From positions 1-44,969 of IMG/VR virus record IMGVR_UViG_3300012001_000017: a DNA stretch of 44,969 nucleotides. The stretch is one strand, 5' to 3'. Below, piece after piece: positions 1 through 44,969 of this stretch (the first letter of the stretch is position 1; each line of letters opens with the position of its first letter). Below the pieces are notes generated by a model, which saw only the letters and a list, made by a program, of their open reading frames with translations, was not told the DNA's origin and made no database searches. Both the position numbers and the translations under genes were made by a program. Source of the stretch: a virus.

Positions 1-417
1 TTCGTAAACCTGGGCATGGCCAGCCCGCACCAGCTCGAGGTTCAGGTTCTTGGAGCCGGCATGAAGCACGCTGGCCGTCCGGCCATGGATGTCCTGGACC
101 GAGGAGCCGACGCGGATCTTGCCGCCGTTCTCCTTGATCATCTTGTCGAGGAAGGCCTGGCTCGCCGCACCGCCGCTCTGCGCGGACTCAGGTGCATCGA
201 TGCCGGCAAAGCGGTAGTTCGTCGTCAGCGGCGATCCCGCCGAGCTACCCTCCAAGGTATCCCCGTCCATCGTCCGCTGGCTCTTCACGTCCGGCCCCGT
301 CGCGTCCAGAAAGCGCTGGGCAGGCGTCCGCCCAGACGAAGGAACGCCGGGGGGTGCCCCGGCGCTCGGCTTCGGTGCTCCTGGCTCTGTCGCCGCCAGG
401 AATTCCTCAGGCGTCAT
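1..417 (-). CDS. Large internal virion/ejection protein, N-terminal part with staphylococcal-nuclease (SNase) domain; continues at 44871-41481
   Basis: This is the first 139 codons of a gene that crosses the window joint and continues at the right end, giving 1268 residues in all. The ATG at 417-415 overlaps the stop of the upstream gene (ATGA). Residues about 48-170 read as a thermonuclease domain: DGDT at 51-54, RFAGIDAPES at 69-78 and HGRT at 111-114. By comparison with staphylococcal nuclease, the Ca-binding Asp (D53) and the catalytic Arg/Asp/Glu/Arg set (R69, D74, E77, R113) all appear intact, so an active Ca-dependent phosphodiesterase is plausible. The domain ends in the family-typical ELVRAGHAQVY and a Glu/Arg-rich helix read from the other end of the window. 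A short motif TPxEFLxATxP occurs before the domain at residue 2, recurs at about 31, and is found again at about 209. The SNase assignment is strong; a role in DNA entry or in degrading host DNA is inference. Confidence 0.85.
   Translation of the reverse strand, partial: MTPEEFLAATEPGAPKPSAGAPPGVPSSGRTPAQRFLDATGPDVKSQRTMDGDTLEGSSAGSPLTTNYRFAGIDAPESAQSGGAASQAFLDKMIKENGGKIRVGSSVQDIHGRTASVLHAGSKNLNLELVRAGHAQVYE
2..99. repeat. Terminal direct repeat, left copy
   Basis: Positions 2-99 are identical to 44872-44969; base 1 (t) differs from 44871 (g). The repeat lies inside the SNase domain of the large internal protein, whose frame is continuous across it. A 98-99 base end overlap is typical of a circular graph cut at a k-mer, so it more likely reflects a circular or circularly permuted genome than a true packaged terminal repeat. 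Confidence 0.9.
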
Positions 418-1658
418 TGGCCGCCTCCCATGTCAGGGTTCGGCGCGCCGTCGCCGCCGGCTGGCCGAGTGATCATCGCCGAGACCGCCTGCTGATAGGC
501 TGCGTCGAGATCCGGCGCGATGCCCATGTCCACAGCGCGGTGAGCGCGGTCGAGAGCTTCCTGGTGAACGAGCGGCGCGTAGTTCTTGTACTGCTTATCG
601 TTGGGGTTGCCCTTGGCATGCTGCTTAAAGGCGATCTGATCCAGGATCGGCCGGTTCATCTTGTAGAGATGGTCAGCAGCTTTACCTACCTGCGCCGAGG
701 CTTCCTTGTTGCCCTTACCGGCTTCCCGGATCTTGGCGACGTCGATGTTGTTCTGGAGCTTCCGATCGAACTCGCCGGCCTTGAGCTGTGCATTCGCAGC
801 CGAGTTGCTGAGGACGGCCTTCTTGTAGCGCAGGTCCGCTTCCTTTTCGTAAAGGTGCTGTTTAAGGCCGATCACAATCTTGTCGCGCTCGTCCGACGTC
901 ATGGGCTTGGTGTAGCCCTTCATCAGGTTGCCGCCGGTCCAGGAATCGTTCAGCGCGATCAGCGGTGAGAGGTCGACCTGGCCGCCGCCCTCGTACTTCT
1001 TGATCAGCTCCTTCATGTCCTTCATGTCCTGGTCGTCTTCGATATTGGCAGTCGGCGCCGACGCCGTGCCACTCGAAAGACCGCCACCAGTCTTCTTACC
1101 GCCGCCACCCGAGCCGCCCTTCGCAGGCTTCGCCATAGCCGCCAAGGGGTTTACCCCAGGAAGCTCCTCAGGAGCCGGCTTTGGTTGGATCGCTGGACTA
1201 GCGCCGGTGTAGGTATCGCCTTCAGCCCCAAAGAAGCGTCCGAGTCTCGAACCACGTTCCATCGAGTGCGTTGGTCCTTCAGGCTCTGGCGCTCGCGTAA
1301 GCGCCCTACCAGGCTCTGGGATGCCGAGACCATCATCAGGCTGCATCGTCATGCTGCCGCCCGCCAGAAGCTTCGTCAGCATCCCAGGATCGGTCTTATC
1401 CGCTGCGTCAGCCTGCGCGTCAGCTCCACCCATCAGGTGCTCGGCTACCGTGTCCCAGAAGCTCTTAGGCTTCGCGGTCTTCTCGGCGTTGTAGCGCGCG
1501 GTCGCTTCATGGGCCATCTGGTCCTGCTGCATCTGACGAAGCTGCTCTGGCGTCGGCTGAGGAGCCGGTTGGCCCGCGCCAGGCTGCACAGGGCCGGCGT
1601 AGATCGCGGCCTGCTGCTGCGGCGCCATGACGTCGTATGGGTTCATTGGATCGGCCAT
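414..1658 (-). CDS. Hypothetical virion-associated protein, Pro/Gln/Gly-rich N-terminus (414 aa)
   Basis: No family recognised. The first 60 residues are rich in Gln, Pro and Ala, the middle (about 130-210) is a Gly/Pro/Lys-rich low-complexity linker, and the C-terminal 200 residues are charged and helical (DQDMKDMKELIKKYEGGG onward), ending in a Gly/Pro-rich tail. AAGGAG lies eight bases before the ATG, and the stop overlaps the start of the giant nuclease-bearing protein by ATGA. Sitting between the adaptor/tail genes and that protein, it is most likely a second internal (ejection) protein, as podoviruses usually carry a trio of these. This role is inferred from position and composition only. 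Confidence 0.8.
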   Translation of the reverse strand: MADPMNPYDVMAPQQQAAIYAGPVQPGAGQPAPQPTPEQLRQMQQDQMAHEATARYNAEKTAKPKSFWDTVAEHLMGGADAQADAADKTDPGMLTKLLAGGSMTMQPDDGLGIPEPGRALTRAPEPEGPTHSMERGSRLGRFFGAEGDTYTGASPAIQPKPAPEELPGVNPLAAMAKPAKGGSGGGGKKTGGGLSSGTASAPTANIEDDQDMKDMKELIKKYEGGGQVDLSPLIALNDSWTGGNLMKGYTKPMTSDERDKIVIGLKQHLYEKEADLRYKKAVLSNSAANAQLKAGEFDRKLQNNIDVAKIREAGKGNKEASAQVGKAADHLYKMNRPILDQIAFKQHAKGNPNDKQYKNYAPLVHQEALDRAHRAVDMGIAPDLDAAYQQAVSAMITRPAGGDGAPNPDMGGGQ

Positions 1659-1670
1659 GGCGTCTGCTCC

Positions 1671-2072
1671 TTACTGGCCGTAGGGCCGTGTGTAGTTTGC
1701 CGCCATGTACTGGTTCGGATCAGTGTTCATGCCGCCCGAGTACGGGTTGGCATTCGCCATGGGCGTACCGGCAGGGCCGACACCAGAGACTGGTGCCGCT
1801 GCCGTGGCGCCGGCATCAGAGGCAGCTCCTGCGCCGCCTGCGCTCTTAATGTTCTGACCGATCATGGCGCCCGTTAGCAGACTCTGCATCATCGTATCGG
1901 TCCCGTTGGGCCGCGATAGAGTCTGACCGTGCTGACCAGTGAAGGGGGCAAACCGCTCCTTGGTCGCCTCGATCTTCTGCTGCTCTTTATAGTTCGCCTG
2001 ATTGTCGCGAGCCTTCTTATCGCCCAAGATCGCACCCGCAATCAGACTGATCGTCATCGGATCCATCGTCAT
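1671..2072 (-). CDS. Small hypothetical virion protein (133 aa)
   Basis: Unrecognised. The N-terminus has a short hydrophobic stretch (TISLIAGAILG), then a charged helix, then an Ala/Gly/Pro/Asn-rich tail ending NYTRPYGQ. Start choice: ATG 2072 has a G-rich run directly against it, while ATG 2066 (MDPMTIS) has GGGGG at six bases and may be the true start. It lies between two putative internal proteins in the late operon and could be a minor virion component or chaperone. Confidence 0.7.
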   Translation of the reverse strand: MTMDPMTISLIAGAILGDKKARDNQANYKEQQKIEATKERFAPFTGQHGQTLSRPNGTDTMMQSLLTGAMIGQNIKSAGGAGAASDAGATAAAPVSGVGPAGTPMANANPYSGGMNTDPNQYMAANYTRPYGQ

Positions 2073-2092
2073 CCCCCATCACGAAAAAGGTG

Positions 2093-3001
2093 TTAGCCGC
2101 CGATGCCCATTCCAAGGAACCCTGTGCCGCCGAAGAGACCCGTTGGCTTCTTGTCGGCTGCCGCCTGCTGGGCATCCGCCACCTTGCCGCTGCCGTAGAT
2201 GTCGCCGAGCTTGCCCCAGCTCTGAAGACCGTAAGTGTTCTTGTTCAGGTTGTCGTTGATCTGCGTCCCAACGTTGACCTTCTTGGCGTCATTCAGGATG
2301 CCGGTGTTCGCGGTAACGCGTCCGGTATCCAGACCCGTCAGCTTGCCGAGTGCGTCGTACTTCATGCCTGCATCCGCAACACCAGCTTGGCCCTTCGCAG
2401 CCATCGCATTGGCGTAGACGTTCTGGCCGGCCCCCAGCGAAGCCAGGCCCTGGCTGCTGGCCATGCGCTCACGTGCGCCGCTCTCAGCTCCGCCGGTAGT
2501 CGCCAGGTTCGAGAAGCCTTCCGCCGTCCCGCGTGCTGCATCGGTGTTCACCGCATTCATCTGCTGATTCGTGTTCTGGTCGATCAGCCCGGCCTGCGCC
2601 TTATACATATCGGTCGGCCCTTGGCCGTAAGCAATCTTGGATAGGCCGCCGTAGCTTTGCAGGTTGTTGAAGTCTGCGGCCGACGTAGTGGTCGGGTTAT
2701 AGCTGTAGGCGTCCTTTAGCGAGCCGTTGCCATTCGTCAGACCCTGGTAGGTCGGCATGCTCGACGCGAGGACGTTCGTGTTGATATCACCGCCCTTGCC
2801 GGCATAGGCCTTGAGCTGATCGATATTCTGGATCGTCGGAACTGCTGCGAAGTTCGTACCAGGAGGTCCCGGCTGAAGTGGCTTGAAGCCACCTGTTGGC
2901 GTACCGGCTACCGTCGCAGCCGCCGTCCCAGTGTTGTTAGCCGCCGTGCCCTCGACGCCGCCGAAACCGACCTTCGCTGCCGCTTGTTGAAACCATCCCA
3001 T
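2093..3001 (-). CDS. Putative internal virion protein, Gly/Ala/Asn-rich (302 aa)
   Basis: Begins MGWFQQAAAKVGFGG, followed by low-complexity Thr/Ala/Gly segments and a central helical region rich in Gln, Ala, Asn and Met (about 120-240), ending in the Gly/Phe-rich FGGTGFLGMGIGG. The start overlaps the stop of the adaptor gene (TAATG), with GAGGAG upstream, so the two are translationally coupled. Small Ala/Gly/Gln-rich proteins immediately downstream of the podovirus adaptor and tail genes are often ejection proteins. No enzymatic motif is visible, so the call rests on context. Confidence 0.75.
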   Translation of the reverse strand: MGWFQQAAAKVGFGGVEGTAANNTGTAAATVAGTPTGGFKPLQPGPPGTNFAAVPTIQNIDQLKAYAGKGGDINTNVLASSMPTYQGLTNGNGSLKDAYSYNPTTTSAADFNNLQSYGGLSKIAYGQGPTDMYKAQAGLIDQNTNQQMNAVNTDAARGTAEGFSNLATTGGAESGARERMASSQGLASLGAGQNVYANAMAAKGQAGVADAGMKYDALGKLTGLDTGRVTANTGILNDAKKVNVGTQINDNLNKNTYGLQSWGKLGDIYGSGKVADAQQAAADKKPTGLFGGTGFLGMGIGG

Positions 3002-3723
3002 TATACGCTCTCCTCATAATGGCTGTAGTCCGGTTCGATTTCGTTGGCACCATCGACGACCATGTCCTTGAGCGTCGTCATCATGAGCAGAGTCGAATCC
3101 TCGAAATCCTTCTGCGCCTTCTGGTGCTTCGGACTCCCAGGCTCTTCCTTGAAGGTAATGCGCTCGCGGATGAAGTTGAAGATCACGGAGATGAACTCGG
3201 GAATGTCGCAAACGTCACCGTCGGTTTCAAGCCGATTGGCATTGCGCAGGTACCAGCACTTAAGCAGCGCGCCGCTGTCCTTCACGGGAGGCGTCATCAG
3301 GATCTGCGGAGCGCCTGAGGTGCTGTTGATCAGAAAGTAGTGGTACTCAAAGACCTGGCCGGTGTTAACCGCGTAGAGGGCGTTGACCTGAAGCTCCATG
3401 AACTTCTTCAGGATGCCGCAACGCTTCACCTCATAGACCTTCGCCGAATCGTAGTAGAGAATGTTGCGGATCTTCGAGCCGTAGATGTTCGCCGGCAACG
3501 CGTAGGTATCGGTGCCGCTCGCGATCGTCATCGGAGCGAAGGTCAGGAAGTAGTCCTCCGCCAGCGAGTGAATCGCCGCCTCAGCAAGCTTGATCGCGTC
3601 GTTCGCATACTCGCGCATTTCGTCTTTGCTGACGAAGTCCTCTTCACCGAGATCAAGCTCGGTCGTGATCTTGTTGTAGATCTGTAGCCAGGTCCAAAAC
3701 TTGGTCGTGGTCGCCATCGTCAT
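3001..3723 (-). CDS. Head-to-tail adaptor (gp4-like connector) protein, 240 aa
   Basis: The protein opens with a helix typical of portal-adaptor proteins (WTWLQIYNKITTELDLGEED, then KDEMREYANDAIKLAEAAIH and LAEDYFLTF), followed by a beta-rich core (GTDTYALPANIYGSKIRNILYY) and a helical C-terminus (EFISVIFNFIRERITFKEEPGSP). This is the pattern of the P22 gp4-type protein that forms a ring below the portal. Length fits the family. ATG 3723 overlaps the upstream stop (ATGA); a second ATG lies two codons in. The fold call is by pattern, so a related tail-completion protein is possible. Confidence 0.75.
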   Translation of the reverse strand: MTMATTTKFWTWLQIYNKITTELDLGEEDFVSKDEMREYANDAIKLAEAAIHSLAEDYFLTFAPMTIASGTDTYALPANIYGSKIRNILYYDSAKVYEVKRCGILKKFMELQVNALYAVNTGQVFEYHYFLINSTSGAPQILMTPPVKDSGALLKCWYLRNANRLETDGDVCDIPEFISVIFNFIRERITFKEEPGSPKHQKAQKDFEDSTLLMMTTLKDMVVDGANEIEPDYSHYEESV

Positions 3724-4184
3724 TCATCCGTGTGAAAGATGGCCACCCTGTAGGTCGCCTTGTTGCTAGTGTCTGCACTACGCAGAAGGCACTTCTGATC
3801 CGAGGTCCCGACATCCGATAGCTCGTAGTAGACGGTCCCAATTCCCGAGTCCAAACCGATGGGCTGATACTTGCCGGTGCCACCGATCTGAGCAAAGCCA
3901 GAGACACCAATGATCTTGCCAGTGACCTTGAGATAAACCTTGTCGTACTGGTGGACGTTGTCCCGCACCGCCATGATGCCCTTGAAGGTTGTCACCTTGA
4001 AGACGCCGCCGCCGCCGATGTCCATCGTCGCGCACTTAATGCCACCGTCGGTTTCAAGCCCACTGCTCACGAGCTGATCGGCAAAGCGCTGAATGGCCTC
4101 GAGGGCTTCCCGGACTGGGCGGTCCGTGATGCCCTCTAAGCTGAGCTGAAGATCGTTCGCTCCCTTATGCGTTGCCACCATCAC
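3720..4184 (-). CDS. Hypothetical late-operon protein (154 aa)
   Basis: Helical N-terminal third (RPVREALEAIQRFADQLVSS) followed by a beta-rich Gly/Ile/Thr domain. Likely a small virion or tail-tip protein because it lies between the tail hub and adaptor genes and overlaps both. The start is either GTG 4184 or ATG 4181, inside the end of the tail-hub gene. No family recognised. Confidence 0.7.
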   Translation of the reverse strand: MMVATHKGANDLQLSLEGITDRPVREALEAIQRFADQLVSSGLETDGGIKCATMDIGGGGVFKVTTFKGIMAVRDNVHQYDKVYLKVTGKIIGVSGFAQIGGTGKYQPIGLDSGIGTVYYELSDVGTSDQKCLLRSADTSNKATYRVAIFHTDE

Positions 4185-6402
4185 CCCCGCTCGCTTCGTC
4201 TGTAATGTCTTCGCCGCGCTGCGTGAACTTCATGTCGATCGCATGCAGCTCAAAGCCCTCGTCCTTAGGATAGCCTCTGATCTGCCACTTCGTCCCAACG
4301 ACGCTGCTCGGCGCGTCCGCCAGGGTCAGCGTCGTCGAGGCGTGGTTCACGATCGTGTAGCCGGCGTTATAGCCGTCGGCCTCGAAAGCGATGAGATGTC
4401 CGCGTAAATCGAACGTGCCATCATGCGGCCAGACGCCGCTCGCGATGAGCACCGTCTTCGCGCCGTTGTTCACCGTCGCCAATGCGAAGTTGTCAGAGGC
4501 GAAGAGGATGACCAGGCCCTTACGGAACTGAAGCTGGCGGTAGAGGAAGCGCAAACCGCCGGAGCGCATCCAGCGCATAACACGATGCATGCCGAAATCG
4601 GTGATCTTACGATCCCGTATGTCCTTCAGTTGCTTCCCGACTCTCTGATCGTCGTTGAAGGTCCAACTGTCGACCGACAGAGCACCAGAGACATTCTTCG
4701 CGATCACGAAGACCTTCGTCATCCACTTGAAGATCCGGGGCGAGCCAAAGCTCCAGGCACATGTGACGTAGTCCCATATGATGCCCATCCTGTTCCAGGT
4801 CGCAGCACTGTTCGTCGTGTCCACCACGAGATCGTTGTTCTTCGTATCGTCGAACATCATCACGTAGCCGCGCTGATCGCCGAAGAGGATCCGGTCGTTC
4901 TTCGCGTCGTAATGCATCGCCGTCATCAGGAGGTTTGCCCCTGCGCTTGCTGTGGTAAAGACTCCGTCCTCAGCGGTCGAGAAGTTGAGGTCCAGTACAA
5001 AGGCGCAATTGTTCTTTCCCGTGTTGTCAGGATTCAACGTCGCAGATTCCGTGGACCACCAAAGCCGGTTGCCATGAGTCTCAAGACACCCGACCATGCG
5101 ATCCTTGACGAGACCCTTGTACGTTACATTGAGGTGCTCTGAGAGGGAGATGACCTTGAAGCCATCGGTGAAGCACCAGCCTGATTCGCTGGGGAAGAAG
5201 ATGCCTTCCGTCGTCCGGATGATCGCATCGGCCGCGATGCAACCCATCACCGCGGAGATCTGCTTGGCCTTCATGCTACCGCCGCCGGTCGCGTCAAAGC
5301 GGCCTTCAATGCGGTAGCACTGCCGGCGAGCAAATACGATAGGATAGCTGCCGACATGCGACAGCCCAGTGATCTTGAACGGAATGTCTACGAAGTTGCC
5401 AGACGGCACTCCGTTGGGATTCAACGGGTGACTCTGCCAAAGTCGCGTGTTCCAGAAGTTCGGATCACCAGCCGCAATACCGGCAGCATAGAATCCGTAG
5501 CCGTCGATAATAGCCGAGTAGTAACAGAGCGGCGGTGGATCCCAGAACGACACGCCACCTGCGAAGTACGCCGCAGCGCCGAGCGCGGCATCAGCAGGCG
5601 ACGTACCCCAGACAAGGGATGATCCCATGCCCTTTACCGTCGTGTAGAGCGGAACCGTCTCGGCGTCCTTGGTTCGCCATTCGTACACGTCCATCAAGCC
5701 GGTAGTCGTATCGTAGTTATCAAGCGCCGTGTTCGTCCACGTGATGCCCGCTCGGGTGATAGGAAGCGAGCCGCCGTAGAACTCAAACATCGGCGTACCG
5801 AAATCCTGAAAGGTAACAGCGTTGCCATCTACCTTCGCCGAGTAGGATCGCTCCAGCCCATAAAAGATGATGTAGTGAGCAGACCCGCTATTGTCGATAT
5901 TGATACCGCTAGCGACGCAGTCGGCAGCTCTAGGTAGACCAGCTTGAACGAGACGCCAAGCATTGTTGCCGCCATCCCGATAGATCTTGATCGTCCGGCA
6001 CCCGGCGATCTTCGTCGCGCCGGGATTCGGTGTCATGAAGAGATGACCTCGCCATTCCGAGATCGATAGCCGCGCGCCTAGCTCACTATCTGGAAAGGCC
6101 GTCGTGGTTCCGTTCTCCCCGAACAGCGTCGTCCAGTTTGAATCGCCATCTTCCAGGTAGTAGAGGTTGACGCCGCTCTTTACGAAGCAGGTGCTATCGA
6201 AGAAATAGATCGAATCGATCTTCTGATTCCCGCTTGGAAGCTGCGGAGCGCCATCATTGAAGACCTTCGTGCCTGGCCGTTGCACGAGCTTCTTGAAACG
6301 GTTCAGAAGAAGGTTGTCCAGCTTCTTGGCGGCGGACGGCGCACCGTCGATGTAGTTATCCGTGATCCCTTTGGTCCACTCGTCGAGAAGCTGGTTTGGC
6401 AT
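4165..6402 (-). CDS. Tail hub/stabilisation protein (P22 gp10-like), 745 aa
   Basis: Starts MPNQLLDEWTKGITDNYIDG at 6402, one base after the preceding stop; the open frame continues further upstream, but that part overlaps the lipoprotein gene and lacks a convincing start. A short helical N-terminus is followed by about 700 residues of repeating beta strands rich in Gly, Asp, Trp and Tyr, as expected for a beta-propeller-like tail-hub protein. Length, composition and position before the adaptor gene fit podovirus tail stabilisation proteins (for example P22 gp10). Function is inferred from architecture and gene order. Confidence 0.7.
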   Translation of the reverse strand: MPNQLLDEWTKGITDNYIDGAPSAAKKLDNLLLNRFKKLVQRPGTKVFNDGAPQLPSGNQKIDSIYFFDSTCFVKSGVNLYYLEDGDSNWTTLFGENGTTTAFPDSELGARLSISEWRGHLFMTPNPGATKIAGCRTIKIYRDGGNNAWRLVQAGLPRAADCVASGINIDNSGSAHYIIFYGLERSYSAKVDGNAVTFQDFGTPMFEFYGGSLPITRAGITWTNTALDNYDTTTGLMDVYEWRTKDAETVPLYTTVKGMGSSLVWGTSPADAALGAAAYFAGGVSFWDPPPLCYYSAIIDGYGFYAAGIAAGDPNFWNTRLWQSHPLNPNGVPSGNFVDIPFKITGLSHVGSYPIVFARRQCYRIEGRFDATGGGSMKAKQISAVMGCIAADAIIRTTEGIFFPSESGWCFTDGFKVISLSEHLNVTYKGLVKDRMVGCLETHGNRLWWSTESATLNPDNTGKNNCAFVLDLNFSTAEDGVFTTASAGANLLMTAMHYDAKNDRILFGDQRGYVMMFDDTKNNDLVVDTTNSAATWNRMGIIWDYVTCAWSFGSPRIFKWMTKVFVIAKNVSGALSVDSWTFNDDQRVGKQLKDIRDRKITDFGMHRVMRWMRSGGLRFLYRQLQFRKGLVILFASDNFALATVNNGAKTVLIASGVWPHDGTFDLRGHLIAFEADGYNAGYTIVNHASTTLTLADAPSSVVGTKWQIRGYPKDEGFELHAIDMKFTQRGEDITDEASGGDGGNA

Positions 6403-6403
6403 G

Positions 6404-7339
6404 TTAGACCCCGTACCCTTCTTTGATCGCGAGCAGCAGATCAAGAGCAGGGGTTTTCCACCCTTCTTCGCCTTTGCCATCCGGCATCTCACGGCTGCCG
6501 CAGCGCTGATGGCGGAACTCCCATTCGTTCTCTTTGAAGGATTCCACATACGAAGAAAGCGGCTTGCGGCCGCAGTATGCATCGATGGTCGGAATGTCGA
6601 AGTCTGTGGAGGCTTGGCAGATCGCTGTCTGCGCCGGCGCACTCAGCTCATGCCCCAGAAGCCTCGCCGTCAAGATCGTCAAGTAGCCGAGATTCGCAAA
6701 GTAGCAGCTCGCGGTAGGCTTCGCTTTCAGATCTACGTATAGCGCACCGGTTGCTACATCAAGCGCTGCCAGGCTATCGGCAGGAGGCGGATCGCGCAGG
6801 CCAAGACGAGATGCGATAAGAGCACGAACAGTAGCAAAGCCAGGAGCAGCCACAGATCCTGTCCCGACGTAAAGTTCGCCGTGATGCGCTTCCGTGTAGA
6901 GCGAATGGAGTTGGAACGGCTGCTTCCATTTCGCAGCCCCGTCGCAACGAGTGATACTGTCTGCCACGGAAAGATAGAATCCCACGGCACCGTCCCAGGT
7001 GATCTCACGTCCGCCCTTGTACTCTGCTGGAAGTGGCTCATAGCGCGTCAGGCCTCCCTTGTTGTTCGTGACCATGGTGATGAGTGCATCATCCATCTTG
7101 CCGACGTCAACACAAGACCGCGTAACGTAGTGCGCAACGCCGCCCCAGAGGATGCCTTCGCCCTGGTGCTGCTGAGCACCGTTGGCATCCTTCGAGAAGA
7201 TGAAGCCACCCTGTTCAAAATCCTGAAGTCGCATCTCGTATGAGTCGCGGGTGGACATGACGTCTTCGGGGATGGGGGAAACCTTTGCAGAGGAATGCGA
7301 GCATGCGACCAGGCTGATAATGAGGAGCAGGTACTTCAT
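6404..7339 (-). CDS. Phage-encoded lipoprotein of unknown activity (311 aa)
   Basis: The N-terminus MKYLLLIISLVACSHSS is a classic lipoprotein signal: charged start, hydrophobic core, lipobox LVAC with Cys13. The mature part is unrecognised. Blocks such as GEGILWGGVAHYVTRSC and REITWDGAVGFYLSVADS, with Trp, Asp and aromatic residues in helices, resemble the style of alpha/alpha-toroid carbohydrate-active enzymes, but I cannot assign a family. It lies in the fibre cluster, overlapping the S74 fibre gene (ATGA) with AAGGATG upstream, and is followed after one base by the tail hub. A lipoprotein cannot easily be a virion tail part; an envelope-located role such as receptor modification or superinfection exclusion is inference. 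Confidence 0.8.
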   Translation of the reverse strand: MKYLLLIISLVACSHSSAKVSPIPEDVMSTRDSYEMRLQDFEQGGFIFSKDANGAQQHQGEGILWGGVAHYVTRSCVDVGKMDDALITMVTNNKGGLTRYEPLPAEYKGGREITWDGAVGFYLSVADSITRCDGAAKWKQPFQLHSLYTEAHHGELYVGTGSVAAPGFATVRALIASRLGLRDPPPADSLAALDVATGALYVDLKAKPTASCYFANLGYLTILTARLLGHELSAPAQTAICQASTDFDIPTIDAYCGRKPLSSYVESFKENEWEFRHQRCGSREMPDGKGEEGWKTPALDLLLAIKEGYGV

Positions 7340-8364
7340 TTGTCATCCTTCGATTTCGAGGTTTTCAAAAGGTCTTCAAGAGCCGCAACGCGCGCTTCCA
7401 GAGCCAGCTCCTTTGCGATCTCGTCTTTCAGAGCCGCCGCAATCAGAGGCGTCATCTTTCCGTAGTCGATAGCCATCGTCGGCATTTTACTATCCGGCTC
7501 GCCACTCACAGCGCCGGGATAGACGAGCTTTAATTCCTGAGCGATGAAGCCGTAATCCTGTTTGCCAGTCTCCTTCCAAACAAAGCTACGAGGCCTCACC
7601 TTGGCGAGGAGGTCCAGAGCGCCGGTGAAATCCTTGATGTCGTTCTTCAAGCGAGCGTCAGACGTAGTGTTGTAGAGAACCGAAGTGCCGCTGGCAGAGA
7701 TCGATCCACGACGCGACGCAGCGCCAGCCGAGTCGTAGAACTCGATGAAGATCGGGCCGGTCGCAGCGCCTTCGCCGACAAGTCCAATACCCATACCGAT
7801 GTTCGTGCTGGATGTTCCAGCGCCGGTGTTACGCACATCGAATATCTGGTTGCTTGAATTGTCTGTGCTCGAAACGGCCATACCGCCATTCACGACATGG
7901 CTCACCGTTGCACCAGATGGCCCAAGGAACCATCGTCCGGTGTTATCGACGTTACCGACAGCGCGTAAGCCGCCAGCATTTGGTTCTGTCGCAAAGATCA
8001 GGTTGCCGCCATCTCCGCCACCACCGCTCTGCGAGTACTGCGTGACGATGGAAGCCGCGACCACGCCAAGGTTCGTTTGAAAGTCGATCGCAGACGCCGT
8101 GCTGGCGACGAGACCAGCATCGGTGTTCTTGAGGATCAGCGTAGGGTTCCGATTCGTGACACCACTAAGAACCGAAGCAGATGTCCGATTCACCGTTACC
8201 GCCGCCGCCGTACCATCCGCACAAAGAAGATCCGTCATCACACCAGCAACAGACGTCTGCATACACTGCTTGCCACCGCTCGACCGATTCCGCGGCGAGC
8301 GCAGATCCGTAGCAAACGCAGGCATCGCGAAACAACAGAGCGCGAGTAACAGAAGCCTCTTCAT
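7336..8364 (-). CDS. Secreted fibre protein with C-terminal S74 intramolecular chaperone/peptidase (342 aa)
   Basis: The C-terminal 110 residues are a peptidase S74 (endosialidase-type chaperone) domain: SDARLK at 235-240 gives the Ser235/Lys240 pair, spaced as in the self-cleaving dyad of the family. It is followed by RPRSFVWKETGKQDYGFIAQ, MAIDYGKMTPLIAAALK and a closing heptad coil. The middle is beta-rich fibre-shaft sequence. The N-terminus MKRLLLLALCCFAMPAFA is a Sec signal peptide with an AFA cleavage site, which is abnormal for a virion fibre. I chose ATG 8364 over GTG 8370 because AAGGAG then has five-base spacing. In known S74 proteins the domain trimerises the fibre and then cuts itself off. 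Neighbours on both sides also carry signal peptides. Confidence 0.9.
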   Translation of the reverse strand: MKRLLLLALCCFAMPAFATDLRSPRNRSSGGKQCMQTSVAGVMTDLLCADGTAAAVTVNRTSASVLSGVTNRNPTLILKNTDAGLVASTASAIDFQTNLGVVAASIVTQYSQSGGGGDGGNLIFATEPNAGGLRAVGNVDNTGRWFLGPSGATVSHVVNGGMAVSSTDNSSNQIFDVRNTGAGTSSTNIGMGIGLVGEGAATGPIFIEFYDSAGAASRRGSISASGTSVLYNTTSDARLKNDIKDFTGALDLLAKVRPRSFVWKETGKQDYGFIAQELKLVYPGAVSGEPDSKMPTMAIDYGKMTPLIAAALKDEIAKELALEARVAALEDLLKTSKSKDDK

Positions 8365-8373
8365 GCTCACTCC

Positions 8374-8877
8374 TTAGTTCGTCGTGTAGGTAATAGGGTT
8401 CGCGTACCATCCGCAGTTCGAACTGTTCGTAAAGGCAGCGCCACCTTGCGCCTGAATCTGAATCTGTCCCGTGTTCGTGATGTAGACAACTCCAACGACC
8501 TGCGTATTGGCGTTCTGGACCATGGCTGGCGAATAGAAGCTGACCGCTGGACGAAGAGACGCAGGGACATCGGTAGCATTGCTTATAAAGACGTTGGCCG
8601 CTGTAGCGGCCACACCAGCGCTCTGAGGAAAATAGAGCGTCACCGTCTTTCCATTACGAACATACGGAACGATGGTCGACGGCGATACTGTCCGCGCGCC
8701 AGTGAACGCCGCAGTGAACGTTCCAAAGTCCGTATCAGGGATAAACTTGAAACCAAGGGAGCGTCCAAGCGATTGGAACAATCCAGCAGCCGAGTTCCAA
8801 TACAACCCATTCTGCGCATCATCAGCGCGAGCCGGTAGAGCACATAGCAAAGCGAGGGAAAGAATCAAACGTTTCAC
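8374..8877 (-). CDS. Secreted fibre-tip/receptor-binding-like protein (167 aa)
   Basis: The start is GTG 8877: AAAGGAG sits six bases upstream and overlaps the previous stop. From this start the protein begins with a clear Sec signal, KRLILSLALLCALPARA, cleaved before DDAQNG. The mature domain (PASLRPAVSFYSPAM, QVVGVVYITNTGQIQI, ending WYANPITYTTN) looks like the small beta-sandwich found at the C-terminal tips of many tail fibres, here as a free-standing exported protein. Longer starts at 8961 run through the preceding gene and would bury the signal, so they are less likely. Confidence 0.75.
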   Translation of the reverse strand: MKRLILSLALLCALPARADDAQNGLYWNSAAGLFQSLGRSLGFKFIPDTDFGTFTAAFTGARTVSPSTIVPYVRNGKTVTLYFPQSAGVAATAANVFISNATDVPASLRPAVSFYSPAMVQNANTQVVGVVYITNTGQIQIQAQGGAAFTNSSNCGWYANPITYTTN

Positions 8878-8888
8878 GATGAACTCCT

Positions 8889-10838
8889 TTAGCGAATACG
8901 AACGGCCAAGACGTCCGCAAGGTTTGCTCCAGTGCCAGCCGTCGTATATGTGCTCTGACACGTCGCATAGTAGGTTGCCGCGGTCGAAGGCGTCACATGC
9001 CTAACGACCGAGCCGCTACGCTGATCCGACCCAGCGCTAGCCGAATCATGCGTCGACCAGATACTGAAGATCTTCGCGCCAGCGTCGATGCTACTAGACG
9101 AGGACGAAATCGCGCACGTTGTGCTCGTCCAGCCGCTCGCCGTGCCGAGAGCATTTAGAAACCCGACATAGATCATCCAATCGCCAGCAGACGGAAGCGC
9201 GATCGTGGCCACGGCATGTGTAGAAGCCGAGAAAGCCGTAGACGTACCAGTAACGACAAACTCCTGAGCAACGTTGCCACTGGTCGCAAGAGCACCTGAT
9301 GTATCGCCAACGACACCGGCCGAGAACGTTGGCGCAGCCGCAAAGGTTTTCGCTCCCGCAAAGCTCTGCGTCGTCGTATTAACCAGACCACTTGCGATCG
9401 TCGACGCGCTCGGAACCGCGATCGAGGTCTGCGCCACCGCAGCCTTCACGCGAAGACGATGCGTTGCGTCAACAGTAAGACCTGTCCAATCACAGTAGAG
9501 GTTCGTGTTATCCCAATCGCAGTAATCGCCGGACTCCAAACTCGTCGGCTTCCCAGCGGTTCCCGACACCTCATACTGAAGCGTGACAACCTCAGGAATG
9601 ATCCCGAGGCCGTGAGCGATCGTCGTGCCAGGCGCCGCCGTGAGCTGTCCCGAATCGTAGAGACCGATCGGGACAACCGTTCCGCTGGTCGCCATATTCT
9701 GCGCACCGAAGTCGACAAAGGATCCTGCAGCCAGATCGTTGAAGTCGTACCAAAGCTTCGTAGTATCCTTCGAGACGAGCCAGCTATCAGAAAGCTGATT
9801 CGCAATCGATGAATCTGCCCGATACCAGTTACCACTCCAAAGCTGCTTCTCAGGAGCCACCAGAAGATTGTGCGACAAACGAGCAGCATAGAGCCGACGA
9901 ACATCATCGTCCGTCAGCGCTGTGCCACCGTTCACAAAAAACATCTCCTCAGCACGTCCGACAAAGTAGCCAGCATTACCATCCTTCGCTACACCGAAGG
10001 CAGGCGATGTAACGGCACGCACCGTCGCCAATGTCTGACTAGCGACAAGACGTCCATCGACATATGCCTTGAGCTTCGTATTGGTCGCGTCATACAGCTC
10101 GACGAAATGATGCCAACCACCACCAGCAGCAATCGTAACAATGAGGTTTCCCTCACTACCCGATGCAGTCGATGCCGCCTGAAACGCAATGATATTGCCA
10201 ACAGGCTGTATATTGAATCCGCGATCGGCGTTGCTCTGCCACTGCCCCATCAATGTAGAACTTGGCACCGATGACCAGGCCGCAGCATAGAACCAGCCGC
10301 CCATGGCAAAGCTAACGCCCGGCCCCGGATTGAAGAAGGTCGAGCTCGACGTCAACGACTTCGTGGATCCCGTGAAGTCAAACGCGCCAGAGACGCCTGC
10401 GATACCTGTAGCGGTAGTAGCAGTCGTCCCGACGTTGGTAAGGTTCTTTGCATTCGTTGTGTTGCCATCCGTGACACTGGCATTCCAAAACGAATATTGA
10501 GACGTGGTAAGTCCAGAGGGAAAATCTGAAGCATCAATCGTATGACCAGCCTGATTGTTACCAACCGAGCCGACAGCGACCAAAGCTGTCTTGGCCTGTG
10601 CATATGCCAACGGCGAGAAGACACTAGATCCGATAGACGTCCAATTCGTTCCATCGTAGATCTGGGCCTTCTTTTGCGTCAGGTCGTAATAGATACGGCC
10701 TTCGATGCCCGTGGGCGCCGATGACTGCTTCTCAAGAAGAGCCTTCTCAAGCTGGCCGTTGATGGTGACGCAAAGAGCGATATCGCTACACGAAAGCGTC
10801 AGGAAGATCAGCGTTAGAAACCTACCGATATGATTCAT
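8889..10838 (-). CDS. Exported fibre protein with LamG-like domain (649 aa)
   Basis: The N-terminus MNHIGRFLTLIFLTLSCSDIALC is a signal-peptide-like segment; cleavage near residue 23 is likely, and a lipobox at Cys17 is poor. Residues about 40-70 (GRIYYDLTQKKAQIYDGTNW) are a common fibre repeat, residues about 150-325 form a laminin-G/concanavalin-like domain (GVSFAMGGWFYAAAW, WHHFVELYDATN, LKAYVDGRLVASQTL), and a beta-rich C-terminus ends LAVRIR. LamG-type domains bind glycans or surfaces. The start overlaps the stop of the 805-residue fibre (TGATG). The fibre call is firm; export is inferred from the N-terminus. Confidence 0.8.
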   Translation of the reverse strand: MNHIGRFLTLIFLTLSCSDIALCVTINGQLEKALLEKQSSAPTGIEGRIYYDLTQKKAQIYDGTNWTSIGSSVFSPLAYAQAKTALVAVGSVGNNQAGHTIDASDFPSGLTTSQYSFWNASVTDGNTTNAKNLTNVGTTATTATGIAGVSGAFDFTGSTKSLTSSSTFFNPGPGVSFAMGGWFYAAAWSSVPSSTLMGQWQSNADRGFNIQPVGNIIAFQAASTASGSEGNLIVTIAAGGGWHHFVELYDATNTKLKAYVDGRLVASQTLATVRAVTSPAFGVAKDGNAGYFVGRAEEMFFVNGGTALTDDDVRRLYAARLSHNLLVAPEKQLWSGNWYRADSSIANQLSDSWLVSKDTTKLWYDFNDLAAGSFVDFGAQNMATSGTVVPIGLYDSGQLTAAPGTTIAHGLGIIPEVVTLQYEVSGTAGKPTSLESGDYCDWDNTNLYCDWTGLTVDATHRLRVKAAVAQTSIAVPSASTIASGLVNTTTQSFAGAKTFAAAPTFSAGVVGDTSGALATSGNVAQEFVVTGTSTAFSASTHAVATIALPSAGDWMIYVGFLNALGTASGWTSTTCAISSSSSSIDAGAKIFSIWSTHDSASAGSDQRSGSVVRHVTPSTAATYYATCQSTYTTAGTGANLADVLAVRIR

Positions 10839-13255
10839 CAGCCGATCCCCACCAATGTGTAGGTCCCGGCGGCGAGCGCGATGCCCACCGTCACAGTGAC
10901 CGTCGTTTGCGTCATCGTGATATCCGCGAGGATCTGCTTATAGGCGTTCGTGTTGTCCTTCAGCGCCCAAACGCAGTTGCGCGCGTCAGAGACCTGACCG
11001 TTGGCCGGCGTCACCGTCCCGTCCACCGTGTAGGTCACCGCGGTCGTCGCGCCGCTGACCCAGCCGGCCGCATCCTGATTCACGTACCGTTCGGCAGAGA
11101 CCTTTCGCCAGGTGCCCCCGATATCGACCATGAGGTCGTTCGTCGTCGTGTCCCAGTACTGCCTACCCGGAAAGCTTGCGGACGCTGCGGGCCGTCCTAC
11201 GGTCGTGTAGTTGGCAAAGCGCGCGCCAAAGAGCTGCCCAGCGATGTAGGCGTCCTTGACCTGATGGCTGCTGTCGCCGATGTCATAGGTCGCATCGACG
11301 AGTGGCTTAAAGTTGCTACCCCACCAGAGCGTTCCCTTAGTGGCGTGGCTCGTCGAGCTCAACGTCAGGTCCTCGGAGGCCAGGGCGCTGCCGTAGAGCG
11401 CCTGGCCGCCGCTGCGACCCGCCAGCATGGCGAACTGCGTGTGGCCGGCGTCGCCAGTCGTGAGGCCGCTCAGCGTGCTGTGCGTGATCTCGGTGTCCGG
11501 CGCGCTGGCGACCCACTTAGTCCCGTCCCAAAAGATCGAGTATCCGGTACCGACGCCCGTGTTGATCGCCCTGAGACTCATCAGCGTGGCGATAGGCACC
11601 GTATTGGTACCATCCCCGATCGCTGTGCCCAGGTAGAGCGTGCCCCAGCGAGTTGCCGTGGCTCCCAGGTCCTTCGTGTTATCCGCGGTCGCCAGGAAGC
11701 TGGCCGACGACTTCACCAGGCCAGCACCGTTCGGCGCGAACGTCAGGTTCCCGTCCGTGTTGCTTGTCGAGATCGTGTTCGTGAGAAAGCCCAGGTTGTC
11801 TATGGCGGCGCCGCCGCTGACATGGAGCTTGCTCGTCGGATCCGAGACGTTGATCCCGAGGTTCCCGTCGTACCGGATCCTCATTCGCTCGGCTGGAGTG
11901 CCCCCGTTTGCCGTCGCGAAGATGAGATCCGCGAACTGCGTCGTGCCGTCGCCGCGGTACCGGCTCTGGATCCCGGAAAGCCATGCGTAGGCCCCGCCGA
12001 TCATCCCCCACTGGTCGATGAAGGCCACGTCGTCAGAGGACGCCAGGTTAGCTCCTGCGGCCCGTGCGCGGTAGAACTGGAAGGTCGGTGCATTGGCTGC
12101 CGTGGAGTTTACCCCTTCCAACCGCGCCTTCAGCGATCCGGCCTTGTAGACGTGGAAATCGGTCTGCGGATCCGCGCGGCCGATGCCAACCCGGCTCTGA
12201 GCGGTGTCCCAGGCCATCAGCGTCGCGCTGTAGAGGCCGAAGCCGGCCGCGTCTACCGTGAGGCGGGAAACTCCCGCTGTCGCCAGGCCCCATTGATTTA
12301 GTCCCGGTCGATACAATCCGGTGGTGGTGTCGGAGAAGCGCAGTGAAGGCGCCACCGACGATCCCGGAATGATCTCGAGGCCCGTCGCTTTGAAGGTTGC
12401 GACGTTGGCGCCTGTGACCCCCACACCAACCTGAGAAGTGGCTGGTTGGTACAGTCCTGTAGTGAGGTCACCGGTAAACGTAAAGCCAGGGGTTCCCACG
12501 GCAAAGGTACTTGCGATGTGGCTGGCAGCGGAAACGGCACCGGTAGTCGTGAGCGCATTGTCTCCGAACGAGATCGCATGGGAGGAGTCGGCGATGCTTC
12601 CTGATCCGAGGGTGAGGGTTCCAGCGGAGAGAAGGGTTGTCCAGACTTGGTGCCATCGGATGGCAGTTGTACCGAAGTCGTAAGTGTCGTGAACCGTAGG
12701 ACGAGCATTATCAGCAAACTGGACGTAACCAGTAGCAGCCCCAACGCCATCGCCGCTGTTCGCATGGAAGGTGAGATTCTTTCCGGATGTTTTTCCACCA
12801 TAGACGTGCTGACCAGCATTAACCCCAGTAAGAGGACTACCACTGCCATCAAGATCATCGTAGCCCCACTTGGCGACATACATGTCCAGAGTCTTTTGGT
12901 AGAAGCCGCTGATCACGCCGTCGCTCGACCAATCATAGTCGGCAACCTTATGCCAGGACGCTACCGCCTCACCTTCGCGCTGTTCCCATCGGTACGCCGC
13001 CGCGCGGCCGTCCCCATCATCTAAGACAACACGGTAATCATTCAGCGCGTTACCGCCCGCAGGCAGCGCTGCAACGTTAGCCACCGAGGGCTTCTCGGTG
13101 GGGTAGAGCACAGCGAAGAGATAGTCGAGCGCCGCGCCCATAGACGTGCCGCCTGGCGCCGCCGGGTTCGCATAGCCGATCTCAGACGCCGGGTGAACGA
13201 GCGGATGCTGCGCCTTCGAAATGATCTTTACTCGACTATGCTCTTCAATCGCCAT
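10838..13255 (-). CDS. Tail fibre protein (805 aa)
   Basis: A long Gly/Ser/Thr/Ala-rich fibre without a signal peptide, so the likely virion-attached fibre. The N-terminal 130 residues (to about DMYVAKWGYDD) are distinct and probably the attachment domain. The shaft contains repeated units: TTGLYQP at about 265 and TTGLYRP at about 311, each followed by a Val/Gly/Thr strand pair, and a larger duplicated block (GQHVYGGKTSGKNLTF near 148 and GQALYGSALASEDLTL later, each followed by a TYD[FI]G strand). The C-terminus (VSDARNCVWALKDNTN, TMTQTTVTVTVGI) is a small beta domain. The gene downstream starts within its stop codon. Codons are more GC-rich than in the following fibre genes, hinting at separate origins. 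Confidence 0.85.
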   Translation of the reverse strand: MAIEEHSRVKIISKAQHPLVHPASEIGYANPAAPGGTSMGAALDYLFAVLYPTEKPSVANVAALPAGGNALNDYRVVLDDGDGRAAAYRWEQREGEAVASWHKVADYDWSSDGVISGFYQKTLDMYVAKWGYDDLDGSGSPLTGVNAGQHVYGGKTSGKNLTFHANSGDGVGAATGYVQFADNARPTVHDTYDFGTTAIRWHQVWTTLLSAGTLTLGSGSIADSSHAISFGDNALTTTGAVSAASHIASTFAVGTPGFTFTGDLTTGLYQPATSQVGVGVTGANVATFKATGLEIIPGSSVAPSLRFSDTTTGLYRPGLNQWGLATAGVSRLTVDAAGFGLYSATLMAWDTAQSRVGIGRADPQTDFHVYKAGSLKARLEGVNSTAANAPTFQFYRARAAGANLASSDDVAFIDQWGMIGGAYAWLSGIQSRYRGDGTTQFADLIFATANGGTPAERMRIRYDGNLGINVSDPTSKLHVSGGAAIDNLGFLTNTISTSNTDGNLTFAPNGAGLVKSSASFLATADNTKDLGATATRWGTLYLGTAIGDGTNTVPIATLMSLRAINTGVGTGYSIFWDGTKWVASAPDTEITHSTLSGLTTGDAGHTQFAMLAGRSGGQALYGSALASEDLTLSSTSHATKGTLWWGSNFKPLVDATYDIGDSSHQVKDAYIAGQLFGARFANYTTVGRPAASASFPGRQYWDTTTNDLMVDIGGTWRKVSAERYVNQDAAGWVSGATTAVTYTVDGTVTPANGQVSDARNCVWALKDNTNAYKQILADITMTQTTVTVTVGIALAAGTYTLVGIG

Positions 13256-13267
13256 GCGCTATGTACC

Positions 13268-13510
13268 TCAGGTTTCGTCTACGTCCCAGGTTGCATCCCA
13301 CGTCCCCTGATACTCGCGACTATCAGAGACGTTGAACGTTGCGCCGATATAGGCGTACTTCGTCACGAGGCAGGGACTGCCATTCGCGGCATCCCGTTTT
13401 GCTTGAAAGATGTGTGTCACACGCGAGGAGCCGTCATAGACGTAATGCTCCTTCTTCATCTCCTTGTGCCCGGTGAGCAGAAGGGTGGTCATGCTCTTTT
13501 CGTTCGCCAT
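13268..13510 (-). CDS. Small hypothetical late protein (80 aa)
   Basis: Unrecognised; mostly beta by composition (TTLLLTGHKEMKKEHYVYDG, HIFQAKRDAANG) and ending EYQGTWDATWDVDET. It lies directly downstream of a strong hairpin and upstream of the main tail fibre, with GAGG before ATG 13510. It could be a small fibre-attachment or head protein. Confidence 0.7.
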   Translation of the reverse strand: MANEKSMTTLLLTGHKEMKKEHYVYDGSSRVTHIFQAKRDAANGSPCLVTKYAYIGATFNVSDSREYQGTWDATWDVDET

Positions 13511-13534
13511 CGGAAAGACCTCGAAACGAAGAAG

Positions 13535-13554
13535 GGGGGAGCCGAAGCTCCCCC
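13535..13554 (-). terminator. Strong hairpin with UUCG loop after the 182-aa gene
   Basis: Eight-base perfect stem (GGGGGAGC/GCTCCCCC) closed by a tetraloop that reads TTCG on the minus strand, six bases past the stop of the gene at 13561. The downstream T run is poor, so it may attenuate transcription or protect a 3' end rather than terminate fully. Confidence 0.6.
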
Positions 13555-13560
13555 GTGGTT

Positions 13561-14109
13561 TTAGAGGCCGAGGATGTACTCAGCGTAGATCGCCATCTTG
13601 CCAGCGGTCAGCGCCTCGACCGCGACCGTCGCCACGATCTTCCGTGCTGCCGTAAGCTTAATGAAGTTCGCCGCCGCGCCCGCCTGAAGACAGTCATGAA
13701 GACCAGCGTCCCAGAAGTTCGCGCCGTTGCTGATTGCCAGAGCTGCCTTCACATCGCCGGCACCTTCGATGCTAAGAGCGATCGTGGCCGCATCCGTCGC
13801 GCTCGTGAAGGTGGTGATCACCTCCGAGTATACACGCGTCACGATGGCCTTCGCGGGCAGATCGACAGAAGCGTTGTGCGCTGCAATCGTCCGGTTGCCA
13901 ACATCGCCGCTGGCATCAAAGAGGCCGATGCAAACACGCTGTACGTTCAAAGCCGCGGAGCTTTGGACCGCGATCTTGGATTCGGCAACGCTGCCGGCCA
14001 CAAGGTCAGTACCTTTCTCGACAGCATCGATGATGTCGCCGAGGCGAACGTACTTCGCCAGGTTGTTCAGCTTGTTGAGCAAGTATTTCTGGTTTGCTGT
14101 CAGAGCCAT
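13561..14109 (-). CDS. Hypothetical structural protein, possible capsid decoration or fibre-base protein (182 aa)
   Basis: Helical N-terminus (MALTANQKYLLNKLNNLAKYVRLGDIIDAV) followed by a beta-rich domain with alternating Ala/Ile/Val (ALNVQRVCIGLFDASGDVG, RVYSEVITTFTSATDAATI). Flanked by terminator-like hairpins on both sides and immediately after the major capsid gene, so it is probably made in quantity. Position suggests a head decoration or minor capsid protein; no family recognised. Confidence 0.75.
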   Translation of the reverse strand: MALTANQKYLLNKLNNLAKYVRLGDIIDAVEKGTDLVAGSVAESKIAVQSSAALNVQRVCIGLFDASGDVGNRTIAAHNASVDLPAKAIVTRVYSEVITTFTSATDAATIALSIEGAGDVKAALAISNGANFWDAGLHDCLQAGAAANFIKLTAARKIVATVAVEALTAGKMAIYAEYILGL

Positions 14110-14133
14110 GTGTCACCTCTACATGGTCGAAAA

Positions 14134-14170
14134 AAGCGGCGTCGTAAGAACCATTCCCACGACGCCGCTT
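14134..14170 (-). terminator. Rho-independent terminator after the major capsid gene
   Basis: A perfect 12-base inverted repeat (AAGCGGCGTCGT with ACGACGCCGCTT; arms 14159-14170 and 14134-14145, 13-base loop) is followed on the minus strand by a run of T at 14136-14131. It lies between the capsid gene and the 182-residue gene. Partial read-through here would lower expression of fibre and tail genes relative to capsid. Confidence 0.85.
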
Positions 14171-14208
14171 CCTTCAGATCGATCTAGCAAGAGAAAGGGG
14201 AAAACCCC

Positions 14209-15480
14209 TTATGGATAGCTGATGCCGTAGATGACACCGCAGCGGCACGGGGCGTTCAGAACGAGTTCGCCAAAGAAACGGATGTCAGAAATGTACTGGT
14301 AACCAGTCGTGGTGCGCTTGGTGTAGTACTGCTTCCCGTCCGGATCGATATGCTTCTCGAAGAACTGGTTGGAGTGCAGCTTGATCGCGCTCCAGTCCAT
14401 GACGTACATGATGTCGTCATCCATCTCGCGAACGCCAACCATCTTCAGGTTGCCTTCGACACCAAAGACCGTGATCTCCGTGTAGCCGAATGCGCTGACT
14501 TTGGTGTCCACGTGGCGGAAGCCACCGGAACCGGCTTCGAGAGCCTTCATCACCGAGCCCAAGTGCTTGAAGGACATGACGACATCAGTCGCCGCGCCTT
14601 TGCCCAGGGTCTGGGTGTTGGTCCACGCGTCGAAGATCACTTCAAGCACGTTGACGGCCGTCATGCTGCTACCGTCGTAGGCGATCGATTGCAGGTAGGG
14701 ATAGGCCAGCTTCGAAACGCCGAAGAGGTTGGCACTGCCGCCGTTGGCCGCTGGCAGAATCTGGCTGCGCAGCGAGGTGAAGACGTTCGCCGAAGTCTGC
14801 GCGCCGTCAAGATAGACCTTGGCGTTGGCAGCGATGGTGATCGTCGCACCAGAGAAGTCGACAGGAGTCGAGCCGCCCTTAGTGGTAACCAGCGTCAACG
14901 ACTTCGCGTTGATGTTGATCGTCTTCACCCAGCCGGTGATGGCCGAGGTGTCGTCATCCTGGACTTGCACTTTCATGCCGAGCTTGAAGCGCTCGATCCG
15001 GTCAACGACGATCACGCCAGACGCCGACACGGTGTCAGCGGTGAGCTTGGCGAAGTGCGCGCCGCTCAGCATGGTGATCGAGCAAGCAACCTTCATCGAT
15101 TCGATAAAACGTTTGATCTGGCCAAGGATGTTCGTCAAGAAGCTTTGCTTGTTGACGTAGCCCTTCGCACGCGCGCTTTCGGGCACGTGCTCGATAAGGT
15201 CCTTGGCGTTCCAAATCATGGAACCCCAAACTTCTTTGTAGCCAGCCACGTTTCCGCGAACGTATTGGAATTCCGTGATGTCCGCTTCAGCAGCGAGGCT
15301 GCCGAAGGTCACCGTCGAAGCTTCCGCGCCTTCGAATGGAACGACGAGATTGCCGCCCTTCCAGTTCTGATCCTTCTCGACCGTGTTGATAAACCAGTTC
15401 TGAAGTTTCAGTTCTTCGTAGAGCAACTCATAGGTGAGGTACTCGTTCAACATGCTGGAGAATGAGGCCAAGGTAACCAT
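14209..15480 (-). CDS. Major capsid protein, HK97-fold type (423 aa)
   Basis: Features fitting an HK97-type capsid: a helical N-terminal arm (MLNEYLTYELLYEELKLQNWF), an E-loop-like segment (VVPFEGAEASTVTFGSL), a long spine helix (NILGQIKRFIESMKVACSITML), and a C-terminal part with FGYTEITVFGVEGNLKMVGV. An inserted beta domain at about 165-225 (KVQVQDDDTSAITGWVKTIN) resembles the extra domains of some podovirus capsids. Position directly after a scaffold-like gene and before a strong terminator supports the call. AAGGA sits upstream of ATG 15480. There is no N-terminal prohead-protease domain, consistent with a separate scaffold. Confidence 0.88.
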   Translation of the reverse strand: MVTLASFSSMLNEYLTYELLYEELKLQNWFINTVEKDQNWKGGNLVVPFEGAEASTVTFGSLAAEADITEFQYVRGNVAGYKEVWGSMIWNAKDLIEHVPESARAKGYVNKQSFLTNILGQIKRFIESMKVACSITMLSGAHFAKLTADTVSASGVIVVDRIERFKLGMKVQVQDDDTSAITGWVKTININAKSLTLVTTKGGSTPVDFSGATITIAANAKVYLDGAQTSANVFTSLRSQILPAANGGSANLFGVSKLAYPYLQSIAYDGSSMTAVNVLEVIFDAWTNTQTLGKGAATDVVMSFKHLGSVMKALEAGSGGFRHVDTKVSAFGYTEITVFGVEGNLKMVGVREMDDDIMYVMDWSAIKLHSNQFFEKHIDPDGKQYYTKRTTTGYQYISDIRFFGELVLNAPCRCGVIYGISYP

Positions 15481-15513
15481 TCAGAAAATCCTTTTTGAGA
15501 ATGGCCACACGGA

Positions 15514-16692
15514 CTACATGGACTTGAGCTCTGCATCGATCCTGGCTTTCATATCGCCGAGGTTCTTCATGGGAGCTTTCGTCGGGCTCGAAGACGTACC
15601 GCGTCCTAGGTTGGGCAACGTCTTGGGCCGCTCATGTGGCTTCACCGGAATTGGTGCAGCCGCTGCCGCGGGCACTATTGTTGGAGCTGGAGCGGGAGCG
15701 GGCGCTGCTGGTATGACAGCGCTGTATTTCGCATGGACGCGACGAACCACCTCGTCCGGTGGAACATAGCCCTCACCCTTGTTGAAGGCTTCGCTGCCAG
15801 TCTGGGCAAACTCGCGCTCGAAAGCGCCAGGTCCCATCTTGGCATCCATCGCTTCCCTGAATTGCTGGACTTCGGGAACAGCCATGACAAGCCGAGTCGA
15901 AGCCGCATGTGAAACGGCGAATGCATCCGCGCCTTGTCTGGCTTGGCTTGCTTCGGCCTCTTCGCGTTGAAACGACTGGTCAGCCTCGACCCGCTGGTTG
16001 GCGAGCTGCGTGGCAAACGCGGGATCGTCTTTCGCTTTCACAACGGCAAACGCGTACTTAATTACCGCGTCTTCTGAGACACCCATCTCCTTGAAGAAAC
16101 CATCAAGGTTCTTCTCGCGGAGCTTCACCAGGCGCTCGACCTTTTGCACGTGATCTTGGACGTAACGCTTGTTCTCGTCACGTTCCCGCACAACGGTTTC
16201 ATGCTTTGGCTTCAGTGCCTCAAATGCTTCGCTCTTTTGAAGCGTGGCCCGTACTTGCTCTTCAGCCTCCTTGGAGGTTGAGGCTTTCTGCGCCCATTCA
16301 GGAAAGGTCTTTTCCTGATCGTAGACCTTGTATCCGAAGTTTGGCTTGTAGGCCTCTTCAGTGCCCGCAGGCTTCTCAGCCTTGTCGTCAGCGGCCTTGG
16401 CGTCTGGCGCGGTTTCGCCTTCTGCTAGGGCTTCCTTAGTCTTGTCCTCAGGCAAGGGCTCGGCCGCCGGGTCTGGCAGTTCGATCTCTTTGCCATCAGC
16501 GGCGGTTTCCGCTGGGAGCACGACTTCAGTTTTCTCGGCAGCCTTCTTTTCGAAATCTGACAGCTTCATGGACTGGCCATCAAGCTCCCCGCCTTCGAAC
16601 TTCAGGTCTCCCGAATCACTGCTTTCGATCTCTTGGTCGCGATCCGTTTTGATCACGTCTTCGAGTTCTTCGAGCTTGGTCCTGTCCGCCAT
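15514..16692 (-). CDS. Capsid scaffolding protein (392 aa)
   Basis: Highly charged and helical, with an acidic N-terminal half rich in Glu, Asp, Ala and Lys, a central coiled-coil-like region (VRERDENKRYVQDHVQKVER), a Pro/Ala-rich linker (PAAPAPAPAPTIVP) and a basic C-terminal helix (KNLGDMKARIDAELKSM) as expected for capsid binding. Size, composition and place between portal and capsid fit a podovirus scaffold. I chose ATG 16692 (MADRTKLEE) because AAAAGGA lies just upstream; a start 13 codons earlier at 16731 is open but less supported. Confidence 0.85.
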   Translation of the reverse strand: MADRTKLEELEDVIKTDRDQEIESSDSGDLKFEGGELDGQSMKLSDFEKKAAEKTEVVLPAETAADGKEIELPDPAAEPLPEDKTKEALAEGETAPDAKAADDKAEKPAGTEEAYKPNFGYKVYDQEKTFPEWAQKASTSKEAEEQVRATLQKSEAFEALKPKHETVVRERDENKRYVQDHVQKVERLVKLREKNLDGFFKEMGVSEDAVIKYAFAVVKAKDDPAFATQLANQRVEADQSFQREEAEASQARQGADAFAVSHAASTRLVMAVPEVQQFREAMDAKMGPGAFEREFAQTGSEAFNKGEGYVPPDEVVRRVHAKYSAVIPAAPAPAPAPTIVPAAAAAPIPVKPHERPKTLPNLGRGTSSSPTKAPMKNLGDMKARIDAELKSM

Positions 16693-16749
16693 GTCATGTC
16701 CTTTTCTGTTGGAGCTGGTTTGCCCCGTCATGCCCTGGTTTGGGCGTTA

Positions 16750-18924
16750 TCAACTAGCCATCTGAGCCTGAGGAGGCATCCCTTGTTGGGGAGGCATTCC
16801 CTGTGGTCCAGGCGGCATTCCACCTTGCTGCTGACCGCCACCCATCATGCGACCGATGTCGCCTTGAGTGGCCTCGTCGAAGCCCTGGAGTTGCTCCTGC
16901 TGGCTTCCCTGTTTCTCAAGCGTCTGACGAAGCCAGACGATCGATTCGCTCGGCAGTCGAATGCGCCGGCTCTTGGAGGGGTCTTTAGGGTCGCCTTCGT
17001 AAAGCTCGACCGTCGCGAGGAATCCACCGGAGGGAATGAAGCCGGCCTGTGCAGCCTGAGCATCCTTCATCTCCTGCGCCATCAATTGCTCATGCTGCTG
17101 GAGCTTCATCGCCCAGTTCTGTTTCGCCTGTGGCTGAAGAAGATCGTAGTCCTTCTTCTTCTGCCGGCTGCGTATCTTGGCGATGATGTACTTGTGGTTT
17201 TCACCAGCCTGAGCCGGTACCTGCTTCCCGCGGTCGAGCGCGAGCTGGTCATTGACCCAGTTGTCGAAGTCCGCCGTGAGATCGTCAAACGCGATCTCTT
17301 TATCCATCCATGGACTCGCACGCATGACTTGGCCGAGGACCGATGGGTCGAGCTTCTGGCCAACGAATTGAAGCATGTGGTTAAAGCTGAGCTGCTTGCC
17401 CATCTTCGTTTCGAGATCTTCGCTCTGCGCTTCGACCGTGATCTGGTAGCCGAGATCTTGGGAGGCGCGGAACTCTTCGATGTTGAGGTACTCGTTCTTT
17501 CCGACAACCTGGACAAGCATCTCGTCGTGGTAGTAGGCCTTCGCGAACTTCAGAGCCAGCTTGCAAATGGCTACGAGGAATTCCTCGAACTTCTCGATGT
17601 AGATCATGAACGGCTTTTTCTGCTTCGCCGTCTTGTAGAGGATCGCGTAGGGATCGACCTGGCCGTCGTTACTCTTCGCGCTGTCCTCTTCAATCATCGA
17701 GATCTGATACATCTCGGAGATCTGGCCGGCCATGTAGCCGACGTATTGCTCACCGGTGCGGCCGGGGAAGATCTTGGGATCCGAGCCCGTGACGTTGATG
17801 GCCTTGACGCCGTGCGCCGCGCCGCCGGGCGTCATGGTCGCACCGTTGCTCAGCATGACCTTGTCATCGCCCAGGGTGATCTGGTGCTCGGCGATCTTGG
17901 AGGCCGCGCGGTTGATCTCAGCCTGAAAGGGACGAAGCTGCTTGATAAGCGAGAAGCTCCGTGCGCTGGTCGTCGCTTCGTCAAAGCCAGCGTAGACGAT
18001 CGGGAAAAGACCAAGCGGAAGCTCGCCTTCTTCCAAGACCATGCCCTTGACGCCGATCTCGTACCAGCCGTTAGGACATTCGATACACGGCCGCGTGTAC
18101 TTCTCCAGAATGAGACAGAGGCCCTCGCTATCGCGATAGGCCCCGCTCGTGCTCTCAAAGATCTTGTAGGTCTCTTCTGAGCTTTCGCAAATCGCGTTCA
18201 GCTTCTGCGGTTGGTCGGCGTAGTACTTCTTCAGCCCGCTGACCGCGACCATCTTCCGGTAGATGCACCAGCGGACTTCGTCCCAACTGCGCGCATCCGG
18301 ATCGGTAATCAGGTTGAAGCCCATGATGCGCTCGAAGACCAAGTCTCCGGTCATCACGGGCTGCTCGTCTAAAACATGCTCACCAGTCTCAGGATGGAGG
18401 TGAGGAGTTCCATCCTCGTTGTAGAGCGGATCGTAGCCAAGGAAGTGGCCCATCTTCGGATCGAAGAAAACCTTGCCGATACACTCGCCGATATCAACAA
18501 AGTCCTGACACCAGACGCGCGTCTTGGCTTTGAGCGTATGGCGCTCCACCATGTCCCGCCAGACGCTGTGATGCATCTCCGCGACTTTGACATCCGACAG
18601 CTCCGCTTCGTTCTTCGGTCCCACGCCGACGCCGGGGGCGTAGGACAGAATATTATTGCGGTAGGTCTTCGTGATCTTCTGGATGTGGTTCTTGGTAAGC
18701 CGGATCTTCTGGGTCTTGGTGATCGTCTCGATCTCACGCAGCCGCTGCGCAAACTTCGTCGAACGGTTGGCGTAGTGGTTGCCATTCACCAGGAGGATGT
18801 TGCTGCGCTGCTCGGCGAAGAGCGCCTGGTGATGCGTCTCGGCCTGCTGATAGCTGGTCCACAGATCCGACGAGGTGTCCTGGCCCGTACGCTTCTCCGC
18901 CGTCGCATGCGCTGATGGATACAT
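16750..18924 (-). CDS. Portal protein, podovirus (P22-like) type (724 aa)
   Basis: Length and layout match large podovirus portals. The N-terminal helices (RSNILLVNGNHYANRS, FAQRLREIETITKTQKIRLT) lead to the clip/wing region, DPDARSWDEVRWCIYRKM and a stem-like segment (FSLIKQLRPFQAEINRAASK). The C-terminal 60 residues are a Gln/Gly/Pro/Met-rich barrel-like tail (GGGQQQGGMPPGPQGMPP). It forms the twelve-fold ring through which DNA is packaged by the terminase encoded just upstream. GGGGAG precedes ATG 18924. Gene order terminase, portal, scaffold, capsid supports this. Confidence 0.88.
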   Translation of the reverse strand: MYPSAHATAEKRTGQDTSSDLWTSYQQAETHHQALFAEQRSNILLVNGNHYANRSTKFAQRLREIETITKTQKIRLTKNHIQKITKTYRNNILSYAPGVGVGPKNEAELSDVKVAEMHHSVWRDMVERHTLKAKTRVWCQDFVDIGECIGKVFFDPKMGHFLGYDPLYNEDGTPHLHPETGEHVLDEQPVMTGDLVFERIMGFNLITDPDARSWDEVRWCIYRKMVAVSGLKKYYADQPQKLNAICESSEETYKIFESTSGAYRDSEGLCLILEKYTRPCIECPNGWYEIGVKGMVLEEGELPLGLFPIVYAGFDEATTSARSFSLIKQLRPFQAEINRAASKIAEHQITLGDDKVMLSNGATMTPGGAAHGVKAINVTGSDPKIFPGRTGEQYVGYMAGQISEMYQISMIEEDSAKSNDGQVDPYAILYKTAKQKKPFMIYIEKFEEFLVAICKLALKFAKAYYHDEMLVQVVGKNEYLNIEEFRASQDLGYQITVEAQSEDLETKMGKQLSFNHMLQFVGQKLDPSVLGQVMRASPWMDKEIAFDDLTADFDNWVNDQLALDRGKQVPAQAGENHKYIIAKIRSRQKKKDYDLLQPQAKQNWAMKLQQHEQLMAQEMKDAQAAQAGFIPSGGFLATVELYEGDPKDPSKSRRIRLPSESIVWLRQTLEKQGSQQEQLQGFDEATQGDIGRMMGGGQQQGGMPPGPQGMPPQQGMPPQAQMAS

Positions 18925-18927
18925 CGA

Positions 18928-19398
18928 TCACTCCCCGCTTTGAAGACCCGTTTGTTCCATCTCGTCCAGACGAGCTTCATAGGCGACAGGATCGGTGATC
19001 ATCAGATTCGACATCTCATACGACTGCGCCTCCAGCCTTTCCTCGACATCCGCGTTCTCACTGGCAGCGTGTAGATCGGCGAGGCGCTTACGAGCCGCGT
19101 CGAGATCCTGAGCTGTCGGAGTGGCCGTCTGGTTTGTCGGTCGCGCCGGTTGGGATGCGGTGTCTAGATTGTCGTCAAGTCTTTTCTCAAAGATAAGGGA
19201 CAAACCCGCGTAGCTCAAAGAGGAAACACCTGCCCCGCGGCAGGCCCTAATGATTTCGCGGACTTGATCTGGAGAGAGCGTAGGACCCCCGTAGAATGCC
19301 GGCTTGCCGACTTCACTTACCAAAGACTCTGCCTTGGCACGTTCGCCCGCGCGCCGCAGCGCACTACTCGAAACTGCCTTCGTCTTCAAACGAGCCAT
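18928..19398 (-). CDS. Hypothetical protein between terminase and portal (156 aa)
   Basis: Unrecognised. Basic N-terminus (MARLKTKAVSSSALRRAGER), then a helical region and an acidic coil (DLDAARKRLADLHAASENADVEERLE). The start ATG 19398 lies inside the 3' end of TerL (35-base overlap), and the gene stops three bases before the portal start. The arrangement suggests coupled translation and a role in packaging or portal assembly, but no domain was identified. An upstream in-frame start at 19434 is possible but runs deeper into TerL. Confidence 0.7.
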   Translation of the reverse strand: MARLKTKAVSSSALRRAGERAKAESLVSEVGKPAFYGGPTLSPDQVREIIRACRGAGVSSLSYAGLSLIFEKRLDDNLDTASQPARPTNQTATPTAQDLDAARKRLADLHAASENADVEERLEAQSYEMSNLMITDPVAYEARLDEMEQTGLQSGE

Positions 19399-20953
19399 CG
19401 AATTCCCCCATGTCGTTCTGGTTTCCGTAATCAAAGACCTCGTTGGCTAGGTCGATCTCTGCCTCAAGCAGATCCACCCCCTGACGCTTACGCTTCATGC
19501 GCTCCCACGCGACTTCGCGCTCGGTGGTGCCCACGGGCTTCTCCCGGTCGCCGGCCTTCTTGACCGCGTTTAGGAGGTTCCAGGGCACCTTCGTGCAGGC
19601 GAAGCGGATCGCGTCGATGAAGTCGTCCCGAGCGCTCTGCTTGGGCGTCGATTTCTTCAGACTCTCAAATTCGATGACCGCCTTCCCCAGCTCGTCCTCC
19701 TCGCCGTAGATCTTGAGGACCCCAAGCTTGAAAAGCGTGTTGAGGAGCGTCGTCCCTGTGTCCTGTCCTTTCTCGGCCTTCTGGAAGGGGATCCCGCGGC
19801 TGACAGCGATCTGGTAGAAGTCGCGGCTCTGGTGATCGTAGAACTCGCCGACGGGCCGCATCTTGCCCTTGAGCTCAACGTACTTGTCCAGGATGTCGCC
19901 GGCCGTGGTCTCGATCCCGTCGCCGCGCCAGCCCTTGAAGATCCGACCCTCGGTAAAGTCCGGCTTCACGCCGAGGAAGGCGATCGCGCCAGGGTGACCA
20001 TTCTGGCCGCCCGAGCCAATGTCCACGCCGGAGAAGATGATCCAGCTCTTCGGCAAGGGGTGTGCCTCAACGACGTTCACCTTGCGCACGAAGCTCGGAT
20101 ACTTCCGATCCTCGTCGATGACGAAGCGGCCCCAAACGCGCCGCTGGACCTCGGACTCCGTCGAGCAGCTATCAACGACTTCCTGGATCGCCTGGTCGGT
20201 CCACATGCTCGGCGTACCGTCCATGTAGAACTTGCAATCGTAGAGGCTCACAGTCTGCTTAAAGGCCTTCGTGAACTTCTCGTGCTTCGTACCGCGTTCT
20301 TCCATGGTCAAGCGCCACAGCTCCTGCCCAAGCGTCGCGGTGAAGACCATGTGCCAGTATCCGCGTACTGAAGCCGCACTAATTCGCGCGTTCAATTCCG
20401 AGTACAAATGAACCGGCAGTTCCTCGTCGCAGAAAAGGGCGAACACCGACGCAGTCTGCAAATTGTCCACTTCCATGGAATAGGAACGGAAGTAGACGCT
20501 GATCCCAGAATTGAACTTCAGCCGATGGACTTTCTTGTTCTTGTACTCGATCTGCCACCCGTAAGTCGGATCGTCCTTGAGCGCTTCCTTCGGCAGAAAC
20601 TCTTTGACCCACTTCTCCTCGAATTCCGCGGTCGCGACATCCAAGGAGGGATAGAGGTACCAAAACTGCGTTGGCGTCCGACTCCATAGTTCCTTCCACA
20701 GGCTCTTCTCCGTTGCCCAGTGAATGCACTTACGGATCTGCGTCGAGGACTTCGAAGCCTGGTTTGCTGCAACCAAGAAGTTGTAGCGGTTACGCGACTG
20801 GAAATAATCCCAGGCCCACTGGTACCAGGGCCAGCCGTAAAGATGCGGCAGATTCTCTTCAAGGAATTGGCGGCGCTCTAAGGCACGGATCTTCTCTTCG
20901 AGAGCTTCCCGCTCCTGAAGCTGCGTCCACGCCACTGAAGGTACCTGTGCCAA
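19364..20953 (-). CDS. Terminase large subunit (TerL), 529 aa
   Basis: The packaging motor has an ATPase with Walker-A-like AANQASKS at 62-69, Walker B FALFCDEE at 171-178 and the coupling-motif region HMVFTAT at 201-207, then a C-terminal RNase-H-like nuclease with acidic residues in SGVDIGSGG (D311), FYDHQ (D373) and ARDDFIDAIRFA (D443-D447). The P-loop is unusual: the Gly before Lys is replaced by Ser (QASKS). The start appears to be TTG 20953, with AAGGGGAT upstream; there is no Met in the first 120 codons. Length is normal for TerL. Confidence 0.92.
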   Translation of the reverse strand: MAQVPSVAWTQLQEREALEEKIRALERRQFLEENLPHLYGWPWYQWAWDYFQSRNRYNFLVAANQASKSSTQIRKCIHWATEKSLWKELWSRTPTQFWYLYPSLDVATAEFEEKWVKEFLPKEALKDDPTYGWQIEYKNKKVHRLKFNSGISVYFRSYSMEVDNLQTASVFALFCDEELPVHLYSELNARISAASVRGYWHMVFTATLGQELWRLTMEERGTKHEKFTKAFKQTVSLYDCKFYMDGTPSMWTDQAIQEVVDSCSTESEVQRRVWGRFVIDEDRKYPSFVRKVNVVEAHPLPKSWIIFSGVDIGSGGQNGHPGAIAFLGVKPDFTEGRIFKGWRGDGIETTAGDILDKYVELKGKMRPVGEFYDHQSRDFYQIAVSRGIPFQKAEKGQDTGTTLLNTLFKLGVLKIYGEEDELGKAVIEFESLKKSTPKQSARDDFIDAIRFACTKVPWNLLNAVKKAGDREKPVGTTEREVAWERMKRKRQGVDLLEAEIDLANEVFDYGNQNDMGEFDGSFEDEGSFE

Positions 20954-21033
20954 AACGCATCCCCTTGAAGATCGATTCGATGCGCTCCAGAAGCTCCGAC
21001 TTCGATCGGAAAAGCTCGAAGACCGCCGGAGCG

Positions 21034-21849
21034 TTAGGAACCCGGATCCGAAGACCGAGCCACGCCAATGGTGACGGTTTGCCGTTCGACTTCTCCACCT
21101 GGCACCTCGACAGCTCCAGGACTAGCAACGTCGAGCGTGAGATGACCGTGTGGTCCTTCAAGTGCCTTGGCATTCCGATTCTCCAAGCTGTCGAGCTTAC
21201 GACGCAGCTCGTCCATGCTCTGCGTCGGAACCGTCGTGGGGTTGGGGGAAACCCTGACGTGGGCATGCACGGAGCGCCGATCTTCCTTGATCCTCTGAAC
21301 CGCCATGCCGAGGCTACGGTTGCCGATCTCCTGGATCACCTTGAGAAGCAGCTCAGCGCGTTTGACGTCGATCTTGTCGTCCGCGCCTTTGATGTCCATG
21401 TCGACCATCTCCCAAAGCCGCTGCGTACCACGGCTGAGGAGCGCCTCCATTTCTTTCTTGTAGGCCTGGATCGGCTTGAGCATCCAAGCGATGCGATTTT
21501 CATCAGCGATGAACTTCTTGTAGAAGTAGCCTTCGCTACAGATGCCCCGGTAGATCTGCGGGCAGGTGATGCGCGCCTTGCCGCGAGCGCAGGTCTGCTC
21601 GAACTCCCGCCAGAAGCTAGCCCTAAGGGAGAAGTCGATCGTGGTCGCGTTGAAGCGCGAGCGCAGCTCGGCCTCGGCCAGCTCGTGCAACTCGGCCGGG
21701 ACCGAGCGCATGGCCTCGCGCAGCCGCTCACTTACCATATTGATGACGGAGCGGTCTGTGGTCTCGGCCCAGATATCAGCCGGCGGCTCCTCGACGGAGC
21801 CGTGCTCATTCTGGTCCTGCGACGGATCGATGAAGGAGGTCGGCTTCAA
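21034..21849 (-). CDS. Candidate terminase small subunit or packaging protein (271 aa)
   Basis: It lies just upstream of TerL in the same operon. Helical N-terminal half, with TTDRSVINMVSERLREAMRS and the motif CPQIYRGICSEGYFYKKFI, and a central coil (KIDVKRAELLLKVIQEIGNRS) as in the oligomerisation region of small terminases. The C-terminal tail is Pro/Val/Gly-rich. No helix-turn-helix was proven by eye. The start appears to be TTG 21849 with GGGAG at five bases. TerS is the likeliest role by position; another packaging-accessory protein is possible. Confidence 0.6.
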   Translation of the reverse strand: MKPTSFIDPSQDQNEHGSVEEPPADIWAETTDRSVINMVSERLREAMRSVPAELHELAEAELRSRFNATTIDFSLRASFWREFEQTCARGKARITCPQIYRGICSEGYFYKKFIADENRIAWMLKPIQAYKKEMEALLSRGTQRLWEMVDMDIKGADDKIDVKRAELLLKVIQEIGNRSLGMAVQRIKEDRRSVHAHVRVSPNPTTVPTQSMDELRRKLDSLENRNAKALEGPHGHLTLDVASPGAVEVPGGEVERQTVTIGVARSSDPGS

Positions 21850-21918
21850 GGGTGCTCCCTCAAGCCGCGCGGCAATAAGCCGACAAGGCTTCCGCGTGAA
21901 CGAAGACCTTGCGATTGT

Positions 21919-21950
21919 CCCCCTAGTGCCGCAAGGCCTCGGGGGCTTTT
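21919..21950 (+). other. GC-rich hairpin followed by T run, antisense to the late operon
   Basis: CCCCC and GGGGG arms enclose an inner GCC-GCAA-GGC stem, followed on the plus strand by CTTTTCC. It has terminator form on the plus strand but no plus-strand gene precedes it. It lies in the 296-base gap upstream of the candidate small terminase, so it may stop antisense transcription or act as structure in the late leader. Confidence 0.4.
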
Positions 21951-21980
21951 CCGTTTGATAGTGGCTTGTAGCCCTTGATG

Positions 21981-22142
21981 CTAAGGGGCTTGGCGTTCCG
22001 CGTCAACGGGCTTAGATGAGATTCCCGGCAACGCCTTGGGGGGCGCGGCCGGGACCATGATGACGTAGCGCTCGCGGAAGATGACGTGGAGGAGGGGCAG
22101 GCGCAGGCGGCGGAGGAAGATCGTACGCTTCTCGCAGGTCAC
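21981..22142 (-). CDS. Possible small protein (53 aa)
   Basis: A frame starting GTG 22142, four bases after the stop of the 98-residue gene, reads VTCEKRTIFLRRLRLPLLHV and continues through MVPAAPPKALPGISSKP to a TAG. It is basic with a hydrophobic N-terminal half. There is no clear ribosome-binding site, but translation could be coupled to the upstream gene. Compact late operons rarely leave 300 bases empty, which favours it; it remains tentative. Confidence 0.35.
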   Translation of the reverse strand: MTCEKRTIFLRRLRLPLLHVIFRERYVIMVPAAPPKALPGISSKPVDAERQAP

Positions 22143-22145
22143 GGC

Positions 22146-22442
22146 CTAGAAGCTCTCGGCAGCGAGCCGGGCAGCCGTCGTGCTCTCGACGACCGAGCGC
22201 TGAACCGCGGGCGATGCCGCGACCTGCGCCGGCGAAGGGACCGAGTACTCCCGTGGCACGCGCTGGCTCAGGTAGCTCAGGACGCGGCCCTGCTGCGTGG
22301 ACGAGAGATCCTCCAGTGCAGCCTGGATCTTGATCATCGCCTTGAACTCGGGATCCACCGTGCTGGCGCGCGTGACGCGCTCGGTCACGACCTCGGTAGC
22401 TTCGGGCGGAAGAGGCGCAGAAACGGGCGTAGGCTCGGCCAT
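22146..22442 (-). CDS. Small hypothetical protein, first gene of the late operon (98 aa)
   Basis: Pro/Thr/Val-rich N-terminus, then a helix-turn region (DPEFKAMIKIQAALEDLSST, QQGRVLSYLSQRVPREY) and an Ala/Ser-rich tail. The segment with AALEDLSSTQQGRVLSYLSQRV resembles small helical regulators or terminase-associated proteins of other phages, but I cannot name the family. AGGAT precedes ATG 22442. It faces the plus-strand islet across a 106-base divergent promoter region. Confidence 0.7.
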   Translation of the reverse strand: MAEPTPVSAPLPPEATEVVTERVTRASTVDPEFKAMIKIQAALEDLSSTQQGRVLSYLSQRVPREYSVPSPAQVAASPAVQRSVVESTTAARLAAESF

Positions 22443-22484
22443 GGCGGTATCCTCAAGAGTGGTGCAAGGGTGTGTCGTGTTCTT

Positions 22485-22523
22485 TTGACTCTTATCTCTT
22501 AGAGCCGTATGTCTTACAAGACA
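22485..22523 (+). promoter_or_regulatory. Promoter with overlapping palindromic operator
   Basis: TTGACT at 22485-22490 and TATGTC at 22508-22513 are spaced 17 bases and face the gene at 22549. A perfect inverted repeat TGTCTTACAAGACA (six-base arms, two-base spacer; 22510-22523) covers the -10 region, the classic geometry for a repressor. A related palindrome, GTCTTAAGAC, precedes the H1-like gene near 24180. Confidence 0.6.
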
Positions 22524-22548
22524 CTTTTAACTTTATGGAGATCAGCCC

Positions 22549-22767
22549 ATGGCCTTAGACCCGACGCGCGAGCAGCTTAAGGGAATCCGCGAAACCCTTG
22601 TGAGCGTGTGGCTACAGCACCGCGGCACCGACGACTTCAACTTCCGCCAGGTCGCCGGCAACCTCGTCGAAGAGGCCTTCAATCTGGGCAAGGGCGTCGT
22701 GAAGAAAGAGATCCCCGATGTGACTACAGATGAGGCAGACGTCGAGCTGACCCCCGAGGCCGAGTAA
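22549..22767 (+). CDS. Small acidic hypothetical protein (72 aa)
   Basis: First gene of the plus-strand islet, with GGAG upstream of ATG 22549. Helical (REQLKGIRETLVSVWLQHRG) with a Glu/Asp/Val-rich acidic C-terminus (DVTTDEADVELTPEAE). No family recognised. Likely expressed from the operator-controlled promoter just upstream. Confidence 0.7.
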   Translation: MALDPTREQLKGIRETLVSVWLQHRGTDDFNFRQVAGNLVEEAFNLGKGVVKKEIPDVTTDEADVELTPEAE

Positions 22768-22803
22768 GCTGGAGAGCGACACCCTCATCAAAGGAGCGAC
22801 CCT

Positions 22804-23133
22804 ATGCAAGAGCCCCTGATCCAGCTCGCCGAAGGCTGCCTCGAGATCCACCAGACCGCGGCCGACCGCCGGGACGCCCTGGTCGGCTTCCGCCGCAACA
22901 TCCAAGAGGCCTACCGGCTCGGCTTCGTGGACGCCGAGAAGAAATACGTCACCGAGAAGCTCGCGCGGGAAGGCGCGGTCGCGGTGCCTGGCGCCGATGC
23001 CGTCAAGCCGATCCCCGAGGGCGCTGTCGTCCGCCCGGCGGAGCCCGCCGCGGTGACCCCGCCGGTTACGAAAGCGGAACCGGCCAAGAAGCCGGACCCG
23101 GCCGCGGCCAAAAAGGCGATCGCCAGCTTCTAA
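22804..23133 (+). CDS. Hypothetical protein with Lys/Pro/Ala-rich tail (109 aa)
   Basis: AAAGGAG lies eight bases before ATG 22804. Residues 1-60 are helical and charged (DALVGFRRNIQEAYRLGFVD); residues 60-109 are Pro/Ala/Lys/Val-rich and probably disordered, ending KKAIASF. Unrecognised. It shares the small helical plus flexible-tail style of its upstream neighbour. Confidence 0.7.
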   Translation: MQEPLIQLAEGCLEIHQTAADRRDALVGFRRNIQEAYRLGFVDAEKKYVTEKLAREGAVAVPGADAVKPIPEGAVVRPAEPAAVTPPVTKAEPAKKPDPAAAKKAIASF

Positions 23134-23319
23134 AGAAAGAAGCGTCGACCCCTCCGCCTGCCAGATGGAGTGATCGACGCCCGCGCTCTCAAATCCCTAC
23201 GCAGGGCCTACCCTACCGGAGTCGTTGTGCAGCAGCTACCGACGAATTACCTCGGCGTAACGTCCGCTCGTTCATGGTCCGGCGACAAGCGCCACCGCAG
23301 GCAGCTCAGAAGGAGGCAG

Positions 23320-23403
23320 ATGGCCATCGCCAGCAAGATCTTGGTCGGCATCTTCGTGGCCTTCTTCTTCGGTTACGGCCTGTTGGCCTTTCTTTCAAGG
23401 TAA
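23320..23403 (+). CDS. Single-span membrane peptide (27 aa)
   Basis: ATG 23320 is preceded by a full AGGAGG. The peptide MAIASKILVGIFVAFFFGYG continues to a short hydrophobic end and is almost entirely one membrane helix. The frame is open further upstream: GTG 23227 (with GGAG at five bases, 58 aa) or GTG 23170 (77 aa) would add a basic Arg-rich N-terminus. The shorter form has the strongest ribosome-binding site, but the otherwise empty 186-base gap makes the longer forms credible. Confidence 0.55.
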   Translation: MAIASKILVGIFVAFFFGYGLLAFLSR

Positions 23404-23410
23404 ATGAGAA

Positions 23411-23830
23411 ATGGACGACCGCAAAGACCCAGGCGACATCACGCGCGGCCAGCCCAACCTCAGGAACGACGAAGGTGGCTGGTCGGAGCTTCACACGAAC
23501 TTCACCAAGCTCGCCGGAGACGCCGTCGCGCGCTCGGCCAAGCTCACCATGCAGATGCGCGAATGCCTGGCCTATGCCTTCATTGCCGAGTGCGACATCT
23601 CGGCGAAGGACGCCGTGCTGGTCCACAACGTCAACAGCCTCACCGGCTGCCATACCTTCCACTTCGAGAAGCGCGTCCCCAGTTCCCCGATCTGGCGCCA
23701 GCGCCTCGACGAGTCCGACCAGCACATCGCCATGCTGACCCAAGACCGGGACCTGGCGCGCGAGCGCTTGAAGGTCGCCGAAGAGGAGCTGGCCCGATGG
23801 CGCCACGGCGTGCTGCGGTTCAAGCCCTAA
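23411..23830 (+). CDS. Hypothetical protein (139 aa)
   Basis: Last gene of the plus-strand islet. A polar N-terminus is followed by a helical core with several Cys (MRECLAYAFIAECDISAKDA) and a C-terminal coil (QHIAMLTQDRDLARERLKVA). Unrecognised. It stops just before a hairpin shared with the converging minus-strand operon. Confidence 0.75.
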   Translation: MDDRKDPGDITRGQPNLRNDEGGWSELHTNFTKLAGDAVARSAKLTMQMRECLAYAFIAECDISAKDAVLVHNVNSLTGCHTFHFEKRVPSSPIWRQRLDESDQHIAMLTQDRDLARERLKVAEEELARWRHGVLRFKP

Positions 23831-23836
23831 AAGCAA

Positions 23837-23860
23837 GAGCCCCATCCGAAGAAGGGGCTC
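23837..23860. terminator. Hairpin between converging operons
   Basis: GAGCCCC and GGGGCTC arms with a ten-base loop, just past the plus-strand stop. On the minus strand it is followed by TTGCTTTTAG, so it should end transcripts of the H1-like gene; on the plus strand the T run is missing. Confidence 0.65.
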
Positions 23861-23885
23861 CCTGTACCAACTCGCGTAGAAGCTC

Positions 23886-24149
23886 TTAGTATTCCATGGC
23901 CTTCTTCTTCGGGGAAGCCTTGGCCTTGCCTTTGGCCTTCGCCGGCGCAGGCGCCTTCGGAGCCGGCTTGGGAGCCGGCTTCTTTGGCGCGGGAGCGCCC
24001 TTCTTCTCGGCGGCTGCTTTGACGGCTTTCATCTTACGCTTGGGCGCAGCCTTCTTGGCCTTAATGGCCTTGGCTTTGGGCTTGGCCTTCGGCGCCGTCT
24101 TGGTCTTGGTGGCTGCCGCCTTCTTACGATCGTAGATTCCTCTGGGCAT
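23886..24149 (-). CDS. Histone-H1-like Lys/Ala/Pro-rich DNA-binding protein (87 aa)
   Basis: After MPRGIYDRKKAA almost the whole protein is Lys, Ala and Pro (PKKPAPKPAPKAPAPAK), the composition of bacterial H1-like proteins and eukaryotic H1 tails, which bind and condense DNA without sequence specificity. I chose ATG 24149, with GGAG seven bases upstream; two earlier in-frame ATGs exist. The palindrome GTCTTAAGAC lies 26 bases upstream. Probable roles, all inferred: condensing phage DNA, shutting off host transcription, or a virion DNA-associated protein. Confidence 0.8.
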   Translation of the reverse strand: MPRGIYDRKKAAATKTKTAPKAKPKAKAIKAKKAAPKRKMKAVKAAAEKKGAPAPKKPAPKPAPKAPAPAKAKGKAKASPKKKAMEY

Positions 24150-24174
24150 ATTCATTCTCCGCAAAGAGTGTTGT

Positions 24175-24184
24175 GTCTTAAGAC
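24175..24184. promoter_or_regulatory. Palindrome GTCTTAAGAC, operator candidate
   Basis: A perfect ten-base palindrome just upstream of the H1-like gene. It shares the GTCTT/AAGAC half-sites with the operator at 22510-22523. The XRE-type regulator encoded at 24518-24829 is a candidate ligand. Confidence 0.4.
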
Positions 24185-24257
24185 CCTATCTCAGGATGAC
24201 GAGGATCGTCCAGGATCGCGTGCAAGAAGCGGAGGAGGGAAACCCCCGAGGCGCACC

Positions 24258-24521
24258 CTACCGCTCTTCCCAGACCAAGAACTCCTTGTCGAAGAGGACG
24301 AACCTCTTCCGGGTGAAGTACCGTCGGCGATACTGGAAAGACTGGTTGGGCGGCTCAGCCGAAAGGTAAGACGGCATATGGTCCGGTACCTCGGGCACAA
24401 CGTAGTCGCGAAGCTCAGGCGGCACATTACGAAAGCTGTCGTCCGGTTTGATCTGCCGCGCCAGGTGCGCCACCATCGCGCCGAACTCCACCGCCGAGCA
24501 GAAGCACTCACCTGCGCTCAT
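24258..24521 (-). CDS. Hypothetical protein (87 aa)
   Basis: The start overlaps the stop of the regulator gene (ATGA). The N-terminus has two Cys (GECFCSAVEF), the centre is acidic and Pro-rich (PPELRDYVVPEVPDHMPSY), and the C-terminus is basic and aromatic (YRRRYFTRKRFVLFDKEFLV). No family recognised. Co-translation with the helix-turn-helix gene suggests a partner role. Confidence 0.65.
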   Translation of the reverse strand: MSAGECFCSAVEFGAMVAHLARQIKPDDSFRNVPPELRDYVVPEVPDHMPSYLSAEPPNQSFQYRRRYFTRKRFVLFDKEFLVWEER

Positions 24522-24829
24522 GGGCCGATCCTCCTCAGGACTTCCGACATCTGATCCTCCAGCCGCGCGACCCGCCGCTCGATCTTCACCGAGTAGTGCT
24601 CGGCCGCTGGCGCGACCTCAGCCCTCGGAGCCGGCTTGGTCCCATCGTCCAGCCAGGCGGCAAGACAGCGCCGGGTATGATCGTCCGGCGAGCCCTCACC
24701 GCGCTCCAGCCGCGCAAGCGTCGAGTAGCTGACCCCTGTCAGGGTCGCCACCCGCCGAACGCTCAGCCCCGCGGCATGCCGCTTCCTAAGCGCGCTCTCG
24801 ACGAGCGGATGGATGGGCTTGGGCAACAT
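24518..24829 (-). CDS. XRE-family helix-turn-helix transcriptional regulator (103 aa)
   Basis: Residues about 12-60 form a Cro/C1-type domain: a first helix ESALRKRHAAG, the HTH VRRVATLTGVSYSTLARLERG and the following helix. A short Pro/Ala linker leads to a coiled C-terminus (KIERRVARLEDQMSEVLRRI) likely for dimerisation. I chose ATG 24829 with GAGGGG upstream; longer frames run into the previous gene. It may control the early operons through the GTCTT/AAGAC palindromes. There is no integrase, so a lytic-cycle regulator is likelier than a prophage repressor. Confidence 0.8.
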   Translation of the reverse strand: MLPKPIHPLVESALRKRHAAGLSVRRVATLTGVSYSTLARLERGEGSPDDHTRRCLAAWLDDGTKPAPRAEVAPAAEHYSVKIERRVARLEDQMSEVLRRIGP

Positions 24830-24830
24830 G

Positions 24831-25106
24831 CTACCCCTCGACGATGGTGGACGGCGCGGGGGCTGGCCGAACGACAGGCGGCCATGTCCAACGCATGTTC
24901 TGGTAGACGCCGACCTGATCGCTGGAGGGACACCCCTGAACGAAGCCGGTGGTATTCGGCATGAAGACCGTGAGGTCAACGCCCTGGTCGCCATGCACCG
25001 CGGTGATGATCGCCGCGTAGACGTTGATCGTGGTTTGCCCCTTCCCCAGGGCGACCTCTTCCGCGTAATGCACGATGCGCCCGATGCTCGGCTCTTGCTT
25101 AACCAT
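24831..25106 (-). CDS. Small conserved-looking phage protein (91 aa)
   Basis: Begins PSIGRIVHYAEE and continues INVYAAIITAVHGDQGVDLT and VFMPNTTGFVQGC, then a Trp/Pro-rich end. I have seen this pattern (IVHY, a beta strand AAIITxV, then a VFxP strand) in small accessory proteins of many phages, of unknown function. I chose ATG 25106, with GGAG at five bases; it overlaps the upstream Lar-like gene by eight bases. Confidence 0.7.
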   Translation of the reverse strand: MVKQEPSIGRIVHYAEEVALGKGQTTINVYAAIITAVHGDQGVDLTVFMPNTTGFVQGCPSSDQVGVYQNMRWTWPPVVRPAPAPSTIVEG

Positions 25107-25320
25107 TCGCTTCTCCATCCGCCTTAGGTTTCGACTCATGCCTCTTATTCCATATCCGCACAGCGATCGCAGCATGCCGCTGGCTGTTGGTCCCCGGCTG
25201 TACCTTGCAACGCTTGTAGACGCAGCGTAGACCCCATGAGGGAAACCCCCCGAAGAGGCGCGGCAGCTCGCCGCAGAATGGGCATGGCTTCACCGGCGGG
25301 ATGATCGCCATCTTCCTCAC
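25099..25320 (-). CDS. Lar-like restriction-alleviation zinc-ribbon protein (73 aa)
   Basis: KPCPFCGELPRLFGG followed by RCVYKRCKV and AIAVRIWNKR is the signature of the Lar/Com-like zinc ribbons (CPFCG, second Cys pair, then A..xWN.R). Known Lar proteins reduce type I restriction; many phage homologues are of unproven function. GTG 25320 overlaps the upstream stop (GTGA) with AGGAG at five bases; ATG 25311 is an alternative. Anti-restriction is inferred from family only. Confidence 0.7.
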   Translation of the reverse strand: MRKMAIIPPVKPCPFCGELPRLFGGFPSWGLRCVYKRCKVQPGTNSQRHAAIAVRIWNKRHESKPKADGEANG

Positions 25321-25655
25321 GGGATCTCCTTCTTGAAGTACTGCCGATGCGAATCAATCGCGTCCTGCATGATCTGCAAAACGACATAGTGGCTGAGCAG
25401 GTCCTTCGTGCCGTCCTCCGAGAGGAGCGACTCCGCCGCCTGAATGACCTTCTCCGCGCTGCGCACCGCCTGGTCGGCCCGGATGTAGGCCTGCTGGAAG
25501 CGCTGCATGTCCGCCGCAGTCAGCCGCATCCAGGCCCGCACCGCATTCCACGAGCCGCGCCCGATCAACCATGCGCCGCCGCCGCGCTCAAGCGACCGCT
25601 GATTCATCAGGTCGAGCCGCGCCAAATGGGCGTCGTCGATCGGCGCCTGGCTCAT
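25317..25655 (-). CDS. Hypothetical helical protein (112 aa)
   Basis: Mostly helical (AWMRLTAADMQRFQQAYIRA, KVIQAAESLLSEDGTKDLLS), no cysteines, no recognised family. It overlaps neighbours by four bases on both sides, so it is translationally coupled within this eight-gene set. Confidence 0.7.
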   Translation of the reverse strand: MSQAPIDDAHLARLDLMNQRSLERGGGAWLIGRGSWNAVRAWMRLTAADMQRFQQAYIRADQAVRSAEKVIQAAESLLSEDGTKDLLSHYVVLQIMQDAIDSHRQYFKKEIP

Positions 25656-25840
25656 GGCATCTCCTCGCGCTCTTTCGCCCGCTCATGCGTCCACATGCAC
25701 CGAGTGATGTCGAAGGTCGGATCAACGCGCAGGATCGCCGCGATGAGCTGCTTCTGCTTCCAACCACAGCCCTGAATGTCCTCGGTGAGCTGCTTGATCT
25801 TGGCGTCCTGCTCAGCGATGTGATCTTCCAAAGCGCTCAA
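25652..25840 (-). CDS. Small coiled-coil hypothetical protein (62 aa)
   Basis: The likely start is TTG 25840, overlapping the previous stop (TTGA), with GGAGGGGG upstream. Residues 1-30 (SALEDHIAEQDAKIKQLTED) form a coil, followed by two Cys-containing segments (QGCGWKQKQLI, ITRCMWTHER). No family recognised. Confidence 0.6.
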   Translation of the reverse strand: MSALEDHIAEQDAKIKQLTEDIQGCGWKQKQLIAAILRVDPTFDITRCMWTHERAKEREEMP

Positions 25841-26031
25841 TTCGCCCCCTCCTGGCCGGCGGCTTCGCGCAGCTCTTCGAGCGCCAGCGAATGCTCGCAG
25901 TCCAGCTCCATCCAACGCCGGTAAGAATCCGTGTGCCGCTTGCCGGTATCGTCCTCGCCACGGTCGTTGCTATCCATCAGCGCGTCGAGCGCCGCAAGGT
26001 ACCGCTGTGCCGCCTGGCGCACACGCGTCAT
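25837..26031 (-). CDS. Small hypothetical protein (64 aa)
   Basis: Helical and acidic (TRVRQAAQRYLAALDALMDS, EHSLALEELREAAGQEG). No recognised motif. Coupled to genes on both sides by four-base overlaps. Confidence 0.6.
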   Translation of the reverse strand: MTRVRQAAQRYLAALDALMDSNDRGEDDTGKRHTDSYRRWMELDCEHSLALEELREAAGQEGAN

Positions 26032-26237
26032 GACCTACCCTCCTCAAAGAAAGGATCATCGGGAAAGTCGCCGACGTGGGGTGGCTCCTCCACCGCAACG
26101 ACGCGCACCTTCGTTCCTTCTGGCATCAGAACGTAGGTCTCAGCGATCTCGCGCAGCAGCCCGATGATCTCTTTCAAGACCTCGCCATTGGGCCGGTCGA
26201 TCACCGGCCGCTCACCGAGGTAGCTCACAACCTTCAT
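26028..26237 (-). CDS. Small hypothetical protein (69 aa)
   Basis: ATG 26237 (MKVVSYLGERPV) has AGGAG at five bases and overlaps the upstream stop (ATGA). A short helix (EVLKEIIGLLREIAETY) and a strand (GTKVRVVAVEEPP) precede an acidic tail. Unrecognised. Confidence 0.65.
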   Translation of the reverse strand: MKVVSYLGERPVIDRPNGEVLKEIIGLLREIAETYVLMPEGTKVRVVAVEEPPHVGDFPDDPFFEEGRS

Positions 26238-26944
26238 GGCTTCTCCTGCATCGCAGCCTGGCACTTGAGACCGATGCTCTTAAAGTAGCCGCGCACATGC
26301 GGCGGGGTCCGCGATGGATCGGCATCAAAGGCCGCTTGAGACGCCTCGCGGATCGACAGCAGCGCGCAGAAGCACCGGTCATACTTGGCCTTCATCTCGT
26401 CCAGCTCGACGAGGATCGCCGGCTTATGCCCGGCCGCCTGCTCGACATAGTCCTCAGGCGTCACCATCGCCGTGCCGCGGGGGATGTCGATCGGCATTCC
26501 ATGCTGGCCGATCACCTGCGGCCAGAGCAGCGCGCTCATGCGCCCGACGACCTGCCCCCAGTACTTGAAGCCGCCGTCGATCGCGATGGGCTGACGATTC
26601 GTCTCCTCACAATCCTTCAGCGCCTGCCGGTACGCGTCCCAGAACTCGGTCTTCGTGGCGGGCGGATGTGTCTCATTCGAGGCGGGATCAACGGGAACGT
26701 CGGGACCATCGGGATCATCCTGGTCAAAGGCCAGGCCCCCCGCCGCGATACTCGTCGGCTCGTGCCAGGCATCCCGCTGCGGATCCCGGTGTTCCTCATT
26801 CCTCCCCATAGGCTTCCAGTTCAGCAAAGCCTCAGCAGCCGTGACAGCAGCCTCAGCATCCTGCTGGTAAGAGTCAGCGCTTCCGCCGCTCAAGACCGCG
26901 TGCATCATCACGAGCCTGTAGAGCTCGGCCTTGCTCAAGATCAT
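26234..26944 (-). CDS. Hypothetical protein, first gene of the minus-strand early operon (236 aa)
   Basis: The start is ATG 26944 (MILSKAELYRLVMMHAVLSG) with GGGGAG six bases upstream; the frame stays open far upstream into non-coding sequence, which is not translated sequence in style. The N-terminal helix and acidic linker (FDQDDPDGPDVPVDPAS) are followed by a helical C-terminal domain with several Trp, Cys and His residues (KYDRCFCALLSIREASQAAF). No family recognised. It is the largest gene of the operon. Confidence 0.7.
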   Translation of the reverse strand: MILSKAELYRLVMMHAVLSGGSADSYQQDAEAAVTAAEALLNWKPMGRNEEHRDPQRDAWHEPTSIAAGGLAFDQDDPDGPDVPVDPASNETHPPATKTEFWDAYRQALKDCEETNRQPIAIDGGFKYWGQVVGRMSALLWPQVIGQHGMPIDIPRGTAMVTPEDYVEQAAGHKPAILVELDEMKAKYDRCFCALLSIREASQAAFDADPSRTPPHVRGYFKSIGLKCQAAMQEKP

Positions 26945-27324
26945 TCTCATCTCCCCACTCTGTGTCAGTCCCTGTGTCGTGCCATTAGCTCGAGCTCTCG
27001 TCAAGCCCGAGTAGACCTCAAAGCTGTAGGCGATACAGGACAGGCCAGGCTTCGATCCTGCTCGCGCTGAGGACCGCGACCCATGCGGGAGTAGGGCTAC
27101 GAGGGGAGAAGCGACCCTGGGGGCAGAGAGGAGGTCCTGGGGGGAAATTGGAGGGTGAGGGATTTTTGAGGACACCGAACTTATATTGGTTGAGCAGCTC
27201 TCCGACCCCCATACCCCCCGCTTAGGGGTGAGACACAGAGATTCATGAGGGTAGGGGAAAGGCTGGGACGTGGAGCTGCCCAGCCAATGGATGCTAGGAA
27301 GTTGAGCAGTTGTAACCAGGGTCA

Positions 27325-27348
27325 TCCTAATGCTCCTCCTAATGCTCT
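27325..27348. repeat. Two tandem 12-base repeats
   Basis: TCCTAATGCTCC followed directly by TCCTAATGCTCT. Such adjacent copies in a divergent control region are typical of regulator binding sites. Confidence 0.6.
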
Positions 27349-27542
27349 GTGATAACGGATACCTAAGTACGAACTTAGCCATTCCTCCCTGTTCCTGACC
27401 CACTACAGGGATGGCTGCGTCTCTACCTCATGCTCCAGGCCTAGGACTGGGCTGGCACAACGCCACGCTGCTTCACTTCTCTTGCCATGCCTATGGCTTC
27501 CCCTTCTTTGCTGCTTCCTCGCAGCAGAAGGGCTATTACGCC

Positions 27543-27642
27543 ATCGTATGACGATATGCCCATTCTCTGAGCATCTCTGCCATTCTCAGACACGCTTTAA
27601 CGGGACTGCTGAACGGATCAGTTACTGATCAATGAGAATGGG
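27543..27642. promoter_or_regulatory. Cluster of palindromes and repeats, operator or origin candidate
   Basis: Within 100 bases: ATCGT-ATG-ACGAT (27543-27555), CCATTCTCTGA and CCATTCTCAGA as direct repeats 20 bases apart (27560-27590), GATCAG-TTA-CTGATC (27616-27630), and GAGAATGG, an inverted copy of the CCATTCTC core (27634-27641). This density is not seen elsewhere in the window except upstream of 33620. Confidence 0.5.
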
Positions 27643-28072
27643 GATGCTTATGAGGAACACCGTTCCGAGCCCGGACTTGGGGTCACCAAGCGACCCGGTT
27701 CGGCAATGGTCCGAGCCTCCTCGCCCTGGCTCGCGGCGAGCGGTCGCATACCCGTGACCGCCTCGGAGCCTGCGCTTCCCCGTCGCTGCGCGACCGCTTG
27801 TCTGGTCACGGGATAGGCACCTAGTGCCTCGATGCACGTGTCCTCCCTGGGCCGGACTGGCCCCTTCTGTGATCTCTTGTTTCGCCCTTGCCGCTCTTCG
27901 CCGTGACGCACCCCGCGAGCGCCTTTGACTGCGTCAACTTTCCCAGCGCAGCGCCTCGTACCTCGTCCCATCTGGGCTCGGGAAAGCGCGCCGCTAGCGG
28001 GGACGGCTCCGCTTTGGCTGTCGGGACGAAACCCTTCGATCCCAAGACCGCAACAAAGAAACGGAGACCAAC

Positions 28073-28558
28073 ATGAACACGACCCAAGCCGCCCGCCGCT
28101 TCGACACCTGCAAAGGCTGCAACTCGGCCGTCCTCGTTCGCTTCCTAAACCCCGTCCGCGGCCTCTGCAAGGTCTGCGAAGCCCGCGAGCTCGCCAACGA
28201 GATCGTCGAACAGGACGATCACGGCGACGCGCGCTCGGTCCTCGCGATGGACGCGTCGGACAACGACGGCCTCGACAGCCTCGGCCTCGGCGAAGAGCAT
28301 GACGACCTGCCAGCCGAGCAGCGCATCGAGTCGATCGATCCTGACGTCACCCGTCAGATCTCGTTCGACCGTCTCCGCGCTAGCCACGGCCTGACGAGCC
28401 GCCACTTCCGCTCGACCTACAAGCCGGCAAGCGTCGGCCAGTTCGGCGCTCTGAAGAAGCTCGGCTGGGACGCCACGCTGATCCGCGAGCTGAAGCTCTC
28501 GATCGCGGACGCCAGCCGTCTCATGCAACGCGGCAGCGTCTGGAGCCGCAAAGCCTAA
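28073..28558 (+). CDS. Zinc-finger hypothetical protein (161 aa)
   Basis: N-terminal zinc finger with CKGC at about 13-16 and CKVC at about 32-35. The middle is very acidic (EQDDHGDARS, DASDNDGLDS), and the C-terminus is helical and basic (RQISFDRLRASHGLTSRHFR, then SRLMQRGSVWSRKA). This is the first plus-strand gene of the early region, followed by a terminator, and is probably expressed on its own. A DNA- or RNA-binding regulator is plausible but not shown. Confidence 0.75.
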   Translation: MNTTQAARRFDTCKGCNSAVLVRFLNPVRGLCKVCEARELANEIVEQDDHGDARSVLAMDASDNDGLDSLGLGEEHDDLPAEQRIESIDPDVTRQISFDRLRASHGLTSRHFRSTYKPASVGQFGALKKLGWDATLIRELKLSIADASRLMQRGSVWSRKA

Positions 28559-28571
28559 GCCGCTCCTTCTT

Positions 28572-28612
28572 GCGCAAGCGCAGGGCACAAGTTGTCTTGC
28601 GCTTTCTTTTTG
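28572..28612 (+). terminator. Rho-independent terminator after the 28073 gene
   Basis: GCGCAAG (28572-28578) can pair with CTTGCGC (28596-28602), or AAGCGCA with TGCGCTT, followed by TTTCTTTTT. Its loop contains CAAGTTGTCTTGCG, resembling the recurring intergenic element further downstream. Confidence 0.7.
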
Positions 28613-28646
28613 ATCCCTCTAAACGCTCTAGCCCAAGGAGGCCACG

Positions 28647-28799
28647 ATGCTCCGCGACTTCTTGATTCAGACGCCGCGCTGGCTGACACTGGTGCCGGTG
28701 ATGACAACGGGCCATCCGAAGATCGACGTGATCATCGTCTGCCTGATCTGGTACGTCACCTGGCTCGCCCTGAAACGGCAGGTGCGCCATGACACATGA
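28647..28799 (+). CDS. Small membrane protein (50 aa)
   Basis: AAGGAGG lies six bases before ATG 28647. The second half holds one membrane helix (VIIVCLIWYVTWLAL) followed by a basic tail (KRQVRH), which predicts the C-terminus inside. Overlaps the next tiny gene by 11 bases. No family recognised. Confidence 0.65.
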   Translation: MLRDFLIQTPRWLTLVPVMTTGHPKIDVIIVCLIWYVTWLALKRQVRHDT

Positions 28800-28890
28800 A
28801 CAGGCCATCATGCTCGGCGCTCTCGACTGGGCACGCATCATCATCGGCATCTCGATTACGATCGCCATGATGCGCTACCACCGCTCCTGA
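28789..28890 (+). CDS. Single-span membrane peptide (33 aa)
   Basis: Starts inside the end of the preceding gene. One membrane helix (RIIIGISITIAMM) with a basic end (RYHRS). AGGTG lies upstream. Too short for family assignment; the overlap and similar topology suggest a pair with the 50-residue protein. Confidence 0.55.
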   Translation: MTHEQAIMLGALDWARIIIGISITIAMMRYHRS

Positions 28891-28892
28891 CA

Positions 28893-28959
28893 GCTTGCGT
28901 TTTCGTAACAAGTTACCTTGCGTTGTTTCTATGTAAGCTCTCTTAGCTGCGAGTAACAA
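28893..28959 (+). repeat. Recurring intergenic element, copy 1
   Basis: GCTTGCGT, then TAACAAGTT (28906), CCTTGCGT and TGTTTC, with a second TAACAA at 28954, 48 bases after the first and 25 bases before the next ATG. The same layout occurs at 29231-29294 and partly at 29903-29966. Probably promoter or operator DNA. Confidence 0.6.
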
Positions 28960-28978
28960 ATCTTGAAAGGCGCAACAC

Positions 28979-29053
28979 ATGATCACCTCAATCTTCCTGA
29001 TCTCGATCGCCGGCATCCAACTTGCTAGCTTCATCATCGTCACCATGAAGTGA
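28979..29053 (+). CDS. Single-span membrane peptide (24 aa)
   Basis: GAAAGG lies eight bases before ATG 28979. The peptide ITSIFLISIAGIQLASFIIV is a membrane helix with a short TMK end. It follows the recurring intergenic element and overlaps the start region of the next gene. Confidence 0.5.
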   Translation: MITSIFLISIAGIQLASFIIVTMK

Positions 29054-29061
29054 GAATGACC

Positions 29062-29244
29062 ATGAACACCTTTCACGCAGAGCCGATGCTCGGCACGACG
29101 CGCTGTGAGCACTGCTGGGATGATGGCCACATCACGAGCGATGCCACATGGACGATCACAATCTTCAACGGCCGTAAATTCGACGTCTGCGACGATTGCA
29201 GAGATAAGTCCGAAGCAGGTCACGACCTGAGCTTGCGTCCCTAA
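29062..29244 (+). CDS. Small zinc-finger-like protein (60 aa)
   Basis: CEHC and CDDC pairs about 28 residues apart, with a strand pair between (ATWTITIFNGRKFDVC), indicate a small zinc-binding beta protein. Start choice among GTG 29050, ATG 29056 and ATG 29062 is uncertain; the last has TGAGA at a usable distance. Its last codons and stop lie inside copy 2 of the intergenic element. Confidence 0.6.
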   Translation: MNTFHAEPMLGTTRCEHCWDDGHITSDATWTITIFNGRKFDVCDDCRDKSEAGHDLSLRP

Positions 29245-29294
29245 CAAGTTTCCTTGCGTGTGTTTCCTGAGCTGATTGCTCTGATCAATAACAA
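29231..29294 (+). repeat. Recurring intergenic element, copy 2
   Basis: GCTTGCGT, TAACAAGTT (29242), CCTTGCGT, TGTTTCC, then a second TAACAA at 29289, 47 bases after the first and 26 bases before ATG 29315. It is closely similar to 28893-28959. Confidence 0.6.
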
Positions 29295-29314
29295 ACTCGA
29301 TCACGGAGATTCCC

Positions 29315-29710
29315 ATGACCAGCCGTAAACTCTCGAAGACCCAGGCCGCCAAGCTCGATCGCATGAAGAACGAACTTCTGCCCATCGAGAAGCGCATCGC
29401 CGCCGCAGAAGCCTCCAACGTCGTCCAACTGCCACCCACGCAGCCGCAGATCGACTTCCTGGTGAAGGCCGGAAAGCCGCTCGAACTCGTCATGACGAAG
29501 ACGCGCATGGAGTGCATCGCCAAGATCGCTGAGATCATCAAAGACCGCAACGCTCAGAGCGTGCTGGCCGGAACGGAAGAACAATTCCGCTACCTCGAAT
29601 CCCAGGGCTACCTGCGCGCTCCGCTGACCCAGCGCACCCGCGGCTTCCTCTCAAAGCTCATCTTCGAGCTGAAGCGCTCGGAAGCCGTCAGAGGCAAGAA
29701 GAAGGCCTAG
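29315..29710 (+). CDS. Hypothetical protein (131 aa)
   Basis: Helical, Lys-rich ends. KLSKTQAAKLDRMKNELLPI and EKRIAAAEASNVV form a coil; residues about 42-50 (PTQPQIDFLVKAGK) and 85-105 (EEQFRYLESQGYLRAPLTQR) look like two similar helical modules. Unrecognised. GGAG lies upstream of the ATG. Confidence 0.7.
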   Translation: MTSRKLSKTQAAKLDRMKNELLPIEKRIAAAEASNVVQLPPTQPQIDFLVKAGKPLELVMTKTRMECIAKIAEIIKDRNAQSVLAGTEEQFRYLESQGYLRAPLTQRTRGFLSKLIFELKRSEAVRGKKKA

Positions 29711-30018
29711 TCCCATCCACTCATTCTTCCCCCGCTAGGCGGCTCCGCCGCGGGCTAAGAAGGGGGAGCTGCACTCAGCCAGCTCCGGCAGGCGTCCGCG
29801 AGCAAGCTCGCTACCGCAGCTCGGAGCAGGCCTCCTGCGCCCTGGCGCTTCGCTCGCTCGGGGGGAGGCCCCCCTCGCTCACTGGGATGCCAGGGGCATC
29901 ATGCGCAAGTAACAAGTCTTCCATGCGGGATAAGCGCAACGGCGCCTCCGGCGCCTGGAATAACAAGTAGCCGCACTTCTCATTTCGAGTCGTGCTCAAA
30001 CCGTCATAGGAGTTTCCC
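29711..30018. other. 308-base non-coding region rich in hairpins
   Basis: No gene seen. Stems include GCGG-CTCC-GCCGC near 29742, GCGAGC-AA-GCTCGC near 29803, GGGGGG-AGG-CCCCCC near 29859 and GGCGCC-TCC-GGCGCC near 29941. TTCTT/AAGAA and CCCCC/GGGGG segments at 29725-29767 are arranged so that they could pair in pseudoknot order. TAACAAGT occurs at 29910 and 29961, 51 bases apart, matching the recurring element upstream of the neighbouring genes. It may be a structured RNA, an attenuator or a leader of the 30019 gene. Confidence 0.5.
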
Positions 30019-30354
30019 ATGGCAACCGCCCGTAAGTCCGTCACCGCCGCGTCGAAGTCCGAAGCTCGTTCGATCGAATCGAATCCGCTCTTCCGCCTCT
30101 CGCAAGGCATGCAGGCTCAAGCCGCTGAAACGCATCGCAAGACGGCTCGTGTCGGCAATCTCTTCTTTGAATATGTCCAGAACGTCCAGAACTTGCGCGG
30201 CGTCGTCACAGCCGGCGAACAAGTCGCTGAGTTCTTGGAAAGCCTCGATCTGATCGTCTGGGACCGTGACGGCGGCACTTACATGTGGAAGAGCGAGCCA
30301 CTGATGAAAGCGGAGTTCTTGCGCTTGATCCGCCCGCTCACCGCTGCTAAGTAA
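30019..30354 (+). CDS. Hypothetical protein (111 aa)
   Basis: Basic N-terminus (MATARKSVTAASKSEARS), then a helical region (QGMQAQAAETHRKTARVG) and an acidic/aromatic C-terminus (FLESLDLIVWDRDGGTYMW). No family recognised. AGGAG at six bases; preceded by a structured leader and followed by a hairpin, so it may be strongly expressed. Confidence 0.7.
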   Translation: MATARKSVTAASKSEARSIESNPLFRLSQGMQAQAAETHRKTARVGNLFFEYVQNVQNLRGVVTAGEQVAEFLESLDLIVWDRDGGTYMWKSEPLMKAEFLRLIRPLTAAK

Positions 30355-30383
30355 GCCTTTCGTTTCCTATCTGTGTTGCGCGG

Positions 30384-30401
30384 GGAGAGCTTCGGCTCTC
30401 C
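30384..30401 (+). terminator. Hairpin with UUCG loop
   Basis: GGAGAGC-TTCG-GCTCTCC, 30 bases past the stop of the 111-residue gene, followed by TCATTTCTATCCCTT. The T tract is broken, so partial termination or attenuation is likely. Confidence 0.6.
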
Positions 30402-30434
30402 TCATTTCTATCCCTTACCTCTGGAGTCCTGCCA

Positions 30435-30809
30435 ATGACTTACAAGATCACGAACAACGGTAGAGAGCTTGCTTTGACGCTTGCACCGGCCATCGGTGTC
30501 AGCGGCCAGGTCGTCGCAGTCGCGTCGGGTATCTGCCGTAACGCCAAAGTGCTCGAGACGATCAACGAGCGCCAATGCTCGGAGGAGATGGCCGAGACGA
30601 CTCGCATCGCACTCGAAGCCAAAGAGGCTCGCGCCGAGCAGCGCATCAAAGACCTCGTCGCGAGTTTGCCCCAACCCGTCGGCGGCGAGATGGACGTAAG
30701 CTTCCAAGGCGATCCCCGTGGCCATGCCGTCCATATCAAGATGCCGCCAACGTGGCAGCGCCTGCACAACCATCCCAACGGGATCTACGTGCCGACGGAG
30801 CGCTCATGA
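30435..30809 (+). CDS. Hypothetical protein (124 aa)
   Basis: The N-terminus is beta-rich (YKITNNGRELALTLAPAIGV, SGQVVAVASG), the centre helical (EEMAETTRIALEAKEARAEQ), and the C-terminus Pro/His-rich. Unrecognised. GGAG precedes the ATG, and the stop overlaps the next start (ATGA). It opens a run of nine coupled small genes. Confidence 0.65.
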   Translation: MTYKITNNGRELALTLAPAIGVSGQVVAVASGICRNAKVLETINERQCSEEMAETTRIALEAKEARAEQRIKDLVASLPQPVGGEMDVSFQGDPRGHAVHIKMPPTWQRLHNHPNGIYVPTERS

Positions 30810-31045
30810 GCTTCGACCTATCAGATCGACAGCCATACAAGATCACGCCAGCGCTCTACGACATGCTGAACGAGGAGTACGCCGGCTTCTGCCGGCATTG
30901 CCGAATCGTCACCATGGACTGCGGCGTCGAGCCGGACGCACGCCGGATCAAATGTCCCGAATGTGGGAAACCCGCCGTGTACGGAATCGAAGAAGCTCAC
31001 CTCATGGCGTGGATCCAAGTCGATCCTTACGGCGCCGACGTATGA
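30806..31045 (+). CDS. Zinc-ribbon hypothetical protein (79 aa)
   Basis: CRHC at about 29-32 and CPEC at about 50-53 make a zinc ribbon (FCRHCRIVTMDCG, IKCPECGKPAVYG). The N-terminus is helical (ITPALYDMLNEEY). Probably a small nucleic-acid or protein-binding factor. ATG 30806 overlaps the previous stop. Confidence 0.65.
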   Translation: MSFDLSDRQPYKITPALYDMLNEEYAGFCRHCRIVTMDCGVEPDARRIKCPECGKPAVYGIEEAHLMAWIQVDPYGADV

Positions 31046-31260
31046 CACAGGAGCAGTATCTTGAGTTCAACGCCCTCGTGGCTAGAAGCCTTCGCCTCTC
31101 TCGCAGCCGGGCAGTGCTTAACCGCGCCGAGTACGAACGAGCCCGTGAGCTTCACGACATGCTCATGCACCACGTCCGCGCCATCCATCCCTCAATCTTC
31201 AAACGGGGAGAACCGCCCGATGTCATCGAGCCCAGTTTCGTTCCAAGATGCGCTGACTGA
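31042..31260 (+). CDS. Small hypothetical protein (72 aa)
   Basis: Helical and Arg-rich (EQYLEFNALVARSLRLSRSR, YERARELHDMLMHHVRAIHP). The start ATG 31042 overlaps the previous stop (ATGA); its 3' end overlaps the next gene by 41 bases. No motif recognised. Confidence 0.6.
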   Translation: MTQEQYLEFNALVARSLRLSRSRAVLNRAEYERARELHDMLMHHVRAIHPSIFKRGEPPDVIEPSFVPRCAD

Positions 31261-31540
31261 ATCCGTCAAGTTCGGACGTGGGCTGCGCCTACGCGGCTGG
31301 CAGGGCTACTACGTCGCCAAGTTCCAAGGCGACGACCTCGTGCTACTCGACAGCGAGAACCGCAAAGGAATACCGAATATCACCGAGGTGAGTCTCGCCC
31401 TGATCTACCAGGGCGAATGGTACCTGGAGAGCCCAGAACTGCACGACGCGCGCGTCCAAGCGATGGGAGCCATCCGGCGCCTACGGGAGATCCAACGCGC
31501 CTGCGAGCTTCAGATGGCCGACACGGAGGTCGCCCATTGA
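31220..31540 (+). CDS. Hypothetical protein with SH3-like beta core (106 aa)
   Basis: After a helix (SFQDALTESVKFGRGLRLR) the sequence GWQGYYVAKFQGDDLVLL and ITEVSLALIYQGEWYLE form a small beta barrel-like core, similar to phage proteins of the DUF2829 type (LKxGxxVxRxGWNG and a later DxLAxDWxV-like strand). This is an approximate resemblance only. A C-terminal helix follows. GGGGAG precedes ATG 31220. Confidence 0.6.
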   Translation: MSSSPVSFQDALTESVKFGRGLRLRGWQGYYVAKFQGDDLVLLDSENRKGIPNITEVSLALIYQGEWYLESPELHDARVQAMGAIRRLREIQRACELQMADTEVAH

Positions 31541-31713
31541 AGCCCGTCAAGCTCACGAGCGAAGAAGCGCAGCGCATCGTAGATCTCATCCACGACGCCC
31601 TGCTCAACCTGCGAACACGCGTCCTAGCCGGTGAACCTCCGGCTCCACTTCTTCGCGAAGTTGATCGCTACACGATCATCGTCGACAAAATCATGCTCGC
31701 ATCTAAAGGCTAA
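31537..31713 (+). CDS. Small helical protein (58 aa)
   Basis: The start TTG 31537 overlaps the previous stop (TTGA), with GGAGG seven bases upstream. Two helices (EEAQRIVDLIHDALLNLRTR and REVDRYTIIVDKIML). No family recognised. Confidence 0.5.
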   Translation: MKPVKLTSEEAQRIVDLIHDALLNLRTRVLAGEPPAPLLREVDRYTIIVDKIMLASKG

Positions 31714-31716
31714 CAA

Positions 31717-31818
31717 ATGACCTTCGAAGAAAAGATCATCGCCATCGGATGCTGCTCGATCATTCTATCCATCGCCATCATCTTCGCGCTGTTCTACGCG
31801 CGCATAGGAATGCTCTGA
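31717..31818 (+). CDS. Single-span membrane peptide (33 aa)
   Basis: MTFEEKIIAIGCCSIILSIA leads on into AIIFALFYARIGML; one membrane helix with a charged start and an Arg near the end. Overlaps the next start by one base (TGATG). The ribosome-binding site is weak, so translation may be coupled to the preceding gene, which ends three bases earlier. Confidence 0.5.
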   Translation: MTFEEKIIAIGCCSIILSIAIIFALFYARIGML

Positions 31819-32015
31819 TGTTTCAAGTCATGCTCTACCCACACCGTCGCGATTCCGATAACCAAGACGACCACTATCAGGACATCAAAGATTATCTCGC
31901 AAGCGTCATCGAAGCGATCGACGAGCTTTTAGAAAACAAGTGCGCCGACACGATGCACGAGAAGCCCATCCTCGATGTCAATGGACTCAGCGTCGGCATC
32001 ACGCTCGACATCTAG
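31818..32015 (+). CDS. Small acidic hypothetical protein (65 aa)
   Basis: ATG 31818 has AGGA upstream. A His/Asp-rich start (YPHRRDSDNQDDHYQDIKDY) and helix (LASVIEAIDELLENKCADTM), ending in a strand (LSVGITLDI). Unrecognised. Confidence 0.55.
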   Translation: MFQVMLYPHRRDSDNQDDHYQDIKDYLASVIEAIDELLENKCADTMHEKPILDVNGLSVGITLDI

Positions 32016-32026
32016 GAAGGAACTTC

Positions 32027-32131
32027 ATGACGCTCACAGATACCCAGATCATCGAGATCATCCTGGAAGAATTCGCCTTCGACAGCGACGCGCCAATCAA
32101 CGGCGCCGACCTCATCGAACGGATGACCTAG
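32027..32131 (+). CDS. Small acidic peptide (34 aa)
   Basis: GGAAGGA precedes ATG 32027. The product TDTQIIEIILEEFAFDSDAP is strongly acidic and helical. Last gene before a strong terminator. Confidence 0.45.
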   Translation: MTLTDTQIIEIILEEFAFDSDAPINGADLIERMT

Positions 32132-32194
32132 CTGCTCTACTGCCGATCGAAGAATCAAAAACCGCGCTGAGTATCACAGATCGTTCCGATTCGT

Positions 32195-32240
32195 AAAGGA
32201 CACCCGAGCCAAGAAGCCTTGGCCCGCGTGTCCTTTTTTT
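32195..32240 (+). terminator. Strong Rho-independent terminator
   Basis: AAAGGACAC (32195-32203) pairs with GTGTCCTTT (32228-32236), with inner CCAAG/CTTGG arms, followed by an uninterrupted T run. It ends the early small-gene operon. A new transcript for the 32288 gene probably starts just after it (TATGCTAT near 32251). Confidence 0.9.
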
Positions 32241-32287
32241 ATTCCGCAATCTATGCTATTGGGCGCCGCGACCAACAGGAGACAGCC

Positions 32288-32566
32288 ATGACGAAGACAC
32301 TACAACCGCAGCTTTCGCCGAAGCAGTACTACAAGCGTATCAAGAACTACAAAGGCCCTAGAACTCCTGAAAGAGAGGCGGAATTCCTAAAGCTCCGCAT
32401 GCAATTCGCTCAGCCTAAAAAGGAACATCGACGTATTGCTCTTTTGGCACTGCTATTCCAGCAGTCCGATCTTGTAGACCGCGGGCTCTTCTTCGAAGCT
32501 GGCGAACTCGACGAGACAATCGGGTTCCTTACCTGGGAGATCGAGCGTCTCAGCAGCCACCACTGA
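32288..32566 (+). CDS. Basic hypothetical protein (92 aa)
   Basis: Lys/Arg-rich N-terminal half (SPKQYYKRIKNYKGPRTPER) and a helical C-terminal half (IALLALLFQQSDLVDRGLFF). AGGAGA lies upstream. It stands alone between two terminators, so it is probably an independently controlled gene. No family recognised. Confidence 0.7.
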   Translation: MTKTLQPQLSPKQYYKRIKNYKGPRTPEREAEFLKLRMQFAQPKKEHRRIALLALLFQQSDLVDRGLFFEAGELDETIGFLTWEIERLSSHH

Positions 32567-32577
32567 CCAAAAGCAAA

Positions 32578-32606
32578 ACCCCAGAGGGAGCTGACTCCTC
32601 TGGGGT
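32578..32606 (+). terminator. Terminator-like hairpin after the 92-aa gene
   Basis: A ten-base perfect stem (ACCCCAGAGG with CCTCTGGGGT, nine-base loop), 11 bases past the stop. The following TCTCGACTT has few T residues, so termination may be incomplete. Confidence 0.65.
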
Positions 32607-33475
32607 CTCGACTTAAAAACCTAAATGCACGAAGCGACCGCGAACAGCCTGACCGGCAAGGTCTCGGAGCGTTGTGCTGCCTCCTATTATCCAGCCACTA
32701 CCCCACCTGTCAAATCAAACTTGTTGCAAGACCCCAAGATCGAGACTTAAGATCGCGTCACTTAATCCTAGGTGCCCGAATCTGACATCGCTGCAACGCC
32801 CGAACCCGCAAGGGGGAACACCGCCCGGACTCCAAATCTTCCGATCAGGCTGCTAACGCCACTTGCCATCGCGTCACGACGCGTAAAAAGCCGGGTCGAA
32901 CCTCCCATACCTGGGGAGGCGTATTTCCTCGCCGATCACGAGGACAGTGCGAGGACCACCGTTGAGAGAGAGAACCGCTTTGAATGTTTGCCCTGCCATC
33001 ATCAGGCACCGCAGGTCCGGAAACGGACTGGCCCCCCCCGAAGCACACTCGCTCCCAGTGCTGGTCCCCGCGTGCGACATTTAGCTCAAAGCTTTCAGAC
33101 GAAGGGTCGCAGGATGAAGCTGGGATGAGCCCCGGTGTAGTCCGACCAGTGGTTCAACATTCCTCCTGGAGAAGTGGTGCCGAGAGGCAAAAGCGCGATG
33201 ACAAGCGTAGCGACCCGATGTCTGGTGGCGAGAGTGTCTGCCCTGAGAACCGGACTCTGTGCCAGTTAGCGGCACCGTCCCTGTGCTGTGAGATCCCGTC
33301 GAACTTGCCCCGCTGGGGCTAACGCTCGGCTCGCTCTCCTGCTCGGTTCTCTCCCCCGATATCTGTGCCTACCCCGCAGGGAGTAGACCACGAGAAGGGG
33401 GGGCAGAATATTGTCCAAAATCCCCCAAGCGCTTCCCACTCGATCAGCCCCCGCATTTTCCCTAACACCTTGTCT
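32607..33475. other. Second large non-coding region
   Basis: Open frames on both strands lack ribosome-binding sites, and stops are frequent in the plus frames. Hairpins include CCTCCC-ATACCT-GGGGAGG near 32903-32920 and TCCG-GAAA-CGGA near 33017. The only protein-like reading is on the minus strand at 33000-32874 (MAGQTFKAVLSLNGGPRTVL, then VIGEEIRLPRYGRFDPAFYA; about 41 codons), without a ribosome-binding site. The region may encode a structured RNA or be leader and control DNA of the replication operon. Confidence 0.5.
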
Positions 33476-33580
33476 ACAGCTTATCCATAACCGCCATGGC
33501 GGTTGAATCCCTTACGGCAGTAGGGTTTACAGACTTTCTTACCGTGCAGCTATTTACAGACAGTCTGTAATCGTCTTACT
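33476..33580. promoter_or_regulatory. Candidate replication origin or early operator
   Basis: Within 105 bases: TTATCCATA (33481-33489), one base from the DnaA box TTATCCACA; the palindrome CCGCCATGGCGG (33491-33502); two direct repeats CTTAC-N10-TTTACAGAC at 33511-33534 and 33538-33561 (27-base period); and the inverted repeat TTACAGAC-A-GTCTGTAA (33554-33570). TTTACA could also serve as a -35 element. It sits directly upstream of the replication genes. Confidence 0.5.
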
Positions 33581-33619
33581 GTCGTCCTCCAGAACTTCCC
33601 CCACTATCGAGGACAAGCC

Positions 33620-33796
33620 ATGCCGCAGACCCGTGTCTGCCGTCAGTGCGGGCGCCGCCGTCCCATCGACAGCTTCTACTCCAACCGGCAGGCCAAAGCC
33701 CCCGGCGCAGATCCGCTGCGCCCTGAGTGCAAAGCCTGCACGCTGGCGCGTCGTCTCTACTCACCAAAAGCCGCAGTCAGAAAGGCGCGTGGATGA
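33620..33796 (+). CDS. Small zinc-finger protein (58 aa)
   Basis: CRQC at 7-10 and CKAC at 37-40 with Arg-rich surroundings (CRQCGRRRPIDSFYSNRQAK) match the N-terminal zinc motif seen in some HNH and recombination endonucleases, but no HNH core follows. AGGA lies upstream, and the stop overlaps the exonuclease start (ATGA). It begins the replication operon and is probably a DNA-binding accessory. Confidence 0.7.
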   Translation: MPQTRVCRQCGRRRPIDSFYSNRQAKAPGADPLRPECKACTLARRLYSPKAAVRKARG

Positions 33797-34626
33797 CGCA
33801 GGACCTCAAAGACTTCAACTTCGTCGTCTACGACATTGAAACGGTCGCCAACTCTAAGGCCAAGGAATACTTCGCCAAAAAGAAGTTCGAGGCTCCCAAG
33901 AATTATAAAGACGAGCTTAAAATCGCCGAGTACGTCCAGGCCGCCCGTCACGAGGAAACCCAGAAGGCCGCGCTGCGCTGGTGGACTGGCCAGGTCGTCT
34001 GCATCTCAGCGCGCCCGCTGGGAGCAGCACAATGGGCTCCCAAGGACTTCGTCGGCCCAGATGAGGCCGGAGTGCTGCGCGCCTTCTTCGCGATGCTGGA
34101 GGCCCTGCCGCGCCGTCCGACGCTGATCGGGAAGCAGTCGTCCACATTCGACCTGCCTTTCCTGATCGGCCGGGCCATTGCCCACGATTTAGGCATCCCG
34201 AGCTGCATGCGGCCGTACCGGCCGATCGATGACGTGAACCAGATCTTTGGCTACAGCGCCCGCTGCGACCAGATCGGCCGCCTAGAGGACTACGCCTTCG
34301 GGATGGGCATCGCCGGGAAGACCGGCCATGGCACCGACGTCCAAAACTGGGTCAACCAGGCCGAGCTTGGCGACGACGGCGGCTGGCAGAAGATCGCCAA
34401 CTACTGCGCCGACGACAACGCAATCACCTATGAGCTACTGCGGCGCTGGCTCAAACCCTTCCCCGCTTCGGGTCCCCGGCTTGACACCGGCGCTCCCCGC
34501 GCCTCGGAGCACCGAGCTTCTGCGCCGCAGTCTAGCTCACCCCCTCAGACCGCCGAGATCCCCTTTGGACCGCCTGAAGCCGTGACGGCAGCCGGCGACC
34601 TTCCCCCATACGCCATGGAGTTCTAG
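33793..34626 (+). CDS. DnaQ-like 3'-5' exonuclease (277 aa)
   Basis: DEDDy-type exonuclease signatures are present: ExoI VVYDIET (D14, E16), ExoII SSTFDLPFL (D120) and ExoIII YCADDNA (Y204 to D208). This is the proofreading or PolB-associated exonuclease fold, here without a polymerase domain. The C-terminus after about 225 is a Pro/Ala/Ser-rich tail. The start ATG 33793 overlaps the upstream stop; a longer frame from 33727 is less likely. It probably trims ends for recombination or proofreads for the host polymerase. Confidence 0.85.
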   Translation: MTQDLKDFNFVVYDIETVANSKAKEYFAKKKFEAPKNYKDELKIAEYVQAARHEETQKAALRWWTGQVVCISARPLGAAQWAPKDFVGPDEAGVLRAFFAMLEALPRRPTLIGKQSSTFDLPFLIGRAIAHDLGIPSCMRPYRPIDDVNQIFGYSARCDQIGRLEDYAFGMGIAGKTGHGTDVQNWVNQAELGDDGGWQKIANYCADDNAITYELLRRWLKPFPASGPRLDTGAPRASEHRASAPQSSSPPQTAEIPFGPPEAVTAAGDLPPYAMEF

Positions 34627-35403
34627 ATGCTGTTCCCGCAGGCCGAGGCCCACACCGATTTCACCAAAACCCCAAAGCTCGTCTACGGCCTGCCCAAGGT
34701 CGGCAAATCTACGCTCGCCAGCCTCATGGTCGACAAGGAAGGCCGCGTCCCGCTCTTCCTGGCCACCGAGGAGGGCCACGGCTCGCTGCTGGTCAGCCGA
34801 GCCAAGGTCAATTCCTGGGAGGGCTTCGTCAAGTGCGTCGCCTTCCTCGAAGCCGAGAAGGCCCGCATCCTCGCCGAGCATAGCTGCATCGTTCTCGACG
34901 TCGTCAGCGACCTCGATGCCTGGTGTTCCACCTCCGTCGCCGCCAAGAAGAACGTCGAGTACGTCGGCGACATGGATCAGGGCAAAGGCTGGAAGCTTCT
35001 AAAGGACGCCTTCCAGCAGGCGATGACGAAACTCATGATGATCGCCCCCGTCTGCTTCATCGCACACAGCCAGGACAAGCGCCTCACCTGGAACGGCGAG
35101 CAGATCGTCACCCAGGCGCCGAGCCTTTCCAAGGGCGCGCTCGACTGGGTGAACGGCAAGGTCGAACACATCATGTACATCGCACCGGCTAACTCCAAGA
35201 AGGAGTTCCCCGAGATCACGATGCAGGCCTCGTCTTCCCACATCGCCGGCAGCCGCCAGCGCGCCATCTGCAAAGCCTACAAGTACGACCCGGCCAATCC
35301 CAAGGCCGCATGGGACGCCATCTGCCACGACTACGCCGTTGCCCAGGCCGCGCTGCCAAAGCCCGTCGTCGCACCCGTAACCGCAGCCGCCACGCCGGCC
35401 TAA
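34627..35403 (+). CDS. Sak4-like RecA-fold ATPase, ssDNA annealing/recombinase (258 aa)
   Basis: P-loop GLPKVGKST at 21-29 within LVYGLPKVGKSTLASLM, a Walker B strand CIVLDVVSD (D91), and a sensor-like strand APVCFIAHSQDK fit the AAA_24/Sak4 group of phage single-strand annealing ATPases. A Pro/Ala tail ends the protein. The gene follows the exonuclease stop directly and precedes a small ssDNA-binding candidate, the usual Sak4 partner arrangement. Walker motifs are seen; the annealing role is by family. Confidence 0.8.
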   Translation: MLFPQAEAHTDFTKTPKLVYGLPKVGKSTLASLMVDKEGRVPLFLATEEGHGSLLVSRAKVNSWEGFVKCVAFLEAEKARILAEHSCIVLDVVSDLDAWCSTSVAAKKNVEYVGDMDQGKGWKLLKDAFQQAMTKLMMIAPVCFIAHSQDKRLTWNGEQIVTQAPSLSKGALDWVNGKVEHIMYIAPANSKKEFPEITMQASSSHIAGSRQRAICKAYKYDPANPKAAWDAICHDYAVAQAALPKPVVAPVTAAATPA

Positions 35404-35434
35404 CCGCCGGCTTCACTACGCACAGGAGTTCCCT

Positions 35435-35920
35435 ATGTCCAGCTTCCTAGACTTTACCGAAGAAGATCTAACAGTCGCCGACAAGCTCACGTTCCTCGAC
35501 AAAGAGATCGTGAAGATGCAATGCATCGACCATCGGGAGAATGCCCAGAACGGCAGCCTCACGCTGAAGTGCAAAGTGCTCAGCGGCCCCCACGAAGGTA
35601 AGCAGACGAACATCTACTTAAACAGCAACGACAACGAAGCGTCCAAGAAGGTGAAGGCCCAATTCCTCAAAGCCTTCTGGTCGCTCGAAGATCTCAAAGC
35701 GAAGAACATCAAGCTGGCCAAGCTGATCGGCCGCCTCTTCACCGTGAAGAGCCTGGTGAAGGTCAAGGAAGGCACAGGGACCGTCTTCCAGAACTGGGCC
35801 GAGTTCACAGACGTCGGAGCGGGCGACGGTACGTCACCTCCTGTTGCCGCGGCAGCAGGTCAGAGCACCGCTGCCGCTTCGCCTCAGCCCACGGTTGTTG
35901 GTGGAACACCATCCTTCTAG
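35435..35920 (+). CDS. Probable ssDNA-binding protein (DUF669-like), 161 aa
   Basis: The core (residues 1-125) is beta-rich with charged strands (GSLTLKCKVLSGPHEGKQTN, IYLNSNDNEASKKVKAQFLK, LFTVKSLVKVKEG), and the tail is Pro/Ala/Ser/Gln-rich, ending GGTPSF with an aromatic terminal residue as in SSB proteins. Small proteins of this style next to Sak4 ATPases are usually ssDNA-binding. AGGAG precedes ATG 35435. The family assignment is approximate. Confidence 0.65.
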   Translation: MSSFLDFTEEDLTVADKLTFLDKEIVKMQCIDHRENAQNGSLTLKCKVLSGPHEGKQTNIYLNSNDNEASKKVKAQFLKAFWSLEDLKAKNIKLAKLIGRLFTVKSLVKVKEGTGTVFQNWAEFTDVGAGDGTSPPVAAAAGQSTAAASPQPTVVGGTPSF

Positions 35921-36084
35921 ACGGTCAACCCTCGGGTAGCGGGAAGACGATGGCTGACGAGCCTGTGGCGTCGTAAGTGTCCGGACCAGCCCCGACCAGT
36001 CTTGAATGTGCAGGTACCGCAGCTCACGGAGAGCCGGTTTAAAGTGGGGACTCCCCGCCTGCGCTTCTAACCCTGAGAGTCCCG
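35921..36084. other. 164-base gap in the replication operon
   Basis: No gene seen. GGGGACTCCCC near 36047 and several short stems suggest structure. It shares CCGACCAGT (35984-35994 region) and a near-identical CAGGTACCGCAG with the 32.9-33.2 kb non-coding region (CAGGCACCGCAG, CCGACCAGT), hinting at a related element. Confidence 0.4.
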
Positions 36085-37176
36085 ATGTCCGAGGCTTGGA
36101 AATACTTCGCCTACAAGGAAGGCAACAACTGGCGGGTCAATGACCTGCTTCAGGTGTCGCAGATCCACGCGATGCTACGCACGCTCGCTTGGCAGCACGA
36201 GGTCTTCGCTAGCATCCAGACATACGACGAGAACGGCAACATAGTTGGCGGCCCGCTTTGGTTCGACTTTGACGGCCAGCCGGACGTCGTTCTTTCCCAG
36301 ACCCGACATTTCGTGGCAGCGTGTGAGTTCGTTGTAAACGTAACTCCACGCATCTACTTTTCCGGTTCTAAAGGCTTCCATCTGATCATCGAGAGATTCC
36401 TTAGTCACCCACGCGTACATGAGCTTGTCGCGAACTTCGCGAGCGAAATCGGCGGTGGGCTCACTACTCTTGACCCAAAGGTCTTTCGCACCCGCAGCAT
36501 GTTTCGCATCCCTGGCAGCAAGGCAAGTAAACCGGGTTATTACAAGATTGAAATAACCCGGAGTGAGCTTTTTGATTTGTCCTACGATGCGATTCGCAAC
36601 ATTGCAGCGAGTCAGCGGTGTATCGAAACGGAGCATGATCCCTCCACTATCGACGAAGACGTCTTGGAGAGCTGGCTCGGCATCGCCAAGCTCTCGCTAC
36701 CCAAATACGATACCATGGAGAAGGTCGAAGCTCTGGCGCGCAGCGTCGAGCTCGAGGTCACTCCCTGCATCAGCCACATGCTGCGCGGTCCCGTACCTCA
36801 GGGCGAGCGCAACATGACGGTCTACACGCTGGCCAAGTTCTTTCGTGGCTGTGAGATCGACGAAGCCACAGTGAGAGACATTCTTCTGGCTCAGCCGCAC
36901 TACGCGAGTTTTGAAGCTGAAGGCCGCGAGGTGTCCAAAGTCCTGCGTAGCGTCTACCGCTCGCGCCAGCCCCAGCTCATCGGATGCCGCGGTACCAGCG
37001 GCTATGCCGAAACCATGCGATCGATGTGCGATCAGCCATGCCCGTTCCGCCCCGACTTCAATCACCGTCCCTACACCGACGCCAAAGGATCTTTCGATGC
37101 AGAAGAACCCGCGCCAAGAGTGGAACAACCGGCCGCTGCCCCAGATCATCCGACTCAAACCTACATCTTTGAGTAG
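36085..37176 (+). CDS. Archaeo-eukaryotic primase with PriL-like C-terminus (363 aa)
   Basis: AEP catalytic motifs are visible: LWFDFDG (D61, D63), YFSGSKGFHLIIE with His99, and TTLDPKVF (D130) followed by a SMFRIPGSK strand. After a linker, residues about 220-325 (VTPCISHML, GERNMTVYTLAKFFRGC, GCRG, MCDQPCPF) have the Pro-Cys and spaced-Cys arrangement of the Fe-S PriL domain; C228, C301, C315 and C319 could be the ligands. Such fused primases make primers for phage replication. The primase call is strong, the Fe-S claim is inference. Confidence 0.85.
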   Translation: MSEAWKYFAYKEGNNWRVNDLLQVSQIHAMLRTLAWQHEVFASIQTYDENGNIVGGPLWFDFDGQPDVVLSQTRHFVAACEFVVNVTPRIYFSGSKGFHLIIERFLSHPRVHELVANFASEIGGGLTTLDPKVFRTRSMFRIPGSKASKPGYYKIEITRSELFDLSYDAIRNIAASQRCIETEHDPSTIDEDVLESWLGIAKLSLPKYDTMEKVEALARSVELEVTPCISHMLRGPVPQGERNMTVYTLAKFFRGCEIDEATVRDILLAQPHYASFEAEGREVSKVLRSVYRSRQPQLIGCRGTSGYAETMRSMCDQPCPFRPDFNHRPYTDAKGSFDAEEPAPRVEQPAAAPDHPTQTYIFE

Positions 37177-37402
37177 CGACCGAATCGCCGTCGATGCGAT
37201 GACGGCGACCATGAAGCTCGTGAGCAAGTCGTCGGTTGAAGAAATCATCGAAGCGATGAAGCTTCGCTCGGATCTTTCGAACAAGGTCGCGGACATCATC
37301 GACGACCTAGGCGTAAAGCTCTTCGTTCACGGCGAGCTATCGCATGGCCAGGAGATGCTCCTGCGTAATACCTATTACCGAACCCTGAGGAACGCCCAGT
37401 GA
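37097..37402 (+). CDS. Hypothetical helical protein overlapping the primase gene (101 aa)
   Basis: ATG 37097 with AAAGGA at six bases lies within the last 80 bases of the primase gene in another frame. Helical throughout (DRIAVDAMTATMKLVSKSSV, EEIIEAMKLRSDLSNKVADI), no recognised motif. Ends at the RusA-type start (GTGA). It may be a small replication accessory. Confidence 0.65.
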   Translation: MQKNPRQEWNNRPLPQIIRLKPTSLSSDRIAVDAMTATMKLVSKSSVEEIIEAMKLRSDLSNKVADIIDDLGVKLFVHGELSHGQEMLLRNTYYRTLRNAQ

Positions 37403-37914
37403 AGCTCTTCGTCCCGCAGCGCGGATCCCTACTCGCGACGTTACCGCTCATCTGCGCGGTACGCCCGCTCGTCAGGGCGCGATCGCGCGGACGCGGCATG
37501 GGCGTCTACCAGCCGCTCGTGAACCAGGAGGATCTCTTCCAGGCGATCAGGTTCTTCCAGCCGATGCATATCGACTTCCCATGCTTCGTTGACATCATCG
37601 TTAACTGGGCGCCGCCGCAGAAGAGGAAGTCGATCCACTGCACGAGCACGAAGAATGGCGATATCGACAACATTGCCAAAGCGGTGAACGACGCGCTCGT
37701 GAAACAGAAGATCCTGACCGACGACATCCATATCGTTGGCCAGGCAATCACCAAGGCCTATGGGGATCACGACCAGTCGAGCGTCGTGATATGGGCCGCT
37801 ACCGATGTCATCGCGGAGAGTGCATCATGGGAAGCAGTTTCGAGCTTAGACACTACCAGCGCGTTGCTGTCGATGCCGCCCTTTCCGATCTCGCCGCCGG
37901 CTGCAAACGGATAG
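37399..37914 (+). CDS. RusA-like Holliday-junction resolvase (171 aa)
   Basis: The signature KNGDIDNIAKAVNDAL followed by KILTDDIHI places three acidic residues D88, D90 and D109 with the same spacing as the catalytic D70, D72 and D91 of RusA. RusA dimers cut four-way junctions, here to resolve recombination intermediates before packaging. The start GTG 37399 overlaps the upstream stop; the last 88 bases overlap the helicase gene in another frame. Confidence 0.85.
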   Translation: MKLFVPQRGSLLATLPLICAVRPLVRARSRGRGMGVYQPLVNQEDLFQAIRFFQPMHIDFPCFVDIIVNWAPPQKRKSIHCTSTKNGDIDNIAKAVNDALVKQKILTDDIHIVGQAITKAYGDHDQSSVVIWAATDVIAESASWEAVSSLDTTSALLSMPPFPISPPAANG

Positions 37915-39404
37915 CTGACATCCTACCCACCGGAGCTGGCAAAACTGAGATCATGGCAGCGACTGCCGAGGAGTGGAGCCATCGTAATCGCGGCATGTCG
38001 ATCCTCGGGGTTTCCCACCTGTCGCTCCTTACGGAGCAGACCTTCGATCGTTTCCGCTCGCGTGCGCCTTCCTTATCCTTAGGGATCATGCAGGGGAAGC
38101 GCCGCGCGAGCATGATGAACAATGTAGTCTTCTCCACCATGCAGACCGCGAGATCCGCAACGCACATCGCCAAGCTTAAGGAGACGCTCCTTAAGCCCGT
38201 AGGACTCATCCTGGTGGACGAGACACACATGCTGCCGACCACGAGCTATGAAACGATCCAGGGCTATTTCCCGGACGCTCAGCTCATCGGCTACACCGCG
38301 ACCCCATTCCGCCAGAAGAAGATCATGACGAACTGTTTCGACAAGATCAGCTTCTCGATCAGCCTCGCCGAGCTTATCGCCGCCGGCTACTTAGTCGCTC
38401 CCGAGGTACATGCATTCAGCCGCGACGGCATGGAGGATCTGGATGTCATTGCGAACGTTATGGGACTCTACCAGACACGCGAGGCAGGACGCCCCGCCAT
38501 CGCATACCTCAAGACTATCGACGAGGCTAAGCTGCTTCGTAATGCTTTTGAGTCTGTCGGCGTCGTTAGCCGTTGTGTCACATCTGACGTTTCTCCCGAC
38601 CAGCGTACTGAGATCTTTGCTTCGTTCCGCGCAGGTCGAATCCAGGTACTTACGACGGTGGACGTGCTTACTGCCGGCTTTGACGCGTCTCTGGTGGAGT
38701 GCATCTTTATGCCCCACGGAACGAAGAGCCCTACGCAATATATTCAGCGCATCGGACGAGGTCTTCGCCAACACCCTGGTAAGACGTCATGCAGGGTCTA
38801 CATCTACGGCGATGCCCCAAGCGTCAGTAACCACGCTTTTGAAAAGCTCACTCGAACTGTCCTACTGGCGGGTTCTAGTAAATCTGAATCAGCAACATTT
38901 CGCGAGGACCTCGATAATACATTCCACACGAAGGGATCGGAGATCTACGAATGGACGAAAAGCGTAGTCGATGCCGTGACCAGATTCGAGAAGCTTGGGA
39001 TGCCGCACTTCGCGGCACTCCTGGATCAGAAGCGCTTTCCGGAACAATTTATGCGCTCCATCCAGGAACTCTTAAAACGGTTACCAAAGAAGAAAACGAA
39101 GCTACCTCACGGCGAGAAGCCTGCGAGCGAAGCGCAGCAATCGGTTTTGTTCAATGCCGGATTCGGTTCCGAGATCTGCGGTCAGCTCTCGAAGAACGAG
39201 GCACACGTCATGATCAGTGCTTTATTCAACAAAAAGAATGGGACCAGCTCCACTGAACATTTCACCGTCCCAGAAGGAAGCCACGCCGGCAAACACGTGA
39301 GCGAGCTTCCCCACGCCTACCGCAGTCTCGTCAAGAAGCGCTTCCCGGATAGTCCGGTGGCAGCGCTTATCACCGAATGGGAATCCAGAAGGAAGCACGC
39401 ATGA
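37827..39404 (+). CDS. SF2 DEAD/DEAH-type DNA helicase (525 aa)
   Basis: SF2 motifs in order: Q-like region LRHYQRVAV, motif I PTGAGKTE (K39), motif II DETH (131-134), motif III TATP (157-160), a second RecA lobe with TTVDVLTAGFD and motif VI QRIGRGLRQ (307-315). The layout resembles RadD/type-III-restriction-like and phage replication helicases. I chose ATG 37827 with GGAGAG upstream; an earlier in-frame ATG at 37791 lacks support. The C-terminal 150 residues are Lys-rich and unassigned. Confidence 0.88.
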   Translation: MGSSFELRHYQRVAVDAALSDLAAGCKRIADILPTGAGKTEIMAATAEEWSHRNRGMSILGVSHLSLLTEQTFDRFRSRAPSLSLGIMQGKRRASMMNNVVFSTMQTARSATHIAKLKETLLKPVGLILVDETHMLPTTSYETIQGYFPDAQLIGYTATPFRQKKIMTNCFDKISFSISLAELIAAGYLVAPEVHAFSRDGMEDLDVIANVMGLYQTREAGRPAIAYLKTIDEAKLLRNAFESVGVVSRCVTSDVSPDQRTEIFASFRAGRIQVLTTVDVLTAGFDASLVECIFMPHGTKSPTQYIQRIGRGLRQHPGKTSCRVYIYGDAPSVSNHAFEKLTRTVLLAGSSKSESATFREDLDNTFHTKGSEIYEWTKSVVDAVTRFEKLGMPHFAALLDQKRFPEQFMRSIQELLKRLPKKKTKLPHGEKPASEAQQSVLFNAGFGSEICGQLSKNEAHVMISALFNKKNGTSSTEHFTVPEGSHAGKHVSELPHAYRSLVKKRFPDSPVAALITEWESRRKHA

Positions 39405-40042
39405 AGCCAGCTCTTGCCCCGCCACCCGACAGCCGCCGCGATGGCATCACCGTGCGCTACGGCGACATCCCGCATCGCACCATCCAGGAGGCGCTCGCCA
39501 AGCTCGACGTCTTCACCGGCTGGAAGAACCCGAAGGACATCTATGCCTTCAACAAGTTCAAAAGCACGATGGAGCGCGAGCAAAAGAAAGCCGCAGGCTG
39601 GTACAACAAGCTCATCACAAAGCACGTCGAGATGGAGGAGGTAAACGCCAAGAACGCCGACGGCACCTTCAGCCCGGTGAAAGATCCCGCTACCGGCAAA
39701 ATCAAGATGCGCGCCAAACAGGGCCGCAACGGCCGCGGTGAACAGGACATGGTCTTCAAAGATCAGGCCGCATTTGAGCGTGATCTCAAGATCTTCCATG
39801 ACCACACCTTTACGGTTAAGGTTCACCCCTTCTTCGTCGAAGACCTCCTTGCCGCTGGCCTGACGCCGGTTGAGCTTCGGAGCTGTCAGGCGATCGTGGA
39901 AGAGGACCTCGGCCTAGCCGACGACGCCGACCCCGATCTGGACGACATCCCCGAGGATCTCTTGGGAATCATCCCCGGCACGACTAAGCCCGAGGAACCA
40001 CAAGATGTCGGATCCGAGCCAGATAACGAACATCCTACCTGA
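39401..40042 (+). CDS. Hypothetical protein (213 aa)
   Basis: A mixed basic and polar protein (HRTIQEALAKLDVFTGWKNP, YAFNKFKSTMEREQKKAAGW) with an acidic tail (DDADPDLDDIPEDLLG). ATG 39401 overlaps the helicase stop (ATGA) with AAGGAAG upstream. Coupling to the helicase suggests a replication role, but no domain was recognised. Confidence 0.7.
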   Translation: MKPALAPPPDSRRDGITVRYGDIPHRTIQEALAKLDVFTGWKNPKDIYAFNKFKSTMEREQKKAAGWYNKLITKHVEMEEVNAKNADGTFSPVKDPATGKIKMRAKQGRNGRGEQDMVFKDQAAFERDLKIFHDHTFTVKVHPFFVEDLLAAGLTPVELRSCQAIVEEDLGLADDADPDLDDIPEDLLGIIPGTTKPEEPQDVGSEPDNEHPT

Positions 40043-40349
40043 CGCTCTCGGCGGCGCCGCGGGGCAAGTCCCCGTGGTGCTGCTCATGTGGTACATGCTC
40101 AAAGACATCCGCAACTGGATGCCCAAGGTCGATGCGCATCTTGAGGCTCAAGACAAAGTGCTAGCCGGACTCGCAAGCGAGACCGTCGTCTTGACCGCCG
40201 AGCAGCTCCATCAGAAGGAGCGTATCGCCGAGATGAAGCAGGACCACAAGGAAGAGCTGCGGCAGGCCTGTGATAGAATTGCGGTGATCGAGCGAGAGCT
40301 TAAAGCCGTCTGGGGCAAGATCGGCAGTCGTGAGTCCGATCGGTCCTAG
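40005..40349 (+). CDS. Membrane-anchored coiled-coil protein, holin or spanin candidate (114 aa)
   Basis: A hydrophobic segment (AAGQVPVVLLMWYMLKDI, about 18-35) is followed by a long charged coil (LHQKERIAEMKQDHKEELRQ). One membrane span plus coil fits an i-spanin, an XhlA-like protein or a small holin. GAGGA lies upstream. It is followed by another membrane-linked small protein and the lysin, as in lysis cassettes. The exact class is open. Confidence 0.6.
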   Translation: MSDPSQITNILPDALGGAAGQVPVVLLMWYMLKDIRNWMPKVDAHLEAQDKVLAGLASETVVLTAEQLHQKERIAEMKQDHKEELRQACDRIAVIERELKAVWGKIGSRESDRS

Positions 40350-40367
40350 CCATCCAAAGGAGCCGTC

Positions 40368-40733
40368 ATGATCGCGAAATGGGCCGTCCAGTATGCCATC
40401 CTGTTTCTTCTTACCGAGCTGACGAAAGCCGGCAAGACCATCAATTGGTCGACGGTGAAAGCCGAATGCGATCCCTACGTGCGTAAGTGCATCCCCGGTA
40501 CCATGTTCGACGACCAGGCCGTCAGCTTCACCGACTCGATCGTGGACGTCGCGGCCAAGGCCCTCCAGAGCCGCGAAGCCCTCGACAGCATCCTCAGCCT
40601 TTTGGGGGAACAGAAGTGGGGCGCTGCCTTCTCACAGCTCCAGACGCTAATTGCGGGCTCCTGGCAGGCCCACGAGATTCATGAGCCCTTCTACGCGGCG
40701 CTTCAAGACATCGATCTCAAGAACGTTGCCTAA
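40368..40733 (+). CDS. Lysis-region hypothetical protein (121 aa)
   Basis: AAAGGAG lies before ATG 40368. A moderately hydrophobic N-terminus (MIAKWAVQYAILFLLTEL) could be a membrane helix, followed by a soluble helical domain with Cys22-range and Cys32-range residues (AECDPYVRKCIPG). Position between the membrane protein and the lysin suggests a lysis accessory. No family recognised. Confidence 0.6.
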   Translation: MIAKWAVQYAILFLLTELTKAGKTINWSTVKAECDPYVRKCIPGTMFDDQAVSFTDSIVDVAAKALQSREALDSILSLLGEQKWGAAFSQLQTLIAGSWQAHEIHEPFYAALQDIDLKNVA

Positions 40734-40753
40734 GCCGACGCGCAAAGTGAACG

Positions 40754-40785
40754 AGCCCCGAGCATATCGCTCGGGGCTTCTTTTT
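40754..40785 (+). terminator. Rho-independent terminator before the endolysin gene
   Basis: A ten-base stem AGCCCCGAGC/GCTCGGGGCT with five-base loop followed by TCTTTTT. It lies 12 bases before the endolysin start, so lysin would need read-through or a separate promoter, a way to delay lysis. Confidence 0.85.
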
Positions 40786-40796
40786 GGAGAAGAGAC

Positions 40797-41252
40797 ATGC
40801 AGAACCATCAGCGCCTGGACATCGTCGAGAAAATGATCTGGAAGATGGTAGGCCTTCCCTACCGCTGGGGCGGCGCTACATTCGATACCGGCTTTGACTG
40901 CTCCGGCGGCGTACTGGAGATCCTAATGAGCTGCGGCCTTTGGCCCAACAAGACCGATGGCCGTGCTCAGGACATCTACGATCATTTCATGCATCCCGAG
41001 CTTGGTCGTCCCTGCCCGCTGGACGAAACCGTCAGCCTCGGCACGCTCTGCTTCTACGGAGCCTCGATCAAAGCCATTACGCATATCGGTATGGCGGTGG
41101 ACGATCATATCAGCTTCGAGTTTGGCGGCGGCGATCATACGACAACGACCGCAGACGTTGCTGATAAGCAGCATGCCTTTGGTCGTGTTCGTCCGATCGA
41201 TCATCGCAAAGATCTCGTGGCTTTCGTCATCCCCCTTGAGCTTCTTCCTTGA
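40797..41252 (+). CDS. NlpC/P60-family endolysin (151 aa)
   Basis: PYRWGGATFDTGFDCSGGV gives the catalytic Cys35 in the NlpC/P60 context (YxWGG, then DCSG), and THIGMAV gives His96; a third polar residue lies downstream. The family cleaves peptide bonds in peptidoglycan. There is no signal peptide or cell-wall-binding domain, as usual for lysins of Gram-negative hosts that pass the membrane through a holin. GGAGA lies upstream. The 3' end overlaps the converging minus-strand gene by 26 bases. Confidence 0.85.
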   Translation: MQNHQRLDIVEKMIWKMVGLPYRWGGATFDTGFDCSGGVLEILMSCGLWPNKTDGRAQDIYDHFMHPELGRPCPLDETVSLGTLCFYGASIKAITHIGMAVDDHISFEFGGGDHTTTTADVADKQHAFGRVRPIDHRKDLVAFVIPLELLP

Positions 41253-41484
41253 TGTCGTCAAGCGTCTTGAACGCCTTGCGCTTGGCATCGATATGCTTCG
41301 CGATGTGCTTCATCTTGTGGGGATTGTGCATCACCTCAAGACCGTCCATCAGCGTGCGCGTCCAGTCGCTCTTCTGATACTCGGACGGGTTCTTGTCTTC
41401 CTCGCTCATCGGGGCAGACTTGAGCCCGATCTCGCCTGCCGTATGCTTCGCACTCGCCACAGCAAGACTCTTCATCTTCTTCAT
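41227..41484 (-). CDS. Last late-operon gene, small basic protein (85 aa)
   Basis: Begins MKKMKSLAVASAKHTAGEIG and is rich in Lys, Ala, Asp and His, mainly helical (DGLEVMHNPHKMKHIAKHID, KRKAFKTLDDIKEEAQGG). The start overlaps the stop of the giant internal protein (ATGA), which marks it as the end of the late operon. It could be a small internal virion protein or scaffold-like partner. No family recognised. Confidence 0.65.
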   Translation of the reverse strand: MKKMKSLAVASAKHTAGEIGLKSAPMSEEDKNPSEYQKSDWTRTLMDGLEVMHNPHKMKHIAKHIDAKRKAFKTLDDIKEEAQGG

Positions 41485-44400
41485 GGCTCTTTCGCCTTTC
41501 GATCTTCGGCAGCTTTCCTCATGCGGACCATCCGCGCGTAGGCTGGGCTGACTTTTACTTTAGTAAATGGCAGGACTCGATTGAAGAGCGTCTCGTCGAG
41601 ACTTTCCTTATCGTATCCGACCTTGCCGATGTGTCCGGCGATCTGATCGATAGCTCCCATCGGGTAGAGCGTCGAAAGGATCGTGTCGAGGACCGTCGTC
41701 ATGTTGCTGGTCGTGTAAGGGTTTCCCCCATGGTCCACCTTGACGCCGCCGGTACCAAGCATGCTCTGCACCGTACCCTCAGGATCGAAACCAAGATGAG
41801 TCAGCGCTTCCTTGGCCGCGTACCACTTGAAGCCTCTGCTAAAGAGGAACTTCTTCCCGCCTGGCTGCTGGCTGGCGTAGAGCGCGTCTCCGCTGAAGAG
41901 ATCATTGCCGCTCATAAGCTGGTAGAGCATCTTCGGAATCGGGTTACCCTTTTCGACAGCCTGGCTGGACATGTCTTTGGGGGAAACCATCTTGAGCGCA
42001 TCCATGTAGGACGTCGATGGGCTGATCATGAATCGCTCGTTCCCGTGGCTATCCTTTCCGAGCGAACGCGGAGCGTTGTTTGCGACGTAGGGACTCATCC
42101 CTTTCTGTTGTATCCCAGTAGGAGTCGTGCCAATGGAAGTGCGTAGCTTCTCCAGGTTCAGGACCCGTGCTGCCCTCTCGGGATCGAATGTAGCCTGAAT
42201 CCAATATGGGATGTTCTTGCTGTAGAAGGAGTAGAAAGGCACCAATCGCTTGATCGTAGCTTTCTCTAGAGCGGTGACGTTCCCGTAGTCGAAGAACGTC
42301 TTCTTGACGATAGAGGCCGCCATACGCTCGACCGCTTCGGGCACCGCTTTCGCCAATAGAGGATTGGCCTTCAGCTTCTCCAGCGTCTGGACATAGGTCA
42401 TCATTCGAGCGGTGCTCTCCATGTAGCTGCCGCTCATGCTCATCAGCTTCATCAATGGGTTTTTGTCTCGAAATACTTCACCCGTGTTCTTGATGTATTT
42501 GGCCAATTGGCTGTCGTTGGCTTTGGCGATCTTGCCAGGCGCGAAGAGGAAGTCTCGTGCCATCTCGGACGCGATGCTCTTATACTGCGGGTTGTCCAGA
42601 ACGCCATGCTTCAGTGCCGAGGCGAAATGCTCAGCCTTGTAGTCCATCGAGATATTGCCGCGCAGAAGCCGCCATACGTCCCGCGATACGCCGTCACGAA
42701 TAGCACCGGTCGTCGCGCTACCAACGATGCCAGGAAGCCCGTTCTCGACGTAGGCTTTCATCATGTTGTCGAAGTAGTTATTCTTGACCCAGCTCAGGGA
42801 GTTATAAAGAAAATGTCCCTTGATGAAATTCGTGAGGCTGTCGAAAGCATGCAGTCCTTTCTCGACTTTGCCCATGTATCCCTGGATCGGAGCAGTCTGG
42901 TGATACTCACGGACAAGCTCCATCGCTTGCTTCTCAGCCTTGTTGAGAAACTTGCCGGCGAACTTCTCGGCGTAGATCGCATAGCTCTCGTCACGCGAGA
43001 GACCACTGTCCGCCCGCATCTCACTCATAGCCTTTTCAATCTTGGTCTCGAAATCGATGAGGTGCTTCTCTGCGCCTTCGAATTCCTTCACCTTATAAAC
43101 GTCATCGATATGAAAGCGCAGGCCAACGATCCCCTTGCCGTTATTGACAGCCTCGTTGATCTCGCCTGGGGTATGGATACCGAAGGCCTCACTGTTGAGC
43201 TTCTGGATCACGTCGTCGTTGTGCTGCCCCCAATCCTTGACCGCCTGCACAATCTCCGGTGCGCGGTTTTCTGCGAGCTGCGGGAGAACGACATTGCTCA
43301 TGTGATCGTTGATCATACGCATCGATTCGTTCGCCTCTGCGGTACCGTCTTCGATACCGTGCTCGGCGAAGAGCTTATTGCGCATTTCGATCGTCTTAGT
43401 CTTGAGATCCTGCATCATCAAACTGGCCTGTAGACGATCGCCTTCCTCCAGATGGCTGAGCGCCTGGAGGCGCCCCTGCCGGATCATCTCGGCGATCTCT
43501 TTGCGCTTGTCGAAGCCGTCGATGGCAAGCATGCGCTGCGAGGCGAAGTTCCCGAACTTCGATCCCCTCGTCCAGGTCGCGTACTTGTTCGTCATGCTGT
43601 CGGCTGCGTCGCGCAGGACCGGCGCAACGGCTTCGATCCCCTTCCCAGCGAACGCCCCCACCGCTGCGCCGAGCCCCGCGTCCAACGCCCGCTCCCAGGG
43701 CTTACTGTTCTGATCGCTGGCGCCGAGACCGTAAGCCCCGCCCAGAGCCGCCCCGGCTGCCTGCTTCCCGTACATCCAGGTCTTGGCCGCGCTCGTGAGA
43801 GCCGCCCTCTCAGGATCGATCACCGGCGCCGCGTCAGCGACCGCCTTGGCGATACCCCCCCCAGCCGCGTCCCCGGTCGCCGCCGCCCCCTGACCGACGT
43901 CCAGGCCCTTCTGAAACTCCAGGGCCGATTCCCGCAGCGCCGCGGTATGGGCCGACTCTGCCGCTGCATCACCGGCCGCCTGGGCAGCCTCGACACCTTT
44001 CTGATGAACCGCCATCTGCTCCAGGATCGGCTTCATGTCCACGGCCGCCGCTTTGGCCCCTACAGCCGCGTCAGCCGCCTGGCCTACCTCAGCTACCCCC
44101 TCAGCGCCGCGCGCAGCCCGTCGCGCCGCGGCAGCCTCCTCTGTGCCCTGCTGGAAGAGCTTGTACTCGGCAGCCCCCTTCCCGAGGAAGCCCGAGGACT
44201 TAGCCAGCCGTCCTGCTCCTTCTGTGAGCAGCGTCACCGGGTCCGTGAAGATGTCGATCGCCAGGTTTACCCCAACGTCACCGACATCCCCCAGGTCGAA
44301 GACCCCGTCGTCCTTCCCGAAGCGTACAGGGTGCTTGGCGCCCAGCTCGCGGGTCACCGCGTCCTTCATCTGGTTACTGGTCGTCTCCCGCTGCTTGTTG

Positions 44401-44969
44401 TACGCCTGCTTCCCGTAGGCCAAGGCGGCAGCACCCGAGCCGCCGCTCTGAGCGTAGCCGGCGATCGTGGACCGGCTGATGTTCCCGAGGTAGTCCAGCC
44501 CGCCCAGCGCATGCTCAAGAAAGCCGCTCTCAGGCGCGTACTGGTTCTGCCCACTGATCTGCGGGGCATGGTCCGGCGCGGCGCCGTAGCGGGGCATCCG
44601 CGGGTTCTCAGGTCCATCCGGGTCCAGCGGGGGATCCGTGGCCTTCAGGTACTCGGCCGGCGTCATTACCGAGTTACCGTCCGCCCGTGGCCGCTTCATG
44701 TGGCCATCGCTCATCGATAGGCCCTTTGCCGCCTGCTCGCGGCGGAAGAGCTCAGGATCCTGGTTCGGGTCGCCATCCTGCGCCCACATGCCGCGGCGCT
44801 CTCGCTGCGCCTCGTCGCGGGCATCGAGCATGGCCTTCTGGAGTGGCGGGTCCAGATCCTTCAGGTACTGGTCGTAAACCTGGGCATGGCCAGCCCGCAC
44901 CAGCTCGAGGTTCAGGTTCTTGGAGCCGGCATGAAGCACGCTGGCCGTCCGGCCATGGATGTCCTGGAC
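41481..44969 (-). CDS. Large internal virion/ejection protein (continuation of the gene starting at 417)
   Basis: This carries the rest of the 1268-residue protein whose start lies at 417 across the joint; the reading frame is continuous through the repeat. After the nuclease domain come a Pro-rich linker, an Ala/Glu-rich region with probable coiled coil, Gly/Ala-rich stretches that could insert in membranes (for example AAGAALGGAYGLGA), and a long helical C-terminal half containing KRLVPFYSFYSKNIPYWI. This design (one very large, mostly helical protein at the end of the podovirus structural operon) fits an internal virion protein ejected with the DNA. No lytic transglycosylase motif was recognised. 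The stop overlaps the start of the 85-residue gene at 41484 (ATGA). The ejection role is inferred from size and position. Within the window alone the gene would be miscalled as 1152 residues from an internal GTG at 44939. Confidence 0.85.
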   Translation of the reverse strand, partial: VQDIHGRTASVLHAGSKNLNLELVRAGHAQVYDQYLKDLDPPLQKAMLDARDEAQRERRGMWAQDGDPNQDPELFRREQAAKGLSMSDGHMKRPRADGNSVMTPAEYLKATDPPLDPDGPENPRMPRYGAAPDHAPQISGQNQYAPESGFLEHALGGLDYLGNISRSTIAGYAQSGGSGAAALAYGKQAYNKQRETTSNQMKDAVTRELGAKHPVRFGKDDGVFDLGDVGDVGVNLAIDIFTDPVTLLTEGAGRLAKSSGFLGKGAAEYKLFQQGTEEAAAARRAARGAEGVAEVGQAADAAVGAKAAAVDMKPILEQMAVHQKGVEAAQAAGDAAAESAHTAALRESALEFQKGLDVGQGAAATGDAAGGGIAKAVADAAPVIDPERAALTSAAKTWMYGKQAAGAALGGAYGLGASDQNSKPWERALDAGLGAAVGAFAGKGIEAVAPVLRDAADSMTNKYATWTRGSKFGNFASQRMLAIDGFDKRKEIAEMIRQGRLQALSHLEEGDRLQASLMMQDLKTKTIEMRNKLFAEHGIEDGTAEANESMRMINDHMSNVVLPQLAENRAPEIVQAVKDWGQHNDDVIQKLNSEAFGIHTPGEINEAVNNGKGIVGLRFHIDDVYKVKEFEGAEKHLIDFETKIEKAMSEMRADSGLSRDESYAIYAEKFAGKFLNKAEKQAMELVREYHQTAPIQGYMGKVEKGLHAFDSLTNFIKGHFLYNSLSWVKNNYFDNMMKAYVENGLPGIVGSATTGAIRDGVSRDVWRLLRGNISMDYKAEHFASALKHGVLDNPQYKSIASEMARDFLFAPGKIAKANDSQLAKYIKNTGEVFRDKNPLMKLMSMSGSYMESTARMMTYVQTLEKLKANPLLAKAVPEAVERMAASIVKKTFFDYGNVTALEKATIKRLVPFYSFYSKNIPYWIQATFDPERAARVLNLEKLRTSIGTTPTGIQQKGMSPYVANNAPRSLGKDSHGNERFMISPSTSYMDALKMVSPKDMSSQAVEKGNPIPKMLYQLMSGNDLFSGDALYASQQPGGKKFLFSRGFKWYAAKEALTHLGFDPEGTVQSMLGTGGVKVDHGGNPYTTSNMTTVLDTILSTLYPMGAIDQIAGHIGKVGYDKESLDETLFNRVLPFTKVKVSPAYARMVRMRKAAEDRKAKEP
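44872..44969. repeat. Terminal direct repeat, right copy
   Basis: Exact copy of positions 2-99. Removing one copy gives a unit genome of about 44,870 bp. Confidence 0.9.

Follow-up and report, generated by a model that had tools for sequence, protein, structure and literature searches.

Four genes with predicted export signals in the fibre region of a podovirus-like phage

Results

The window, i.e. the whole stretch of DNA analysed here, is a single virus record of IMG/VR (IMGVR_UViG_3300012001_000017) of 44,969 bases. On its minus strand, genes for TerL, the portal, a scaffold-like protein, the capsid and an 805-aa fibre, presumed to be a virion fibre, are followed in the order of transcription by those for proteins of 649, 167, 342 and 311 aa, a nozzle-like protein and an SU10-type adaptor (Table 1). 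The genes for the 649-, 167-, 342- and 311-aa proteins form one tight run: the start of the 649-aa gene overlaps the stop of the 805-aa gene, and the stop of the 342-aa gene overlaps the start of the 311-aa gene by 4 bp (ATGA). Further support for the called starts comes from ribosome sites ahead of the GTG start of the 167-aa gene (AAAGGAG) and ahead of the 342-aa (TAAGGAG) and 311-aa (GAAGGA) genes, those of the 167- and 342-aa genes being strong. The third-position GC of the block is 0.57-0.64, compared to 0.70-0.80 for most structural genes, which suggests acquisition of the block; that of the scaffold-like gene is also low (0.62). Because the endolysin candidate (NlpC/P60) lies elsewhere in the window, the block was ruled out as a lysis cassette. 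No near-identical phages were found, and a peptide-pattern search of viral contigs revealed no close relatives of single window proteins. The relatives referred to below are 16 viral loci found by TerL search and 54 found by capsid search; there are relatives whose lysis genes sit between the fibres and the nozzle, unlike the endolysin candidate of the window.

Table 1. Positions of the features discussed in the window and in two related phages
Feature	Record	Positions	Strand	Remarks
TerL	window	19364-20953	-	
Portal	window	16750-18924	-	
Scaffold-like protein	window	15514-16731	-	
Major capsid protein candidate	window	14209-15480	-	query for finding relatives and host
805-aa QHP-type fibre	window	10838-13255	-	without signal peptide; N-terminus conserved among relatives
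649-aa fibre, predicted exported	window	8889-10838	-	signal peptide, GQLE-type N-terminal domain, lectin-like (ConA/LamG-type) domain, C-terminal tip
Signal peptide of 649-aa protein	window	10770-10838	-	MNHIGRFLTLIFLTLSCSDIALC, then VT; weak alone, backed by alignment with homologues starting at the cleavage point
GQLE-type fibre N-terminal domain of 649-aa protein	window	10620-10769	-	VTINGQLEKALLEK...GRIYYDL...YDGTNW
167-aa fibre-tip-like protein, predicted exported	window	8374-8877	-	GTG start; signal peptide 8824-8877
342-aa fibre, predicted exported	window	7336-8364	-	ATG start; signal peptide 8311-8364; C-terminal S74 chaperone domain 7507-7662
311-aa lipoprotein (predicted)	window	6404-7339	-	lipobox LVAC (7304-7339); predicted (alpha/alpha)6 glycosidase-like toroid
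Nozzle-like tail protein	window	4165-6402	-	immediately downstream of the block
NlpC/P60 endolysin candidate	window	40797-41252	+	far from the fibre block
GQLE fibre, predicted exported	L012	8612-9604		also with Phage Tail Collar domain
GQLE fibre, predicted exported	L016	10584-12176		also with S74 domain

Phage tail fibres normally stay in the cytoplasm for assembly, and against this norm exported phage fibres are unusual. A sequence-only reading of the window had proposed N-terminal export signals for all four proteins of the block and none for the 805-aa fibre just upstream. Employing a hand-made scorer that looks for a basic n-region, a hydrophobic core, and the -3/-1 rule or a lipobox, we found the signals where that reading had placed them: the 342-, 167- and 311-aa proteins ranked first to third of the 166 ORFs in the window, the 649-aa protein carried a weaker, plausible signal (about 19th of 166), and the 805-aa fibre had none. 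Whole-protein shuffles reached the protein's own score in 0/1000 cases for the 167-aa protein, 0/1000 for the 342-aa protein, 1/1000 for the 311-aa protein and 19/1000 for the 649-aa protein. As a control in the relatives, portal, capsid, scaffold, TerL, the two fibre families and the nozzle gave no positives (0/319) and TerS gave one (1/47), i.e. 1/366 for all these families together. Cleavage is predicted between MKRLILSLALLCALPARA and DD in the 167-aa protein, between MKRLLLLALCCFAMPAFA and TD in the 342-aa protein and, at the lipobox LVAC, between MKYLLLIISLVA and CS in the 311-aa protein. Judged from these signals, the proteins of the block are very probably exported; signal peptidase I is predicted to cut the three fibre-type proteins, which would then fold outside the cytoplasm, and the 311-aa protein is predicted to be lipidated and held on a membrane. 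The weakest part of the case is the signal of the 649-aa protein taken alone, for which export rests partly on homology.

In the fibre slot of the relatives, a QHP fibre (the 805-aa type) is often followed by a GQLE-type fibre, both without signal; the N-terminus of the latter reads like MKVYGQLExAQLE. Among about 60 distinct GQLE N-termini, three have a signal peptide directly ahead of the domain (the 649-aa protein of the window and one fibre each in L012 and L016), placed exactly at the usual start of the fibre domain, and the others begin at their own Met. Fibre-slot proteins with signals also occur in L006, L018, L019, L020, L047, L059, L172, L173 and L180, with a weaker one in L220. Phages with this trait do not form one clade on the capsid tree, which forces at least 4 changes. 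As read from these proteins, export signals in the fibre slot recur among the relatives and have several origins. The slot of L012 holds the exported GQLE fibre only. The complete records of L018 (47 kb) and L059 (44.7 kb) yielded neither unexported fibre family (QHP, GQLE), although other, unrecognised fibres or an enlarged nozzle could serve there instead. The mature exported proteins contain 7.2 Cys per 1000 residues and the unexported fibres 2.3 (Mann-Whitney p = 1.7e-4), a comparison of related rows between groups that differ in families and phages, and hence supporting evidence only; the higher Cys content fits the oxidising compartment expected for exported fibres.

Homology to tailed-phage fibres at the same place in relatives was present for the 649- and 342-aa proteins; the 167-aa protein showed no match. 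The first reading had called the 649-aa protein LamG-like. Residues ~146-317 gave a weak sequence match to a lectin-like fold, and only to that extent did the description stand; there was no Pfam hit. Just downstream of the capsid gene, L018, L019, L047, L059, L063 and L072 carry a capsid-adjacent family of ~160-200 aa that includes both exported and unexported members.

The S74 domain noted earlier in the 342-aa fibre was recovered as PF13884 (2.9e-14) with SDxxxK intact. This protein is matched best by an unexported phage fibre of L187, whose C-terminus is 40% identical over 181 aa to the C-terminal half of the window protein. It shares the S74 domain and the place among tail genes with tailed-phage S74 fibres such as the 6f45 long tail fibre distal subunit and those of Pelagibacter phage Bylgja and Phi NF-1, but no signal peptide is present in these three.

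Secreted S74 fibres of Bdellovibrio, mentioned in the sequence-only reading, are indeed described: they are the mosaic adhesive trimer (MAT) fibres, for which prey binding is documented (PMC10769870). Like the window set, they combine signal peptides, fibre-type proteins and a Bdellovibrionota setting with an S74 chaperone domain bearing SDxxxK (PMC10769870), which in the window is found only in the 342-aa protein; a signal peptide is found in the three window proteins of the signal peptidase I type, weak by itself in the 649-aa one. MAT fibres, however, are chromosomal and longer, with a conserved ~130-aa beta-rich domain following the signal peptide (PMC10769870), whereas the window proteins are encoded within the structural operon of a phage and have domains in common with phage fibres that are not exported. 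In BLAST comparisons with 35 S74 proteins of Bdellovibrionota, the 342-aa protein matched essentially the S74 region, the 649- and 167-aa proteins gave no matches, and the conserved MAT domain was not detected in the window proteins. Because they lack this N-terminal domain and the match is essentially to S74, we rejected membership of the window set in the MAT family.

The S74 domain is present in 198 of 369 Bdellovibrionota genomes, in up to 17 copies each. Among the 35 proteins, 14 were signal-bearing by the hand-made scorer, a few of these signals looking like those of pilins, and further ones looked signal-bearing by eye. In seven Bdellovibrionota loci (L137, L139, L141, L142, L147, L148 and L155), S74 proteins have an N-terminus like a type IV pilin signal (G|FxxIEV), not a Sec signal, which suggests pilin-like S74 fibres.

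When Bdellovibrionota and other phages were searched, homologues of the 311-aa protein turned up in both: those at 30-32% identity are exported proteins of two Bdellovibrionota genomes, and those at 30-36% are encoded in seven other phage contigs (L253-L259). A lipobox-like cysteine is present in each of the six phage homologues that are complete, and their genes either adjoin fibre or tail genes or follow shortly downstream of them. D116, E274, E284, D287 and D300 are invariant across 7 phage proteins of the family. Based on these alignments, the 311-aa protein belongs to a conserved phage family of predicted lipoproteins. Against the ~290-310-aa lipoproteins in the same slot of the relatives, HMM scores stayed at the level of shuffles; a profile comparison, with the two chromosomal homologues added, gave 87% probability. 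Directly beside the 311-aa homologue, L255 (1665-2576) and L258 (6981-7865) encode phage trypsin-like proteases with signal peptides (TAAHC, GDSGG).

A first AF2 model of the 311-aa protein, made from an alignment with the syntenic lipoproteins, was discarded (pLDDT 37.5); with the homologues in the alignment, pLDDT was 81.6 and pTM 0.84. By VIA alignment, the best matches of this model were (alpha/alpha)6 glycosidases (Z 14.3, ~10% identity), and the top rows, at Z 12-14, were mostly toroid glycosidases, high Z being common among helical models. The Foldseek E-value was weak (0.027), a viral structure library gave one weak match only, and the protein has no Pfam family. It thus shares with (alpha/alpha)6-toroid glycosidases the predicted fold over residues ~21-311, differing from them at ~10% identity and without a Pfam family, i.e. 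as a fold match only. According to the model the protein is glycosidase-like in fold, and an enzyme role is putative.

Scanning ~85,000 bacterial species by capsid alignment, we found two relatives: one is a prophage in a 212-kb contig of a Bdellovibrionales MAG, in which chromosomal genes, e.g. SecA-like and recombinase-like ones as read from the sequences, lie beside the phage genes; the other is a 29.7-kb contig filed under Acidobacteria. In the phylum of the Bdellovibrionales MAG, 4 of 369 genomes contain a capsid relative, two of the 4 being distant. The host of the window phage is probably a Bdellovibrionota (Bdellovibrio-type predatory) bacterium, and the prophage gives the Bdellovibrio link of the earlier reading independent evidence. 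Exchange of genes with such a host, also raised there, is plausible in view of the 311-aa homologues in two Bdellovibrionota genomes and the lower third-position GC of the block.

Discussion

The sequences analysed support the export signals, the order of the operon, the homology with unexported fibres, the recurrence in relatives and the predicted fold of the 311-aa protein. The reading that we tentatively favour is that this podovirus-like phage makes a Sec-exported envelope set for receptor masking or removal of receptor glycan. The block would act on the envelope of the infected cell itself: free exported fibres would attach to the same surface glycan as the virions do, and the (alpha/alpha)6 protein, anchored by its lipid, would trim or block that glycan. 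Neither other phages nor the phage's own progeny would then be captured when they meet infected cells or debris.

Masking is favoured because a lipoprotein gene adjoining receptor-binding genes is characteristic of exclusion proteins of the T5 Llp kind. In T5 and its relatives the lipoprotein that brings about exclusion is encoded beside the receptor-binding gene, and free purified T5 pb5 blocks T5 infection (PMC9586334). The 311-aa protein shares with Llp and Cor-type proteins a phage lipoprotein gene in such a place, its neighbour being a fibre gene whose product may bind the receptor; Llp and Cor are small (PMC9586334), whereas the 311-aa protein is larger, with a predicted glycosidase-like toroid fold. 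In other phages, genes of its family adjoin or closely follow fibre or tail genes, which also counts for masking. Several observations count against it. The genes are part of the structural operon, with tail genes as neighbours, and so are probably expressed late, whereas early expression is usual for exclusion proteins. Behind the signal peptide the fibre domain remains intact, L018 and L059 lack a recognised unexported fibre, and L012 has only an exported GQLE fibre in the slot, all of which suits a virion role. For the exported and unexported members of the capsid-adjacent family, masking gives no explanation.

The main rival to masking, rather unlikely in our judgement, is that the exported fibres belong to the virion: they would fold and acquire disulfides in the periplasm and be added to the tails once lysis opens the inner membrane. 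Both readings can be true. The periplasmic route would account for the intact fibre domain beginning exactly at the cleavage site, the Collar (L012) and S74 (L016) domains on exported fibres, the L018 and L059 records without an unexported fibre of either family, the mixed capsid-adjacent family and the enrichment in Cys. On the other hand, the window retains the unexported 805-aa fibre, the longer nozzle proteins of L018 and L059 could carry receptor binding, and the lipoprotein is left unexplained; in the literature searched, with subscription papers largely outside it, no paper describes exported virion fibres and no tailed phage is reported to assemble in this way. A little less likely still is the general statement that tailed phages of Bdellovibrionota build part of their fibres outside the cytoplasm, by Sec export, oxidation in the periplasm and addition to the virions at lysis. 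Exported fibres that keep the domain of unexported homologues would mean either that the phage has turned its own binding proteins into a set for receptor masking and trimming, or that the assembly of tailed phages can include a periplasmic step.

It is quite improbable that the proteins are shown on the predator surface as extra, MAT-like adhesins that change or assist the way in which the infected or lysogenic host attaches to prey. S74 proteins are widespread in Bdellovibrionota (198/369 genomes), many of those read having signal peptides, MAT fibres bind prey (PMC10769870), and one relative of the phage is a prophage; yet the window proteins lack the MAT N-terminal domain, their genes lie within the structural operon, and no integrase was recognised among the window proteins scanned. 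Least probable is that the hydrophobic N-termini are membrane or virion anchors or miscalled starts: the 649-aa signal is weak by itself, but the -3/-1 sites match the consensus, a lipobox is present and its cysteine is retained in phage homologues, ribosome sites precede these starts, Cys is enriched and the chromosomal homologues of the 311-aa protein are exported. The exported fibre family also connects phages with the set of exported fibres that predatory bacteria possess.

Elsewhere in the window, a 1152-aa ORF (41481-44939, minus strand) matches half of a staphylococcal nuclease domain with its N-terminal part. Among the relatives, L004 (178-2559) encodes a TerL of 793 aa with a ~270-aa insert, a possible intein, and an HNH-like ORF overlaps it in another frame.
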